Source: Opitutaceae bacterium
GTDB taxonomy: Bacteria > Verrucomicrobiota > Verrucomicrobiia > Opitutales > Opitutaceae
Direction: 5' to 3'
Assembly: GCA_030693515.1 (NCBI GenBank)
Contig: JAUYAK010000063.1
Coordinates: forward strand, 62,001-126,000
Length of the DNA: 64,000 nt
Position numbers and translations under genes: made by a program. Positions 1 through 64,000 of the stretch are shown piece by piece (the stretch's first letter is position 1; each line of letters opens with the position of its first letter). Under the pieces are notes generated by a model, which did not search any database, had not been told where the DNA came from, and worked only from the letters and a program-made list of their open reading frames with translations.

Positions 1-1
1 C

Positions 2-1492
2 GAGAAATACGATCTTTGGCTGCGGCTCGCCGGCGAGGGCGGGGCGTTCGCCCGCTACGTGGTCCAGAACTATCCGCGCGACGGCACGGTCTATCCCGTG
101 CAGAAAATCGCCGGCATCGGCCCGCGCTGGATCAAGCAGCCGCTCGGCTATTGGCAGGGCGATCAGATCCACATCGAGTTCTCCACCGCCTCCGATCAAC
201 CCGTGCTGGCGAATCCCGCGGCCACGCGCTCGTGGATTGGCGTTTCCGAGGTGCTCCTCGTGCGCGCGGGCGAACTCGGGCCGTTCGAAGCGTGGCCGTT
301 TGCCGCGCCGCTGCTCGCCGCGTGTGGTGAACCCACGACGACCGATGATCTCGCCGCGGGCTTTGCCGCCGCGCTGCGACTCAGCGTGCGCGTTTGGCGC
401 GAGGAGCGCGCCACCGATGGCGACGCCGAGCTGCTCGACCAGTTCCTCCGCGCCGGCCTCCTCCGCAACCAACCGGCGCAACTGCCCGCCGTCGCGCCCG
501 TGCTCGCCGCCTGGCGGGCCCAAGAGACCGCACTCCGCATCCCCACCCGCGCCCCGGGCGTGATCGAAACGTTCGCCGCCGACGCCCCGCTCTTCGCGCG
601 CGGCGACCATCGGCAGCCTGGCGAACTCGTCCCGCGCCGTTTTCTCGAGGCGATTGATGCGACGCCTTATCAGGTCACCGACAGCGGCCGTCTCGCCCTC
701 GCCCGCGATCTGGTGCGGCCCGACAATCCGCTCACCGCGCGCGTCATCGTCAATCGCGTGTGGCACCACCTCTTCGGCCGCGGGCTCGTGGCGACGCCCG
801 ATAACTTTGGCCGCATGGGGGAGACACCATCGCACCCCGAACTGCTCGACTGGCTCGCCACGTGGTTCGTCGAGCACCGCTGGTCCATCAAGGCGCTCGT
901 GCGCCTGCTTGTGACGAGCGACGCGTGGCAGCACGCCAGTTCGCCCCCGCCCGGCGCCCTCGAACGCGATCCGGACAACCGGCTTCTCTCGCACGCCTCC
1001 GTGCGACGGCTCGAGGCCGAGGCCATCCGCGACGCGCTGCTCGCCGTGTCGGGCGCCCTGCAAATCAACGAGATGTTCGGCCCACCTGTGCTCGGCGCCA
1101 CCCCGCGCCGCAGCGTCTATCTGCGCGTGAAACGCAACGACCTCGACCCGTTCCTCACGGCCTTCGATGCGCCCGTGCCCGCCGCACCCACCGGCCGGCG
1201 CGATGTGACCAACGTCCCCGCGCAGTCGCTCGCGCTCCTGAACGATCCGTTTGTGCGCCAGCTCGCCGAACAATGGGCCGCGCGGCTCGCGGCCGATCCC
1301 ACCCTCGCCGCTCCGACCGATCGCATTCGCGTCCTCTATACCGGAGCCTTCGCGCGCCCGCCCACGGCGGAAGAACTCGCGCGGGCGCTCGCGTTCCTCC
1401 GTGACGCGGAGCACAGCCGCGCATCGGCCGCGCCGTGGGCCGATCTCGCGCACGCGCTTTTCAACGCGAAGGAGTTTATTTTTCTCCCATGA
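2..1492 (+). CDS. DUF1553 domain protein, C-terminal part (5' end outside window)
   Basis: The frame is open from base 2 and ends at TGA 1490-1492, so the N-terminus lies before the window. The C-terminal half has the DUF1553 hallmarks: '[22 protein letters not shown]', '[20 protein letters not shown]', then '[14 protein letters not shown]' near the end. These proteins are common in Planctomycetes and Verrucomicrobia, usually with an N-terminal cytochrome-like and DUF1549 part, and are paired with DUF1501 proteins. Their biochemical role is not established; they are thought to be exported. The stop overlaps the ATG of the DUF1501 gene by the sequence ATGA, so the two genes are translationally coupled. 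Confidence 0.9.
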
Positions 1493-2904
1493 ATCCGTGG
1501 ATCACCCGCCGCGAGATGCTCCGCCGCTGTTCGACCGGCTTCGGTTATCTGGCGTTGTCCGGCCTGCTCGCGACTCCCGGCCGCAGCGCCGGGCGGCCGT
1601 CCGCGCCGCACTTCCGGCCCCGCGCGAAGAACGTGATCTTCCTCTACATGTCGGGCGGTGTCTCGCATCTCGACTCCTTCGATCCCAAGCCGCTCCTCGC
1701 CCGGCTCGCCGGCCAGCCCATGCCCGCGAAGCTGGAGCGCACGCAGTTCAACAAGAACGGCACCGTCTTCCCCAGCCCCTTTGAGTTCGCCCGCCACGGC
1801 GGGAGCGGACTCGAGATCAGCTCCATGTTCCCGCAGATCGCCCGCCATTGCGCCGACGACCTCTGTGTTGTCCGATCGATGACGTCCAAGGTCAGCGAGC
1901 ACGCGCAGGGGAATTATTTTTTCCACACGGGCTTCCCGACGATGGGCTTCCCCAGCGCCGGCGCCTGGATCAACTACGGGCTCGGCACCGCCAACCGCGA
2001 CCTGCCCGGCTTCGTCGTCCTGCAAAGCGGCGACGCGACGGCTCCGCACGGCGGCCCGGGTCTCTTTGGCAACGGCTTCCTCCCCGCGCAGCATCAGGCC
2101 TCCATCATCTCCGCCGACCGGCGCGAGCCGGTGCCCAACATCACGCCCCGCGGACCCGATGCCCTCCAACGAGCGAGCCTTGATTTCATCCGCGCCGCCG
2201 ACACCGACTTTGCCCTGCGCGCCGGCCACGATCCGCAGGTGGAGGCCGCGGTGAAAAATTACGAGACCGCCTACCGCATGCAGGCCGCCGTGCCGGAACT
2301 CGTCGGTCTCGCCGGCGAGACCGCGGCCACCCGTGAACTCTACGGTCTCGACGACCCGCATCCGCAGAAGGCCGCCTATGCCCGCCAGTGCCTGCTCGCG
2401 CGCCGCCTCGTCGAGCGCGGAGTGCGTTTCGTTGAGCTCAGCTGCCTCACCGAAAAAATCGGCTCCGGTAACGCCCCCAATCCTTGGGATCAGCACGGAG
2501 ACCTGGAGCGCGGCCATCGCGCCATGGCGCATCAGGTCGATCAGCCCATCGCCGCGCTGCTGACCGATCTCAAGGCGCGCGGCTTGCTCGACGAGACGCT
2601 CGTGATCTGGGCCGGCGAGTTCGGTCGCACGCCGTTCTCGCAGGGCTCCAACGGCCGCGATCACAACCCTTACGGTTTTTCAATCTGGCTCGCCGGCGGC
2701 GGCGTGAAGGCCGGGACCGTTTACGGCGCGACCGACGACCTCGGCTACCGCGTCGCCGACAAGACCGTGAGCGTCTACGATCTCTGGGCGACGGTGCTGC
2801 ACCTGCTCGGCCTCGATCACCAAAACCTCACCTACCTGAGCGGTGGCCGAAACTATCGGCTCACCGACGTGCATGGCGAAGTCATCCGCGACTTAATCGC
2901 CTGA
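1489..2904 (+). CDS. DUF1501 domain protein with Tat signal
   Basis: A 471-aa protein. The ATG at 1489 overlaps the stop of the DUF1553 gene. The N-terminus ([20 protein letters not shown]) carries a Tat-like RR motif followed by a hydrophobic stretch ending near residue 35, so export in folded form is likely. The body is a DUF1501 protein of the alkaline-phosphatase/sulfatase-like fold: '[18 protein letters not shown]', '[13 protein letters not shown]', '[19 protein letters not shown]'. Such proteins are found next to DUF1553 genes, as here, but no substrate is established for the family. The stop lies 7 bp from the stop of the convergent gene on the other strand. Confidence 0.92.
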
Positions 2905-2911
2905 TCCGCGC

Positions 2912-4756
2912 CTAAGGCACAATTTCGTCCGTGATGCGCAGCGCGTTGAAATCGAGCACGCGCTTCAACCGCCCGTGCGTGAGCGTGAGCCTGCGACCGC
3001 CAACCTCGGCGTTGAGATAGGGACCGGCGAAGAGTTTCCATTCCTTGGCGTAGTCGATCACGCGGCCGTCCACGCGCGGTGCGGTCCCGTAGGCGACCTC
3101 GATCTTTTTTCCGCGCAGGGTCGTGAACGCCACGCGCGGCGTGGGCGCGAGCGTGATCGTCAACGGCAGGGCGCGCACCTTGGCCTTGAATTCCTCCCAG
3201 CTCGCGAAGTCGCGCGCGGCGGCGGCCTGGAGGATCGTGCCGTTCTTCGCGTGCGGCGAGAGGAGGCGCTTGCCGCCCTTCTCCAGCGGTCGCCACTCGT
3301 AGGGCGCGAGCGGCCGGTAGGCGATGTAAGCCCGGCCGCCCTGGGCAAAGATCCAGCCCGAAGCGTCTTCTTCGAGCGCCGTGAGATCCTTCGAGAAGAA
3401 CCCGTTGATCTGTTTCCACGGTGCGCTATCGGGGATGTCACTGAGCGTGATGAGCGTGTCGTCCTGCTGGAAGATCTGCTCGTAGGGCGAGCCGCCGAGC
3501 AGCTTGCTCTCGCTGATGTAGGTGGGCTTGCCCTGAAAGGTGACCGACGCCGGCATGTAGTCGGGCATCTCGGTGAAATACATCGTCAGCTCATCCGGTC
3601 CGAAAAACGGCTGCACGGAAAAGATCGTATTGTGCACGCCGCGCGGATCGGGGACCGCCCAGGTAAGATCCCACGAGTGCTGCTGGATGGGCTGGAGCAG
3701 CCCGCCCTGGTCGGAACCGAGCGCGTAGTCGGGCGTGATGTAGCTTGTCTTGTAAACGGGGGCGTTGCGCTCGTCGCTGTTGCGCCAGCGGTGGCGCGTG
3801 CGCTTGCGCTCGGTGTGCGTATAGGCGCCGGCGCGATCCGTGCCGATGCGGTAGATGACCTCTGGGAGATCGTAGTGGTCGGCGACCGCCGCGAAGTAGA
3901 CGCCCCAGCCGCCGTAGGCCGCGGGTGCCGGGCAGTTGCCGAGGAGCTGCCACGCGAAGTAGGACGAGAGGGCATTCCACTTTTCGAGCACGGTCGTGTC
4001 GTCGGTGCGCGCGTGCGATCCGATGTAGGTGCCGTGCAGCGTCTCGACCGCGAAGTCGGCAAACACCCAGTCGAGCATCATGCGCCCGCGCTGCCGCATC
4101 TCCGGGTCGCGCGCCCAGGTCGACAGATAGAGCATCGGGATCGCATATTCGCCGAGGTAGTGGGTGCAGTCGTATTCGCCCTGCCCGATGGTGGTCGTGA
4201 GGTCCATCCAGTGCAGCAGCCACGCGCGCGATTCGGCAGAGATCTCCGCGGACGACTTGCCGTTGAACCAGCGGTCCCCGCCTTCGTCCGGCCAGAGGTC
4301 GGCCATCAGGTGCAGAGTGGTGTAATACATCACCCAGTGATTCTCGGTGTCGCCGCGCAGTGGATAATAGGTGCGCCACGCCTCGCGGATCGCTGCCTTC
4401 GCCTCGGCCGTGAGCTGGTCGCGGCCGAGATACGAAATGCAGGTGACGGGAAACATCCAAAACATGTCTGCCGAGGGCGTCTTCATCAGCTCGACGATCC
4501 GGGACGAGCAGACGGCGGCGTCCTCGCGCAGGGCGAGTTTGGCCGCGATGTCAGCCAGGCCGAGCTTCGCAGGCTCGGCGGGATTCGCCTGTGCGGCGCG
4601 CCAGCGCAGCGCCTCCATCCGGCGGGCGAGATACTGGTCGCGACGCATGGCCGCGTCCTCCACGGGCGCCGTCGGGGGCGGCGGCGCAGTGAACGAGGGC
4701 TGGGCGACCGCGGCTGCGATCAACCAAGGGAAAACAAGGGCGATGAAAGTTTTCAT
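2912..4756 (-). CDS. Secreted protein of unknown function, probable alpha/alpha-barrel plus beta domain
   Basis: A 614-aa protein. I chose the ATG at 4756 because it begins a clean signal peptide (MKTFIALVFPWLIAAAVAQP); the frame stays open upstream only as a shadow of the neighbouring gene. Residues about 60-330 are rich in Trp and Tyr with regularly spaced helices ('NHWVMYYTTLHLMADLW', 'GEYDCTHYLGEYAIPMLYL'), as in alpha/alpha-toroid polysaccharide lyases and hydrolases. The second half looks like a beta-sandwich. I do not recognise a named family, so a sugar-active role is only an inference. It starts 2 bp after the stop of the BNR-repeat gene, so the two form an operon. Confidence 0.75.
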   Translation of the reverse strand: MKTFIALVFPWLIAAAVAQPSFTAPPPPTAPVEDAAMRRDQYLARRMEALRWRAAQANPAEPAKLGLADIAAKLALREDAAVCSSRIVELMKTPSADMFWMFPVTCISYLGRDQLTAEAKAAIREAWRTYYPLRGDTENHWVMYYTTLHLMADLWPDEGGDRWFNGKSSAEISAESRAWLLHWMDLTTTIGQGEYDCTHYLGEYAIPMLYLSTWARDPEMRQRGRMMLDWVFADFAVETLHGTYIGSHARTDDTTVLEKWNALSSYFAWQLLGNCPAPAAYGGWGVYFAAVADHYDLPEVIYRIGTDRAGAYTHTERKRTRHRWRNSDERNAPVYKTSYITPDYALGSDQGGLLQPIQQHSWDLTWAVPDPRGVHNTIFSVQPFFGPDELTMYFTEMPDYMPASVTFQGKPTYISESKLLGGSPYEQIFQQDDTLITLSDIPDSAPWKQINGFFSKDLTALEEDASGWIFAQGGRAYIAYRPLAPYEWRPLEKGGKRLLSPHAKNGTILQAAAARDFASWEEFKAKVRALPLTITLAPTPRVAFTTLRGKKIEVAYGTAPRVDGRVIDYAKEWKLFAGPYLNAEVGGRRLTLTHGRLKRVLDFNALRITDEIVP

Positions 4757-4758
4757 GG

Positions 4759-5769
4759 TCACTTCCGCGGGATGAACACCAGATCGAAAAACGTGCCGCG
4801 GCCCATCGTCAGGGCGCGCCACGTGCGGCCAAAATCGTCCGACGCATACAGCGCCTCCTGGTAAGGCCCCGCGTAAAGCCGGTCTGGCAAATCGGGATCG
4901 ATGGCGATGCGCCAGATCTCGCGCTTCGGCAGACCGGCCGTGCGATCCTGCCATGTCGCGCCGTCGTCCTGCGAGATCTGCACGCCCACACCCCAACCGC
5001 AATAGGCGAGGCGGCGCGGCTGGCGCGGGTCGAACTCGATGTTGTGCAGCGTGCGGTCGCCCGGCACGGAAGGCAGACGCTGCCAGGTGAGGCCGCGGTC
5101 AGTGGAGCGAAACGCGCCGTTGCTCGCCGTGGTCGCGAGGAAGACCCGTGGATCGTGCGGCGACTGGCGCAGCGCGTAGGTGACCTTGTCGGTCGCCTGC
5201 ACCAGGCGCCAAGTGCGCGCGCCGTCTTCGCTGAGATAGATCCCGAGTTCCGTGCCGGCGAGCACCCGGCCCGCCTTCGTGCGATCGACGAGAATCGATT
5301 CCGTGTAGGCGCGGCGGATGCCGGCATTCATGCGGGTCCACGTTTGCCCGCGATCATGCGAGACCGCGATGCCATCGGGGATGCCGGCATAGACGTGCTC
5401 CGGGCGATGCGGATCGACCGAGATGGATTTCGCCTCGGTCATGTCCCAGCTCGTGACGATGCGAAAGGTCTGCCCGCGATCCGGCGTGCGCAGGATGCCG
5501 TCGAGGAGGGCGATATAGAGCCGCGCCGGATCGGAAGGATCGTGCGTGACCGAGAACGTGCGGATGTGGTGCGGCCCGAGGTGCGTGAACGTCTCGCGGT
5601 CCTCCGAGCGGAAAAGTCCGCTGCGCACCGGTCCGCCACGGCCCATCACGCCGCCGCCCTGCGGGCTGAGGTTGGCGCACACGTAGAGATCGTGCTTCAG
5701 CTCGGCGGCGCAGCCGATCGTGGCGAGCAGCCAAGTGGCCGCAAATAATAGTCGTCGTGAGCAGATCAT
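4759..5769 (-). CDS. Exported BNR-repeat (sialidase-like/VPS10-type propeller) protein
   Basis: A 336-aa protein starting at ATG 5769 with a signal peptide (MICSRRLLFAATWLLATIGC); the Cys could be a lipid-modified residue, but the lipobox is imperfect. Repeated Asp-box motifs typical of beta-propellers are visible: 'SHDRGQTWTRMNAG', 'SEDGARTWRLV', 'STDRGLTWQRLPS', 'SQDDGATWQDR', 'SDDFGRTWRAL'. The spacing suggests a 6- or 7-bladed propeller resembling Ycf48/exo-sialidase-like folds. No catalytic residues can be assigned, and binding of a protein or glycan outside the cytoplasm is the likely role. It is the first gene of a two-gene operon. The divergent gene starts only 2 bp away. Confidence 0.8.
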   Translation of the reverse strand: MICSRRLLFAATWLLATIGCAAELKHDLYVCANLSPQGGGVMGRGGPVRSGLFRSEDRETFTHLGPHHIRTFSVTHDPSDPARLYIALLDGILRTPDRGQTFRIVTSWDMTEAKSISVDPHRPEHVYAGIPDGIAVSHDRGQTWTRMNAGIRRAYTESILVDRTKAGRVLAGTELGIYLSEDGARTWRLVQATDKVTYALRQSPHDPRVFLATTASNGAFRSTDRGLTWQRLPSVPGDRTLHNIEFDPRQPRRLAYCGWGVGVQISQDDGATWQDRTAGLPKREIWRIAIDPDLPDRLYAGPYQEALYASDDFGRTWRALTMGRGTFFDLVFIPRK

Positions 5770-5771
5770 GA

Positions 5772-6317
5772 ATGCAACGTCGCGCCACCATGCGCCTCCC
5801 CGCCCTCGCCCCCGCCCTGTTGTTCCTCGCGCTCGCGGCCGCACCGCTGCACGCCGCCGATACGCCCGAGGCGAAGCTCGCGGCCCTCGGCCACAAGCTC
5901 CCGCCGACGAGCAAGCCGGTCGCCAACTACGTGCCGGCGGTGCGCACGGGCAACCTGGTTTTCCTCGCCGGCCACATCTCGCGCGGCGCCGACGGCAAGG
6001 TGATCACTGGAAAACTGGGCCGCGACGTGACCGTCGATCAGGGCGCCGCCGCCGCGCGTCACACGGCCCTCGCGCTGCTGGCCACGCTGAAACAGGAGAT
6101 CGGCGATCTCTCGAAGGTGAAACGCATCGTGCGCGTGGGCGGATTTGTGAACTCGGTCGAAAACTTCACCCAGCAGTCGCAGGTGATGAACGGCTGTTCC
6201 GATTTGCTCGTGGCGGTCTTCGGCGAGCGCGGGAAACACGCGCGCGCCGCGCTCGGCATGGCCGCCCTGCCGCTCGACTGCGCCGTCGAGATCGAGATGG
6301 TCGTCGAGGTGGACTGA
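5772..6317 (+). CDS. Exported RidA/YjgF-family protein
   Basis: The frame encodes up to 181 aa. ATG 5772 and ATG 5790 are both possible, and the second gives a cleaner signal peptide (MRLPALAPALLFLALAAAPL). The mature part is the YjgF/YER057c/UK114 fold: 'PVANYVPAVRTGNLVFLAGHISRG', 'GDLSKVKRIVRVGGFVNSV', 'HARAALGMAALPLDCAVEIE'. The Arg of the last motif matches the conserved Arg that binds the carboxylate of imine substrates in RidA. Cytoplasmic RidA deaminates reactive 2-aminoacrylate-type imines; this subfamily with an export signal is less understood. No operon partner is visible on this strand. Confidence 0.88.
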   Translation: MQRRATMRLPALAPALLFLALAAAPLHAADTPEAKLAALGHKLPPTSKPVANYVPAVRTGNLVFLAGHISRGADGKVITGKLGRDVTVDQGAAAARHTALALLATLKQEIGDLSKVKRIVRVGGFVNSVENFTQQSQVMNGCSDLLVAVFGERGKHARAALGMAALPLDCAVEIEMVVEVD

Positions 6318-6363
6318 CCGGGAAGACGGAAAAGACTGGGGAGACATGTAAGACGTGAGAGAC

Positions 6364-6726
6364 CTAGCGGCCCTTGGCCCGACGGTTGATGGTTGTGAAA
6401 ATTGCGAGCAGTTCCCTGGCTTCACGACAGAGCGCCTCGCGCTGGACGACGTCACCGAAGTCGGTCCGGACACAAAGTTCGAGCCAGTAGTCGGACTCCG
6501 CCGCCTCCTTTAGCACAATCGCGGTTTTGTGAATGAAATCATCGCGCGATTCAGCGCGATTGGCCTCACGGTAGTTCGCCCCGATGGAAGTCCCGGACTT
6601 CAGCAATTGACGACCAACCACTCCACTAGCGTCCGAACGCGCAAATCCGGCCACGAAATGCACAATGGACACGGCGAACGCCAGCGTGCGCTCTTCCAAT
6701 AGTCGATTCGCTTCCGTGCTGCTCAT
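6364..6726 (-). CDS. Four helix bundle protein (S23/23S rRNA IVS-type family)
   Basis: A 120-aa protein with the typical family pattern: 'LLEERTLAFAVSIVHFVAGF', then 'VGRQLLKSGTSIGANYREANRAES' and 'DFIHKTAIVLKEAAESDYWLEL'. Members form a pentameric four-helix bundle. They are encoded in intervening sequences of 23S rRNA genes in some bacteria and free in the chromosome in others, and their function is unsettled. The start ATG 6726 is preceded, and the stop followed, by purine-rich GAGAC/AAGAC tracts in opposite orientation (see findings). The gene has no clear operon partner; the next minus-strand gene upstream ends at 6770. Confidence 0.92.
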   Translation of the reverse strand: MSSTEANRLLEERTLAFAVSIVHFVAGFARSDASGVVGRQLLKSGTSIGANYREANRAESRDDFIHKTAIVLKEAAESDYWLELCVRTDFGDVVQREALCREARELLAIFTTINRRAKGR

Positions 6727-6769
6727 GCCGGGTTCGCGTCTTCCACGTCTCGCGTTCTCATCGGTCTTG

Positions 6770-8050
6770 CTAACTTCTCACGATTTCCGCGACGCCCGCG
6801 ATCAGGGCGTCGCACTCGGCCGGCGAGTTGAAGATGTGAGTGGAGACCCGGAGGGCATTGAGCTTCTCCTCCGTCACGGGCCGGCACCGGATCGCGCGCG
6901 TGGACATGAGCCGCGAGAAGAGTTTGTCGTGCGGCACCGTCGCCGTGCGAAAGGTAATCATCGCGGCGCATAGCGCAGGTGCGGCGGGCGTGAGAATCTC
7001 GACCCCCTTGAGCACCGCGAGGCCGCTCCGCACGCGCTCCGCCAGTTCTCGGCCGCGGGCGGCGATGCGGTCGCGGCCGATGCGTTCCTGAAAACGCATG
7101 GCCTCGGCGAGGCCGTGCATGGCGGCGGCGTTGCGCGTGCCATATTCGTAGCGCATCGCGTTTTCCGTGAGCTTGAATTCGCCCGTCGCCGCATCGACGT
7201 CACCCGAGTAAGCGCCGGCGAGCACCGGCTCAACCTCGTCCATGCGATCGCGCCGCACGTAGAGCACACCCGTCTCGTGCGGGCCGCCGATCCATTTGTG
7301 GCCGCTCGTCGCAAACGAATCGCACCCGATCGCGCGCAGCGAAAACGGGATCATGCCCGCCGACTGCGCACCATCGATATGGAACCACACGCCGCGCGCG
7401 CGGCAGAGTTGAGCCAGCGCATCAACCGGCAGCACGATGCCGGTCGGCGCGGTGACGTGCGAGACCTGCACCACGCGGGTCCGCGGTGTGAGCAGTTTCG
7501 CCACGCGCGCGACATTCTCCTCGGGCGAGGTCGTCGCGGGCTCGAAGGTCTTCACCACGATACCGCGCAGCCGCGCTTGCTGCACCCACGGCACGGAGCC
7601 GCCGGGATGCGCGTGCGTCTCGTAGATCACTTCGTCGCCGGCGCCGAGCTTCAGCCCGGCCGCGACGGTCGCGTTGCCCTCGGTGGCATTGCGGACAAAC
7701 GCGATCTCGGCGGGATCGGCGCCGAGAAATCCCGCGGCGATCGCCCGGGCTCCGGCGATGAGGCCGTGGCCATGCTCGGATTTTTCCTGGAGCTGACGCG
7801 TCAGTTCGGCGGCTTTGGCGAGGGCCGGCGTGGAGGCAGGACCGAGGCCGCCGGTGTTGAAATAGGTGAGCTTCGACGTGAGCGGAAACTGCGCGCGCAC
7901 CGCGGCCCAAAACGCCTCGGGCGCACGCGCGTCGAAAGCCGGCAGCGCGGTCTCGGGCGCGCCTTCGGCCGCCGGGAGCTGCGCGCCCGCCGTGAGGCCG
8001 ACCGCCCCGAGTGACGCGTGCCGGAGAAAGGTGCGACGATCGAGGCTCAT
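6770..8050 (-). CDS. Tat-exported class V aminotransferase-like PLP enzyme
   Basis: A 426-aa protein. The start at 8050 gives a Tat-type leader (MSLDRRTFLRHASLGAVGLT). The fold is the class V aminotransferase/isopenicillin-N epimerase-like type: 'LTYFNTGGLGPAS', 'FVRNATEGNATVAAGL', 'GVWFHIDGAQSAG', and the PLP lysine in 'CDSFATSGHKWIGGP'. Relatives include cysteine desulfurases and epimerases, and the substrate cannot be read from sequence. It is the third gene of an operon with the rhamnosidase and DUF6807 genes, overlapping the preceding stop by 4 bp (ATGA). A PLP enzyme outside the cytoplasm must bring its cofactor in folded form, which fits Tat export. Confidence 0.88.
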   Translation of the reverse strand: MSLDRRTFLRHASLGAVGLTAGAQLPAAEGAPETALPAFDARAPEAFWAAVRAQFPLTSKLTYFNTGGLGPASTPALAKAAELTRQLQEKSEHGHGLIAGARAIAAGFLGADPAEIAFVRNATEGNATVAAGLKLGAGDEVIYETHAHPGGSVPWVQQARLRGIVVKTFEPATTSPEENVARVAKLLTPRTRVVQVSHVTAPTGIVLPVDALAQLCRARGVWFHIDGAQSAGMIPFSLRAIGCDSFATSGHKWIGGPHETGVLYVRRDRMDEVEPVLAGAYSGDVDAATGEFKLTENAMRYEYGTRNAAAMHGLAEAMRFQERIGRDRIAARGRELAERVRSGLAVLKGVEILTPAAPALCAAMITFRTATVPHDKLFSRLMSTRAIRCRPVTEEKLNALRVSTHIFNSPAECDALIAGVAEIVRS

Positions 8051-8898
8051 GGGGTGGTGAACGAAAGCAAGTGGTCGAGGCGCAGGGTGCCGCCGGCCGG
8101 GAGCGGATGCGATTTTTCGCGGTGGAACGCGAAGGCTGCGAGCGGATTCTTCGCGCGCACGAACCATGGCAAAGGACCCGTGAGATTCTCAAAACGAATT
8201 CTTGTCCGCCGCAACGAGCCGTCATGCTGGCACGACCATTCCATCCAGTGGGCGAGCGCACCGTGCACGGCGGCTTCGCCGGCGAGGCCGCCTTCCGCCA
8301 CCATGCTGATCGTCGCGTCGCCATGCTGGTCGAGCAGATCGCGCGCGCCGCGGAATTGCAGCCCCGTGTAATGCGAGCCGGCGAGGCCGCCGAGCGAGTG
8401 GTAGTTGTCCAGCGCGAGGTCGCCGCCGGTGGCGTTGCGCAGCTCGCTCGTCCAGCGCAGAGCCCAACCGCCGGGGATGAGTGAGATTGAAAGTTCGCGG
8501 TGCTCGTGCAGCAGGATCCGGGCAGAGCGAGGGTCGCACCAGTCGAGGCGTTCCTCCATTTTTTCCGGCGTGAGCGTGAGCCACCCCCGGTGCAACTGGG
8601 CCCCGTGGTCCCCGCGCGGCTGGTAGCCGTCGGCGCTCCGGTGCGACGGCCCTCCCCAAAAATTGATCCCCGCCACGCTGGTGAGCGCCATGCTCAGCCC
8701 GTGGTGCCAGGGATGATCGTTAGGACGGAAATTGGTCAGCGTGTCACCGGCCAGCGAACGCACGGGATGCGCGTAGGGCCGCGGCGATTCATCCACGCGC
8801 GTATCAGGCGCGTAAACGTAGCGCATCAGCACCGCGTCGCCGGCCGCAACCTCGACGTGCCGATTGGCTTCGTGCCGCAGGGTCAGCGCGGGGCTCAT
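8047..8898 (-). CDS. DUF6807 (PmoA-like) protein
   Basis: A 283-aa protein starting at ATG 8898, overlapping the stop of the rhamnosidase gene (ATGA). Motifs match the DUF6807 family, once annotated as PmoA-like: 'YAHPVRSLAGDTLTNFRPNDHPWHHGLSMAL', 'GINFWGGPSHRS', 'LDNYHSLGGLAGSHYTGLQFRGARD'. The HPWHHG motif is the family signature. No signal peptide is visible. Members are frequent in carbohydrate-utilisation loci of Verrucomicrobia, Planctomycetes and Actinobacteria, but no activity is established. The beta-rich pattern recalls aldose-epimerase-like sandwiches. Position directly after a GH78 enzyme suggests a role in rhamnoside breakdown. Confidence 0.85.
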   Translation of the reverse strand: MSPALTLRHEANRHVEVAAGDAVLMRYVYAPDTRVDESPRPYAHPVRSLAGDTLTNFRPNDHPWHHGLSMALTSVAGINFWGGPSHRSADGYQPRGDHGAQLHRGWLTLTPEKMEERLDWCDPRSARILLHEHRELSISLIPGGWALRWTSELRNATGGDLALDNYHSLGGLAGSHYTGLQFRGARDLLDQHGDATISMVAEGGLAGEAAVHGALAHWMEWSCQHDGSLRRTRIRFENLTGPLPWFVRAKNPLAAFAFHREKSHPLPAGGTLRLDHLLSFTTP

Positions 8899-11318
8899 GC
8901 GAGGGTGATCTCCTCGGCGAATCGGCCGCCGTTGAAGGTGCGCGTCGCGCCGCCCGGCAACCGCACGGACACCGGGGTCGCCGCCGGCGCCTCGATTTCG
9001 ATGGTGAATTTTTGGGCCGCGACGCGCCAGGCGACCGAAACGGGTCCGCGCGGCGTGCAGACCGAGCCGCGCGCGTGCGCGAGGCCGCAGCGTTGCGGCG
9101 CGACCTCGATGGCGGCGAAACCGGGCGCGGCCGGCGTGACCCCGAGGATGCGCGTCATGAGTTCCAGCGCCGGATGCGCGCTCCACGCGTGGCAGAGCGA
9201 ACGCCAGTAGCTGTTTTCCTCCACGAAAGTGTCGAGACCCGCCTCGATCATTTCGTGCCACGGCCCGAGAAACTCCGGCATGCGCTCATAGGCGCCGCAC
9301 AGGGCGAGGGCGCGGAAGCCCGTGTGCCACCAAAAGAACGATCCCGGAGCGAGCTTCGGATCATGCGGGAAGCGCGCGAGCAGCCGGGTGCGCGTGGCCG
9401 CATCGGCCGCGCCGCAGACGACCGCCCAAGCGTTGCCATACTGGCTGATCTCGGGGCCGCCCGGGCGATCGAGATAGAGGCCTTCGCTTTCAGACCAGAA
9501 GCGAGCGTGGAGTTTTTCGCGCAGCGCACCGGCCTCGGCGCTGAGCGCGTCGGCCTCGCGGGGCAGGCCGAGCAGTCGCAGGAGATCGGCGAGTTCATCG
9601 AGCGCGACGATGTATTGCGCGGCGATGATGCAGGTCGGGCCGCTATCGGAGCCGGGCACGACGCCACGCGGCCACCACGGGCACCAGTCGGTGATGTTCC
9701 AAAAAGGGAGCTGGGCCGGGAGCCCGTCGGCGTCGCCATGGCGCCGGAACCAATCGAGCGCCGTGCGCATGCCCGGCAGCACGGCGCGCACCGTCGCCAG
9801 ATCGCCAGAGTAACGGGCATAGTCGCGCACCATGGTGATCCAGTGCAGCGACCACGACGGGATGATCTGCACGAGGCGCGAGGGAAAGCGGCTCTGCGTG
9901 AGCCCGTCGGAGAGCCGCGACCAGTCAAACTGATGGATCGCCTGACGCGTAAGCGCATAATCGCCGGCCGCGAGCATGGCGATCTGCGCGGTGATCATCG
10001 TGTCGCCGACATACTGCATCTGTTCGTAATACGGGCAGTCCTCGAACGTCTCGTGCGAGCAGAGCCGCATGGTGCGCAGCGCGGCGTGCCAGATTTTTTC
10101 CAGCCTCGGATCGGAGCAGGCAAACTCCGCCGCGACCCGGTGCGGATAGGCGGTGAACCGATGCGCGACCGACCGCAGCTCCAGCGGCTCCGCGGCTGTC
10201 GTAATCGTAAGGCCGAGGTAGCGAAACGTCCGCCAGTGCAGCGGCTCGAACACTTCGCCTTGTTCCGTCGCGCCTCCGGCCGGCTCCCAGCGATCGCGCC
10301 AGCCGGTGATTTTGCCGCGGCGATCGAAGGTCCAGCCCGTGCTCTCGTCGGCAAAATGCGATGCCAAGTTGCCCAGCGGCTGCTGGCGACCGAGGAGCTT
10401 GGCCCCAGGCGTGCCCCAAGGCAGGCGCAGCGCCTCCGCGTAGGTGAGCAGGACGACACTCCCAGCGCCGCCGGCAGTCACGAGGCGCGGATAGGCCGTC
10501 GTGAGTTCGCCAGCATCAAGGATCACCTCGACGGTGGTGAGAGGGGGCACCGTCACACGGTTCTCGTGGTTGACGAGTTCGTGCCACGCCACGGACACGT
10601 CGGCTCCGCCGGGGAGAAACGCGTCGCGAAACGCCACGCCGGTCGCGTGCTCCTCCAGCATCGGAATCATGCGCGGCACCAGACCGTAGGGACTCGTCGG
10701 GTCGCGGCGGTTCTCCAGCCGCTCGGCTTGGTAGAGCACCGTCGCGGAGGGCCAGCCGGAGTCGTCGAAATCGATCTCAGTCCAGCGCGCCGGGATCAAT
10801 TTCGAGACACGGTGCTCGAAGTAGCCATGGTAACCCTCGAAGGTGGTGTTTTCGTTTTGAAAGCGATGCGCGGTGTCCACAGCGACCTTCCACTTGGCGT
10901 CGGTGCTGAGTTCGCCGCCCTCCAGCACGAAGCCGCCAGCGTAGGTCATGACCGAGCATGGCGCGCCGAGCTGCGTGGGCCGGTGCGCGACCCGCGACAT
11001 GTCGAGCACCAAGGCGGCGAGGACATTGCGCCCCGGGCGCAAGTGCGGACCGAGATCGTAGGTCTCGTAGAAGTGATGGTTTACGTCGCCCTTGGCCGGG
11101 CCGCGGCCGACCAGCGCGCCATTGCAGTAGAAAAGGTAGCGGCTGTCGCCCGACACGTGCACCGCCTGCGTCGCGGCGGCCACATCCGCGACCTCAAAAA
11201 CCCGGCGAAACATCCTCACTTGGTAGTGGGAAGGCGTGGCACGCTCCGGCGGCGGACACGCATGCGTGCCCTCAGCGGACCAAATCCAAGAAACACGTTG
11301 GGCAAACGGCAGGAGCAT
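8895..11318 (-). CDS. Alpha-L-rhamnosidase, GH78 family
   Basis: An 807-aa protein. I chose ATG 11318; a TTG 54 bp upstream would add 18 residues without improving the N-terminus. An N-terminal beta-sandwich ('VHVSGDSRYLFYCNGALVGRGPAKGD', 'YDLGPHLRPGRNVLAALV') precedes the (alpha/alpha)6 catalytic barrel. The barrel has the GH78 signature 'FEDCPYYEQMQYVGDT', containing the conserved acidic residues, and 'WHTGFRALALCG' further on. A C-terminal beta-domain ends the protein. There is no signal peptide, so a cytoplasmic or otherwise unclear location is likely. It heads an operon with the DUF6807 and PLP genes, divergent from a sugar isomerase gene with about 80 bp between starts. Confidence 0.9.
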   Translation of the reverse strand: MLLPFAQRVSWIWSAEGTHACPPPERATPSHYQVRMFRRVFEVADVAAATQAVHVSGDSRYLFYCNGALVGRGPAKGDVNHHFYETYDLGPHLRPGRNVLAALVLDMSRVAHRPTQLGAPCSVMTYAGGFVLEGGELSTDAKWKVAVDTAHRFQNENTTFEGYHGYFEHRVSKLIPARWTEIDFDDSGWPSATVLYQAERLENRRDPTSPYGLVPRMIPMLEEHATGVAFRDAFLPGGADVSVAWHELVNHENRVTVPPLTTVEVILDAGELTTAYPRLVTAGGAGSVVLLTYAEALRLPWGTPGAKLLGRQQPLGNLASHFADESTGWTFDRRGKITGWRDRWEPAGGATEQGEVFEPLHWRTFRYLGLTITTAAEPLELRSVAHRFTAYPHRVAAEFACSDPRLEKIWHAALRTMRLCSHETFEDCPYYEQMQYVGDTMITAQIAMLAAGDYALTRQAIHQFDWSRLSDGLTQSRFPSRLVQIIPSWSLHWITMVRDYARYSGDLATVRAVLPGMRTALDWFRRHGDADGLPAQLPFWNITDWCPWWPRGVVPGSDSGPTCIIAAQYIVALDELADLLRLLGLPREADALSAEAGALREKLHARFWSESEGLYLDRPGGPEISQYGNAWAVVCGAADAATRTRLLARFPHDPKLAPGSFFWWHTGFRALALCGAYERMPEFLGPWHEMIEAGLDTFVEENSYWRSLCHAWSAHPALELMTRILGVTPAAPGFAAIEVAPQRCGLAHARGSVCTPRGPVSVAWRVAAQKFTIEIEAPAATPVSVRLPGGATRTFNGGRFAEEITLA

Positions 11319-11375
11319 GCGGGGTGGCAGTAGGTGGCCGGAATAAGCTGGCGCGGGTCTGAAACTCAACAACGG

Positions 11376-11392
11376 TTTTCAGGATTTTTCAG
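11376..11392. promoter_or_regulatory. Tandem TTTTCAG half-sites between rhamnosidase and epimerase genes
   Basis: TTTTCAG occurs at 11376-11382 and again at 11386-11392, exactly 10 bp apart, in the shared upstream region of two divergent genes. The same half-site, inverted, makes up the palindrome upstream of the LacI gene at 12329-12343. Binding by that regulator is an inference. Confidence 0.4.
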
Positions 11393-11399
11393 GCCACGC

Positions 11400-12254
11400 A
11401 TGAAAACCAAATCCCCTGCCCCCCGCCTCATCGTCTGCGCCACGCCTTGGTCGATGATCAGCTACCCCACGGCTAAGCGTGAATGGAGCACCCCGCGCAA
11501 AATCGCGGCGATCGCCGAGGCGGGCTTTGATGGCGTCTGCGCCTTTATTACACCCGAGATTCGGACGGAGGCCACCCGCCGCGGCCTCGCGCTGCTGAGC
11601 GGTTTCGATGCACAGGGTGTGGCCGAGGCCCTCCCACGCCTGCGCGCGCAAAGCGACCTCGGCGTGCGCCTCATCAACCTTCAGCTGCTGAACCACGACA
11701 CTCCGCCCGCGGTCGCCACGCGGGCGGCCGTGCAGCTCGTGCGCGCCGGCCGGGAACTCGGCCTCGCCGTGCACATCGAGACCCACCGCGACACCGCCAC
11801 GGAGACGCCGGAAAAATTCACCGAGATCGCGCGGCGCTACCGGCGCGCGACAGGCGAGACGATGCCCGTGACATGGGACCATTCGCACTTCGCCGTCTCC
11901 AAGCACATGATGCCGGCCGACTACTCCGCGCGCCTGCTTGCCTGGCCCGCGTTGATCCGGGCATCGCGCCTCTTTCACCTGCGCCCATTCAACAGCCAGC
12001 ACTGCCAGGTGCCGGTGACTGACGGACGCGGCTCACTCACTCCGGAAGTCCGCGACTACCTCGCCTTCGTGGAGGATCTTTTCGCGTGCTGGCTCGCCGG
12101 CCCGCGACCCGGCGGCGAGCTTTGGATCTGCCCCGAACTCGGCATGAGCCACGGCTACCACGTGAGCACCGACCCGCACACGTGGCCCGACGCGATCCGG
12201 CTGCGCACGGAACTGCTCGGCGCGTGGCGACGGGCGCTGAAACGTCGCGGCTGA
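11400..12254 (+). CDS. Sugar phosphate isomerase/epimerase-like TIM barrel protein
   Basis: A 284-aa protein starting at ATG 11400. The pattern is that of the AP-endonuclease/xylose isomerase-like TIM barrel family: 'TPRKIAAIAEAGFDGVCAF', 'LGVRLINLQLLNHDT', 'GLAVHIETHRDTATET', 'MPVTWDHSHFAVSKHM', 'LWICPELGMSHGYHVS'. Conserved His, Glu and Asp residues in these strands would bind a divalent metal. Family members isomerise or epimerise sugars or keto-sugars. The neighbours (GH78 gene divergent, LacI regulator and TonB receptor downstream) place it in plant or algal glycan use, and a rhamnose-derived substrate is plausible but unproven. Its start lies about 80 bp from the divergent rhamnosidase start. 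Confidence 0.8.
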   Translation: MKTKSPAPRLIVCATPWSMISYPTAKREWSTPRKIAAIAEAGFDGVCAFITPEIRTEATRRGLALLSGFDAQGVAEALPRLRAQSDLGVRLINLQLLNHDTPPAVATRAAVQLVRAGRELGLAVHIETHRDTATETPEKFTEIARRYRRATGETMPVTWDHSHFAVSKHMMPADYSARLLAWPALIRASRLFHLRPFNSQHCQVPVTDGRGSLTPEVRDYLAFVEDLFACWLAGPRPGGELWICPELGMSHGYHVSTDPHTWPDAIRLRTELLGAWRRALKRRG

Positions 12255-12328
12255 CAAGACGCGCTTGGCTGGTGCATCACCGGGGACAGGAAAGCGCTTG
12301 ACGATGCCGCATCAATTTCATGCTGTTT

Positions 12329-12343
12329 GCTGAAATTTTCAGC
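12329..12343. promoter_or_regulatory. Perfect 7-1-7 palindrome upstream of the LacI gene
   Basis: GCTGAAATTTTCAGC is a perfect inverted repeat ending 12 bp before ATG 12356. A position this close to the start and the shape of a LacI operator fit autoregulation. Its half-site TTTTCAG recurs at 11376 and 11386. Confidence 0.5.
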
Positions 12344-12355
12344 CTAACCCCACCC

Positions 12356-13405
12356 ATGCTGATCACCGAAATCGCGAAGATCGCCAAGGTCTCGCCCGCC
12401 ACCGTCTCGCGGGCGATCAACCAGCCGCAGATCGTCGCGCCCGAGAGCCTCGCGCGGATCCGCTCCGTCATGGAGAAGCACAACTATGTGCCCGCGCCGC
12501 TTGAGCGACGCCGCGGGCCCAAGACTCGTCTCTCCGAGCAACGCCGCATCGGCGTGTGGTTTGTCGGTGCCCGGGCGAATAACCCGAGCCACAACTGGTT
12601 TCAGGATCAATTGCTGCAGGTGCAATCGACCGACACGCGTTACCGCGTCGACTTGCGCGTGCTCTTTTCCGCCTCGGCCGACGAACTGCCGCCCACGCTC
12701 GCGAGTGAAAAGCTCGATGGCCTCATCATCCAAGGCCGGGAGCCCTCGGCCGCTTGCCTCGCCAAACTCCGCGATCTCCCGCATGTGTGGTTCATGACGC
12801 GCCGCTCGGCTTCCTACCCCGGCGATTACGTCGAGCCGAATAACGAGGAAAACGGCCGCCTCGCGGCCGATCATCTCGCGCAACGCGGCCACAAGGCCGT
12901 CGCCGTCATCAGCACCGATCCCGACTACAGCGCGGTGTCGCGGCGCGTGAAGGCATTCTTGGAACGCGCAGCCGAGCTGCGATTGCCGGCGCACTCGATC
13001 CTCGGCAAATCCAACCCCGGCGTCGGCTACCTCGAGGTCAAGCCGGTGCACGAGGACACCGACACGCTCGTGCGCACGCTGCTGGGCAGCACCCCGCGCG
13101 CGACCGGGCTTTACATGCCCGTGGATCACTTCTGCGGCTCATTTTTCCGCGCGCTGCGCGAGGCGGGCAAGCAGCCGGGCCGCGACTTCGAAACCATTGT
13201 GGGCAACTACAACCCGATTATTTACCACAATCTCGAGCACTTCCCGCCCGCCATCGACATCAACCTCACCACGCTCGTGCGCAAGGTCGTCGACCACCTC
13301 ATCTGGCGCATCGAAAACCGCGGAGCCCCCGCGCCCGGCCGCATCGGCGTCAGCGTCTCGCCCACCCTGCGGCTCTTCGAGGCCAACGGCCAGAGCGCGC
13401 ACTGA
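12356..13405 (+). CDS. LacI-family transcriptional regulator
   Basis: A 349-aa protein. ATG 12356 was chosen because the LacI helix-turn-helix begins at once ('LITEIAKIAKVSPATVSRAINQPQIVAPE', residues 2-30), followed by the hinge ('KHNYVPAPLERRRG') and a periplasmic-binding-protein-like sensor domain ('RRIGVWFVGARANNPSHNWF', 'EKLDGLIIQG', 'AADHLAQRGHKAVAVISTD'). These proteins repress sugar genes and release DNA when a sugar binds. Likely targets are the divergent rhamnosidase/epimerase genes upstream and the TonB receptor downstream (49 bp after its stop). A palindrome just before the start suggests autoregulation. Confidence 0.93.
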   Translation: MLITEIAKIAKVSPATVSRAINQPQIVAPESLARIRSVMEKHNYVPAPLERRRGPKTRLSEQRRIGVWFVGARANNPSHNWFQDQLLQVQSTDTRYRVDLRVLFSASADELPPTLASEKLDGLIIQGREPSAACLAKLRDLPHVWFMTRRSASYPGDYVEPNNEENGRLAADHLAQRGHKAVAVISTDPDYSAVSRRVKAFLERAAELRLPAHSILGKSNPGVGYLEVKPVHEDTDTLVRTLLGSTPRATGLYMPVDHFCGSFFRALREAGKQPGRDFETIVGNYNPIIYHNLEHFPPAIDINLTTLVRKVVDHLIWRIENRGAPAPGRIGVSVSPTLRLFEANGQSAH

Positions 13406-13453
13406 GGCCCACCCCTTTCTGTCAGAGTCCAACCACACCGAACGTTCCCAACC

Positions 13454-16400
13454 ATGAAACCCAAAACCCACCACCAAGCACCGGTCGCGCGGACTATCCT
13501 CGCGATCACGCTGGCGGCGTTGACGGCCGGGCCGTTTGCCTACGGGCAAACAGCCGACGCCGCCGCGCTCCGCAAGCTGCAGGAAGAAAACGCCGCGCTG
13601 CGCAAGCAGCTCGAAGAGTTCAGAGCCAAGGGCGTCACCGCCCCGGCCGTGACTCCGGCCGCCACACCCGCCACCCGCCCGCCCGCAACTGCGGTCACCC
13701 CGACCTCGGCTCCGTCGCGCGCCACCTCGGTCGAGGAGGGCGTGACGATCCTGACACCCTTCGAGGTCAAATCCAACAAGGACTACGGCTACCTCAAGAT
13801 CAACTCCGCCACCGCGACGCGCATCGGCACCGAGATCCAATCGGTCCCGCTGAACATCTCGGTGCTTTCGGAAGACTTCCTGAAGGACACCAACATGAAG
13901 GACATCCAAGACGTGCTCCGCTACGAGAGTTCGTCCGCGGGTGACGGCCGCATGGGCCTCATCCAGCCGGCCACCGGTTTCACCCCGGCCGGCAACATGT
14001 CCCTGCGTGGCTTCCCGATCAATTCACGACTGCGCAACGGCCTGCTCCGTTACAGCGCCTACAACCTCGACAACGTCGATCGCGTGGAGCTCATCAAGGG
14101 CCCAGCGGCCGTCTTCTTCGGCAACGCGTTTCCCGGCGGCGTGATCAACTACGTCACCAAGCAACCGTCGTTCAGCAAGATTCCGACCTCGCTGGAATAT
14201 TCCTATAGCGCGTATGACAACCGCATGGGCGGCGAGCGCGTGACGCTCGACCACAACACCGTGCTCTCCGACCAAGCAGCGCTGCGCCTCGTCGGCGGCT
14301 GGGACCACGGCATCGGCAACGCCCGGTTTGAGTTCCAAGACGGGTATTCCTTCAATGCCGGCCTGACGCTTAATCCGCTCAAGAGCGGCCGCCTCCGCAT
14401 CGCCCTCGAAGGCGAAGTGCAGAAGCGCCTCCGTAACCAGGACGACGATTCTTGGCGCTGGCCCGCCCAGTGGTTTGCCGACTACAAGGCCCCGCCCGCA
14501 CGGCTGATCGCCGCGGCCGGCCTGTCGGGCAACGCCAATCCCACCGCAGCCTATCAGGCGCGCATCCTCACCAACATCGGCGCGTGGATCGCCGACGTGC
14601 GCACCGCAGCCAACGACCCCTACATCGCCCTCTGGACCGAGCCCCTCAAGCATGGTGCCTACATCACGGATCGCGCAGGCAACCGGGTGCATGACGAAAA
14701 GTTCAACTACTACGGCGTCGGCACCTATTCGAAGGACGAAAACTCCACGTTCTCCGTCGTGACCGACTTTGCCGCGACCGACTGGCTCGACCTGCGCCAC
14801 TCGTTCACCGGCGTGCAATCACGCTTCGACCGCGTGTTCTCCGCCGCGGGGCCCTACGCCGACGGCATCCGCTTCAACACGAGCGGCGTCACGATGCAGG
14901 GCTACGACATCGATGCCAAATACCACCAGCTCGATGCCGTGATGAAGGCGAAGTTCGCCGGGGTCGACAACAAGCTCCTCGCGGGCGGTTTCCACGGCGT
15001 CACCTACAACTCGTTCTACGGCTCGCTCAATCACGCCAACCTCTTCCCGATGTATGGCTACCTGCCGGGTGCCTACGACAAGCCCGACGAGGGATATGTC
15101 TCGCCGATTCCGGCCGCCTTCCGCCATCCGGTCGCCGGCTGGGGCGTCCAGCAGCAATACATCCGCGACCGCAACGGCAAGATCATCACCCCGCAGCAGA
15201 TTTTCTCGGAGTATGATCCGGGCGTGCACATCTCGCCCGACATCCGCCGCATCACGGAAGTCTCCCGTGGCCTCGTCGATCACAGCCGCCCCACCCGCAA
15301 GGAATGGTATCTTAACTGGCAGGGCCGCATGCTCCAGAACCGCCTCACGACCTTCGCCGGCTATCGCCAGGAGAAGACCACCACCGTCGGCCAGCTGGTC
15401 TCCGCCAATCCCCCGTGGTTCAACGCGCCTGACTACGCGCTGCAGAACATTCCCCAGAGCGACTGGGTCACCTACGGCCTCAGCGCCATCTTCTCGCGCC
15501 CCCGCACCACGAAGGGCAGCTCAAAGATGTTCGGCGCCTCATTTGAGGTCCTGAAAAACATCAACGTCTACGCCAGCTATTCGCAGACCTTCCTCCCCAG
15601 CGGCGTGACGTATCTGGGTGGAGACTATGACCCGAACGCCGTCACCACGCGCGCGACGCTTCTGGGCCTGAATCCCACGACCGAACTGGCCCGGCTCGTC
15701 TCCCAAGGCGGACTGACCGAGGTGAAGAACGAAACGGGCAAGAACGCCGAAGTCGGCGTGAAGGTCTCGCTCAACGACAATAAGATTGTCGGCACGGCAT
15801 CGTTCTATCGCGTGACCCGCGAGAATCGCGTGGTGGACGACCGGCAGCGGCAAGTCGACGAGCCGCTCAACTACCTGCAGCCGAACCGGAATGGTCCGGA
15901 AAACCGCATCGTGCGCTGGTATACGGCTTCCGCCACGCAGGAAAACGAGGGCTTCGAGGCTGAAGTCACCTGGTCGCCTATTCGCAACTATCAGGCGCGG
16001 TTCTCGGGCGGCTGGATGTGGAGCTCGAAAACGTTGTCGGACCCCAGTCTCGATCTCGTGCCAAATGCCCCCATTGGCACCGTCATTTCCCGCAACATCA
16101 TCTTCGGAAACCGCCTGGCCTACGCCCCGGAGTTCCGGTTCAACGTGTTCAACAAATACACGTTCACGAACGATGTCATCGGCAACTACGGCCGCGGCCT
16201 GAGTCTCGGCCTGGGTGCCCGCTACGCCAGCGAGATCATCATCAGCAACGACCAGAACTTTAACGCGAAACGCGGCGGCATCACCGCCGGCAACTACACC
16301 GTGTTCCAAGGTCTGATCAGCTACCCGATCGAGGTGTTCGGCTACCGGATGCACAGCAGCCTCCATATCGACAACCTGCTCGACCGGGAATACTCCGAGG

Positions 16401-16459
16401 GCAACTTCGCCCTGGCTGCGCCCCGCTCCTACACGTTCACCCTGGGCATGAAATTCTAA
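13454..16459 (+). CDS. TonB-dependent outer-membrane receptor
   Basis: A 1001-aa protein with a signal peptide ending near residue 32 ('AALTAGPFAYGQ'), then a heptad coiled coil ('ALRKLQEENAALRKQLEEF', about 36-56) and a Pro/Ala linker. A TonB-box-like region ('TILTPFEVKSNKDYGYLKIN', about 97-118) and a plug domain follow ('MSLRGFPINSRLRNGL', 'VDRVELIKGPAAVFFGNAFPGGVINYVTKQP'). The rest is a 22-strand barrel ending in an aromatic Phe as BamA substrates do. The N-terminal coiled coil is typical of Opitutaceae receptors. It resembles siderophore receptors, but neighbours point to import of oligosaccharides. A strong hairpin terminator follows at 16491. Confidence 0.93.
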   Translation: MKPKTHHQAPVARTILAITLAALTAGPFAYGQTADAAALRKLQEENAALRKQLEEFRAKGVTAPAVTPAATPATRPPATAVTPTSAPSRATSVEEGVTILTPFEVKSNKDYGYLKINSATATRIGTEIQSVPLNISVLSEDFLKDTNMKDIQDVLRYESSSAGDGRMGLIQPATGFTPAGNMSLRGFPINSRLRNGLLRYSAYNLDNVDRVELIKGPAAVFFGNAFPGGVINYVTKQPSFSKIPTSLEYSYSAYDNRMGGERVTLDHNTVLSDQAALRLVGGWDHGIGNARFEFQDGYSFNAGLTLNPLKSGRLRIALEGEVQKRLRNQDDDSWRWPAQWFADYKAPPARLIAAAGLSGNANPTAAYQARILTNIGAWIADVRTAANDPYIALWTEPLKHGAYITDRAGNRVHDEKFNYYGVGTYSKDENSTFSVVTDFAATDWLDLRHSFTGVQSRFDRVFSAAGPYADGIRFNTSGVTMQGYDIDAKYHQLDAVMKAKFAGVDNKLLAGGFHGVTYNSFYGSLNHANLFPMYGYLPGAYDKPDEGYVSPIPAAFRHPVAGWGVQQQYIRDRNGKIITPQQIFSEYDPGVHISPDIRRITEVSRGLVDHSRPTRKEWYLNWQGRMLQNRLTTFAGYRQEKTTTVGQLVSANPPWFNAPDYALQNIPQSDWVTYGLSAIFSRPRTTKGSSKMFGASFEVLKNINVYASYSQTFLPSGVTYLGGDYDPNAVTTRATLLGLNPTTELARLVSQGGLTEVKNETGKNAEVGVKVSLNDNKIVGTASFYRVTRENRVVDDRQRQVDEPLNYLQPNRNGPENRIVRWYTASATQENEGFEAEVTWSPIRNYQARFSGGWMWSSKTLSDPSLDLVPNAPIGTVISRNIIFGNRLAYAPEFRFNVFNKYTFTNDVIGNYGRGLSLGLGARYASEIIISNDQNFNAKRGGITAGNYTVFQGLISYPIEVFGYRMHSSLHIDNLLDREYSEGNFALAAPRSYTFTLGMKF

Positions 16460-16490
16460 GCCCGGTTCACCGGGAGGAAACGTTTGATTC

Positions 16491-16522
16491 AGCGGAGGCC
16501 GAAAGGCCTCCGCTTTTTTTTG
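16491..16522 (+). terminator. Rho-independent terminator after the TonB receptor gene
   Basis: A perfect 10-bp stem (AGCGGAGGCC / GGCCTCCGCT) closed by a GAAA tetraloop is followed by eight T. It lies 31 bp after the receptor stop. Confidence 0.95.
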
Positions 16523-16578
16523 GCTTGGCTGGCAACACCGCCCGAGCGGGCGATGATTACCGAAAAACCAATCCCCGG

Positions 16579-16830
16579 TCACAACCGCAAGGTCGTGGTG
16601 ATGAGGCCGCTGATCGGCTCCTGGTAGATGGCGTTCTTCGCCGGCACGCTGACTCGGTAGGGCACGCTGAAGTCGCCACTGAGTTCAACGGTTGCCGGCA
16701 TCTAGCTGGGATACTGCCAGCCGTCCGCGTATTTGGCGACGACCTGGCCGGCTCAGGGCAGGCGCGGACTGGGCCAGCACGAGGCCCGCAAGTGCGAGCC
16801 GACGAAAAGCCCACGTGCAGCCGAGGCTCA
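16579..16830 (-). pseudogene. Decayed gene for a small secreted protein
   Basis: Reading the minus strand, a signal-peptide-like run ('RRLALAGLVLAQSAPA') is followed, after a frameshift near 16755, by 'QVVAKYADGWQYPS', a TAG at 16702-16704, and then 'MPATVELSGDFSVPYRVSVP' continuing to 'GLITTTLRL' and a TGA at 16579. The pieces read as one short exported protein interrupted by one frameshift and one nonsense codon. I do not recognise the family. The remnant lies downstream of exbD in the same direction, so it may once have belonged to that operon. Boundaries are approximate. The rest of 16523-16942 holds nothing else I can identify. Confidence 0.45.
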
Positions 16831-16942
16831 ATCGCGATGAGGAAGGCAAGGAGGAGTATCTGGAGAACGAATTGCTGCGGGGAACCAATCCGAGCCAGCA
16901 TCTCGATCCGGCGCGGCGGCCGGCCGGCCGCTGCAACACCCG

Positions 16943-17341
16943 CTAGCGGCTCTGCAGGCTGTGCTTGTTGAGGCCGGCCTTCCGGCAGGCGTCCCAGACA
17001 AACGTCAGCCGCTCAAGGGTCGCCTTCTCGTCGGAACGGATCAGGACGGGGATGTCCTTGTCGATATCTTTGACCTGCTTGAGCAGGCCCGGGAGTTCCG
17101 CGTCGGAGACCGGCTTGCCGTTGAAGGTGAGCGCGCCGTCCTTCGCGATGGAGATGGTGAGGTTGCCGCGGAATTCGTTTTTCCCCGCGGTCTCGACCTT
17201 GGGCAGCGTGATGTTGAGCGTTGCGGCCGAGCGCGCCTGCATCGTCACGTAGGCAAAGAGAACGAGCATCACGAGCACGTCGACGAGCGGCACCATCGGG
17301 AGTTCCGGCCGCTGGCGTTGGCGGCGCACGAGCAGGCTCAT
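16943..17341 (-). CDS. exbD: ExbD/TolR-family biopolymer transport protein
   Basis: A 132-aa protein (ATG 17341). A short cytoplasmic start (MSLLVRRQRQRPELP) precedes one membrane segment containing the proton-path Asp ('MVPLVDVLVMLVLFAYVTMQA'). A periplasmic domain follows with 'LTISIAKDGALTFNGKPVSDAELPGLLKQV' and 'DIPVLIRSDEKATLERLTFVWDACRKAGL', the usual ExbD fold. With ExbB it uses the proton gradient to energise TonB, or TolA-like partners. It begins 1 bp after the exbB stop, so it is coupled. No tonB gene is adjacent. Confidence 0.93.
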   Translation of the reverse strand: MSLLVRRQRQRPELPMVPLVDVLVMLVLFAYVTMQARSAATLNITLPKVETAGKNEFRGNLTISIAKDGALTFNGKPVSDAELPGLLKQVKDIDKDIPVLIRSDEKATLERLTFVWDACRKAGLNKHSLQSR

Positions 17342-17342
17342 G

Positions 17343-17939
17343 TCACTTCCTCCCCGCCCCGGACGCATGCCGCGCCAGCACACGCTCAAGCAACACATCG
17401 AGCTGCGCCGCATGCTTGTCCACGACCCGGTGGAGGTAGCCGCTGCCAATCAGCGCCGGCAGCGCGATGCACAGGCCAAAAATTGTCGCCGAAAGCGCAT
17501 AGCCCACGCTCTCGGTGAACTGCACCGGATCCGGCATCCGTGTGTTGGGATCGACGACCGAGAAGGCGCCGAGCAGGCCCGTGACCGTGCCGATGAGGCC
17601 GATGAGCGGCGCGGCGGCGTAGATCGTGTCGAGGTAGCTGATGCCCCGCTCGAGCTTGAGCACCTCGAGGCGCGCGTAAGCTTTGATCGCCTCGGAATCG
17701 CCGGGGTGGCGCTCCGCAAAGTCCAGGATACGCCCGAGCGCCGAGCGCTTGTCGCCGACGGGCGGCCGCCCCTCGACGACCGATTCGGCCAGATGCTCCG
17801 GAATCACGGCCGCGCGGCGCAGCGCGAAAAGCCGCTCCGCGATGATGAACACGGCGATGAACGAACAGAGGCCGAGTGGATAGATGAGATTTCCGGCCTC
17901 GCGAAACGCGCGGGCCAGATCGAGGGCGGCAAGTAGCAT
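17343..17939 (-). CDS. exbB: ExbB/TolQ/MotA-family proton channel protein
   Basis: A 198-aa protein with three membrane segments: about 18-36 ('LIYPLGLCSFIAVFIIAERLF'), about 105-128 ('TIYAAAPLIGLIGTVTGLLGAF') and about 148-170 ('VGYALSATIFGLCIALPALIG'). The GLIGTVTG and ATxFGL motifs with their Thr residues are typical of the pore. ExbB forms a pentamer around ExbD dimers in the inner membrane and powers TonB-dependent import, such as that of the receptor at 13454. First gene of a two-gene operon. Confidence 0.93.
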   Translation of the reverse strand: MLLAALDLARAFREAGNLIYPLGLCSFIAVFIIAERLFALRRAAVIPEHLAESVVEGRPPVGDKRSALGRILDFAERHPGDSEAIKAYARLEVLKLERGISYLDTIYAAAPLIGLIGTVTGLLGAFSVVDPNTRMPDPVQFTESVGYALSATIFGLCIALPALIGSGYLHRVVDKHAAQLDVLLERVLARHASGAGRK

Positions 17940-18038
17940 GGCGGAAGGTGGAACGTGCCGCGGTCAGACGCCGCGGCGAGGGAAAAGTTCAATCGTTTCC
18001 GCTGCGCCGCGCAAACCACGGCTCCACGCCGCGGCCAC

Positions 18039-18644
18039 TCAGACCGCGAGGTAGGGCAGCTTGGCGGCGGTCGTCTTCATCGCCTCCATGCCGTCGAGCA
18101 GCTCGCCGATCGCGTCCCAGCGGCCGTTGATCAGCGCGTCGCGGGCGGCGGCGCGGACCTCGGCCGGCACCGTCTGGCCGCCGAAACGAATTTCCTGCCG
18201 GTCCACGTCGAGCACGATCTCGGTCGCGGGATCGCGCTCGATGGCGGCGGCGATCTTGGCGATGTCGGCCCGGCTCGCGGTCGCGCAGGGCATGCCGAGC
18301 GTGACGCAATTGCCAAAGAAGATCTCGGCGAAGTTTTCCGCGATCACGGCCTTGAAGCCGTATTTCTGGATCGCCTGCGGCGCGTGCTCGCGCGAGGAGC
18401 CGCAGCCGAAGTTGGCGCCCGAGAGCAACACGGTCGCGCCCTTGAAGCGCGGGTCGTCGAGCGGGTGTCCCGTGGGCTTGCCCGTGGCGGGATCGTTGCG
18501 GACGTCATGAAAAAGATACTGCCCGAGGCCGTCGAACGTGACGCACTTCATGAAGCGCGCCGGGATGATGCGGTCGGTGTCGATGTCGTTGCCAGGGACG
18601 CAGACGCCGCGGCCGGTGACGGAGGTGATTTTTGCGAGAGCCAT
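18039..18644 (-). CDS. leuD: 3-isopropylmalate dehydratase, small subunit
   Basis: A 201-aa protein of normal length for LeuD. Typical motifs are 'VPGNDIDTDRIIPARFMK' and the swivel-domain motif 'LLSGANFGCGSSREHAPQA', then 'VIAENFAEIFFGNC'. With LeuC it converts 2-isopropylmalate to 3-isopropylmalate in leucine synthesis in the cytoplasm. The gene follows leuC on the minus strand with 108 bp between them, which is longer than usual and holds an inverted repeat. Confidence 0.97.
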   Translation of the reverse strand: MALAKITSVTGRGVCVPGNDIDTDRIIPARFMKCVTFDGLGQYLFHDVRNDPATGKPTGHPLDDPRFKGATVLLSGANFGCGSSREHAPQAIQKYGFKAVIAENFAEIFFGNCVTLGMPCATASRADIAKIAAAIERDPATEIVLDVDRQEIRFGGQTVPAEVRAAARDALINGRWDAIGELLDGMEAMKTTAAKLPYLAV

Positions 18645-18663
18645 TTGGAAAAGAGTTTTTTGA

Positions 18664-18754
18664 AACCACTAATGCACACTAATGAACTAGAATGATTCGG
18701 AATTCATCGGATTGGATTCCCAACATTTCCCGTGATGAGTGAAAATTAGTGGTT
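18664..18754. repeat. Inverted repeat in the leuC-leuD gap
   Basis: AACCACTAAT (18664-18673) is repeated inverted as ATTAGTGGTT (18745-18754), the latter touching the leuC stop. The low-GC spacer also holds two CACTAATG units near the left arm. It could form an intercistronic hairpin. Confidence 0.6.
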
Positions 18755-20174
18755 AGTTGGATTGCGAAACCGCGAAGACTTCGCGGGCATCCGCCACGCT
18801 GCCGGTGACGGCGGCGGCGGCGACCATGAGCGGGCTCATGAGGAGGGTGCGCCCGGTGGGCGAGCCTTGGCGGCCCTTGAAGTTGCGGTTCGACGAACTC
18901 GCGCAGAGCTGATCGCCGATGAGCTTGTCGGGATTCATCGCGAGGCACATCGAACAGCCGGCGGCGCGCCACTCGAAGCCGGCTTCGGCGAGAATTTTGT
19001 CGAGGCCGAGCTTCTCGCACTGCAACGCGACAATCTGCGAGCCGGGGACGGCGATGGCTTTCACGCCGGCGGCGACCTTGCGGCCCTTCACGTAGCGGGC
19101 GACTTCCTGGAAATCGCTGAGCCGGCCGTTGGTGCACGAGCCGATGAAGGCCACGTCGATCTTGGTGCCCTTGATTGGGGCGCCGGGCTTCAATTTCATG
19201 TAGGCGAGCGCCTCCTCGATGGAAGCCTTCTCGTCGACCTCCGTCGCCTTCGCCGGGTCGGGGATCGATTCGGTGATGGAGATACCCTGGCCGGGATTGA
19301 TGCCCCAGGTGACGGTCGGCGCGATGTCGGCAGCGGCGATGTTGACCACATCGTCGAAACGGCAGCCCGGATCGCTCGCGAAGCTCTTCCAACGCGCCAC
19401 CGCGGCATCCCACGCCGCGCCCGTCGGCGAGTAGGGCCGGCCCTTGAGGTAGGCGCACGTCGTGTCGTCGGGGTTCACATAACCGGCGCGCGCGCCGCCC
19501 TCGATGGACATGTTGCAGACCGTCATGCGCTCTTCCATCGTCATGCGATCGAAGACCTCGCCGCCGTATTCATAGGCGAAGCCGGTGCCGCCGTTGACGC
19601 CGAGCACGCGGATGATGTGCAGGATCACGTCCTTGGCATAGACGCCGGGGCGGAGCCGGCCAGTGACGTTGATGCGGCGCACCTTCAGCTTGCCGAGCGC
19701 CATGGTCTGCGTGGCGAGCACGTCGCGGATCTGCGTCGTCCCGATGCCAAACGCGATCGCGCCGAACGCGCCGTGCGTGCTCGTGTGCGAATCGCCGCAC
19801 GCGATGGTGGTGCCGGGCTGCGTGATGCCCTGCTCGGGGCCGACGATGTGCACGATGCCCTGCTTGCCCGTCGCGCGGTCGAAAAAGGTGATGCCAAACT
19901 CGCGGCAGCTCTTCCGCAGCTCGTCCATCATGGCCTGCGCGAGCGGATCGCGGTAGGGCTCCACGAGCTGGTCGGTCGGGATGATGTGATCGACGGTCGC
20001 AAAGGTGCGGTGCGGCATGGCGACCTTAAGCTTCAGGTCGCGGAGCATGCCGAACGCCTGCGGGCTCGTGACCTCGTGGATCAGGTGCGTGCCGATGAGG
20101 AGCTGCGTCTGGCCGTTAGCCAGCGTGCGGACGGTGTGGGCGTCCCAGACTTTTTCGAAAAGGGATTTGGGCAT
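18753..20174 (-). CDS. leuC: 3-isopropylmalate dehydratase, large subunit
   Basis: A 473-aa protein, full length for bacterial LeuC. It has '[10 protein letters not shown]' at the start, '[20 protein letters not shown]', and the [4Fe-4S] ligands in '[13 protein letters not shown]' and '[12 protein letters not shown]'. It ends with the '[12 protein letters not shown]' active-site loop. It works with LeuD, downstream, in leucine synthesis. The start lies 65 bp from the divergent LysR-type gene, the usual layout when the regulator controls the biosynthetic genes. Confidence 0.97.
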
Positions 20175-20239
20175 GGGTGAAAGGCCGTCATCCTACCCGA
20201 TTATTGCAATGCCGGGAAATACTCTTTTCGCTGCCTGTG
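20175..20239. promoter_or_regulatory. Shared leuC/LysR intergenic region with ATTGCAAT palindrome
   Basis: The 65-bp gap between divergent starts contains the palindrome ATTGCAAT at 20203-20210 inside an AT-rich stretch. This is the expected place for a LysR-type regulator site acting on both genes. Confidence 0.5.
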
Positions 20240-21160
20240 ATGCCGGCCGAGTATCAGTTCCCCTTTGAACTCCGTCACCTCGTCTATTTCCGCGAGGTCG
20301 CGCGGCGGCGGCATTTCCGCCAGGCCGCCGAGGCGCTCGGGGTCGCCCAGCCCGCACTCAGCCGGGCCATCGCGCAGCTCGAGACGGCGCTCGACGCCGA
20401 TCTGCTCAACCGCACCCGTCGCGGCGTCGAGATCACGCCGGCGGGCCAGCTGCTCCTTGAGCGCCTCGAGCCGCTCTTCCGCCACCTGACGGCGGTGCAG
20501 CGGGACCTGCGGGCGCTCGCCGACGGCCAGACCGGGCACGTGCGCGTGGCCTTCACCGGCCTCGCCATGGCAACGGTGCTGCCGCCGATCATCCGCGAAT
20601 TTCACCAGCGGCACCCGGGCATCCGGCTTGAGCTGACCGAGTCGCCCACCTCGGCGCAGCTCACGGCGCTCCAGGCCGGCGACATCGCGTGCGGCTTCTT
20701 CCATCCCGATGCGCCCACCCCGGGCCTCCGCACCCAACTCCTGCTCAAGGAGCGCAACGGCGTCCTTCTCCCGGCCGCCCATGCGCTCGCGAAAAGGCCC
20801 AGCCTGAGCCTGCGGAAGCTCGCAGAAACACCCTTCGTGCTGTTCCCCCGGACCCACAATCCCGGTTTCTACGATCGCATCCTCGCCGCCTTTGCGAGCT
20901 CCGGCATCACCCCGCGCATCGCGGAGGAGGTCTGGCCCCGCACCAATGCCGTCGGCCTGGTGCGCGGCGGGCTCGGCGCGACTTTCATGACGCCCTCCGA
21001 GGCGCAGCACCTCCCGCCTGAGATCGTGTTTCGTCCGTTGACGGGCCCCGCCCCGGAAAGCCGGCTGGTCCTCGGTTGGCGGGCCGACACCGAGCCGCCC
21101 GCGGCCTTGGCGGCGTTTCTCGCCGTCGCGACGAACACCCGTCCGCCGCGGAAGCACTGA
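20240..21160 (+). CDS. LysR-family transcriptional regulator
   Basis: A 306-aa protein from ATG 20240, where the HTH begins almost at once: 'ELRHLVYFREVARRRHFRQAAEALGVAQPALSRAIAQLE' (about residues 9-48). A LysR substrate-binding domain follows ('LPPIIREFHQRHPGIRLELTE', 'GDIACGFFHPD'). By position, divergent from leuC, it may control leucine synthesis in response to a pathway intermediate. By sequence it is closer to CbbR/BenM-like members that respond to small organic acids; the effector is unknown. Confidence 0.92.
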   Translation: MPAEYQFPFELRHLVYFREVARRRHFRQAAEALGVAQPALSRAIAQLETALDADLLNRTRRGVEITPAGQLLLERLEPLFRHLTAVQRDLRALADGQTGHVRVAFTGLAMATVLPPIIREFHQRHPGIRLELTESPTSAQLTALQAGDIACGFFHPDAPTPGLRTQLLLKERNGVLLPAAHALAKRPSLSLRKLAETPFVLFPRTHNPGFYDRILAAFASSGITPRIAEEVWPRTNAVGLVRGGLGATFMTPSEAQHLPPEIVFRPLTGPAPESRLVLGWRADTEPPAALAAFLAVATNTRPPRKH

Positions 21161-21172
21161 GCCCCGCGCCCT

Positions 21173-24100
21173 ATGGATGTTTGCGGAACGAACGCGCGGA
21201 CGCGGCGGGTTGACCAGCGCGAAGGCACCCGCCTGAATTTGGGCGTGGTCTGCCCGCGCTTTCGCCCCTTGTTTCACGCTCTCCTGCTCGCGGCCGTCTT
21301 CGTTTTGGCAAGCGCCACCAAAGCCGCCGAAGCTCGCCCAGCCTCGCCCGCGCGGGCGCCGGCCGGATCATCCGCCGCTGAACTCGGCCTGCCGCTGCAA
21401 CGGTATTTTTCTTCCGACGACTACGACGGTTTCAGTCGGGTCACGGCGGTGGCCCACACGGCCGAGGGCTTCACGCTGTTCGGCACCTACCAGGCCGCGA
21501 TCCTCTACGACGGCGCGATCCACGAAAAAATCCCCGTCCCCGCCACCTACGTGACGGCGCTTTGCCGGGACCACGATGGCCTCATGTGGGTGGGGGGTGA
21601 CAACGAGATTGGCGTGATTGAAGCCGATGCCGTCGACGGTCAGCTCCATTATGTTTCGCGCACGGGTTTGTTGCCGGCGACGGCGAGATCGTTTGGCCGG
21701 ATCCGTGCGATGGTCGCCAGCCGCGCCGGCGTGTTTGTCGCCACGAGCAATGGCCTGCTGCACTTTGCCCCCGGTTTTCCGCTCCCCAAGGTGCCTTCGG
21801 GTATCCCAAATTCTGTTCCACCACCTCGGGATGTGACGACCGGCCGGGCCGAATTCCTACCCCTGCCGCCGGAAAGCCGCCTGCAGCTTTTCGCGATTGG
21901 CGGCCGGGTCTACCTGCAGGACTCGCGCCGCGGGCTGCTGGTTTTCGAGGGTGGCGGTTTCCGCCCAGTCAACGTCGGCCGCGATCTGGCCGGCCGCGAG
22001 ATTCAGCTGGTGGAGCGCGACGAGGCGCACGCGCTCTGCGTGGTCGAGGGCGAGGGCCTTTTCCACTTCGACCTGGCCACCGGTCGGTTGGAAAAAATCG
22101 CCACGCCACTCGATGCGCTGCTGGCCGAGCCGATGGTGCGCGTGCTGCGCCTGCAGGACGGGCGGGTGGTTTTCATCCGTGGCAACAGCCGCGGTGTGGT
22201 CATCGCCGATTCCACGTTGCAAGGCGCCCAGGTGCTCGACGCCAAGACCGGGCTCGCCAACACCGTGATTCTCGGCGCCGCGCTGGACGCCGAAGACGGC
22301 CTCTGGCTAGGCACGGCCAACGGCCTGCTGCGGCTCGATCTCGCGCCGGGCCTCACCGTGTTCGACGAGCGCAACGCCTTTCCCATCGGCTCCTCCGGAT
22401 CGCTGGTGCGGCACGGCGGCGTGCTCTATGCCGGTTCGACCCAAGGGCTCATGCGGCTCGTGCCGGGCGAGCCCTCGACCGGCACCCCGGCGCGCTTTGT
22501 GCCGGACCCGCGCGTGCCGGAGATCTGCGACAATCTGCGCGACACGCCCGAAGGGCTCCTCTTCAGCACCAACGACACCGTCGAATTGCTGACGGCCGCG
22601 GGCCGTCGCCAGCTGTTCGACCCGCAGGCGAAGATCACCATGATCAAGCCGAACCGGCGCACGCCCGGGGTGTATTTTATCGCAACCGACGACGGCGGTT
22701 TTCACGTGATGAACCTGGCTGCGGGCACCACGCGGCGCGTGCTTTCACTCCCGCCGGGCGTGACCTTGTGGAATGGGGCCGAGGAATCCGACCGGGCGTC
22801 GTGGTTCGGCACGGCCGCCAGCGGATTTTGGCGGATTACGGCGCCCGACAGCGATTGGACCGAGGCCACGGCGGAGTCGCACCCGCTGGGCCAAGCCAGT
22901 TTGACTGCGGGGAAAAGCTGGACCGGGGTCTTCGCCCTTTTCGACGACCTGCATTTTCTCACCGAGACCGGCATGTATCGCTGGCATCCCGCGACGCGGA
23001 CATTCACCCCCGACGACCGTTTTCGGATCGAGGGCGTGAACCCGTTGCGATTCATGCCAGTGGTGGCCGACACCACCGGCCGCGCGTGGACGTCGCCCTG
23101 GCTCGGGACCCTCGTGTGCGCCCGGCCGCTCGGCTATTTTCAGGCGGCCGCTCCGGTCGTCGCAAGCAGAGGTAGCCAAACAAAGCTGGAGATAAACGCC
23201 GGCACATCGGGGAGCGGAAAACCGGACTCCTTTGTCTGGCACGATGCGCCGGCACGCTGGCAGGCCGGTGTCGGCCGCTTTGGCGCGGGACTGGTGATGG
23301 TGGAATCCGAGGCCGGCCGGCCTGTCCTATGGACGAAAAGCCCCACCGCCATAGCGCGCATCGAGTTGGACACGCTGCCGGCCGCCCGTGCCGGAGCGGC
23401 CTGGCGGCCGGTCCTCCGGCGTTTCATGACGGGCGAGCGCTCCTGGCCAATGGCGGGCGGCTCCGTGCTGCGCCTGCCATTTTCCAACCAGCCCATCACG
23501 CTGCGCTATGCCGCGCCGCGCTACCAGCCGGGCGCCCCGGTGCGCTACCAGACGCGCCTGCGCGGATTCCGCGAGGAATGGTCCGCGCCCACGACGAGCA
23601 ACGAGACCGTGTTTACCAACCTCACCGGCGGCCCCTTCGGCTTTGAAGTGCGCGCCATCGACGCGGATGGCGTCGTGAGCGAGACCGCGCGCCTGACCTT
23701 CAGCGTCGCGCTGCCTTGGCACCGCTCGACCGGCGCGTTCGTGCTCTATGCGATCATGGGCGCCGGGCTGGTCGTGCTGTTCGTCCGCTGGCGGCTCCGC
23801 TACGCCGAACTTGAGCGCTCCCGACTCGAGCGCCTGGTGGCCGACCGCACGCTCGAACTCGCCGCCGCCAAACAGCAGGCCGAGTCCGCCAGCCAGGCGA
23901 AGAGCGTCTTTCTCGCGAGCATGAGCCACGAACTGCGCACGCCGCTCAACGGCGTGATCGGCTACGCGCAGATCATGATGAAAGATCGCGAGCTCACCGC
24001 CAAAAACCGTGAGCGACTCCGCATCGTGCAGTCGAGTGGCGAGCACCTGCTCCGCATGATCAACGAAGTGCTCGATCTCTCGAAAATCGAGGCGGGACGC

Positions 24101-25267
24101 ATGGAGCTGCACCCCGCGCCGTTTCATTTGCCGCAATTCCTGCGCGACATCGCCGCCGCGATCAGCACGCGGGCGGAGCAGAAGCAGCTCGAATTTGTCT
24201 TCGAGCCCGACCCTGACCTGCCCGAGATGGTCGTCGGCGATGTGCAAAAGCTCCGCCAGGTGATCGACAACCTGCTGAGCAACGCGATCAAGTTCACCAG
24301 CCAGGGTGAAGTGTGCCTGCGCGCGCGCCTGCTCGTCCCGGATCGCGTCGAGTTCAGCGTCGCCGATACGGGCCCGGGCATCCGCGAGGCCGATCGCGCG
24401 CGGATTTTTCAGCCGTTCCGCCAGATCGCCGCCCCCCAGACCAACGAGCCTGGCACCGGCCTCGGGCTGACAATCAGCCAGCGCCTCGTCGCGCTGATGG
24501 ACAGCCGCCTCGTCGTCGAGTCGAAGCCCGGCACCGGCAGTTGCTTCACCTTTGAAGTGCGTCTGCCCGCGCTCGCCGTTGACGCCACCGATGCGACGCG
24601 CCCCGCCCGCGTTGTCAGCGGCTACGTCGGACCGCGCCGCAAAGTGCTCGTGGTGGATGACGTCGCGGTCAACCGCCATGTCCTGCGCGACCTGCTGCAA
24701 CCGCTCGGTTTCGAGATTATCGAGGCCGCCAGTGGCGAATCCGCGCTGGCCTCCACCACGGCCGAGCTGGCTTTGGTTGATCTTCGCATGCCGGACATGG
24801 ACGGCCTGGAGCTCGCCCGCCGCCTCCGCGCTCGCCCCGGCGGGGATCGCCTGAAACTCGTCGCCATGTCCGCCTCGGTCCTGTCGTTCAATCGCGACGA
24901 TGTGTTTGCCGCCGGCTGCGACGGCTTCCTCCCGAAACCGTTTCGCGAAGCCGATCTGCTGGAGATCATCGGCCGTTTGCTTGGCATGGAGTGGACCTAC
25001 TCGGAAGAAGCTCCCCCCGCGCGCCGCAACTCGGGAGCGCCGTTCACGGAAATCCGTTCACAGCTGGATGCCGCCACCCTCGGCGCGCTGCTCGCGTGCG
25101 CCCAGCGCGGCGAAATCCTCGCTCTGCGCGATCAGATCGCCACCTTGCGCGCCAGCGGCTCCGACCCGCTGCTCGACTCGCTCGAACTGATGGCGCGCAG
25201 CTATCGCATGGAGCAGATTCGACAGCTCCTGGAGCGACAAATCACCGCGCTCGCGGCCAAAAAATGA
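21173..25267 (+). CDS. Hybrid sensor histidine kinase with beta-propeller sensor
   Basis: A 1364-aa protein. A hydrophobic signal/anchor lies near residues 33-52; the true start may be a little downstream of ATG 21173. A two-component-regulator propeller sensor fills about 60-760 with repeated '[19 protein letters not shown]'-like blades, followed by a Y_Y_Y domain and one membrane segment ('[20 protein letters not shown]', about 855-875). HisKA has the phospho-His in '[10 protein letters not shown]' (His 919). The ATPase domain shows '[10 protein letters not shown]', 'DTGPGI' and 'GTGLGL'. A receiver domain follows with Asp 1203 in '[11 protein letters not shown]' and Lys in 'LPKPF'. Such sensors often detect glycans outside the membrane. 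It overlaps the response regulator start (ATGA). Confidence 0.95.
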
Positions 25268-26145
25268 AGTCTCCCAAAGTCCGCATCCTCGTCGTCGACG
25301 ATACGCCGGCCAATCTCTCGCTGCTCCTCGACGCGCTCACCGAAGCGGGCTACGAAATCCTCGTCGCCGAGAGCGGCCGCAGCGCGCTGGCCCTCCTCGA
25401 CCACACTACGCCTGACCTCGTGCTGCTGGACCTCGTGATGCCGGGCATGGACGGCATCGCGACCTGCGTGCGCTTGAAGGCGCGGGACGAGTGCCGCGAC
25501 GTGCCGGTGCTTTTCATGACCGCGGTCGATGAATCGGAGCAAAAGGTCCGCGCGTTCGAGGCGGGCGCGTTCGACTACATCACCAAGCCCGCCTATCCGC
25601 CCGAGGTGCTGGCCCGCGTCGCCGCGCATCTGCAAATCCGCGCGCTGCAAAAATCCCTCGCCGACGAACTCGCGCTGCGCATCGAGGCGGAGAACCAGCT
25701 CAGCCAGTCGCTGGATCGGGCGATTGTGCTCGCCGATGCCGGCGGCCGGATCGTGTTCAGCTCGCGGCTCGCGGAAAACCTGCTGCACAAATACTTCCCG
25801 GCGCGAGCTGCGGGCGTCCTCCCGGCCAATCTCGCAGCGACCGAGGGCCTCGTCGTCCGGCGTTTCGCCGAGCCGGGTCGCAACGATCTGCTCATGCTGG
25901 TGCTGGAAGAACAGAACACCCCACCCGGCCCTGCGGCGCTCCTCCAACTCGGCCTCACCCCGCGCGAAGCCGAGGTCCTCTACTGGATCGCCCAGGGCAA
26001 GAGCAACCCGGACATCGCGACGATCCTCGGCGCCAATGTGCGCACCGTGCACAAGCACGTGGAGCATATCTTCCAGAAGCTCGGCCTCGAGACACGCAAC
26101 GCCGCGGCGATCACGGCGCTGGAGATACTGCGGCCGGCGAAGTGA
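25264..26145 (+). CDS. Response regulator with LuxR-type DNA-binding domain
   Basis: A 293-aa protein translationally coupled to the sensor kinase (ATG at 25264 within the kinase stop). The receiver domain (1-125) has the acidic pair 'VVDD', phospho-Asp 56 in 'LVLLDLVMPGMDG' and Lys in 'YITKP'. A short coiled coil and a PAS-like middle part ('DRAIVLADAGGRIVFSSRLAENLL') follow. The C-terminus is a LuxR HTH ('GLTPREAEVLYWIAQGKSNPDIATILGANVRTVHKHVEHIF'). It should be activated by the upstream kinase. A hairpin follows directly after the stop. Confidence 0.94.
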   Translation: MKSPKVRILVVDDTPANLSLLLDALTEAGYEILVAESGRSALALLDHTTPDLVLLDLVMPGMDGIATCVRLKARDECRDVPVLFMTAVDESEQKVRAFEAGAFDYITKPAYPPEVLARVAAHLQIRALQKSLADELALRIEAENQLSQSLDRAIVLADAGGRIVFSSRLAENLLHKYFPARAAGVLPANLAATEGLVVRRFAEPGRNDLLMLVLEEQNTPPGPAALLQLGLTPREAEVLYWIAQGKSNPDIATILGANVRTVHKHVEHIFQKLGLETRNAAAITALEILRPAK

Positions 26146-26191
26146 TGTAGGGCCTCAGCTTGCTGAGGCCTGAGCAAGCTCAGGCCCTACA
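26146..26191. repeat. Double-palindrome hairpin between convergent genes (GTAGGGC-type repeat)
   Basis: The arms run from TGTAGGGCCT at 26146 to AGGCCCTACA ending at 26191, 19 bp long with one mismatch. Each half is itself a palindrome (GGCCTCAGC-TT-GCTGAGGCC and GGCCTGAGC-AA-GCTCAGGCC). Lying between the response regulator and acs, it could end transcription from both sides. It shares its GTAGGGC/GCCCTAC borders with the element at 39017. Confidence 0.85.
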
Positions 26192-26202
26192 AATCGCAAA
26201 AC

Positions 26203-28161
<1,959 letters not shown>

Positions 28162-28263
28162 GTTGCGTGTCGGTTTAGGGTTTAAGGACGCACTATCGCG
28201 GCTCTTATCCCGTCCTGAGTTTCAAGCGTCAAGCACCGGGACGCGTTTGTCTAAACTCACTGT

Positions 28264-29511
28264 ATGGAAAAGAAACCTGCGTCCGCCATGCCGGACACAT
28301 CCGCCGCTGCCGCACCTGCCGCCGCGACCCCCAACCCCGCCCCGACGGACACCCAAGCGCCTGCGCAAACCGCTGGCCCGGGTCCCGCCCCCATCGAGAC
28401 TATCAACGTCGAAGGCCTCCTCGACGTCGATCAGCAGCGAGGTGGCAACGGCCAGCTGCTCGATGTGAGCCGCGGCTGCAAACGCCGGCCCACGGACCCC
28501 TTTGTCCCCAAGGAGCTCATCCGCCGCTTCAAGCTGCGCGCCGGCTCCATGATCGGCGGCACGGCCTTCCCGCCCGACGGCCGCTTCCCCAATCCGAAGA
28601 TGCGGTTCATCGAGACCGTGGACGGCGTGAAGCTGGAGGAGCGCCGCGCGCTCTTCGAATTCACTACGCTCACGACCATCTCGCCCAACCAGCACCTGAA
28701 GATGGAAATGAAGGACGGCCGCCTCACGACGCGCTCCGTCGATCTCTTTTGCCCGATCGGCAAGGGCACCCGCGGCCTCATCGTCGCCCCGCCGCGCACC
28801 GGCAAGACCACCCTCCTCCGCGACATGGCGCTCGGCGTCCTCGAGAACAACCCCGAGTGCAAGGTCATGATTCTGCTCGTGGACGAGCGCCCAGAGGAAG
28901 TCACCGACTTCAAGCGCAGCGTCCCCGCCGCCGAGGTCTGGGCCTCCTCCAACGACGAGCAGATCGAGAACCACATCCGCATCGCCGATCTTTGCATCGA
29001 ACGCGCCAAGCGCCTCGTCGAGGCCGGCCGCGATGTCGTGCTCTTCGTCGATTCCATCACGCGCCTCGCCCGCGCGCACAACACCGCCAAGAATTCCGGC
29101 CGCACCGGCTCCGGCGGTCTCGACGTGCGCGCGCTGGAGAAGCCCCGCCAGCTCTTCGCCTCCGCCCGCAAGACCGAGGAGGCCGGCTCGCTCACCATCA
29201 TCGCCAGCGTGCTCGTCGAGACCGGCAGCCGCATGGACGACGTGATCTTCCAGGAGTTCAAGGGCACCGGCAACATGGAGCTCGTCCTCGACCGCAAGTG
29301 CGCCGAGATGCGCCTCTGGCCCGCCATCAACGTCGCCGCCAGCGGCACGCGCAAAGAGGAGCTGCTCATCGACGCCAAGACGCTCGAAGGCATCCACTTC
29401 TTCCGCCGCGCCCTCGTGCAGCAGAAGATCGAGGAAGCCACCGACACCATGATCGCCCGTCTCTCGAAGACGAAGACGAACGCGGAGTTCATCAAGCTGA
29501 TCGCGCGGTGA
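28264..29511 (+). CDS. rho: Transcription termination factor Rho
   Basis: A 415-aa protein. Residues 1-45 are a low-complexity Ala/Pro/Thr tail in place of the usual Rho_N helical domain. A shortened cold-shock-like RNA-binding part follows ('EGLLDVDQQRGGNGQLLD', 'FVPKELIRRFKLRAGSMI'). The RecA-type ATPase shows Walker A 'VAPPRTGKTTLLRD', 'VMILLVDERPEEVTDF', Walker B 'VVLFVDSITRLARAHN', Q-loop 'SGRTGSGGLDVRAL' and R-loop 'EFKGTGNMELVLDR'. Rho is a hexameric RNA helicase that ends transcripts. Core residues look intact, so it should be active. Confidence 0.96.
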   Translation: MEKKPASAMPDTSAAAAPAAATPNPAPTDTQAPAQTAGPGPAPIETINVEGLLDVDQQRGGNGQLLDVSRGCKRRPTDPFVPKELIRRFKLRAGSMIGGTAFPPDGRFPNPKMRFIETVDGVKLEERRALFEFTTLTTISPNQHLKMEMKDGRLTTRSVDLFCPIGKGTRGLIVAPPRTGKTTLLRDMALGVLENNPECKVMILLVDERPEEVTDFKRSVPAAEVWASSNDEQIENHIRIADLCIERAKRLVEAGRDVVLFVDSITRLARAHNTAKNSGRTGSGGLDVRALEKPRQLFASARKTEEAGSLTIIASVLVETGSRMDDVIFQEFKGTGNMELVLDRKCAEMRLWPAINVAASGTRKEELLIDAKTLEGIHFFRRALVQQKIEEATDTMIARLSKTKTNAEFIKLIAR

Positions 29512-29517
29512 AACTGT

Positions 29518-29826
29518 ATGGGGGTTAATCTGCGACTACAGACCGAGAAGGGCGAGGTGCTTGCTGAACTCATCGATTCAACCGGTCTCGTTGCGCAAGG
29601 TTTACCAAGCGACATTGATAATACCTATGCGTGTCTACAATTCGTCGACCTTTATGGTGATACAGTTTTCAATCGTCTCCAAATTCCTCATCTGATCAAA
29701 GACCTTGAACGCGTTGTTAGTGAGTCTCGCAACGAACAGGTGCAGGCCCATTACACCCAAATGAAAATTCTGTCCGAACGGGGAAATCTAAAGCCCCATC
29801 TCTACATTAAGTTCATTGGAGACTGA
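29518..29826 (+). CDS. Small protein of unknown function with low-GC codon use
   Basis: A 102-aa protein starting 6 bp after the rho stop. Base composition is visibly lower in GC than in all neighbours (codons such as ATT, AAT and TAT are frequent), suggesting recent acquisition. The sequence ('LQTEKGEVLAELIDSTGLV', 'IDNTYACLQFVDLYGDTVFN', 'QIPHLIKDLERVV') has no membrane segment. It resembles small immunity or antitoxin-like proteins in size and acidity, but I recognise no family. No toxin gene is adjacent. Confidence 0.65.
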   Translation: MGVNLRLQTEKGEVLAELIDSTGLVAQGLPSDIDNTYACLQFVDLYGDTVFNRLQIPHLIKDLERVVSESRNEQVQAHYTQMKILSERGNLKPHLYIKFIGD

Positions 29827-29923
29827 CCGCACTTCCCTCTTGCCCCCCTCCCGAATCTCCTGAGATTCATTCGTTTCCTTCCCGGACGCCACGCGTCCAG
29901 TCCCGCCACCAGCCCAACCACGC

Positions 29924-31684
29924 ATGCATAGTTTTTCCGAGCAGTGCCTCGACATGGCCCGATCGATGTTGGCCCACAACCTCGAGTCGATTCAACCTGA
30001 TGGCACGATTCTCCCCGCCAACGGCGAGCAATCGCGCCCCGACGAACCCGGCCACGTCGCCTTCGCCCTCGGAGAATTCTACCGCGCGACCGGCGAGACC
30101 ACTCTCAAGGGCCACGACCTCGTGGACCTCGCCGCCCGCTGCATCACGGCGCAGATATTCACCGAACCCGCGGCGGAGAACGGCCTCGCCTACGCCGCGC
30201 TCGGCCTGCTCGCCTTCGGCCCTTCCAAGGAGCGCAACCCTGTCTGGGAGCGCCTCGTCGAAGAGACGCAGCAGCGCATCGACAAGTCCCTCCTCCACCG
30301 CAGCGACTACGACAACCACTGGCAGGCGTTCAACATCGCCAAGGCCGTCGCGCGCTTCTCCCTCGGTCTCTCCAAAAAGGACGAGACCTCCCGCCTCATC
30401 GAGCGCATGTGCGATCGCGTGGGGCAGACCAGCTCGGCGGGCTTTTTCGACGACTCGACGTCGGGCCTCGGCGGCAACTTCAATCTCTACGGAGTGATGA
30501 CGTTTGTCTTCGTCCGCTCCGCCCTGCAGCTCCACGCCAACAGCGGCGTGCGCGAGCGCAAACTCCCGACACTCCGCACCTACGCCGAGAAATACATCAA
30601 GATGATGCCCGACCTCGTCCGCCACGACGGGCTCGGCTGGGCCTTTGGCCGCGCCGCCGGCGCCTACGGCCAGATGCACTGCATCAGCCTCATTTTGCAG
30701 GGCCTGCGCGACGGCTGGGTGCCCGAAGACCAGAAGGTCAAATACTACGACATCCTGCGCCGGCTGTTCATGTTTTTCTACGCGACCTACCTCGATCAGG
30801 AGCACGGCTTCCTCGATCTCCGCGACGACGAACGCACCGCCTACACGCCGCACACCACGCGCATGGCCAATTTCGACGCCGCGCGCTACCTCTGCCAGTG
30901 GTCCCGCCTCGCGAAGACCGTGCAGATGCCCGCCGGCACACCGCGCGTCGAGCCGCCTCGGACCACCGGTCGCTTCGTCATCTTCGACAAGTCCAACCGC
31001 AAGGAGCAGGGCCTCTTCCTCTACCGCGATCCCGCGTCCGGCCTCCACCTCCAGATCCCGCTGATCAGTGCCGGAAGCAAGCTCACCGCCGACTCGCTCG
31101 CGTTTCCGCATTGCCCGGGCATCTTCGACTGGCCGAACAACATCTACCTGCCCGTGATGCTGCCCGAGCTCACCTTCGGCGATCAGGTCACGCTCCCGTC
31201 GTTCTACGGCAAGAACTGCGTCACCGGGCTCGGCCTGCGCAACAGCTTCTATTTCCGCTACGAGCAGCCCGAACTCATCAACACCAAGGAGGAGTTCGTG
31301 AAGGGCCTCGGCAGCGCCAAGGTGCAGTGGACGTTCGCCGGCAACAAAATCGGTGCCGAATTCTCCTACACCGTGAAGCAGCAGGTCACGCTCGACAAAT
31401 TCCGCTATTGCCTGGCCATCGCCGCCCCGCACTCGAAGTATCACGTGACCGGCGCCCTCTCGCTCGGGCCGCAGGGCCACCGCTGCAGCGTCGCCAAGGA
31501 TGACTTCCAAGGCGCGTGGCTGGACACCGAAGTCGTCAGCGCCGACCCGACCTACCGCACCAATTACGGCAAGGTCCACTACCTCCAATATCTCGTGCGC
31601 GATCACCCGCTGATCATGCGGCCCGGCCATATTTACCGCTTCGCGGTGAATTTCGAGCCCGACGTCGCGCACATGGACAGCTAA
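29924..31684 (+). CDS. Large cytoplasmic protein of unknown function, probable alpha/alpha barrel plus beta domain
   Basis: A 586-aa protein without a signal peptide. The first 330 residues look like repeated helical hairpins ('[20 protein letters not shown]', '[17 protein letters not shown]', '[21 protein letters not shown]') as in alpha/alpha-toroid glycan enzymes. The rest is beta-rich ('[32 protein letters not shown]'). It resembles DUF2264- or heparinase-like architectures, but I cannot place it in a family or assign catalytic residues. GAATCTC-CT-GAGATTC at 29853-29868 forms a small hairpin in its upstream gap. It stands between rho and hisF with no clear operon. Confidence 0.75.
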
Positions 31685-31700
31685 CCGGATTTACGATCTC

Positions 31701-31790
31701 CCGATTTACGAATTACGATTGGGCGACTCGGAGTGTGCTGCTCGCCGATTCGGGAAATCCGTAGGTCGCAAATCGCAAATCGTAAATTCG
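31701..31790. repeat. Imperfect inverted repeat upstream of hisF
   Basis: The arms 31701-31720 and 31771-31790 pair at 16 of 20 positions and consist of TTTACGA/TTGCGA-type units (CGATTTACG repeated around them). The low-GC, repeat-rich gap ends 3 bp before the hisF GTG start. Confidence 0.6.
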
Positions 31791-31793
31791 CCC

Positions 31794-32555
31794 GTGCTCT
31801 CCCGCCGCATCATCCCCTGCCTCGACGTCAACGCCGGCCGCGTGGTCAAGGGCGTGAAGTTCCAGCAGCTCCGCGACGCCGGCGATCCCGTGCAGTGCGC
31901 CAAGGCCTACGACGCGCAGGGGGCCGACGAACTCGTCTTCCTCGACATCACCGCCTCGAGCGACAACCGCGGGATCATGCACGACGTCGTCGCCGCCACG
32001 GCCGAACAGTGCTTCATGCCGCTGACAGTCGGCGGCGGTCTCCGCACCGTGGCCGACATCGAAGCGATGCTGAAGAGCGGCGCCGACAAGGTCTCGCTCA
32101 ACACCGCGGCCATCAAGGACCCCGAACTCATCCGCGCCGCCTCCGATCGTTTCGGCGCGCAGTGCATCGTCGTCGCCATCGACGCCAAGCGCGAGCCCGA
32201 CGGCCGCTCGTGGCGCGTTTACACCCACGGCGGGCGCAATCGCACCGAGCTCGACGCCGTCGCGTGGGCCGCACGCGCCGTGGCGCTCGGCGCCGGTGAG
32301 ATTCTCCTGACCAGCATGGATGCCGACGGCACACAGGCCGGCTACGACTGCCCGCTCACGCGCGCCGTCAGCGACGCTGTCACCGTGCCAGTCATCGCAA
32401 GTGGTGGCGCCGGCACGCTCGATCATTTCGCCGATGTCCTCGACCAGGGCCGCGCGAGCGCCGTGCTCGCCGCGAGCCTTTTCCACTTCGGCACCTTCAC
32501 CATCGGGCAGGTGAAAAACCACCTCGCGACCCGCGGCGTGCCCGTGCGGCGCTAA
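31794..32555 (+). CDS. hisF: Imidazole glycerol phosphate synthase, cyclase subunit
   Basis: A 253-aa protein. I chose GTG 31794 because it gives the conserved HisF N-terminus ('[22 protein letters not shown]') and normal length; upstream frame is repeat sequence. TIM-barrel motifs are '[16 protein letters not shown]', '[29 protein letters not shown]', '[18 protein letters not shown]' and '[12 protein letters not shown]'. The catalytic Asp residues (in CLDV and SMDADG) are present. With HisH it makes imidazole glycerol phosphate and AICAR in histidine synthesis. No other his gene is adjacent. Confidence 0.97.
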
Positions 32556-32558
32556 ACG

Positions 32559-33113
32559 TCAATTCGCCGCGGCCGCTTCCGCGTTCGGCGCGGCCGGCGC
32601 ATCGGCCTTGGGCTTCGGCTCGCCCACGAGCACGCTGAGCTGCTCCTGCACGGCGACGAAGAATTCCGGCGTCAGCTCGCCCACCGGCACCTCGAAGATC
32701 GCCTTCGACTTCGCGTGCTCGTAGCGGTTGCGCGCGCCGTCGGCACTGAGGCCGCGCGGCCGCAGGACGCGTTTCCGTTCGAGCATCAGCGCGAGGAATT
32801 GCACGAGCCGCGTGTTCTCCGGCGTCGGCTCCGTCGTCGGATCGGCGAGAGCCACGAAGAGATTCTCGGCTGTGAGCTTGAGCGCACGGTCGGCATTCTC
32901 GCCGGCCCGGCGCGGCTTGTAGGCCTGCACCCACGAGCACGCCACGAAGCCCTCCGGCGCAAAGCCCGCCGTGTGCGCCTCCAGCACATCGTGGCGCACA
33001 ATCTCGAGCGTCGCACCCACGCGCACCAGATAGCTCGCGACGCGCGCGCCTTCGGTGAAGGGCTCGCCCGAGACGAAGCACGTGGTCGCGAGCGGCTGGA
33101 GATGCATTTCCAT
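32559..33113 (-). CDS. Conserved protein of unknown function
   Basis: A 184-aa protein convergent with hisF (3 bp between stops). It begins 'MHLQPLATTCFVSGEPFTEGARVASYLVR', which looks like a small zinc-ribbon-less variant of proteins that handle a two-strand N-terminal domain. The middle has 'LVQFLALMLERKRVLRPRGL' and the C-terminal 30 residues are Ala/Pro/Lys-rich and likely disordered. No membrane segment. I recognise no named family; the codon use fits the chromosome, so it is probably a real, lineage-specific gene. Confidence 0.75.
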   Translation of the reverse strand: MEMHLQPLATTCFVSGEPFTEGARVASYLVRVGATLEIVRHDVLEAHTAGFAPEGFVACSWVQAYKPRRAGENADRALKLTAENLFVALADPTTEPTPENTRLVQFLALMLERKRVLRPRGLSADGARNRYEHAKSKAIFEVPVGELTPEFFVAVQEQLSVLVGEPKPKADAPAAPNAEAAAAN

Positions 33114-33175
33114 GGGCTTTCCTGTTTACTCCCGCTCGCGGCGGACGCTAGCACTTTCCCGCCCTCGCCCACCGC

Positions 33176-33742
33176 ATGTCCGCCCCGCCCTCCCCCGACT
33201 TTGCCGACACGCTCCTCCTGTGCGTCGATCTGCAGCCGAAGTTCATCGCGGCGATGGACCAAGGCCCGCGGCTCCAGCGCCGGTGCGCGTTTGCCATCGC
33301 CGCGGCGACCGGGCTCGGCCTGCCGGTGGCATTTACCGAGCAAGTCCCGGAAAAACTCGGCCCCACCGCGCCCGAGCTCCTCGCGCTCGCCCCGCTGGCC
33401 CCGGTGTGGGGCAAGACCGCCTTTTCCGCCTTCGGCGACAATGCCATCCGCGCCGCGTTGCTCGACGAGCGCGCCCTCGGCCACCTGCTGCTCTGCGGCC
33501 TGGAGACTCCCGTGTGCGTCTATCAGACCGCGCTCGCCGCCATAGCCGCGGGCCTGCACGTCACCCTCCTGAGCGACGCCGTGGGCGCGCGCCGCGGCGA
33601 TGATGCCCGCGTTTGCCTTGATGCCCTCGCCCGCGCCGGGGTGCATGTCCTCCCCGCCGAGACGGTCTTCTATGCGCTGCTCGGCGACACCGGACATCCG
33701 TTCTTCAAAACCTACACCGCACTCGTGAAATCCCATGCCTGA
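33176..33742 (+). CDS. Isochorismatase-family cysteine hydrolase
   Basis: A 188-aa protein with the family's catalytic triad: Asp in 'LLLCVDLQPKF' (about residue 18), Lys in 'VWGKTAFSAF' (about 80) and Cys in 'LLLCGLETPVCVYQTAL' (about 111). The fold is a Rossmann-like alpha/beta hydrolase used by nicotinamidases and isochorismatases. Its short length and the motif set resemble the YcaC-like group of unknown substrate. The stop overlaps the start of the HD-domain gene by 8 bp, so the two are coupled, and rpe follows on the same strand. Confidence 0.9.
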   Translation: MSAPPSPDFADTLLLCVDLQPKFIAAMDQGPRLQRRCAFAIAAATGLGLPVAFTEQVPEKLGPTAPELLALAPLAPVWGKTAFSAFGDNAIRAALLDERALGHLLLCGLETPVCVYQTALAAIAAGLHVTLLSDAVGARRGDDARVCLDALARAGVHVLPAETVFYALLGDTGHPFFKTYTALVKSHA

Positions 33743-34736
33743 CTCACCCATGCTCTCCACGGTCCGCGACCTCAAGGCGCTCGGCACCGAGGCCAACGGC
33801 CGCCCCTTCGCCGCCTTGCTCGTGGTCAAGAAACTCGCCGCCAAGACCGCCGCCAACGGCAACACTTTCCTCAGCGCCGACCTCGGCGACCGGCACGGCT
33901 CCTTCGGCTGCACGATTTTTGGCGACAGTCCGGTTTTCGACGCCTTCAAGTCCGCTGGCGAAGGCGCCGTCGTGCGCATCGAGGGGAAAATCGATTTCTA
34001 CAACGGCCGCTTCTCGCCGCGCATCAACAAGGCCCTCGCACTCAAGGACGACGAACTCGGCGCCCCCGGCCTGATCGACAATCTCGTCGAGCTCGCGCCG
34101 GAAAACGCCGACGAACTCTGGACCGAGTTCTCCGCCTTCATCGATTCGCTCACCCTCGCCGAGCTGCGCGCCACCGTCCGCGGCGTCTTCGACGAGATCG
34201 GCGAGACTTTCCGCTGGTCGCCCGCCGCCGTCGCCATGCACCACGCCTACCGCCACGGCCTGCTGGAGCACACCGTCCACATGGCCCGCGCCTGCCGCGC
34301 GCTGCTGCCCGTCTATCCCGAGGTCGATGCCGATCTCGCGCTGGCGGGCATCCTGCTTCATGATACCGGCAAGGCCATCGAATACGAGGGCACGCTCGCC
34401 ACCAAGCGCAGCCGCCGCGGCATCCTCCAGGGCCACGTCGTCCTCGGCTACCAGCTCGCCCGCAAACACGGCATCAAGGCGAAGCTCGACGCCGACCGCC
34501 TTGAGCGCCTCGAGCACATCATCCTCTCGCACCAAGGCGAACCCGAGTGGGGCGCCGCCGTGTATGCCGCCACCCCCGAAGCCGTCTTTGTCTCGATGAT
34601 CGACAATCTCGACGCCCGCATGGGCATGGTCCAGCGCGCACTCCGGCAGGCCGACGACCACGCTGAATTCTCCGAGCGACTGCCCGGCCTCAACTCCGCG
34701 CTGCTCACGCGCAAGCTTCCCGCACCCCCGGCCTGA
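33735..34736 (+). CDS. OB-fold plus HD-domain nuclease, YhaM-like
   Basis: A 333-aa protein. The N-terminal OB-fold ('GNTFLSADLGDRHGSFGCTIFGDSP', residues 42-66) should bind nucleic acid. The C-terminal HD domain has 'HHAYRHGLLEHTVHMARACRAL', 'LALAGILLHDTGKAIEY' (the HD pair) and 'LSHQGEPEWGA'. This arrangement matches YhaM-type 3'-5' exoribonucleases. ATG 33750 is an alternative start. Coupled to the isochorismatase gene by an 8-bp overlap. Confidence 0.88.
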   Translation: MPDSPMLSTVRDLKALGTEANGRPFAALLVVKKLAAKTAANGNTFLSADLGDRHGSFGCTIFGDSPVFDAFKSAGEGAVVRIEGKIDFYNGRFSPRINKALALKDDELGAPGLIDNLVELAPENADELWTEFSAFIDSLTLAELRATVRGVFDEIGETFRWSPAAVAMHHAYRHGLLEHTVHMARACRALLPVYPEVDADLALAGILLHDTGKAIEYEGTLATKRSRRGILQGHVVLGYQLARKHGIKAKLDADRLERLEHIILSHQGEPEWGAAVYAATPEAVFVSMIDNLDARMGMVQRALRQADDHAEFSERLPGLNSALLTRKLPAPPA

Positions 34737-34792
34737 CGCACTCCGCGGTTGAGCCGCCGCGCCGCGCCGCCCAACCTCGCCGTCTCCTCCGC

Positions 34793-35458
34793 ATGTCCAC
34801 GCCACTCCCGCCCATCCTCGCCCCGTCATTGCTCGCCGGGGATCACGCCCACCTCGCCGCGAGCGCGCGCACCGTCGAGGACCTCGGCGTGCCGTGGCTG
34901 CACCTCGACCTGATGGACGGGCACTTCGTGCCCAACCTCACCTTCGGCCCCGAGACGCTGGCCGCCCTGCGCCGCGCCGGCTCGAAGCTCTTCTTCGACA
35001 CGCACCTCATGCTCGCCGAGCCGCACCGCTACCTCGAAGCCTTCGCCAAGGCCGGCGCCAACCTCATCAGCATCCACATCGAGCCGGCCTATGATCACGC
35101 CGCCGCCCTCGCCCGCATCCGCGCCCTCGGCTGCCAGTGCGGCATCGTGCTCAACCCGGGCACGCCCGCCGCCGCCATCGAGCCCGTGCTCGCACTCGTC
35201 GATCTCGTGCTGGTGATGACGGTGCAGCCCGGCTTTGGCGGACAGCCGTTCCGCGCCGACATGCTGCCCAAGCTCCGCCAAATCGACGCTTGGCGCCGCG
35301 ATCGCGCCTTGAAATTCCGCCTCGAAGTCGACGGTGGCATCGACCTCGCGACCGCCGCTGATTGCCGCGCCGCGGGTGCCGACACGTTTGTCGCCGGCAC
35401 CTCATTTTTCCGCGCCCCCGACAAGGCCGCATACGCCGCGAGCGTCGCCCAACTATAG
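34793..35458 (+). CDS. rpe: Ribulose-phosphate 3-epimerase
   Basis: A 221-aa protein of normal length. The TIM-barrel motifs are 'ILAPSLLAGDHAHL', 'WLHLDLMDGHFVPNLTFGP' (catalytic Asp and metal-binding His), 'FFDTHLMLAEPHRYL', 'VMTVQPGFGGQPF' and 'LEVDGGIDLATA'. It interconverts ribulose 5-phosphate and xylulose 5-phosphate in the cytoplasm for the pentose phosphate pathway. It lies 56 bp after the HD-domain gene, possibly in the same transcript. A long inverted repeat follows. Confidence 0.97.
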   Translation: MSTPLPPILAPSLLAGDHAHLAASARTVEDLGVPWLHLDLMDGHFVPNLTFGPETLAALRRAGSKLFFDTHLMLAEPHRYLEAFAKAGANLISIHIEPAYDHAAALARIRALGCQCGIVLNPGTPAAAIEPVLALVDLVLVMTVQPGFGGQPFRADMLPKLRQIDAWRRDRALKFRLEVDGGIDLATAADCRAAGADTFVAGTSFFRAPDKAAYAASVAQL

Positions 35459-35491
35459 GCCGCGGCCGCTCAGAAGGCGTCGAAAAAGGTC

Positions 35492-35588
35492 TGTCATTCT
35501 GAGCGCAGCGAAGAATCCACTTTGATCGGCGCAGCGTTTTCAAGGGTGCGAATGCTCTGCTGGATTCTTCGCTGCGCTCAGAATGACA
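35492..35588. repeat. Perfect 28-bp inverted repeat (TGTCATTCTGAGCG type)
   Basis: The left arm 35492-35519 begins TGTCATTCTGAGCGCAGCGA, and the right arm 35561-35588 is its exact reverse complement. The spacer is 41 bp. It sits between the convergent rpe and ABC substrate-binding genes. I know this arm sequence as a type that recurs in many unrelated bacterial genomes, so it is probably one copy of a dispersed family. Confidence 0.92.
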
Positions 35589-35614
35589 AACAGGAGAGCC
35601 TTTTAGACGCCCTC

Positions 35615-37207
35615 TCAGCGCTCGCCGCGCGCGATGGCCTCCGCCTCCACGTAGCGCGCCCGAAACAATGCGCCCAACTCGCCGGCAAACCGCACTTCAT
35701 CGACTTTGTCCTTGGAGGTGAGGGCGCGCTTCACGTCGCCACCCGCGCGTTCGTAGCTGGCAAAGGGCATCTCCTGCAGCACCGCCATCGCGCGTTGCCT
35801 CCGCTCCGGCGGCGCGGCTTGGATCGCGCGCCACGCTTGGGTGAGTTCGCGATGCGTGTCCTGGCACATCACGCGAATCACGAGAGACATTTCGCGGAAG
35901 AGCCGACCCGTCCAGGCCTCGCGGTAAACCAGCGGATCGGCTTGCTCAAAGGGCGAATCCTCCGGGTCGCTGCGCAGCGCCTTCCACTCCGCATGCGCGT
36001 AAAAATCCCGCCGCACCGGCATGCGGCGCAGGGCAAATCGCTCCGGTCCACCCGGCGTGCCGGGCCGGAAATTCCACAGCTTCTGCCCTTCCATCGAGAG
36101 CGTAAACTCGATGAATGCTTCCGCCACCGCCCGGTTGCGCGCCCCGCGCAGCAGCGCCACCGGATCGACCGACGCCACCGATCCACCGAGGGGCGTCACG
36201 TAGCCGACCCGCTCCATCGTGTTGCGCCGGCGCACCGCCTCCTCCTGCTGGCGCCCGTAGAAATCGATGCACAAACCGACCGCGCAGTTGCCCGCCGCGA
36301 CATCGATCGGGGGCTTCTGCGACGTGTCGGTGAAGTAACGCGCATTGGCCCCGATGCGCTGGATGAGCCGCAGGCCGTCGAGCCAGCCTTCGCGCACCGC
36401 CTCGGCTTCGGGCCGGCCCGCCTGCAGCCGCCGCTGCATTTGCTGCTGGATGATGTTTTCAAATGCCTTCGCCACCGACCCGCTTTTCGTCGGATCGGCG
36501 AGCCCCACCTCGCCCACGAACCTCGGATCGGCGAGGTCCTCCCACTGCGCGGGCTCGCGCGTGAAACCCAGCCGCGCCAACGCATCCCGGTTGAAGATGA
36601 TCCCGTAGGAACTGAGCACGGTGCCAATCCACAGCCCCTGCGGGTGCCAGAAGTCCTCGCCGCCCGCCTGCCGCGGGATCGTCGCGGCCGTGAACCACTC
36701 CGGCCGCCGCGCCATCACGCCGGAATCCACCAGCCTACCCGCCAGCGCCTGCCGCTCGAAATCATAGGTGCCGCCGCCAAAAAAAACATCGATGCCGCAC
36801 CCGAGGTCCGACGCCAGAAACGCCGCCCGTGCTTCGCGGACCACTGCCGGCGCCTCGGCCGACAGCCGCCCGTTTTGAAAACCCGCCTGGATCTCCGCGC
36901 TCCACGCGCGGCCCAGCCGGCGCGTCCAGTGGTTTTCAAACGCCGTCACATACTCGCCCTCGAGGAAGCGCGCGATGTCACTCGTGCCCCCCACCATCCG
37001 CCAGTCGATCGCCACCGTGCGCCCCGTGCGCACGCGATACCAGTCGGCAAAGCCGCGCGCATACTCGGCGCGAATCGCCTCGTTGTGCGGCGTGATGATG
37101 ACGACGACATCGTCGGCCTGAGCCGTCGAAGGCCGCTCCGGCCGCAGCGCAAACGGCACCGCCACGATGGCAACCAGCGCGAAGATGATGAGCAGCCGCT
37201 TGAGCAT
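35615..37207 (-). CDS. ABC importer substrate-binding protein (iron/extracellular solute type)
   Basis: A 530-aa protein with a signal or anchor sequence ('LLIIFALVAIVAVPFAL'). The periplasmic-binding fold resembles Fe(3+)/spermidine/putrescine binding proteins: 'VVVIITPHNEAIRAEYARGFADWY', 'YGIIFNRDALARLGF', 'EDLADPRFVGEVGLADPTKSGS', 'AVAEAFIEFTLSMEGQKLWNF'. It is longer than usual (about 350 aa) because of extra C-terminal helices. It follows the ATPase gene with 27 bp between them. No permease gene is present. Confidence 0.85.
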   Translation of the reverse strand: MLKRLLIIFALVAIVAVPFALRPERPSTAQADDVVVIITPHNEAIRAEYARGFADWYRVRTGRTVAIDWRMVGGTSDIARFLEGEYVTAFENHWTRRLGRAWSAEIQAGFQNGRLSAEAPAVVREARAAFLASDLGCGIDVFFGGGTYDFERQALAGRLVDSGVMARRPEWFTAATIPRQAGGEDFWHPQGLWIGTVLSSYGIIFNRDALARLGFTREPAQWEDLADPRFVGEVGLADPTKSGSVAKAFENIIQQQMQRRLQAGRPEAEAVREGWLDGLRLIQRIGANARYFTDTSQKPPIDVAAGNCAVGLCIDFYGRQQEEAVRRRNTMERVGYVTPLGGSVASVDPVALLRGARNRAVAEAFIEFTLSMEGQKLWNFRPGTPGGPERFALRRMPVRRDFYAHAEWKALRSDPEDSPFEQADPLVYREAWTGRLFREMSLVIRVMCQDTHRELTQAWRAIQAAPPERRQRAMAVLQEMPFASYERAGGDVKRALTSKDKVDEVRFAGELGALFRARYVEAEAIARGER

Positions 37208-37234
37208 GACGCGCCGGATCGCACTCGCTCCGCC

Positions 37235-38305
37235 CTACTCCGTCAGCACCACGACATCCTCCGGCTCCGCGCGCGCATACACTTCGCCGCGCGACGCCTG
37301 CTCGAGGAAACGCGGGTTGAGTTCGATGATCTTCAGATCGAGCCCGCCCGCGCGGAGCTCGTATTGGGCAAACTCCCCGAGGTAAACCGCCTCGCCGATC
37401 CGGCCGCGGACGAAGTTGTCCCCCGGCGCCTCGCGACTGAGCACCCAGCACTCGGGCCGCACCGAAAGCGTCACTACCGTCCCGGCCGTGGGCGTCGCGG
37501 CCCCGGCGCCCAGCACACCCTCAAATCGGCCGACCGCCGTCTCCACCACCGCACGGCCCGTCGCGGCGCTCACGATCTTGCCGGGGATGAAATCCGTCTC
37601 GCCGATGAAATCAGCCACTACTTTGCACGACGGCCGCCGGTAAACCTCGCGCGGTGACCCCACCTGCAGGATTTTGCCACGGTCGAGGATCGCCATGCGA
37701 TCGGACACGGACAGCGCCTCCTTCTGGTCGTGCGTCACATAAATCGTCGTCAGGTTGAACTCCTTGCAGACGCGCCGGATCTCCGCGCGCATCTCGAGCC
37801 GCAGCCGGGCATCGAGGTTGGACAGCGGTTCGTCAAGCAGCAGGCACCGCGGCCGGATCACGAGCGCCCGCGCGAGCGCCACGCGCTGCTGTTGCCCGCC
37901 GGAGAGCTGGTTGGGCCGGCGCTCGGCATACGACCCCATGCGCACGGATTCGAGCGCCTCGGCCACGCGCCGCTTGATTTCGTCCTTCGCCACCTTGCGC
38001 TCCTCGAGGCCGAAGGCGACGTTCTGCGCCACCGTCATGTGCGGCCACAGCGCGTAGCTCTGAAACATCATCCCCGTGTTCCGCTTGTGCGGGGCGAGGC
38101 GCGTCACGTCCTCATCGCCAAAATAAATCGTGCCCTCCTCGGGGATGTAGAAGCCCGCGAGGCTGCGCAGCAGCGTGGTCTTTCCGCAGCCGCTCGGGCC
38201 GAGGAGGAAGAACAGCTCGCCGGGCCGAATCTCGAGATCGAGGCCATGCAACGCCGTCACCGCGCCGAAGCGCTTCGTGAGTTGCTGGATGCGGATGGAA
38301 ATCAT
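37235..38305 (-). CDS. ABC importer ATP-binding protein (Fe3+/polyamine type)
   Basis: A 356-aa protein. Walker A '[14 protein letters not shown]', Q-loop '[14 protein letters not shown]', signature '[17 protein letters not shown]', Walker B '[16 protein letters not shown]' and the switch His in '[11 protein letters not shown]' are all intact. A C-terminal TOBE-type domain is present ('[13 protein letters not shown]'). It would energise import of iron or polyamine-like solutes with the downstream binding protein. An inner-membrane permease should complete the complex, but none lies in this window. It is divergent from hpt. Confidence 0.93.
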
Positions 38306-38429
38306 GCCGGGCGAAGCGGAGGGCGAGGCAAGTTTTCGCCCGTCGGCGAGTCAAAGGAATTACCTGCGACCCCGCACCGAGGATCAGTTTGCTTCTGCCA
38401 GTGGGCTTTGTCTGGCTCGCGCTCCCGTC

Positions 38430-39014
38430 ATGCCCGCCAAGAAGAAACCCGCCAAGCTGCACCCCGATCTGGCCGAAGTCCTCCTCACGGACACGCAAAT
38501 CAAGCGCCGCGTGAAGTCCCTCGCCCGCGAGATCAAGGCGGTCTACGGCGACGGCGAGTTCACCATCATCTCCCTCATCAACGGCGCCGTGATGTTCACC
38601 TCCGATCTCATGCGCGAGATCGACAACCCCGTGCGCCTCGACTGCATCCGCGTCTCAAGCTACGGCACCAAGACCAAGTCGATCGGCACCCCGCAGATCA
38701 TCCACAGCCTCACCCTCGACATCGCCCGGCGCCACGTGCTGCTGATCGACGACATCCTCGACACCGGCAAGACGCTCAAGCTCGTCAAGGAACTCGTCCT
38801 CAAGCTGAAGCCCGCCAGCCTGCGCACCTGCGTGCTCCTCGACAAAAAGGCGCGGCGCGAGGTGGACCTCGAGGCGGATTTCGTGGGCTTCGAGATCCCT
38901 GACAAATTCGTCGTCGGCTACGGCCTCGATTTCGCCGAGCGCTACCGCAACCTCCGCGGCATCGGCGTGCTGAAGCCGGAGAAGCAGGTGGCCGGCGCGT
39001 GGGCGACGGGGTGA
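38430..39014 (+). CDS. hpt: Hypoxanthine phosphoribosyltransferase
   Basis: A 194-aa protein starting at ATG 38430. Motifs include 'FTIISLINGAVMFTSDLMREI', 'CIRVSSYGTKTKS', the PRPP loop 'HVLLIDDILDTGKTLKLV', and 'FVVGYGLDFAERYRNLRGIGVL' at the end. It makes IMP and GMP from bases and PRPP in purine salvage. It stands alone between the divergent ABC ATPase gene and the convergent uvrB gene, with an inverted repeat after its stop. Confidence 0.93.
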   Translation: MPAKKKPAKLHPDLAEVLLTDTQIKRRVKSLAREIKAVYGDGEFTIISLINGAVMFTSDLMREIDNPVRLDCIRVSSYGTKTKSIGTPQIIHSLTLDIARRHVLLIDDILDTGKTLKLVKELVLKLKPASLRTCVLLDKKARREVDLEADFVGFEIPDKFVVGYGLDFAERYRNLRGIGVLKPEKQVAGAWATG

Positions 39015-39016
39015 AA

Positions 39017-39087
39017 GTAGGGCGGGTCTGTGACCCGCCCCCTCGAACACTCAAAACGCGAAAGGGCGGGTCACAGACCCGCCCTAC
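39017..39087. repeat. Perfect 24-bp inverted repeat with GTAGGGC borders between hpt and uvrB
   Basis: The arms 39017-39040 and 39064-39087 are exact reverse complements, starting GTAGGGCGGGTCTGTGACCC. Each arm holds its own small palindrome (GGCGGGTC-TGT-GACCCGCC). The stops of the two convergent genes touch it on both sides (39014 and 39090), so it may also act as a bidirectional terminator. Same borders as the element at 26146. Confidence 0.92.
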
Positions 39088-39089
39088 CT

Positions 39090-41138
39090 TTAGCCTCGCC
39101 GTGATTTCCCCCGCACCGCCGCGGCGGTGCGTTTGGCTTTCGCATATTCCTGCGGCGCCTTGCTCGCGACCTTGCGAAAATCGCCTGACTTCAGCGCATC
39201 GATCTGATCGCGCAACACGGCGGCGCGTTCGAACTCGAGGCGGCCGGCAGCCTCCTGCATCTCATCCTCCAACTCCGCGACCACGGCCGCCACATCGTCG
39301 ATCCCCTCCGCCACCGCGGCCTCCGCTCCGCCCCGGTCGCCCGATCCGTCATAGACATGCAGGCTCGCCTGCGCCGAGCGTTTCACGCTGCGCGGCGTGA
39401 TGCCGTGCTCCAGGTTGTAGGCGATCTGCTTTTCCCGCCGGTAGCTCACCGCGGCCTGCGTGCGCTTGATCGAATCGGTGAGCTTGTCGGCGTAGAAGAT
39501 TACGCGGCCCTTCTCGTGGCGCGCGGCGCGCCCCGCGGTCTGGATGAACGAAGTCTCGCTGCGCAGAAAACCTTCCTTGTCCGCATCGAGGATCGCCACC
39601 AGCGCGACCTCGGGCAGGTCGAGGCCCTCGCGCAGGAGGTTGATGCCGATCAGCACGTCGAAGTTGCCGAGCCGCAGGTTGCGCAGGATCTCGACGCGTT
39701 CGATCGCATCGATGTCGGAGTGGAGATACTCGACGCGGATTTTCGCCTCGCGCAGGAAACTCGTGAGGTCCTCGGACAGGCGCTTCGTGAGCGTCGTCAC
39801 CAGCACGCGCTCGCCGGCGGCGGCGGCGGCGCGAATCTCCGCGATGAGGTTTTCCACCTGCCCCTTGGTCGACCGGATCGTGATCTCCGGATCGAGCAGG
39901 CCAGTGGGGCGGACGAGCTGCTCGGCGATGACGGCGGACCGTTTCAACTCAAACTCCGCGGGCGTCGCCGAGACATAAAGAGTCTGGCCGGTGACCGTCT
40001 CGAACTCCGCAAACGACTGCGGGCGGTTGTCGAGGGCCGAGGGCAAGCGGAAGCCGAAGTTGACGAGCGTCTCCTTGCGCGCGCGGTCGCCGTTGAACAT
40101 CCCGCCGACCTGCGGCACTGTCGCGTGGCTCTCGTCGATCATGAGGAGAAAATCCTTCGGGAAGAAATCGATGAGGCAGAACGGCCGCTCGCCGGCCTTC
40201 CGGGCCGTGAGATGGCGCGAGTAGTTCTCGATGCCGTTGCAGAAGCCCATCTCCTGGAGCATCTCGAGATCATAGTTCGTGCGCATGCGGATGCGCTGCG
40301 CCTCGAGCAGCTGCCCGCGGCCCTCGAAATACGCCACGCGTTCGTCGAGCTCCGCCTTGATCGCGGCGATGGCGGGCTCGAGCTTGCCGCGGCTCGTCAC
40401 GTATTGGTTGGCCGGGTAGAGATCGAACTGCTCGATCGGGCGGAGGATGCTGCCTGTCAGCGGATCGAACTCGCTGAGCGCATCAATCTCGTCGCCGAAA
40501 AACTCCACGCGCAGCCCGTGCTCGAGGTAGGCCGGCATGATGTCCACCACATCGCCGCGCACGCGGAAGCGGCCGGGCTTCAGCTCGTAGTCGTTTCGCT
40601 CGTAGATGTTGTCCACGAGGCGCTCCAGCAGGACCTGCCGCCCGAGCGGCGCACCGCGGCGCAGGGGGATGCGCAGCTCGGTGAACTCCTGCGGCGAGCC
40701 GAGGCCGTAGATGCACGATACGCTCGCGACCACAATCACGTCGCGCCGCGACACGAGCGAGCTCGTGCTCGCGATGCGCAGCCGCTCGATCTCCTCGTTG
40801 ATGGAGGAGTCCTTCTCGATGAAGGTGTCGCTCGACGGGACGTAGGCCTCGGGCTGGTAGTAGTCGTAGTAGCTGACGAAGTATTCGACCGCGTTCTCCG
40901 GGAAGAAATTCTTGAACTCCGAGTAGAGCTGGGCCGCGAGGGTCTTGTTGTGTGAGAGGACGAGCGTGGGCCGCTGCGTGCGCGCAATGACGTTGGCCAT
41001 CGTGAACGTCTTCCCCGAGCCGGTGACGCCAAGGAGCGTCTGGTGCCGGTGGCCCGCCTCGATCGAGGCTACCAGCTTCTCAATCGCCTGCGGCTGATCG
41101 CCGGTGGGCTGGTAGTCGGAGGCGAGTTTGAAAAGCAT
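39090..41138 (-). CDS. uvrB: Excinuclease ABC subunit B
   Basis: A 682-aa protein starting at ATG 41138. The helicase-like core has Walker A 'LLGVTGSGKTFTMANV', 'TLVLSHNKTLAAQLYSEF', the damage-probing hairpin 'YYDYYQPEAYVPSSDTFIEK', 'LLMIDESHATVPQ', and 'TAGRAARHEKGRVI'. The C-terminal UVR motif ('ELEDEMQEAAGRLEFERAAVLRDQID') binds UvrC. With UvrA it finds and marks DNA damage for nucleotide excision repair. The frame remains open upstream only as antisense of the membrane-protein gene. Confidence 0.98.
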   Translation of the reverse strand: MLFKLASDYQPTGDQPQAIEKLVASIEAGHRHQTLLGVTGSGKTFTMANVIARTQRPTLVLSHNKTLAAQLYSEFKNFFPENAVEYFVSYYDYYQPEAYVPSSDTFIEKDSSINEEIERLRIASTSSLVSRRDVIVVASVSCIYGLGSPQEFTELRIPLRRGAPLGRQVLLERLVDNIYERNDYELKPGRFRVRGDVVDIMPAYLEHGLRVEFFGDEIDALSEFDPLTGSILRPIEQFDLYPANQYVTSRGKLEPAIAAIKAELDERVAYFEGRGQLLEAQRIRMRTNYDLEMLQEMGFCNGIENYSRHLTARKAGERPFCLIDFFPKDFLLMIDESHATVPQVGGMFNGDRARKETLVNFGFRLPSALDNRPQSFAEFETVTGQTLYVSATPAEFELKRSAVIAEQLVRPTGLLDPEITIRSTKGQVENLIAEIRAAAAAGERVLVTTLTKRLSEDLTSFLREAKIRVEYLHSDIDAIERVEILRNLRLGNFDVLIGINLLREGLDLPEVALVAILDADKEGFLRSETSFIQTAGRAARHEKGRVIFYADKLTDSIKRTQAAVSYRREKQIAYNLEHGITPRSVKRSAQASLHVYDGSGDRGGAEAAVAEGIDDVAAVVAELEDEMQEAAGRLEFERAAVLRDQIDALKSGDFRKVASKAPQEYAKAKRTAAAVRGKSRRG

Positions 41139-41173
41139 GGGCGAGGCGAAGAGAGAAACCGAAAATCCGCGCT

Positions 41174-42586
41174 TCACAACCCGAAGACTTTGAGCACGCC
41201 GCTCCAGACCGTGGACCAGAAGCGGCCGGATCGCGCCGCGGAGCCTTCGGCTGCGGTCTCCTGCAACACGAAGAGCCCGCGGCCCGCGAAGAGATCGTCG
41301 AAAAGCGGGTTCATGCCGCGGTAGTAGCTCCAGAAGGTCTCCGCCCGCACGGGACGGTAGTCGAGGTTGGGCGTAAAGCCGATGGTGGCGTCCTGATTCG
41401 TGCGTCGCGCCGGCGTCGCCGCGCCCTCGCGATCGGCGAGGCACTCGGCGCGCACGCCGCGGCTGCCGGCGACGAAAAGGCGGCACGGCCCCACAAACTC
41501 GAAGAACCGGAACTGCCCGCCGATCCACGCCTGCCAGCGGAAAATCCGCCAGTGCCTCCGAATCACGAGCGACTCGTCCTCCCGTTGCACGACGCCGGCG
41601 AGGAAGCTCGGCCGCAACACGAGCGAGGCGCCGGCGGGCACGGTCACCTGCGCCATCTCGATGTGCGGGTCGGTGCCGTTGGATAGCGTGACGCGGCGCT
41701 CGCCTTCGGCGGCGGCATGGCGCAGCTCGACCAGCTCGACCAGGCCGCACGCGAGGCTCGTGAACGGGATGCGCCAATCGAGCACGAAGCGCGTGCGCCT
41801 GCCCACGCCTTCGTCGGAGGCCTGGAGGTATTTTTCCTTGATGCGCAGGATTTCGCCCGGCTGGAGGCGCGCCTCGATCGAGACGTGGCTTTCGCCCACG
41901 ACCGGCAGCGCCGCCGGCTCGGGTCCGAGCCGGATCGGGCGGCCGCGGGCCATCACCGGCGCGAGCCCGTAGAACAGGGTGATCGACCAGAGCGTGGGGC
42001 CGAAAAAATAGCCCGCGAGCGCCACGATGATATACCACTTCAGCCGCTCCCAGGCGGTGGCGAGGTAGTGGCGCACGCCGGAGCGTGTCTGCTCAAGGTA
42101 GTCGACTTCGCCGTTCACCCGGACGAGCGCCGACTCGATGCCATCCTTTTCAAATACGACCTTCGTCAGGCCACGCTGGAGGTCGTCCACGAAACCGAGC
42201 GATTCCTTGCGCAGTTTCTCCATGCTGGCGATCTGCTCGGCATTGGCGGATTGCTGCGCCCGGTTGCCAAACCAGCGCTCCCACCAGCTCTCGAGCTCGC
42301 GCAGCGTCGCGATGACCTTGGAGGCTTGCTGGGCGCGCGCGCGCTGTTTCTCGAGGTCGGCGCGCAGCGTCGTGAGTCGCTGGTCCACCTCGGCCTTGGC
42401 CGCGAGCAGCTGGTCGCGGTCGACGATGGCGCGGGCGAGTTTCTCCACGCGCTCGACCTCCAGCGAATGCTCCTCCTTCACGAAGAGCCACAACCCGTAG
42501 CCCGCGAGCGCAGCCACCACGATCAAGATCGCCACGCCAAACTTTTGCGCGACCCACGTGAGGAACTTGATGATGATGCCCGGCAT
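41174..42586 (-). CDS. Inner-membrane protein with coiled coil, unknown function
   Basis: A 470-aa protein starting at ATG 42586. A membrane segment at about residues 16-38 ('FGVAILIVVAALAGYGLWLF') is followed by a long charged coiled coil (about 40-140, 'RDQLLAAKAEVDQRLTTLRADLEKQRARAQQ'). A second membrane segment lies near 175-200 ('WYIIVALAGYFFGPTLWSITLFYGL'). A beta-rich C-terminal domain follows ('VSIEARLQPGEILRIKEKYL', 'VTVPAGASLVLRPSFLAGVV'), similar to AIM24-like barrels. I recognise no named family. It lies 35 bp upstream of uvrB on the same strand. Confidence 0.75.
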   Translation of the reverse strand: MPGIIIKFLTWVAQKFGVAILIVVAALAGYGLWLFVKEEHSLEVERVEKLARAIVDRDQLLAAKAEVDQRLTTLRADLEKQRARAQQASKVIATLRELESWWERWFGNRAQQSANAEQIASMEKLRKESLGFVDDLQRGLTKVVFEKDGIESALVRVNGEVDYLEQTRSGVRHYLATAWERLKWYIIVALAGYFFGPTLWSITLFYGLAPVMARGRPIRLGPEPAALPVVGESHVSIEARLQPGEILRIKEKYLQASDEGVGRRTRFVLDWRIPFTSLACGLVELVELRHAAAEGERRVTLSNGTDPHIEMAQVTVPAGASLVLRPSFLAGVVQREDESLVIRRHWRIFRWQAWIGGQFRFFEFVGPCRLFVAGSRGVRAECLADREGAATPARRTNQDATIGFTPNLDYRPVRAETFWSYYRGMNPLFDDLFAGRGLFVLQETAAEGSAARSGRFWSTVWSGVLKVFGL

Positions 42587-42708
42587 GCGGCGCGCAGTGT
42601 GCGCCGCGCCAGCCGCCGATTTCAACCGCGCGCTGGATGCCATTTGCAAAGACTGCCCCTCTCCCCCAGCCTGCCGCGCAACCGACCTGCCCACCCCAAC
42701 CTCGCCTA

Positions 42709-45218
<2,510 letters not shown>

Positions 45219-45230
45219 GGTTTTTCTTTC

Positions 45231-45298
45231 GCCCGCGAATCGCACGAATCCTCGCGAATACTTCAAACTATTCGCGGGGATTCGCGTGATTCGCGGGC
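45231..45298. repeat. 30-bp inverted repeat between gap and pgk
   Basis: The arms 45231-45260 and 45269-45298 match at 27 of 30 positions (starting GCCCGCGAATCGCACG) with an 8-base loop. Within each arm CGCGAAT-type units recur. The hairpin lies inside the glycolytic cluster and ends 21 bp before the pgk start, so it could affect the relative levels of the two mRNAs. Confidence 0.9.
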
Positions 45299-45319
45299 AA
45301 TTTTTTCAGGAGCTTATCC

Positions 45320-46576
<1,257 letters not shown>

Positions 46577-46598
46577 TTCTCTCTGGTCATCGGTCATG

Positions 46599-46643
46599 GG
46601 TGATAGGTCATAGGTCCAGGCCCATCACCCCAAACCTATCACC
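46599..46643. repeat. Inverted repeat between pgk and tpiA
   Basis: GGTGATAGGT (46599-46608) is repeated inverted as ACCTATCACC (46634-46643). The left side also carries GGTCAT repeated three times (GGTCATCGGTCATGGG, GGTCATAGG). It ends 16 bp before the tpiA start and may influence its translation. Confidence 0.75.
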
Positions 46644-46659
46644 TCTTACCTTTTTTCTT

Positions 46660-47430
46660 ATGATCCCCCGCAAGAAACTGATCGCCGGCAATTGGAAGAT
46701 GAACAAGACGCCCGCCGACGGCGTCGCGCTCGTGCGCGAACTCGTCGCCACCGTCGGCAAACAATCCGAGGTCGAGGTCGTCGTGTGCCCGCCATTCACG
46801 GGCATCGAGAGCGCCGGCCGTGCACTCGAGGGCTCCACCCTCAAGCTCGGCGCGCAGAACATGCACTTCGAGGCCAGCGGGGCCTTCACCGGCGAAGTCT
46901 CCGCGCCCATGCTCCGCGCGATTTTCGCGACGCACGTGATCCTCGGCCACAGCGAGCGGCGCACCCTCTTCGGCGAGACCGACGAGCTGGTGAACAAGAA
47001 AGTGCTGGCCGCGCTGAAGAACCAGCTCAGGCCGATTTTCTGCGTGGGCGAGACCCTCGCCGAGCGCGAGGCGGGCGCGACCCTCAAGGTCGTCCAGACC
47101 CAGGTTGAGCGCGGTCTCGAAGGCGTCACCAAGGATCAGGCAGCCTCGGTGGCCGTCGCCTATGAGCCCGTCTGGGCCATCGGCACCGGCAAGGTCGCGA
47201 CGACCGAGCAGGCCCAGGAAGTTCACGCCTTCATCCGCGAACTCCTCACCAAGCTCTTTACCGAGCCCGTGGCGCAAAAGGTGCGCATCCTCTACGGCGG
47301 CTCGATGAAGCCCGCCAACGCCCCCGAATTGCTCGCGCAAAAGGACATCGATGGCGGCCTGATTGGCGGCGCAAGCCTCGAAGCGCGGAGCTTCGTGGAG
47401 CTGGTCACCGCCGCCGCCGCGGTGCAGTAA
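46660..47430 (+). CDS. tpiA: Triosephosphate isomerase
   Basis: A 256-aa protein starting at ATG 46660. 'KLIAGNWKMNKT' (Asn/Lys substrate binding), 'THVILGHSERRTLFGE' (catalytic His), 'VAYEPVWAIGTGKVAT' (catalytic Glu) and 'ILYGGSMKPANAPELL' (phosphate loop) are intact. It interconverts dihydroxyacetone phosphate and glyceraldehyde 3-phosphate. Last gene of the glycolytic cluster; a tRNA-Tyr gene follows. Confidence 0.98.
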   Translation: MIPRKKLIAGNWKMNKTPADGVALVRELVATVGKQSEVEVVVCPPFTGIESAGRALEGSTLKLGAQNMHFEASGAFTGEVSAPMLRAIFATHVILGHSERRTLFGETDELVNKKVLAALKNQLRPIFCVGETLAEREAGATLKVVQTQVERGLEGVTKDQAASVAVAYEPVWAIGTGKVATTEQAQEVHAFIRELLTKLFTEPVAQKVRILYGGSMKPANAPELLAQKDIDGGLIGGASLEARSFVELVTAAAAVQ

Positions 47431-47536
47431 TTTTTCAAGGCGAGGCGCGTTTCGGTCAACGCACCCCACCTTGGATCTGCTGCAAAAAATCCTTGCCGTC
47501 GTCCGGCGGACTCGCGACGTTCCGCCTCCCTTTTTC

Positions 47537-47622
<86 letters not shown>

Positions 47623-47697
47623 ATTTAGCCGCGAGCCGCGGCGCCGCCCGGCGCATCTCGAACGCGCGTGAAGGGCTGGGATTTCAGCACGATAGCG

Positions 47698-47777
47698 GTG
47701 GGCGGGCGCGTCCCGGCGCCCGCATTCGGTCACGTCGCGACTCGACGCCATGCGGGCGCAGGGACGCGCCCGCCCAC
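47698..47777. repeat. 28-bp inverted repeat between tRNA-Tyr and the radC remnant
   Basis: The arms 47698-47725 and 47750-47777 match at 27 of 28 positions (starting GTGGGCGGGCGCGTCCC) around a 24-base spacer. It is the eighth large intergenic inverted repeat in the core region and lies next to the mobile-element insertion. Confidence 0.9.
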
Positions 47778-47802
47778 CCTTCCAAGCCGCCCGGTCCAGG
47801 CT

Positions 47803-47982
47803 TCAGATTCCCCCGCCCTCGCGGAAGCTGTAGTAGCCCCGTCCGATCGGATCCGCGGCCCTGCGGCCGATGATGATGTGGTCCTCCAGCGGGATCTCCA
47901 TCGTGCGGGCGGCCTCGCGCAGGGTGCGCGTGACGCGAAAATCATCCGGGCTCGGCGATGGATCCCCGCTCGGGTGGTTGTG
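47803..47982 (-). pseudogene. radC 3' fragment (left flank of the element)
   Basis: Reading the minus strand from 47982 there is an open frame of 59 codons plus TGA, beginning exactly at the JAMM metal-binding motif: '[20 protein letters not shown]', then 'LREAARTMEIPLEDHIIIGR' and 'GYYSFREGG'. This is the C-terminal third of a RadC-like (MPN/JAB) protein. Immediately upstream is a TAA and then the end of the mobile element, so the first part of the gene is missing. The amino acids are about 53% identical to those of the fragment at the other end. Confidence 0.9.
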
Positions 47983-48068
47983 TTATGTTGCGCGCAGACC
48001 TATGTGGAGTGGACAGCCACTTGTCGGAGTCACTTCGCTCTGCGCGGCAGCGAAATCGCTGCACATAA
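47983..48068. repeat. Left end of the element
   Basis: TTATGTTG at the tip is followed by CTATGTGGAGTGGAC (48000-48014) and, inverted, by TCGCTGCACATA (48057-48068). The right end has the same two motifs in the same order and spacing when read inward (about 66-68 bp from TATGTG to CACATA). Such paired inverted sites fit recombinase binding. Confidence 0.8.
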
Positions 48069-48080
48069 CTTGGCAGACAA

Positions 48081-48569
48081 TCAGGCGAGGCTGGCGCGTT
48101 CTGCGGTGGCGATTTTGACGGCAGCCTTAACGTTGCCGAGGCAGCACGAGCCTTGGGGGTTGCGAATCTCGCAGGCGCAAAAATCAGCCTTCATCTCCGC
48201 GGCGATGCGCTCGATCACGGTGGATTTTCCGGTGACGGCAAGTTCCTCGCGAATCATCGCGGGCGTGAAGCCGAAGCAATAGCACACCGGCGCATGCGCG
48301 GGATCTTTTTGAGTGACCGGGCGGCGAACGTCGCCGGTAGTCAGAACCGTTCCAACGGCGCTGAAATAAACGACCGGGCAGTCGGGCGTGGGACAGAAAT
48401 GAAATCCCCCCGCATTTACGGTCGGTAAAAACTGAGACTTAACTTGGTGCTTGAGCGTGAGGGTCGAGACCGGGCGACCGGAGCGCCCGCAGCGTGGGCA
48501 GGACGGCTTGACGGCGGACTCCTTCACAGACGAGCACTCCTCACCTTTGGCTGAGCAACAATTGGACAT
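48081..48569 (-). CDS. CopZ-like Fe-S/zinc metallochaperone-type protein
   Basis: A 162-aa Cys-rich protein. The N-terminal part ('SNCCSAKGEECSS') and 'SCPRCGRSGRPVSTLTLKHQV' with 'HFCPTPDCPVVYFS' form a zinc-ribbon-like region. The C-terminal part has 'PVCYCFGFTPAMIREEL', 'FCACEIRNPQGSCCLGNVKAAV', which matches the (2Fe-2S) BFD-like domain of Archaeoglobus CopZ relatives. These proteins are often encoded next to mer transport genes. It starts 5 bp after the merT-like stop, so it is co-transcribed, and its stop lies 98 bp from the element end. Confidence 0.85.
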   Translation of the reverse strand: MSNCCSAKGEECSSVKESAVKPSCPRCGRSGRPVSTLTLKHQVKSQFLPTVNAGGFHFCPTPDCPVVYFSAVGTVLTTGDVRRPVTQKDPAHAPVCYCFGFTPAMIREELAVTGKSTVIERIAAEMKADFCACEIRNPQGSCCLGNVKAAVKIATAERASLA

Positions 48570-48574
48570 GGCGA

Positions 48575-49165
48575 TCAGTTTACCGGCTCTGCCTTGAAAC
48601 CCGTGGCGTCGATCTTGGCGATCACCGCCGTCGCCGAAATCACGGCAGGATCGTAAACGACCTCGGCTTCTTTCGTCGCGTAGCGGACGACCGCCGTGCG
48701 GATACCCGGAACCCGCTGTAGCGTGCCGGCGATGCCGACCGCGCAGGCGGCGCAGTCCATGGAGGGGATGCGCACGCGCAGCACGCGGCCATCCGCCGGC
48801 GCGGAGCTTGCGACCGAGGAGGGGCCGACGACGGTTTGCGCGAGCTGCGGAAACAGAGCGACCGCACCAACAACCACCGTGCTAAAAATCAAAACGCCGA
48901 GGGTCCACCGACTCGCTTGCGGCGTTGCACAGGTGCCGTCCGCGCAGGCAATGCGGCGGGCTCGCAAGGTCAGCACCCACGCGAGGGCAAGGAGCGCAAC
49001 GGTGATGCCGAGAAAAACCGGCCGCCAGCGTTCGAACCAGCCGGCGGCGACAAAACTGCCCGCGCCCGCGACGACCGCCACCAGCGGCCCAATGCAGCAA
49101 AGCGAGGCCGCCACGGCGGACAAAAATCCGCCTGTTAGAATCCACGATTGCTTCACCGGCTTCAT
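48575..49165 (-). CDS. merT: Mercuric transport protein, MerT fused to a MerP-like domain
   Basis: A 196-aa protein. Three membrane segments (about 8-31, 48-66, 86-105) have the MerT Cys pair in 'ASLCCIGPLVAVV' (Cys 23-24) and cytoplasmic Cys 73 and 78. The C-terminus (about 126-196) is an HMA domain with 'PSMDCAACAVGI' (Cys 137, 140), like MerP fused to the transporter. It would take Hg(II) across the inner membrane. It is divergent from merR across a typical MerR operator. No merA reductase is present, so the ions would have to be dealt with by another route. Confidence 0.9.
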   Translation of the reverse strand: MKPVKQSWILTGGFLSAVAASLCCIGPLVAVVAGAGSFVAAGWFERWRPVFLGITVALLALAWVLTLRARRIACADGTCATPQASRWTLGVLIFSTVVVGAVALFPQLAQTVVGPSSVASSAPADGRVLRVRIPSMDCAACAVGIAGTLQRVPGIRTAVVRYATKEAEVVYDPAVISATAVIAKIDATGFKAEPVN

Positions 49166-49171
49166 GGACTC

Positions 49172-49203
49172 AGCTTACACCCTGTAGTATGGTATAAGGT
49201 CAA
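49172..49203 (-). promoter_or_regulatory. merT promoter and MerR operator
   Basis: On the minus strand, TTGACC (49203-49198) is followed 20 bp later by TAAGCT (or 18 bp later by TGTAAG). The long spacer carries the dyad ACCCTGTA/TATAAGGT (49179-49200). Over-long spacing with a central dyad is the hallmark of MerR-activated promoters. Confidence 0.75.
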
Positions 49204-49213
49204 CCGCCATGTC

Positions 49214-49618
49214 ATGACTATCGGAGAACTCGCCAAAGCTGCCGGAGTAAACGTCCAGACCGTCCGCTACTATGAGCGAATGGAACTCTTGCCGGCGACC
49301 CACCGCTGGCCGGGATCGGGTTACCGGGACTTTGACGATGAAGCCCTGAGCCGCCTGCGGTTCATCCGTTCGGCGAAAGACCTCGGGTTCACCCTGCGCG
49401 AGATCAAGGAGTTAATGGAAATGCAATTTTTACCGGGCGAGTCGTGCGCCGAAGTGAAATGTCTTTTGGAGGGCAAGCAGCAGGAGCTTGATCGGCGCAT
49501 GCTGGAGATGCGCCGGTTGCACCGCGCCTTGGGAAAACTCATCACGGCTTGCCGGCGGCGATCCGCGAAGACGACGTGCCCGGCCCTCTGGGCGATCGCG
49601 TTTAGGGCGGGAAATTAG
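49214..49618 (+). CDS. merR: MerR-family mercury-responsive regulator
   Basis: A 134-aa protein from ATG 49214. The HTH is 'TIGELAKAAGVNVQTVRYYERMELLPATHR' (2-31). The three Hg(II)-ligand cysteines of MerR are conserved in spacing: Cys 78, Cys 113 and Cys 122 (35 and 9 residues apart, as in Tn501 MerR), plus an extra Cys 83. It should repress and, with Hg(II), activate the divergent merT promoter. Its stop overlaps the end of the convergent recombinase gene by 4 bp. Confidence 0.92.
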   Translation: MTIGELAKAAGVNVQTVRYYERMELLPATHRWPGSGYRDFDDEALSRLRFIRSAKDLGFTLREIKELMEMQFLPGESCAEVKCLLEGKQQELDRRMLEMRRLHRALGKLITACRRRSAKTTCPALWAIAFRAGN

Positions 49619-50628
49619 AGCGTGGAAAGCCAGGAGAGGATGTCCTTGTTCGCGCGCCATGATGTCGCCGATGACTTCATTTTGGGCAGCAGTTTTTCGG
49701 CCGAGGCGAGGGTCTTTTGCTTCATCTCCAGGTCGATCTCGACGTAGGTGTTGGTGGTCTCGATGGAGGCGTGGCCCAGCCAGGAGCGGATCATGGCGAG
49801 GTCGACGTTGGATTGAAGGAGGTGCATGGCGGTTGTGTGGCGCCATGTGTGCGGGGTGATCGGTCGCGTGAGCAACGGAGGACACCGTTGCGCCGCTGCA
49901 CGCACGCGATGAGTGACGATGTAGCGCACCCCGTAGCGCGTGAGCCGGTCGCCGTCGGTGTTGAGGAAGAGCGGCACCGCATCGGTGTGCCGAATGGCTC
50001 GCGTCTGAAGGTAACGCTTGAGCGAGCTGACGGTCTCCGCCCAGAGCGGGCAGACCCGCTCCTTGCGGCCCTTGCCATGAATCAGAACCGTGAAGGGTCG
50101 CGTGATGCGAACATGCCGGACATCGAGATCGACCACTTCCTGCGCGCGCATGCCGGTGTTGTAGAGCATCCGCAGGAGGGCGTCGTCACGCTGGCCGAGC
50201 AAAGTCCGGCAATCGATCTGGCGGAAAATCGCCTGCACTTCGTCTCGCTCCAGATACTGCGCGACACGATGCGGCCGGCGCTTGAACGGCACATCGAAAA
50301 TCGCCTGGCAGTGAACCAGGTGCCGAGGATCGACGGTTGTGAGGTAGCGGAAAAAAGAATGGATCGCTGCCAGCCGGAGGTTGCGGGTCACAACCCGGTT
50401 GTGGCGGTCGTCCTCAAGATGAGTGAGAAACCGACGGACCAGCTCCGGCGTTAGGTCGTCGAGCACGAAGTCGTTCACCTGCTTGCGCGGTTGCCGGCAG
50501 GCAAACTCCAGCAGCAGTTTGAACGTGTCGCGATACGATAGGACGGTGTGACCGCTGAGACCTCGTTGCGACACGAGGTGCTGATCGAAAAAGCCCCGGA
50601 TCAACGATGCGAAGTCGGAGGGTGGCAT
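49615..50628 (-). CDS. Tyrosine recombinase, third gene of the RIT trio
   Basis: A 337-aa protein. The N-terminal SAM-like core-binding part is 'SLIRGFFDQHLVSQRGLSGHTVLSYRDTFKLLLEF'. The catalytic domain has Arg in 'YNTGMRAQEVVDLDVRHV', 'HTWRHTTAMHLL' (Arg about 263), His in 'SWLGHASIETTNTY' (about 286) and the nucleophile Tyr about 295. Its start overlaps the second recombinase by 28 bp. The arrangement and size match RitC of RIT elements. With its two partners it should move the element by strand exchange at the inverted ends. Confidence 0.9.
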   Translation of the reverse strand: MPPSDFASLIRGFFDQHLVSQRGLSGHTVLSYRDTFKLLLEFACRQPRKQVNDFVLDDLTPELVRRFLTHLEDDRHNRVVTRNLRLAAIHSFFRYLTTVDPRHLVHCQAIFDVPFKRRPHRVAQYLERDEVQAIFRQIDCRTLLGQRDDALLRMLYNTGMRAQEVVDLDVRHVRITRPFTVLIHGKGRKERVCPLWAETVSSLKRYLQTRAIRHTDAVPLFLNTDGDRLTRYGVRYIVTHRVRAAAQRCPPLLTRPITPHTWRHTTAMHLLQSNVDLAMIRSWLGHASIETTNTYVEIDLEMKQKTLASAEKLLPKMKSSATSWRANKDILSWLSTL

Positions 50629-51587
50629 AGCCTGCTGGCCGCCGGGACGGCGAAATGATCGTGGAAGCGTTGGCCGGTGCTCTCCATCAACTCCGCCGTG
50701 GCGTGGAGATAAACCTCGGTGCCGGTCACGGTGCTGTGGCCAAGGTAGGTCGATAAGGTCGGCAGTTTGGCGAAAAGATTATCGCCCGCCCGGTGCCACG
50801 CCAGCAGCCGGGAAACGGCGAAGGAGTGGCGCAGATCGTGAATCCGTGGGCCACGTTGGCCGGAGGGACCGCGAAGCCCGATGCGGCGGAGGATCTGCAG
50901 GAAGGTGGTCGTGAACGTCGGCACGTGATAACGCCCGCCCGACGCCGACGGGAAAAAGGGCGCGGTTGGCTCCTGCGAGAAGCCTGCGTTGCGCCTCTGC
51001 CGGAGATAGAATGCGAGGTGTTCCACGGTCGAAGGCGCGAGCGGCACATACCGCGTCTTCTGAAACTTAGTCTCCCGAATCAGGATGAGGGCACGCTTCA
51101 GTTCCACGTCCGCCAGGTTGAGCTTCACCGCTTCACCGACGCGCAGGCCGGTGGCGTAGAGGAATCCCACGATGGTCGCGAACACGGCGGGGCGAAGGGC
51201 ATCGCGCGAGCGCACCGCCTTGCCGGCGGTCATGATGCGGCACACCTCCTGTCGAGTATAGATATGCGGCATCGGCCGGTTGCGCCTCGGCAGAAACATC
51301 CGATGCACGATGCACGTGCGCGGATCGAAATGGCTCAGGTAGCGACAAAACTGCCGCAGCACGGATATCCGGTTGATCCGCGTCCCGGGCGCAAGGTGCT
51401 CCATGCTCTTGAACCAACCCTCAGCGGCCTGGCGGGTGATCGTGTCGCCGGGCTTCACCGCACCCATCAGGAAGCGATCTAGGCAGCAGAGAATCTTAAA
51501 AGTCGGTGGACGCTTCGCGGCCGGGCGGGCCTCCAGAAAAGACTGGAGGCGGAAAGCGAGGGGACTGCGGAAAGAACACGTGGCCAT
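50601..51587 (-). CDS. Tyrosine recombinase, second gene of the RIT trio
   Basis: A 328-aa protein. It has Arg in 'YATGLRVGEAVKLNLADVEL', 'IHDLRHSFAVSRLL' (Arg about 253), His in 'TYLGHSTVTGTEVY' (about 284) and the nucleophile Tyr about 293. The first 100 residues are a core-binding domain with 'GAVKPGDTITRQAAEGWF'. It starts 3 bp after the stop of the first recombinase and overlaps the third, so all three are co-translated. Confidence 0.9.
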   Translation of the reverse strand: MATCSFRSPLAFRLQSFLEARPAAKRPPTFKILCCLDRFLMGAVKPGDTITRQAAEGWFKSMEHLAPGTRINRISVLRQFCRYLSHFDPRTCIVHRMFLPRRNRPMPHIYTRQEVCRIMTAGKAVRSRDALRPAVFATIVGFLYATGLRVGEAVKLNLADVELKRALILIRETKFQKTRYVPLAPSTVEHLAFYLRQRRNAGFSQEPTAPFFPSASGGRYHVPTFTTTFLQILRRIGLRGPSGQRGPRIHDLRHSFAVSRLLAWHRAGDNLFAKLPTLSTYLGHSTVTGTEVYLHATAELMESTGQRFHDHFAVPAASRLCHPPTSHR

Positions 51588-51590
51588 CGC

Positions 51591-52901
51591 TCACCTCCGC
51601 GGCCACGGCATTGCGACTTGACGGAGTGTCTTCAAGTCCGCCTTGGCGTAGATGTAAGTTGTATCGATGTAGCGATGACCGAGAACATCGGCGATGGCCT
51701 TGATCGGCTGGTCGTGCTCCAGCGCCCGGATCGCCCAGGAATGACGCAAGCTGTGCGCCCCGCGTCCGGGTTGGTGAACACCGGCTTTGAGCATGTAGTG
51801 CTTTACGACGTTGGAAACGGCCATGCTGCTGAGGGAGCCGTGGGGCGCCTTGGTGCTGAGAAAAACCTCGCGATACGGTGTCCGAGGATCGCGGTGCCGG
51901 AGCCATTGAATGATCGCTTCGCCGACGGCATCGAGGAGTGGAACAAGCACCTCTTTGCCACCCTTTTGGGCGCGAAAACGAATCTTGGCCTGTGGCCAGT
52001 CCAGGTCTTCGAGCGACAAGTGTGCGGCGGAAACGGCCCGGACACCGTAAGCCATCAAAACGAGAATGATCGCGTAGTCGCGCGCTCCGTTGGGCGTCTG
52101 CTTGTCGATCATGGCGAGCACCCGTTCGAGCGACGAATCATCCACACCTCTGGGCAGCGAGGCGTGCCGATAGAGCCGCTGGCGTGGCACGAGACCAGTG
52201 AAGTCGCGCTGCGTGTGGCCGTGGCGGGCGCAATACGCGAGAAACACTCGGAGACTTGAAGAAAGCGAGGCCGTGTTGTCGCTGCTGCCTTGGATGAAGC
52301 GCCGGAGGTGAGACTCCATCTGTTCGGCGCGCATGTCCCGCAAACGGGAGCGTTGAGCGTCGCCCTTCAACGACTCAAGGAAGGCGGTGGTGTGAGCGAT
52401 ATGGCGCTTGAACGTGACCAGTGCCACGATGCGTTCCTCCCGCAGATGCACGGCGTAGGGATCAAGGAGCCAGCTATGCTTCGTGATGACCGGAGCCGGC
52501 CGTGGGAACGCCATGACCTTGATCGCTTCGAGATAGAGGAAAAGGTGCTTGAGGTGGGCCAGGCAGTTATCGCGCGGCCTGTAGCGCGAACACGTGCTGC
52601 GCACCTCGCCCAGATAGGCCGCCAGAAACTCTCCAACTAGCGCGTCGGAGATCGCCGCGAGGTCTTTGATGCCGCGCTCGATCAGGAACGCGTTAAACAC
52701 ACAGCATGGGCCGAGGATTATGCACGCAGTCTTGTTGGCATATCCGTTCTGCTTCAGGCCGGCGGCGAAGCCGTCAAAGTAACCACCCAGAGGCCCGCGT
52801 CTGAAATCGGCCAGCGCGCGCCGGTCGATGTAGAAATACTCCAACCCCTTTTCATCCGACGGCGCCGAGGGATAGAACGGCTTGCGCATGACCCAGCTCA
52901 T
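51591..52901 (-). CDS. Tyrosine recombinase, first gene of the RIT trio
   Basis: A 436-aa protein from ATG 52901 (a GTG lies one codon upstream). It is the longest of the three, as expected for RitA. The catalytic domain has Arg in 'YGVRAVSAAHLSLEDLDW', 'HSLRHSWAIRAL' (Arg about 386), His in 'VLGHRYIDTTYIY' (about 409) and Tyr about 418. The N-terminal 180 residues include 'GFAAGLKQNGYANKTACIILG', a core-binding domain. It starts about 157 bp inside the right end of the element. Confidence 0.9.
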   Translation of the reverse strand: MSWVMRKPFYPSAPSDEKGLEYFYIDRRALADFRRGPLGGYFDGFAAGLKQNGYANKTACIILGPCCVFNAFLIERGIKDLAAISDALVGEFLAAYLGEVRSTCSRYRPRDNCLAHLKHLFLYLEAIKVMAFPRPAPVITKHSWLLDPYAVHLREERIVALVTFKRHIAHTTAFLESLKGDAQRSRLRDMRAEQMESHLRRFIQGSSDNTASLSSSLRVFLAYCARHGHTQRDFTGLVPRQRLYRHASLPRGVDDSSLERVLAMIDKQTPNGARDYAIILVLMAYGVRAVSAAHLSLEDLDWPQAKIRFRAQKGGKEVLVPLLDAVGEAIIQWLRHRDPRTPYREVFLSTKAPHGSLSSMAVSNVVKHYMLKAGVHQPGRGAHSLRHSWAIRALEHDQPIKAIADVLGHRYIDTTYIYAKADLKTLRQVAMPWPRR

Positions 52902-52974
52902 CACGCGTCAACGCCGAGGAAAAGCACGCTGCCGTCAGAACTCTGCTAAAATACAGGAGTAAACCACGGAGAAC

Positions 52975-53058
52975 TATGTGCAGCGAATGAGTCCACTCGC
53001 CGAGAGAGGCGAAGGCAAAAATGCACGTTCACTCCACATAGCTCGGGGCAACACATAA
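52975..53058. repeat. Right end of the element
   Basis: Reading inward (minus strand) the tip TTATGTGTTG is followed by CTATGTGGAGTGAAC (53041-53027) and, inverted, TTCGCTGCACATA (52987-52975). It mirrors the left end. Confidence 0.8.
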
Positions 53059-53238
53059 CACAATCACCCCAGCGGCGACCCGACACCCAGCGCGGCCGAC
53101 CTGCAATTGACGCGCCAGTTGAGGGAGGCGGCGAAGATCATCGGGATCGATTTGCTCGACCACGTGGTCGTGGGCGCGGTCGAGGACGATCCCAACAAGG
53201 TCGGCCACTACTCGTTCCGCGACGCGGGGCTGTTGTGA
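53059..53238 (+). pseudogene. radC 3' fragment (right flank of the element)
   Basis: The plus-strand frame opens at the JAMM motif, '[20 protein letters not shown]', continues '[19 protein letters not shown]' and '[11 protein letters not shown]', and stops at TGA 53236-53238: 59 codons plus stop, as on the left side. In frame just before it is a TAA from the element tip. It is a different radC gene from the left fragment (about 53% identical over 59 residues), of the kind often carried by plasmids and integrative elements. Confidence 0.9.
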
Positions 53239-53240
53239 GG

Positions 53241-53492
53241 ATGAAAACTCAAACTCACCTCACCATGAATCTCTACACATTGATCGTATATGTGGTTCCG
53301 GCTGGGAGCCATCACGTCGAGGCGGTGGAAGCGCGCGATGCGACCGAAGCGGTGATCCGGCTCCGGGAGCGGATGCTGTTGACCAAGGAGGAATGCGAAG
53401 TCGTCGCAGTGGCGTGCGGACGGGTGCAATTCGAGTGCGTCGATGCGGCGCAGGTTGCGCTGGCACCTTATGGCAGCCCGATGCGGTCGTGA
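53241..53492 (+). CDS. Small protein of unknown function
   Basis: An 83-aa protein from ATG 53241 (ATG 53265 is an alternative, giving 75 aa). The sequence 'NLYTLIVYVVPAGSHHVEAVEARDATEAVIRLRERM' suggests a small alpha/beta protein, and 'LLTKEECEVVAVACGRVQFECVDAAQVAL' follows. It begins directly after the radC fragment on the same strand, as small genes often follow radC in mobile elements. I recognise no family. Confidence 0.6.
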   Translation: MKTQTHLTMNLYTLIVYVVPAGSHHVEAVEARDATEAVIRLRERMLLTKEECEVVAVACGRVQFECVDAAQVALAPYGSPMRS

Positions 53493-53535
53493 GACGTCGC
53501 GGACGGGGGCATCCGCCTGCGGGACGAAAGGGGTG

Positions 53536-53760
53536 GCTTCCACACGCATGGCCCGAGTGTGCCACGCCCGTCAAGGTAGTCCGCGCTGCGCGCGGCTCCA
53601 CCTTTCCCGCCGGCGGCCTTCCCCTTCGTGGGGAGCGCAGCGCTCCCCGCTCAGCAGCCTTGGCGGTGACTGGGCGTGCCCCACGGGGCCAGCGCGTGGA
53701 ACGCGCCACGAGCAACGGGCAACACCGCCCGACCGGGGCGCACCGGCGCATTTTGTCATG
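53536..53760. repeat. 225-bp direct repeat, copy 1
   Basis: The stretch from GCTTCCACACGC at 53536 to the ATG at 53758 is repeated at 54796-55020 without insertions or deletions, at a constant offset of 1260 bp. It contains GGGGAGCGC-A-GCGCTCCCC and CGCGCTGCGCGCG palindromes. Each copy ends at the start codon of a gene, so it may be a shared leader or promoter. Confidence 0.9.
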
Positions 53761-54291
53761 AACGTCATCGCCGCATCCGCCCAGTCTTCCCTCAAGCTTG
53801 CCGTCCACGCGACCACGCCGAACGAATTCTCCGAGGCACCGGACTACGCCTACCTGGAAATCACGCACCTACAGGCAAGGGCCCTAGTTTACCTGATGAG
53901 CCTGACCCAGCAATTCCGCGGACAGATGGCTCGCAGCGGACTGGTTGATCCCTGTTACGACATCAGTCTCGGTTTGGGTGAGCGGTTGCCCAATTTCCGA
54001 CTGATTCAGATTCCGTTCGGTGAGGATCAAGAGCCGCAACGAGACCGACCCATTGTGCTGTTGCCGGAAGAGTTCGATCCCGAAAGTGTCGGCGAAAACG
54101 CCGAGCATCGGGTGGAGTGCCACCGGATCGAGGTGGGGCGCGAGCAGGTGCGATTCTCGGCTTTGCTCAGGCGGGGCGACGACCGGTTCGTCACGACCGA
54201 TCTCAACGAGAAATTACTTCAGGAGATTGCGAATCAATATCCGACCGATTTGCCGCTGGCTGCACTGGCAGCTCCGTTGGCCGGCGAATGA
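53758..54291 (+). CDS. Protein of unknown function preceded by the 225-bp repeat
   Basis: A 177-aa protein from ATG 53758. The frame is also open upstream through the repeat, but I read that as noncoding because the same repeat precedes another unrelated gene. The sequence ('YLEITHLQARALVYLMSLTQQFRGQMAR', 'RPIVLLPEEFDPESVGENAEHRVECHRIEVGREQVRFSALLRRGDDRFVT') is soluble alpha/beta. No family is recognised. It belongs to the accessory region. Confidence 0.65.
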   Translation: MNVIAASAQSSLKLAVHATTPNEFSEAPDYAYLEITHLQARALVYLMSLTQQFRGQMARSGLVDPCYDISLGLGERLPNFRLIQIPFGEDQEPQRDRPIVLLPEEFDPESVGENAEHRVECHRIEVGREQVRFSALLRRGDDRFVTTDLNEKLLQEIANQYPTDLPLAALAAPLAGE

Positions 54292-54310
54292 CTGGGCGCA
54301 CGAGCGCCCT

Positions 54311-54634
54311 TCATGGCGCGCTCTTCGGCGCTTCCGTCCGATGCTGTTCCCAGCGGGCGCGAATCGCCGAGAGCGCGGCTTCACAGTCGCTCAGTCGGGC
54401 CACCACAAAAGGATCGAATTCCGCGAGGTCGCGCCGGTTCAGCCACGTGGGCGCGTTTGCGAGCCAGGCGAGGCGGCTGGCGAGATCGGCCAGCTCGTCG
54501 TCGAGGTCGGCGGTCCCTTGGTTCATGTCCTCCATTGCCTGAAGGACGAACGCGAAATGGGCGTCGTCGGGCGCGAGTCCGCGCGCAGCGAGATCGTCGC
54601 GGATTTTGCGGCTGATTTCCTCGCGAGTGGGCAT
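54311..54634 (-). CDS. Small helical protein of unknown function
   Basis: A 107-aa acidic, mostly helical protein from ATG 54634 ('MPTREEISRKIRDDLAARGL', 'FVLQAMEDMNQGTADLDDELADLASRLAWLAN', 'RLSDCEAALSAIRARWEQH'). It is convergent with the gene ending at 54291 and points away from the second repeat copy. Function unknown. Between it and the repeat (54635-54795) I see nothing else. Confidence 0.6.
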   Translation of the reverse strand: MPTREEISRKIRDDLAARGLAPDDAHFAFVLQAMEDMNQGTADLDDELADLASRLAWLANAPTWLNRRDLAEFDPFVVARLSDCEAALSAIRARWEQHRTEAPKSAP

Positions 54635-54795
54635 GGGTGGAAACACGCGGATGGAATAAACCTTGTGCGGTGGAGACCAGCCCGCCGCGACCAGATACAA
54701 GAATTTCGGCGGCTTCCCCAAGCGACTGCGTGTCCGATTCGCGCGGGGAAGCCTCCTCGCCCTGGTAAGCATCCGCCGAGTGGGATCAAAAAGTT

Positions 54796-55020
54796 AGCTT
54801 CCGCACGCGGTTCCGAGTGTGCCACGCCCGTCAAGGTAGTCCGCGCTGCGCGCGGCTCCACCTTTCCCGCCGGTGGCCTTCCCCTTCGTGGGGAGCGCAG
54901 CGCTCCCCACTCCGCGGCCTTGGCGGTGACTGGGCGTGCCCCACGGAACCAGCGCGCGGCACGCGCCACGGGAAACGGGCACTTCCGCCCGGCCGGGGCG
55001 CACCGGCGCCCTTCATCATG
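54796..55020. repeat. 225-bp direct repeat, copy 2
   Basis: The second copy of the repeat at 53536, with scattered substitutions but no length change. It ends at the ATG of the gene at 55018. A shorter, diverged stretch resembling its first 35 bases occurs near 62872. Confidence 0.9.
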
Positions 55021-55611
55021 AACACGAACGACACACCGCATTCGCCGGCTCGGACGGATCGCCTGCCCAATCAACTCTATGCGCCCAACGGACGACGCAT
55101 CGCGGCCAGCAAGGATTGGATTCCCGGCAACGCCCTGATCGCAAGCGTCACCCGCGCACCCGACGGCACGCTCGCGATCGAATGGGAAGGTGAAACGAAA
55201 CTCTGCTGGGACGGCCAATACACCGAGCAGCTCGGCGAACAGAGAATCTTCCTCGACGACGCAGGTAACGAATGGAGCGAGGACCAACTCGCACTTGGCG
55301 CGGAGCCGATTCCGGCCGTAGCGGAGACGACAATGACAACGGACGACGATGCGTGGGCGGCGATTCCGCACTATCCTCTCGGGCAGGTGCCCGAATCGTT
55401 GCCCGACGAAAATCCAGCGCTCTATCGGCAGGTGATCGCGAAGCGCGCGATCCTCGCGGCCTACGAGAACGGCGACGACCCGGAGGCGGGCGTGACCGAT
55501 CTACTCGCGGATCTGCGCCACCTGTGCGACGCGCTGGGTTGGGATTTCGCGACAATGGATAGCGCGGCCTACCGGCACTACACGGAGGAAAAATCCGAAG
55601 GCGTGAAGTAA
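55018..55611 (+). CDS. Protein of unknown function preceded by the 225-bp repeat
   Basis: A 197-aa protein from ATG 55018. The N-terminal half has 'GRRIAASKDWIPGNALIASV' and 'GTLAIEWEGETKLCWDGQYTEQL'. The C-terminal half ('ALYRQVIAKRAILAAYENGDDPEAGVTDLLADLRHLCDALGWDFATMDSAAYRHYTEE') is helical and recalls small plasmid-encoded proteins. No family recognised. It is followed 17 bp later by another unknown gene on the same strand. Confidence 0.65.
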   Translation: MNTNDTPHSPARTDRLPNQLYAPNGRRIAASKDWIPGNALIASVTRAPDGTLAIEWEGETKLCWDGQYTEQLGEQRIFLDDAGNEWSEDQLALGAEPIPAVAETTMTTDDDAWAAIPHYPLGQVPESLPDENPALYRQVIAKRAILAAYENGDDPEAGVTDLLADLRHLCDALGWDFATMDSAAYRHYTEEKSEGVK

Positions 55612-55628
55612 GTCCGGGGACAAATCCG

Positions 55629-56210
55629 ATGAAAACTGACTTTCCCACCCACTATCAGGACGCGATCCGGTTCATCTTGGAGCCCTCGGCAGGGCGCGAG
55701 CGTGAACGCTATACGTCGGACCTCTACGTTTACGTCCACGCCGCACCGGCGGACCGCCCGCGATTCGCGGGGCAGTTTTACCTCGAGGCGTTCGAGCGGA
55801 TTGCGGGCGGCGTGACTTTCCTCAACGCGTGGGTGCCGGCCACGCCGGCCGGGGTCGAGCGATTCTTCCGCTGGCTCACGGAGCGAAAGAAGGAATTCGT
55901 TTCCCCACGGCCTTACCGGCTCGGGCAGGCGTGCGACGGCACCATCGGATCGGCCGTGCTTCACGCCTACTATGTCGCCTGCTCGGCGCTGGGCCTCGAT
56001 GCCGACCGACTCTACAAACGGGCCTACCCAGAGCGGACCGACAACCCACCCGACTGGCACGGGTGCCAACATCACGCGGAATGGCAGGGTGGCGTAGTCT
56101 GGCCCGACTGTTGGGATGCGGCTGCGATTGATGGACTCGCCGAGTCGCTGACCGCGATCAACTACCACAGCCTGCGGAGCGAATTCGAGGACGCTACGGG
56201 TGCCCGGTAA
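55629..56210 (+). CDS. Protein of unknown function
   Basis: A 193-aa soluble protein ('HYQDAIRFILEPSAGRERERY', 'RPRFAGQFYLEAFERIAGGVTFLNAWVPATPAGVERFFRWLTERKKEF', 'WHGCQHHAEWQGGVVWPDCWD'). The cluster of Trp, His and Cys near the end could bind metal, but this is a guess. Probably in an operon with the gene ending at 55611. It is convergent with the modified-nucleotide operon (29 bp between stops). Confidence 0.65.
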   Translation: MKTDFPTHYQDAIRFILEPSAGRERERYTSDLYVYVHAAPADRPRFAGQFYLEAFERIAGGVTFLNAWVPATPAGVERFFRWLTERKKEFVSPRPYRLGQACDGTIGSAVLHAYYVACSALGLDADRLYKRAYPERTDNPPDWHGCQHHAEWQGGVVWPDCWDAAAIDGLAESLTAINYHSLRSEFEDATGAR

Positions 56211-56238
56211 AATCCGGCAAAGCGAACAAACTTCGGTT

Positions 56239-57255
56239 TCACGCACCCGGCTTCACCGCGTAACGCTCCAGCCACCGCAGCCATAGTTGACGATAGAGAG
56301 GATTCACGCAGGCCGCAATGGCCTCTCGATAGGCGTCACCCTTCCTTCGTAACCGCAATCCCTCCGCCGTAAGCACGGCCAGCATATCCTTGTAAGCGAG
56401 AGGTAGCGCAGAACCATGCAAGGCTGCCAGAAGTTCGTCCGACGACGAGCCGATGGTGACGATTCGTTCGACGGCACGTTCAATGTCTGCGAAAACATCT
56501 TTCGAGTCGTCAAACGACAGACGTAAATTTGCGCTGTCGACGGCCGCCTCTGTGGGTGAGGCCGTAAGAATCTTGGGCAAATCTCTTACGTAGGCGTGCA
56601 GGCTGTCGCTGACGTGGCAGTAGGAACCCAGCTCGACTCCCAACCACCCGGCAAATATTTCTTGGAGGCAGGTGAACTGAACGAAATCGTAAGGTATGCC
56701 TCGAAAGATGTCGTTACTGCGCATCACCTGCGTCCATTCCAACCGACCGCCGCGAATCTTTAACAGGGCGACAAGATTGCACGGAATATCCGGTGAAACC
56801 GGCAGACCGTCGTTCCCCGGAAGGTCGATTTTACCATCCCATATTTGCAGCACCACCTGACGGCTGTCGGGACAATGCTTCAAGGCGTGGTAAGCACGGG
56901 CGAATTGGTCGAAGCCCAGATGCCGCCGCAGACGTTTGCCGTAGGACCCGTGAAACGTCGGTCCATCGCCGGCCAGTTCCGGCAGCTTGGAGTTAAAATA
57001 GGTCAAAAAGGCCGAATCTTCGCGGCCGCTCAACGTCCAGATTAACTCAGCGAACGCATAGGCCGGGTTGATCGCTGGCGCACGCGAGATCACCCATCGT
57101 GCGCGGGGATTCGCTATCGAAATAGCGGCGTGCAAAATTTCCTTGGTCGGGCCTCCGCGCCCCGGCTGTTCACACACGTCCGCATCGTGTCGCAACGTCT
57201 CTACGATTTTCAGCCAAGTATCGTCCGCACCGGTTCCGGAAAACAGCTTAAACAT
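56239..57255 (-). CDS. Thymidylate-synthase-family enzyme, probable (d)CMP hydroxymethylase or methylase
   Basis: A 338-aa protein from ATG 57255, with GGAGG 5 bp upstream. The thymidylate synthase fold is clear: 'NPAYAFAELIWTLSG' (63-77), 'GSYGKRLR', 'DSRQVVLQIWD' (130-140), the nucleophile Cys 159 in 'DIPCN', phosphate-binding Arg 179 in 'QVMRSND', and 'SLHAY' (His 220, Tyr 222). Asp 190 in 'GIPYD' takes the place of the Asn (E. coli N177) that selects uracil, the same change as in T4 dCMP hydroxymethylase. Cytidylate use is therefore likely, with transfer of a one-carbon unit from folate. Last gene of the six-gene operon; its start overlaps the kinase stop by 8 bp. Confidence 0.85.
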   Translation of the reverse strand: MFKLFSGTGADDTWLKIVETLRHDADVCEQPGRGGPTKEILHAAISIANPRARWVISRAPAINPAYAFAELIWTLSGREDSAFLTYFNSKLPELAGDGPTFHGSYGKRLRRHLGFDQFARAYHALKHCPDSRQVVLQIWDGKIDLPGNDGLPVSPDIPCNLVALLKIRGGRLEWTQVMRSNDIFRGIPYDFVQFTCLQEIFAGWLGVELGSYCHVSDSLHAYVRDLPKILTASPTEAAVDSANLRLSFDDSKDVFADIERAVERIVTIGSSSDELLAALHGSALPLAYKDMLAVLTAEGLRLRRKGDAYREAIAACVNPLYRQLWLRWLERYAVKPGA

Positions 57256-58954
57256 GGGAACCTCCGTTTTTGATCGTCGCGTTGATCCCCCACTTCGGTG
57301 GATACCAATAAACAATCGGTTCCGGCTCTGCCGTAAACCGCTGCTTGATGCGGGTGCGTCCCGTCGGTCCGCTAAACTCCGGGTGCATCACCCGGGCGTA
57401 TTTATCGACCTCGCAAAAGAGATTTTGACAGTCGATGAGCTGGAGCGGCCGACCCCACAAATTTCGGAATGACAACCCGAGCCGGCCAAACTCTTCCTCT
57501 TGGCGATCGGTGACGACCTTGATGATTTCAGCTTCGGTCAATCCGCCTAGGTCGCTAAAACATTTATGGACCCCACTGAAGGCTCCCGGCCCCGGGACGA
57601 CAAAATCCATTTCGGAAAATGAGATCAGTGGACCGTAGTTGAGATCCGTGACATACTGGTAGGCTAGGAAGTCCCCGATGGTCGGATAGGCCCGGATTAG
57701 ATCGAACGCTTTGGCCATCGACCGGGCGGCGGCAATCTTCGACGGGAGCCCGTCTTTGATCATTTGCTCGATCATGCGCAAATGCATCGAGTGTTTCCGC
57801 CCGCCCGGAGCCTTCGCGCCACCCGAGGGCATGATGTAGGCGGCGGAGTAAACGCGTTCGCCTCGCGCCATCGCGGCGCTCAGCACCGCATCGTAGCGTT
57901 TGAACGAAAACTCCTTGAAGGTGATTTCACCCACCTCTCGGCAAAGAAGTTCCCAAGTGTCGATTCGGTTGAAGACCTTGAAAAGCAACGTGCGAAAAAA
58001 GACTTCGTCCGGTGAGGCGTCGCCGCGGTAGATCACTTTCCTGATCAGATACTGGCTCACACGATCCGAGGCCCGGTAGGCGTTCGTGAATTTGAATTCC
58101 CGCAGCACCACGTCATCCGTCCATGGCGAGCGTTGTCCCTCCGCTCGCGCAAAAAAGATGCGCTGCCGTTCACAGGCGAAGCGCCAATAGCTGTCATAGA
58201 CGAGGGTTGTTTTCGCCGGTGCGAGCCGACTGAAAACCTGCGAGCCACGAGCCGCCGTCGGGCTGCCTTGCAGTGCGAGCTGGCCCTGCTGCGAACCGTT
58301 GGTCCGCGCTGTTGGCGTGGACAATTGCCAATCGGGAAATGAAAGCTCGGCTACGATTTTCTTCAGACTCGCGGGCAGCGTTCCATCGTTGGTGATGATG
58401 CGCACGGGATAGTCATTCCGCTCGTTCGCGGCCAGGCGCTGATATTCCTCGATACGTTTGCGCCGCTCGACCGCTTTGTCGTTGGCACGGCCTTTGTCGC
58501 GAAGAATCAGGAAGGCCATCGCCGGTCGGACCGTGCCCCAATGGCAATGCTCGACGTCGATCATCGCCTTGAGTGAAGTGGCAGACGCGCCGGCCACGAT
58601 GCCGTAAACCCACGTCGACCACCAAAAGCGGTCGAGCACGATATGCGTGCCTTGCTTCAAGGCCGGTAATATCTTCGTTTCGATGGCGTCGATGTGGGCG
58701 GCAATGTGCAGCAACTGGAGACTCGCGGGATGAATGACGTGCGCTCCCTGTTCCGGATTCTGGTGATGGAGCCGATATACCTCCGCTCCGAGGGTGCCGG
58801 GCTCCCGACCTGGAAACGAAAAATACATCGCGCGCAAGCCCTGCGCCTGGAGTCGGGCAACCAATTCATGCGCGAGCGTCGTCTTGCCCGACCCGTCGGC
58901 CCCTTCGAAGACGACGAGGCGACCAAGCCCGGTTTGAGCAATCTTAGACGTCAT
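57248..58954 (-). CDS. Thymidylate-kinase-like protein fused to a 5-hmdU DNA kinase/aGPT-Pplase-like domain
   Basis: A 568-aa protein. Residues 1-210 are a thymidylate-kinase-like P-loop enzyme: Walker A 'FEGADGSGKTT' (16-26), 'DRFWWSTWVYG' (Asp 108-Arg 109), and a Lys/Arg-rich lid near 153-170. After a linker, about 250-545 is a helical domain ('SYWRFACERQRIFFARAEGQ', 'LREFKFTNAYRASDRVSQYL', 'FRTLLFKVFNRIDTW', 'PTIGDFLAYQYVTDLNYG') matching the '5-hmdU DNA kinase, helical' family found in phages with hypermodified DNA. The pairing suggests phosphorylation of an unusual nucleotide or base. It overlaps genes on both sides. Confidence 0.82.
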   Translation of the reverse strand: MTSKIAQTGLGRLVVFEGADGSGKTTLAHELVARLQAQGLRAMYFSFPGREPGTLGAEVYRLHHQNPEQGAHVIHPASLQLLHIAAHIDAIETKILPALKQGTHIVLDRFWWSTWVYGIVAGASATSLKAMIDVEHCHWGTVRPAMAFLILRDKGRANDKAVERRKRIEEYQRLAANERNDYPVRIITNDGTLPASLKKIVAELSFPDWQLSTPTARTNGSQQGQLALQGSPTAARGSQVFSRLAPAKTTLVYDSYWRFACERQRIFFARAEGQRSPWTDDVVLREFKFTNAYRASDRVSQYLIRKVIYRGDASPDEVFFRTLLFKVFNRIDTWELLCREVGEITFKEFSFKRYDAVLSAAMARGERVYSAAYIMPSGGAKAPGGRKHSMHLRMIEQMIKDGLPSKIAAARSMAKAFDLIRAYPTIGDFLAYQYVTDLNYGPLISFSEMDFVVPGPGAFSGVHKCFSDLGGLTEAEIIKVVTDRQEEEFGRLGLSFRNLWGRPLQLIDCQNLFCEVDKYARVMHPEFSGPTGRTRIKQRFTAEPEPIVYWYPPKWGINATIKNGGSHV

Positions 58955-59786
58955 CGCGATTCGGAAGACGGGACCGGATGAGGTCCGCCAGCGGAGCCAA
59001 CTCCTCCTTGTTCAGATCGCTGCCCAAATCGGGCAGGCCGACGAAACAGTTCAACCGCACAAAATTCAGGCCCATGTCCCGCGCCATGAAGTGCCCGAGG
59101 TGACACAGGCCGAGATAATTCCCGTAGGCGCGGTCGACGACATATTGGGTCGGATAATACGCGTTCACTGCCAACTGGTCGGCCTCGTCGTATGAAAAGC
59201 TCACTTGTTGAAGACAGGGAAATCCGAGCAACTTGCCGCCCGTGTGATCCTGCACCGGGTCAAAAACGGAGACTTGCAGCGCCGAATGGCGCGGGCTTCC
59301 GCCTTTTTCACGATCGCGGCGCCAAATTGAGATCAAATGATCGAGCTGATTCTTTTCCCTGATTTGCGGCGGACCGTTCTTCGGTTTCTTGCTCCCTTGG
59401 AAACGAACCATGCGCTCGAAATAAGTGCCTCGACCATTAAGTTTATTGCGCGCCTGAAGCCGGGGAAAGAAATCTTTGAGATACCAGTCGGTGAACTCGC
59501 GCACTGGTAGTCTCCCGCGGCGGACCCAGGCATCATAGGGGAAAATAGTGAGCGCGGTGACCTTGCTTGAGAATTTCCTATCCTTGGTCACGAGCAGGGC
59601 ATCGAGCGCCTTTCGGATTTCCATATCTTCGGCCGCCAGGCCGTCGGTGAACCCGGTGACTGACACGACCAAAGGGGCGAGCTTCCGCTTGCTGTTGTCG
59701 AGCACGTGCAACAGCACCCGGCCCCAGGCGTGCGACAAATTTGGCTCTTCGATGACTTGGGGTAGATTATTTGGCATCGGGATCAT
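58944..59786 (-). CDS. Divergent thymidylate-synthase-like protein
   Basis: A 280-aa protein (start ATG 59786; ATG 59777 is also possible). A C-terminal block fits the thymidylate synthase core: 'GFPCLQQVSFSYDEADQLAV' with Cys 191 as possible nucleophile, then 'YYPTQYVVDRAYGNYLGLCHLGHFMARDMGL' in which Asn 224 occupies the place of E. coli N177. The phosphate-binding Arg-Ser of the synthase ('QRS') is replaced by 'PTQ'. 'RGTYFERMVRF' (119-129) may match the substrate loop. It is therefore a distant family member or a partner subunit, not a normal ThyA. Assignment by eye, moderate confidence. Confidence 0.6.
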   Translation of the reverse strand: MIPMPNNLPQVIEEPNLSHAWGRVLLHVLDNSKRKLAPLVVSVTGFTDGLAAEDMEIRKALDALLVTKDRKFSSKVTALTIFPYDAWVRRGRLPVREFTDWYLKDFFPRLQARNKLNGRGTYFERMVRFQGSKKPKNGPPQIREKNQLDHLISIWRRDREKGGSPRHSALQVSVFDPVQDHTGGKLLGFPCLQQVSFSYDEADQLAVNAYYPTQYVVDRAYGNYLGLCHLGHFMARDMGLNFVRLNCFVGLPDLGSDLNKEELAPLADLIRSRLPNRDDV

Positions 59787-60627
59787 CCAAATGGCGATAC
59801 AGGCTCCGGCCTTCGAAGTCGGCGCGACTCACTCGCAGGAATTTCGCCCACTCGCGGCCTTCCAGAAAGGCACGGGCGATGCCAGGCTTTTTGGCCTGCA
59901 CCAAACGACCAGCCGGGAGGTCCGCGAGGACGGCAATCTCTCCGCCCTCGACCACCGCATCGGCCGGCAACAACGCGGTGTGCCCAACTTGAAGGTCAAT
60001 ATTCCCGGTGATCCAATCCACGTCAGCCAGCATCAGATGCTTGGTCGCAACATTCCCGAGCAAATGTTCTCGAATCGATTTTGGCGTCGCGTTCGCCAAC
60101 TCGGCGGCCCGCGAGGGACTGATCAGCCGCAACGACCAACGGAGATGCTGAACGAGCGTCTCGTAGCCGACGCCCAATTCGCAAGCGACGGCGTAAAGTT
60201 CAACGGCGGTGCAGGTCTTGGGATCCAAGACCCGGCGATTGAAGGACGATTCCACTGCCCATGAAGGCATCAACAAGTAAGCGGCGAACAGGTTCGCGCT
60301 CCACTCTTCCGGGTCGTTGCGATCGTCGGGCGCGAACTCGGGCAACTCATCAATGCGACTCCCGTGGCCGAAATACCAATGGCCCATCTCGTGGGCACCC
60401 GTGAACGCCTGCCGGCCCGGAGGCCGCAGCGATGGAACCAAAATCACGTTCGAGCCCTTGGCATACATCCCCTCGAAGCTCCCACCTGCACAGAAACGGA
60501 CTTCAAGTTTCAGACGTTCGGCCAGGTCAAATACACACACGGGCACGGCCTTCGGCACGTTACCGCTCCGACGGGTCTCCAAAGCCCCGCGCAATGCCAG
60601 CCGGGCGAGCGCCTTCCAGTCGCTCAT
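59767..60627 (-). CDS. ImmA/IrrE-family metallopeptidase
   Basis: A 286-aa protein with the zinc motif 'GAHEMGHWYFGH' (HExxH) and a helical domain after it ('EWSANLFAAYLLMPSWAVE', 'LGVGYETLVQHLRWSLRLI'). ImmA-type proteases cut XRE-family repressors to switch on mobile-element genes. Here it overlaps the XRE gene (ATGA), the standard layout. It likely removes the repressor on a signal and so activates the operon in which it lies. Confidence 0.92.
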   Translation of the reverse strand: MSDWKALARLALRGALETRRSGNVPKAVPVCVFDLAERLKLEVRFCAGGSFEGMYAKGSNVILVPSLRPPGRQAFTGAHEMGHWYFGHGSRIDELPEFAPDDRNDPEEWSANLFAAYLLMPSWAVESSFNRRVLDPKTCTAVELYAVACELGVGYETLVQHLRWSLRLISPSRAAELANATPKSIREHLLGNVATKHLMLADVDWITGNIDLQVGHTALLPADAVVEGGEIAVLADLPAGRLVQAKKPGIARAFLEGREWAKFLRVSRADFEGRSLYRHLDDPDAK

Positions 60628-60968
60628 TTGCGATCGCCTCCCGACTTTCGAAGCGAGCGGAGCAGCTTCATCACATTGTCGAAGTCCTGGGGCTTCAACT
60701 TGGCGAGTTCACGGGCGGCCAGCTCGGCCGCCGGATCGGACACCTCTGGTTTCTCTTCGGCCAACCATGAAATACTGACGTCATAGATGCGCCCGAAGCC
60801 TGCCAGTTCATCTGCCGCGACCCGACGGCGACCGGCCTCGATCTCGGAAATAGTCGGGCGCTGCATGTCGAGCAGCTTGGCCGCCTGTCCTTGCGACAGC
60901 CCGGATTGTTCGCGGGCCGCACGAAGGCGGGCTGCGATGGCGAGACGGAGTTGATCGGAGTCGCTCAT
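60624..60968 (-). CDS. XRE-family (Cro/CI-like) repressor
   Basis: A 114-aa protein from ATG 60968. The HTH is 'LRAAREQSGLSQGQAAKLLDMQRPTISEIEAGRRRVAADEL' (about 15-55). The C-terminal 50 residues are a short tail, likely the ImmA cleavage region. It overlaps the ACP stop (ATGA) and the ImmA start (ATGA). Likely binds the GTAAG palindromes upstream of the operon. Confidence 0.92.
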   Translation of the reverse strand: MSDSDQLRLAIAARLRAAREQSGLSQGQAAKLLDMQRPTISEIEAGRRRVAADELAGFGRIYDVSISWLAEEKPEVSDPAAELAARELAKLKPQDFDNVMKLLRSLRKSGGDRK

Positions 60969-61252
60969 GAACCTCCTTTTGGGATGAGGGCACACATGAG
61001 ATCAATAGCCCCGCCGACTAGCCGGGAACATTGCCCTGCATCATCCACGAGCGGGTTCACTTCGTCGGGCACCTTGCACCCGAATTTCTCGCTGAGCACA
61101 CAGGCGAACTCCACTCCGTCCTCGCTGTCGAGGCCGAGGTCCTTAAACGGATCGGTGGTCTCGGTGATTTCGGCGGGCGCGTTCTCACCGAGAAACTCGC
61201 GGAGCGTCGTCAGAAAGACGTCGCGCACTTTATTTCGGTCGGGGGCATTCAT
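60965..61252 (-). CDS. Acyl carrier protein
   Basis: A 95-aa protein from ATG 61252. The phosphopantetheine site is 'KDLGLDSEDGVEFACVLSEKFG' with Ser in the DS motif, inside the usual four-helix pattern ('VRDVFLTTLREFLGENAP' before it). It is the first gene of the operon, coupled to the XRE gene. A carrier protein next to nucleotide enzymes suggests an acyl or aminoacyl group is made or transferred in the pathway; its loading enzyme is not in the window. Confidence 0.88.
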   Translation of the reverse strand: MNAPDRNKVRDVFLTTLREFLGENAPAEITETTDPFKDLGLDSEDGVEFACVLSEKFGCKVPDEVNPLVDDAGQCSRLVGGAIDLMCALIPKGGS

Positions 61253-61260
61253 GGCGTATG

Positions 61261-61294
61261 GTAAGATATTCTTACATGATGTAAGCATTGTCAA
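61261..61294 (-). promoter_or_regulatory. Promoter and operator of the ACP-XRE-ImmA-nucleotide operon
   Basis: On the minus strand a perfect -35 TTGACA lies at 61294-61289. Between it and the ACP start, three GTAAG/CTTAC half-sites sit 10 bp apart (61261, 61271, 61281), forming CTTACATGATGTAAG (7-1-7 palindrome, 61271-61285) and GTAAGATATTCTTAC. A repressor bound here would block the promoter, consistent with the XRE gene in the operon. Confidence 0.7.
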
Positions 61295-61574
61295 GTCCGA
61301 TGAGTGATTTTTGCGCGCATGACCGATGCGATGCGAAAATCAGGCTCCCGTTCCTCTTGTTAGGCCCGGCAATTGTGGTCGAAACCCGCCTCATATCTGT
61401 TTGGCTATCCGTCATCGTTTCGATGCAACTCTTCCGGCCTTCATTATCAGCGAGTTTCGCCGCCGGCTTTTCGCTTGAATTTCCACCGGCTTTGGCCGAT
61501 AGTCTTCGCAACAGACCTGCCACGCCTCTCAACGATGCGCAATTTGGTGGGTATTTTTTTGCCCGGATTTGGCG
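61295..61574. other. Noncoding gap upstream of the Abi gene
   Basis: 280 bp between the divergent operon and the Abi start. It has visibly lower GC than nearby genes and CGAAAC...GTTTCG and GCCGG...CCGGC inverted pairs. No convincing ORF. It could hold the Abi promoter or a small RNA. Confidence 0.4.
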
Positions 61575-62564
61575 ATGAAGTTCACCAAACTCGCGCTCGA
61601 CCTTCCCGGGCAACTCAAACGTCTCACGGATCGTGGGCTGATTGTGCCGGATGCGGCGACCGCCCAAGGATGCCTCACTCATCTCGGCTACTACCGGCTG
61701 TCCGCGTATGCGCTGCCGTTTCAAGACAAGACCCAGGCCGGCAAGCCGTTCAAGCCCGGCACGGTATTTCAACAGGTTTTGGATCTTTATCGTTTCGATC
61801 GCGAATTGAGGCTGCTCGTGATCGACGCGATTGAGCGGGTAGAAATTTCCGTCCGATCGCAAATCGTGAACACCCTGTGCATGACGCACGGCGCACATTG
61901 GTTTCTCGACGCGGCCCATTTCCAGCCGAAGTTCGATCATGGGATGTTTCTCCGCAAAATCGAAGATGATTTCGGCGTGAAGACGGGGCCGGGTGGTGCG
62001 AAGATTTTGCCAACGCGTCCGCACAGCGAGGCTTTCATCGCCCACTACTACCAGAAATACGGCGACCCTTACCTGCCGCCGTTTTGGATGGTGGCGGAGA
62101 CGCTGACGCTCGGGTCGCTGTCCAAACTTTATGAGGGACTGCGTGACAACGTGACGCGCAACGCCATTGCGGGGGTTTATGGCCTCAACGAGGCCGTGCT
62201 GGTGTCGTGGCTGCGCAGTCTCACCTATCTCCGCAATCTTTGTGCGCATCATTCCCGGCTGTGGAACCGGGACTTCGCGATCAAGCCTTTGGTCGCGCAC
62301 AAGCTCGGGACGTTGCTCGCTCCGTTTCCCAAGACACTGGCGGATGGCCGCACGATTCAGGTGCAGCCGCCTTCGCGGTTTTATGCGCTGGCGGTGGTCT
62401 TGTTCGATTTCCTGAAGGTCGTTTCGATTGGGACGATCTGGAACGAACGGCTGGCTGCGCTGCTGGCCAGCCATGCTTTTGTCGATCCGATGGCGATGGG
62501 GTTCCCTGCGAATTGGAAGACGGAGGCCTTCTGGAAATTCCCACCCCCGGCGCCGACCGTTTAG
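61575..62564 (+). CDS. Abi-family (AbiD/AbiF-like) abortive-infection protein
   Basis: A 329-aa protein from ATG 61575 (TTG 61569 possible). Family motifs are 'QGCLTHLGYYRLSAYALPF', 'VLDLYRFDRELRLLVIDAIERVEISVRSQIVNTL', 'PPFWMVAETLTLGSLSKLY', and the HEPN-like RNase motif 'LRNLCAHHSRLWNRDF' (R-x4-6-H). Abi_2 proteins give phage resistance by cell growth arrest through RNA cleavage. It is divergent from the modified-nucleotide operon, typical of a defence island. Confidence 0.92.
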   Translation: MKFTKLALDLPGQLKRLTDRGLIVPDAATAQGCLTHLGYYRLSAYALPFQDKTQAGKPFKPGTVFQQVLDLYRFDRELRLLVIDAIERVEISVRSQIVNTLCMTHGAHWFLDAAHFQPKFDHGMFLRKIEDDFGVKTGPGGAKILPTRPHSEAFIAHYYQKYGDPYLPPFWMVAETLTLGSLSKLYEGLRDNVTRNAIAGVYGLNEAVLVSWLRSLTYLRNLCAHHSRLWNRDFAIKPLVAHKLGTLLAPFPKTLADGRTIQVQPPSRFYALAVVLFDFLKVVSIGTIWNERLAALLASHAFVDPMAMGFPANWKTEAFWKFPPPAPTV

Positions 62565-63127
62565 GTCAAATTTTCGCAGGCCCTTGGAGCAATATAGCCC
62601 AAGTCGGAATGCGGTGACGGGCAGGCTGCGGCAGGTCCTGGGCCGAGGTCTGCGAGTCGCCCACCATCATTTCCGGCCCGCCGTCGACATGCACTGGGGG
62701 CGTGCGCAGCCCTGCTTCCGCTGGTCGCGACATCGGCGACGGATGCACCGAACCCGACAGAAACCCGACAAACCCGACAGAGCGCAAAAGCCGACGGCAT
62801 CCGGCCCGCCGGAAATGCCACCGGGCGTTTGGCCCTGTCAAAAAACTCCCCTGCCCGCCGCCAATTGTAATTCGCCCGTCAAGGTCGTGCTCCTGCGTCG
62901 CCTCCACCTTGACGGGCGATTCGGAAGGGCGGCTGTTCGGTCAGGTGGAGCGCTGGCTGCTTCGCGCCCGGCTTTCAAATCCGTTTCGATCTACTGCTTC
63001 ACTGGCTTCGTGCATGGTGGTGTCGTTCGCGCCCAGCGACAGCGAACGAGCCAAGCCGATCGGCTGACCGTTCGCCGATGCCACGGAATGGATTCGCGAT
63101 AGGGCCGGGCATGACTAGGCAGTTTCG
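62565..63127. other. Noncoding region with short repeats
   Basis: 563 bp without a convincing gene. It contains three tandem ACCCGACA units (62751-62780, 10-bp period) and a 14-bp perfect hairpin TCGCCCGTCAAGGT/ACCTTGACGGGCGA (62872-62919) whose first arm and loop resemble the start of the 225-bp repeat. Open frames on both strands look like GC-driven shadows. Confidence 0.5.
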
Positions 63128-64000
63128 ATGCAAGCATCCTTCAGCAGCCTTGGAATGTATAGTGTCGCAGAGGCCGAAATCGTTGTGGCCGAGATAAACG
63201 GCGCGGGGGGATATGCCGCGCCGCAGGTGTGGGTGCCGCTGCGGATCAGCGTCTCGCATGGCGCGATGAAACCGCACGATGGGTATGAGTTTATCGCCGT
63301 CAGCGGTCGGCTCTTGGTGGGTGGGCAACTCGTGGCGCGGGCATCGACCAATCCGGTCGGCTTCACGATTCACCCCTGGTTCAATGAGCTGAAAAACCAA
63401 CTTCATTATCTCGAGTTCGCCCTCGATGCTTCGCGACTGGCCGCACTGGAACGGCAGCGGGCCGGCGGCGATCTCAAGGTGAGGCTGGAAGCCGAACTCG
63501 AAGTGATGCAGCTCCGCGCGCTCAATCTCAACCCACAGAACCAGTCGCTGCTCGAAACGGTTTGGGGTCAGGTGCAACGGCATCGGCTGCGGCTCGGGGT
63601 CGATCTTTCGATTCCGAAATCGGTGTGGATTGAACGCGTGTTGCCCCAGGTCGATCACGGCGTGATTCACTTGATCGAGTTGCCGGCCATTCCGGTCAGC
63701 GCCAGCGAGGCGATGAATCACGGCTTCGAAGCGCTGCGCCAGGCCAGCGAACTTCACAAAACCGGGCACTACCCGGAGGCGGTCGGAAAGTGCCGCGTCG
63801 CTCTCGAAGAATTCTTCGAATACCCGGAGATGAAGGATGACGCGGGCGTCACCCGCCGTGTGCCCATCCTGAAATCGAGCTGGGAGACGCGTTTGGGGAA
63901 AGCCACTTACACGTGGCTCAACCAAACACTGGCCGCGTTGAAAGCCGGGAGCAACAAACCACATCACTTGGCCAGCGCCACCTACAGCCAGTTCGATTCC
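63128..64000 (+). CDS. Protein of unknown function, 3' end outside window
   Basis: The frame runs open from ATG 63128 to the window end (291 codons so far), with an in-frame TAG at 63116 fixing the start region. The first part is beta-rich ('MYSVAEAEIVVAEINGAG', 'VWVPLRISVSHGAMKPHDGYEFIAVSGRLLVGG'). Around residue 205 a helical, TPR-like hairpin begins ('SASEAMNHGFEALRQASELHKTGHYPEAVGKCRVALEEFF'). I recognise no family. Lying after an Abi gene, it may be another defence gene. Confidence 0.7.
   Translation, partial: MQASFSSLGMYSVAEAEIVVAEINGAGGYAAPQVWVPLRISVSHGAMKPHDGYEFIAVSGRLLVGGQLVARASTNPVGFTIHPWFNELKNQLHYLEFALDASRLAALERQRAGGDLKVRLEAELEVMQLRALNLNPQNQSLLETVWGQVQRHRLRLGVDLSIPKSVWIERVLPQVDHGVIHLIELPAIPVSASEAMNHGFEALRQASELHKTGHYPEAVGKCRVALEEFFEYPEMKDDAGVTRRVPILKSSWETRLGKATYTWLNQTLAALKAGSNKPHHLASATYSQFDS

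Follow-up and report, generated by a model that had tools for sequence, protein, structure and literature searches.

In the 2026 DefensePredictor screen, a protective Escherichia coli system was reported that has thymidylate synthase (TS), dNMP kinase, and 5-hmdU DNA kinase domains; these domains are described there as new to defense and the effect as less phage plating or smaller plaques (PMC13092281). That the three domains belong to a single system is how we read a figure legend of that report (PMC13092281), which does not assign domains to genes. The domains named there are found together in the cassette analyzed here. For a second group of related systems, CapH and CapP are described as controlling immune operons upon activation by ssDNA (PMC13373217) and CapP/PprI-type switches as responding to DNA damage (PMC10904395).

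Layout and control of the operon

The window, i.e., the whole 64,000-nucleotide stretch of DNA from an Opitutaceae bacterium that was analyzed, contains six overlapping minus-strand genes at 56239-61252 in the order ACP-XRE-ImmA-TSL-KIN-TSD (Table 1). That these genes form one operon, as proposed in the initial annotation, is borne out by an ORF check in which all six frames are intact and by overlaps, with the most likely starts, of 4 (ACP/XRE), 4 (XRE/ImmA), 20 (ImmA/TSL), 11 (TSL/KIN), and 8 (KIN/TSD) bases. In profile searches of each protein, ACP, TSD (Thymidylat_synt), and KIN (Thymidylate_kin and HMUDK_hel) matched Pfam families, and TSL had no Pfam match at E ≤ 1; together with the TS fold of TSL, these results uphold the assignment of the synthase- and kinase-like proteins to the named families. 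Using PADLOC, adjacent genes matched capH (an HTH repressor) and capP (an HExxH protease), and TSL, TSD, and ACP matched no named system.

Table 1. Features of the window locus and the matches on which their assignment is based
Feature	Coordinates	Strand	Evidence and remarks
Operator GTAAG-N5-CTTAC-N5-GTAAG	61261..61285	+	Just upstream of ACP start; exact match to pattern
Acyl carrier protein (ACP)	60965..61252	-	PF00550 2.9e-7; long frame starts 61294
XRE repressor, CapH-like	60624..60968	-	PADLOC capH 6.3e-12, HTH_31 1.4e-13; long frame starts 60995
ImmA/IrrE metalloprotease, CapP-like	59767..60627	-	PADLOC capP 4.9e-18, Peptidase_M78 5e-12
TSL, divergent thymidylate-synthase-fold enzyme, core enzyme	58944..59786	-	AF2 model pLDDT 90.9
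KIN, fusion of a thymidylate-kinase-fold domain with a 5-hmdU-DNA-kinase helical domain	57248..58954	-	PF02223 2.4e-19, PF18723 3.7e-110
TSD, another enzyme of the thymidylate synthase family; last gene, exchangeable	56239..57255	-	PF00303 8.1e-18; long frame starts 57315

The operator is the sole match to its pattern at ≤2 mismatches in the 6.65-Mb host genome, in which the reversed-pattern control gave two matches. In 23 of 44 loci, a site with ≤1 mismatch falls between −200 and +60 relative to the ACP start, and 14 of 44 lack any site with ≤3 mismatches around the called ACP start; the pattern was derived from the same upstream regions in which it was then counted. The best palindrome upstream of ACP is often no better than shuffles; the count rests on this fixed pattern. 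Two of the 14 operator-negative loci, L004 and L008, have an ACP start that was called too far upstream; ahead of a later start, L004 has a site with 1 mismatch and L008 a site with 3. The HExxH motif of ImmA is present in 43/43 loci. Judging by the operator and the protease switch, the operon seems to be kept repressed until induced and not to be expressed constantly. The CapH/CapP-like proteins and the conserved operator support the repressor/protease switch suggested initially; for its description as prophage-style, CapH/CapP immune-operon style is the better term, given that TSL was found in no searched phage record.

Recurrence of the cassette and its neighbors

We identified 43 TSL-encoding loci in about a dozen phyla, 10 of them on plasmids, among which is a copy from Sinorhizobium (L035). 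ACP, XRE, and ImmA are present in all 43 and a kinase/HMUDK_hel protein in 40, as counted with ACP and TSL models built partly from those same loci. Among the 19 loci seeded with TSL (10 plasmids and 9 genomes), ACP, XRE, and ImmA occur in 19 and KIN in 16. A search for the same gene order elsewhere had been set beforehand as a check; because this order recurs across phyla and on plasmids, the gene set is grouped far beyond chance. Nine of the 32 KIN loci lack TSL and were left outside the 43 (L009, L018, L024, L025, L028, L029, L031, L032, and L033), with KIN cut by a contig end in L018, L025, and L033. KIN or part of it stands without the cassette in about 6-7 of the 32 KIN loci, e.g., with TSD, TIR, and Nmad2 in L009 and with MazG-MazG_C in L024 and L028.

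The spread of the cassette is patchy. It is present in 4/387 genomes from the phylum of the host, counting the host itself (a fifth match, G424, was left out as a TSD-like protein that lacks the cassette), in 7/292 genomes of the phylum of a cyanobacterial genome, this central genome included, and on 10/72,556 plasmids, of which 6 are conjugative. HMUDK_hel was detected in 1/95 relatives, namely, the host itself. No ACP/TS/ImmA cassette was found in the literature searched, and an earlier in silico mention is possible.

Known defense genes lie beside several copies, among them LmuA/LmuB (Lamassu), SduA (Shedu), and ThsB (Thoeris-like). A neighbor test covered 59 of 77 neighbor ORFs at 7 loci and, as controls, 61 of 171 ORFs hand-picked near the beginning of 16 of 17 control stretches, with 25 of the 108 matching families considered. 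Type I restriction-modification (R-M) genes adjoin some copies; those in the neighbor test are from L059 and L061 and represent one event because the TSL proteins of these loci are 99.6% identical. The Abi gene that had been noted beside the window operon (61569-62564, plus strand; Abi_2 8.9e-55, AbiD 3.7e-63) is a real neighbor, but its protein matched no ORF in 32 related loci by phmmer, and we rejected it as part of the cassette. Fourteen protein clusters recur in at least 3 of 32 loci. With a single representative identified for every new cluster, the 14 include neither exporters nor resistance genes; no nuclease was recognized among the recurring cassette genes.

Enzymes and carrier protein

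TSL has a weak NCBIfam TS match (4.6e-6) that is under the cut-off of that model. Its confident AF2 model has a TS fold, with VIA Z scores of 16.1 to 9iqc and 15.7 to MilA. The catalytic Cys191 and the base-reading Asn223 are each kept in 43/43 loci. At the aligned position that, from the residue roles in ThyA, we take to be the folate site, Asp is present in 5/43 and absent in 38/43, and at the position presumed to bind phosphate, Arg is present in 8/43; the window TSL lacks both.

The last gene of the cassette is exchangeable. At a distance of up to 6.5 kb from TSL, 21 of the 43 loci have a TSD-type gene, 22 have MazG-MazG_C, and 5 have radical SAM, and these counts overlap since some loci carry two of the three. 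Many copies also have pool enzymes of the dCTP-deaminase-like (DCD) and MazG types alongside. Replacement of the base-reading Asn by Asp is the mark of dCMP/CMP hydroxymethylases. The "cytidylate-selecting Asp" noted in the window TSD is a real residue (D210 in the long frame); cytidylate selection is not supported as a property of the system, and we rejected a cytidylate pathway as a family trait, as Asp is found in just 2 of 17 TSD relatives, window included (the window and L015), and Asn in 15. TSD is the sole PF00303 protein found in the host, but the host has a ThyX-family protein (PF02511, 2.3e-9), and TSD is therefore unlikely to be a housekeeping ThyA.

Phage homologs of KIN modify DNA bases. 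Among viral structures, the best match of KIN is the phage SP10 5-hmdU DNA kinase (3e-17), and in searches against solved structures the match lists were filled by the kinase domain. KIN matches phage records over part of its length only, and none of the 502 records matched reaches 80% coverage. The frame that encodes HMUDK_hel often has no kinase domain, and in three plasmid copies a gene annotated as uracil-DNA glycosylase (UDG), confirmed with Pfam in L067, replaces KIN. MazG_C was rejected as a homolog of HMUDK_hel, as hhalign detected no similarity; the clustering link between them arose from one ORF in L025 that holds both in one frame. A blastn search of E. coli genomes with one distant KIN (L034), which is a weak test, gave no match.

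The phosphopantetheine Ser of ACP is kept in 43/43 loci, and in mapped copies ACP directly precedes XRE. As circumstantial evidence for a loaded carrier, a phosphopantetheinyl-transferase (PPTase)-like gene lies near 9/43 loci, and Pfam matched one at L027; none was found near the window copy. No acyl-loading or acyl-transferring enzyme was recognized in the cassette. The initial suggestion that ACP supplies a group gains weight because ACP belongs to every copy, and ACP may be the donor or handler of an added group for TSL.

Proposed function and its alternatives

We favor, with a probability of roughly 0.55, that the cassette is a mobile, DNA-damage-inducible defense that makes a modified pyrimidine with a dedicated carrier protein; an antiviral role, raised as a possibility at the outset, is supported as likely. 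In the absence of attack, the CapH-like XRE repressor would hold the operator, to which it is predicted to bind. By analogy with the literature on relatives, ssDNA from infection or damage would activate the CapP-like ImmA protease, which would cleave the repressor and turn the operon on. The enzymes would then generate a C5-modified pyrimidine by a chemistry that we infer as follows: TSL with its dedicated holo-ACP would activate a uridine-type nucleotide at C5, KIN would phosphorylate the modified nucleotide through its kinase domain, and HMUDK_hel would handle the modified base at the nucleotide or the DNA level. Tailoring of the product or trimming of the nucleotide pool might fall to the exchangeable enzyme (second TS, MazG-MazG_C, or radical SAM), a role in which a dCTP-deaminase-like protein or UDG would sometimes serve. 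The presumed product would block or mark phage DNA, its presumed target.

Several alternatives were weighed against this reading. Marking of host DNA with a hypermodified base in the manner of R-M would fit the base-modifying phage homologs of KIN and the type I R-M genes next to some copies, but the recurring genes include no recognized nuclease and expression looks inducible rather than constant, making such self-modification improbable. We regard with similar skepticism a cassette without antiviral role, serving DNA-damage repair or tolerance or a nucleoside-type secondary metabolite pathway. TS and kinase pairs do occur in nucleoside antibiotic pathways (mildiomycin and bacimethrin). The reported damage response of CapP/PprI-type switches (PMC10904395) also agrees with a cassette of this kind; the patchy spread, the plasmid copies, the adjacent known defense systems, and the lack of an exporter or resistance gene among the 14 recurrent clusters argue against it. 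Phages often carry HMUDK_hel and TS families, yet a degenerate prophage hypermodification operon is barely conceivable with six intact frames and a gene set conserved in bacteria and plasmids, and we rejected a prophage remnant because TSL matches 0 of 50,697 phage records (E ≤ 1e-5).

Surveillance of phage-modified DNA, in which the enzymes recognize, phosphorylate, or excise phage hydroxymethyl-pyrimidines and no new base is made, leaves the invariant ACP unexplained, as well as the need for one or two TS-fold enzymes with an intact catalytic Cys. We consider it unlikely, even though phage 5-hmdU DNA kinases contain relatives of HMUDK_hel, three plasmids have a UDG-superfamily gene where KIN would be, pool enzymes of the DCD and MazG types are frequent companions, and Brig1 is reported to be a DNA glycosylase that defends by excising modified bases (PMC11078745). 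Finally, ACP might serve XRE/ImmA as a sensor or regulatory partner that reads fatty-acid status and not be the substrate carrier of TSL. The position of ACP directly before XRE and the lack of a recognized acyl-transfer enzyme are consistent with this idea; the invariant Ser and the nearby PPTase genes fit catalysis at least as well, and the CapH/CapP account, in its accessible part, is without mention of ACP (PMC13373217). We consider a regulatory ACP unlikely.

Within the favored reading of an inducible defense that makes a modified pyrimidine, a more specific and rather doubtful proposal is that TSL acts without folate and that an ACP thioester partners the C5 carbanion, yielding C5-acylated or ACP-built pyrimidine nucleotides that, via the HMUDK_hel/UDG slot, would constitute a new class of inducible antiviral nucleotides. 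If true, carrier chemistry of the fatty-acid/polyketide type would be joined to nucleobase chemistry in immunity. A strictly conserved carrier with a folate-drifted TS fold, within a cassette that is mobile and probably inducible, points to nucleobase chemistry for which we found no report in bacterial immunity. TSL, holo-ACP, and a uridine nucleotide make up a directly testable two-protein reaction, and the operator offers an easy handle on induction.

Compared with known systems, the cassette shares its three enzyme families with the DefensePredictor system but differs from it in that the available text on the latter contains zero mentions of acyl carrier protein or CapH (PMC13092281); the two may be distantly related, or that system may be of another kind. 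MilA (CMP/dCMP hydroxymethylase) and AfhB (flavin-dependent dCMP hydroxylase) have a TS fold and are the best structural matches of TSL, which nevertheless has only 11-14% identity to them in structural alignments, keeps Asn at the base-reading site in 43/43 loci, and in 38/43 has no Asp where the folate site usually has one. TSL is ThyA-like in its catalytic Cys and base-reading Asn and un-ThyA-like in its drifted folate Asp and phosphate Arg positions. CapH+CapP-controlled immune operons (CBASS, DISARM, Bub, and others) likewise have an HTH repressor and an HExxH protease ahead of an immune-like operon, whereas in the present cassette ACP stands before the controllers, the operator is its own and conserved, and no cyclase or nuclease effector was recognized. 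Phage thymidine hypermodification (5-HMUDK, e.g., in SP10) shares the TMK-like P-loop domain, HMUDK_hel, and TS-family enzymes; in contrast, the present cassette includes ACP and a TSL absent from the searched phages, is bacterial and plasmid-borne, and is apparently inducible.

Recurrence and mobility of the gene set

All six frames of the proposed operon were found, intact and overlapping, and profile searches of the proteins upheld the initial annotation for the named families: an acyl carrier protein (ACP), a CapH-like repressor (XRE), a CapP-like metalloprotease (ImmA), a thymidylate-synthase-like protein (TSL), a thymidylate-kinase-fold protein with a 5-hmdU-DNA-kinase helical (HMUDK_hel) domain (KIN) and a second thymidylate-synthase-family enzyme (TSD). 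A pattern scan seeded with KIN, run on contigs from 84,980 species genomes, identified 32 loci, 23 of which also contain TSL. TSL-seeded searches returned 10 plasmids, 4 of 387 genomes in the host's phylum (host counted, and an additional weak match set aside) and 7 of 292 in the phylum of a Leptolyngbyaceae genome (one being the source of L030). The pooled sets gave 43 TSL loci, window included, with record titles naming Acidobacteria, Verrucomicrobia, Planctomycetes, Dehalococcoidia, Elusimicrobia, Armatimonadota, Cyanobacteria, Bacteroidetes, Nitrospinia, Proteobacteria and Streptomyces.

All 43 loci carry ACP, XRE and ImmA, with HExxH in every ImmA, and 40 carry KIN. The check for the same gene order elsewhere, called for in the initial annotation, returned ACP-XRE-ImmA-TSL-(DCD)-KIN in most maps of related loci; KIN is on the opposite strand in the Streptomyces plasmids and in L027 and L034. 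Because L059 to L061 are near-identical (TSL 99.6-100%) and L057 and L058 are 70% alike, the independent events number fewer than 43. Conjugative plasmids of Cyanobacteria and Rhizobiaceae carry the cassette (L035, L036, L070 and L071). Also in the window, three adjacent genes for tyrosine recombinases lie about 3.3 kb away from the operon and, in our reading, resemble a recombinase-in-trio element. A direct repeat of 211 nt, its copies 91% identical, is close to two ORFs on the plus strand, both without a Pfam match.

Coordinates of the cassette and associated features
Sequence	Positions	Strand	Feature
Window	49615-52904	-	Three consecutive tyrosine recombinase genes (PF00589, 2.4e-31, 4.6e-19 and 4.1e-25)
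Window	53553-53763; 54813-55023		Direct repeat
Window	56239-61252	-	Six-gene cassette
Window	61261-61285		Putative operator, exact match
L062	7492-11183		Broken copy; TSL interrupted by a pair of transposase genes, of families IS66 and DDE_Tnp_1
L039 (Mesorhizobium plasmid)	7435-12508		Different cluster: TIR, Nmad2-like, TMK-like, MazG-family and uracil-DNA glycosylase genes

Active sites and a candidate joint action of TSL and ACP

TSL had no match in Pfam. Its AlphaFold2 model, built from a 23-row alignment (pLDDT 90.9, pTM 0.90), has a predicted thymidylate synthase fold and aligned with a flavin-dependent dCMP hydroxylase (VIA Z 16.1, 206 residues, rmsd 3.2), the CMP hydroxymethylase MilA (VIA Z 15.7) and ThyA (VIA Z 14.9). 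In the KIN model, HMUDK_hel follows a thymidylate kinase domain (Z 23.0, 182 residues, rmsd 1.6); among viral structures, KIN best matches the 5-hmdU DNA kinase of phage SP10.

The phosphopantetheine Ser of ACP is kept in 43/43 loci, as are the catalytic Cys of TSL and the Asn at its base-reading position, but at the positions that we take to be equivalent to the folate-site Asp and phosphate-binding Arg of ThyA, these residues occur in only 5/43 and 8/43 loci, respectively. These positions come from a profile alignment with TSD that is weak (E 0.017) yet pairs the Cys residues of the two proteins with each other and the Asn of TSL with the Asn/Asp of TSD. TSL thus appears to preserve the nucleophile and the means of recognising the base, despite drift at its cofactor site. 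In TSD, Cys, Arg, Asp and Glu, presumably in their usual functional roles, are at the usual places in 17/17 rows, and the Cys is followed by Asn. At the separate base-reading position, the cytidylate-selecting Asp claimed in the initial annotation holds for the window (and L015) but not for 15 of the 17 rows, which have Asn.

Since TSL, the entry criterion, and ACP are the sole proteins besides the two regulators to occur in every locus, the simplest reading is that they would work jointly. A thymidylate-synthase-type Cys turns the pyrimidine C5 into a carbanion. Given a drifted folate site, a thioester carried on ACP would be a chemically reasonable partner for it; KIN or its substitutes would next take the modified nucleotide or base as substrate. 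The putative tailoring enzymes vary between copies.

Counts within 6.5 kb of TSL, out of the 43 loci, were 22 for MazG-MazG_C, 21 for a TSD-type synthase, 14 for a dCTP-deaminase/dUTPase-like protein, 9 for a phosphopantetheinyl transferase and 5 for radical SAM. Only L067 has none of TSD-type synthase, MazG-MazG_C and radical SAM; the other 42 have one or more of them. L025 has HMUDK_hel and MazG_C in a single frame, open at the contig end. Three Rhizobium/Bradyrhizobium plasmids lack KIN and have genes annotated for uracil-DNA glycosylase and a papain-like protease (Pfam support in L067 and L068, respectively). KIN has its own kinase domain, a separate one alongside (e.g., L022) or none seen nearby (e.g., L059), and HMUDK_hel is therefore the steadier part. 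The L039 cluster is possibly a modular cousin of the cassette.

Proposed regulatory switch and putative operator

XRE matched PADLOC capH (6.3e-12) and ImmA capP (4.9e-18). Upstream of ACP are three alternating half-sites, GTAAG-N5-CTTAC-N5-GTAAG; at ≤2 mismatches, the window site is the sole match in the host genome, against 2 for the reversed control. In the stretch from −200 to +60 relative to the called ACP start, this putative operator occurs in 23, 26 and 30 of 44 loci at ≤1, ≤2 and ≤3 mismatches, respectively. The one ≤1-mismatch match outside this region, in L004, lies immediately before a later in-frame start in the overlong ACP frame of that locus. The pattern is missing from the three Streptomyces copies. 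A palindrome common to L072 and L073 (Streptomyces), TGTCGTATGCTACGACA, lies about 50-75 bases upstream of ACP and is a possible alternative operator, its score being reached by 7 and 6 of 60 shuffles, respectively. CapH and CapP, together with CapW, are reported to regulate immune operons, among them BREX, Pycsar, CBASS and DISARM, with ssDNA activating CapP, which cleaves CapH (PMC13373217); PprI is likewise reported to be an ssDNA sensor (PMC10904395).

Defence setting

Several copies adjoin defence genes: the Lamassu-type LmuA/LmuB (L035; LmuB-like in L071), SduA (L069), a ThsB-like TIR protein (L010), type I R-M (L015, HsdM/HsdS by Pfam; L059 and L061) and, in the window, AbiD (PADLOC). 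TIR and Nmad2 gene pairs adjoin the cassette in L010, L011 and L054 and the KIN/TSD part in L009; some neighbours are plain metabolic genes. At 1e-15, the PADLOC families matched numbered 108 for 59 neighbour ORFs and 12, mostly helicase models, for 61 control ORFs from the same genomes. The comparison is weak, since of the 25 neighbour families listed out of the 108, 23 are type I R-M and come from a single near-duplicated locus.

No published report of the ACP-TSL core, the exchangeable slots or the shared operator was found in the literature searched, with key papers covered in part; the enzyme families, like their connection with defence, are already known or predicted. A defence role of the cassette is likely because, as reported in the DefensePredictor study (PMC13092281), E. 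coli systems with 5-hydroxymethyluracil kinase and thymidylate synthase domains, among others, reduced phage plating or plaque size.
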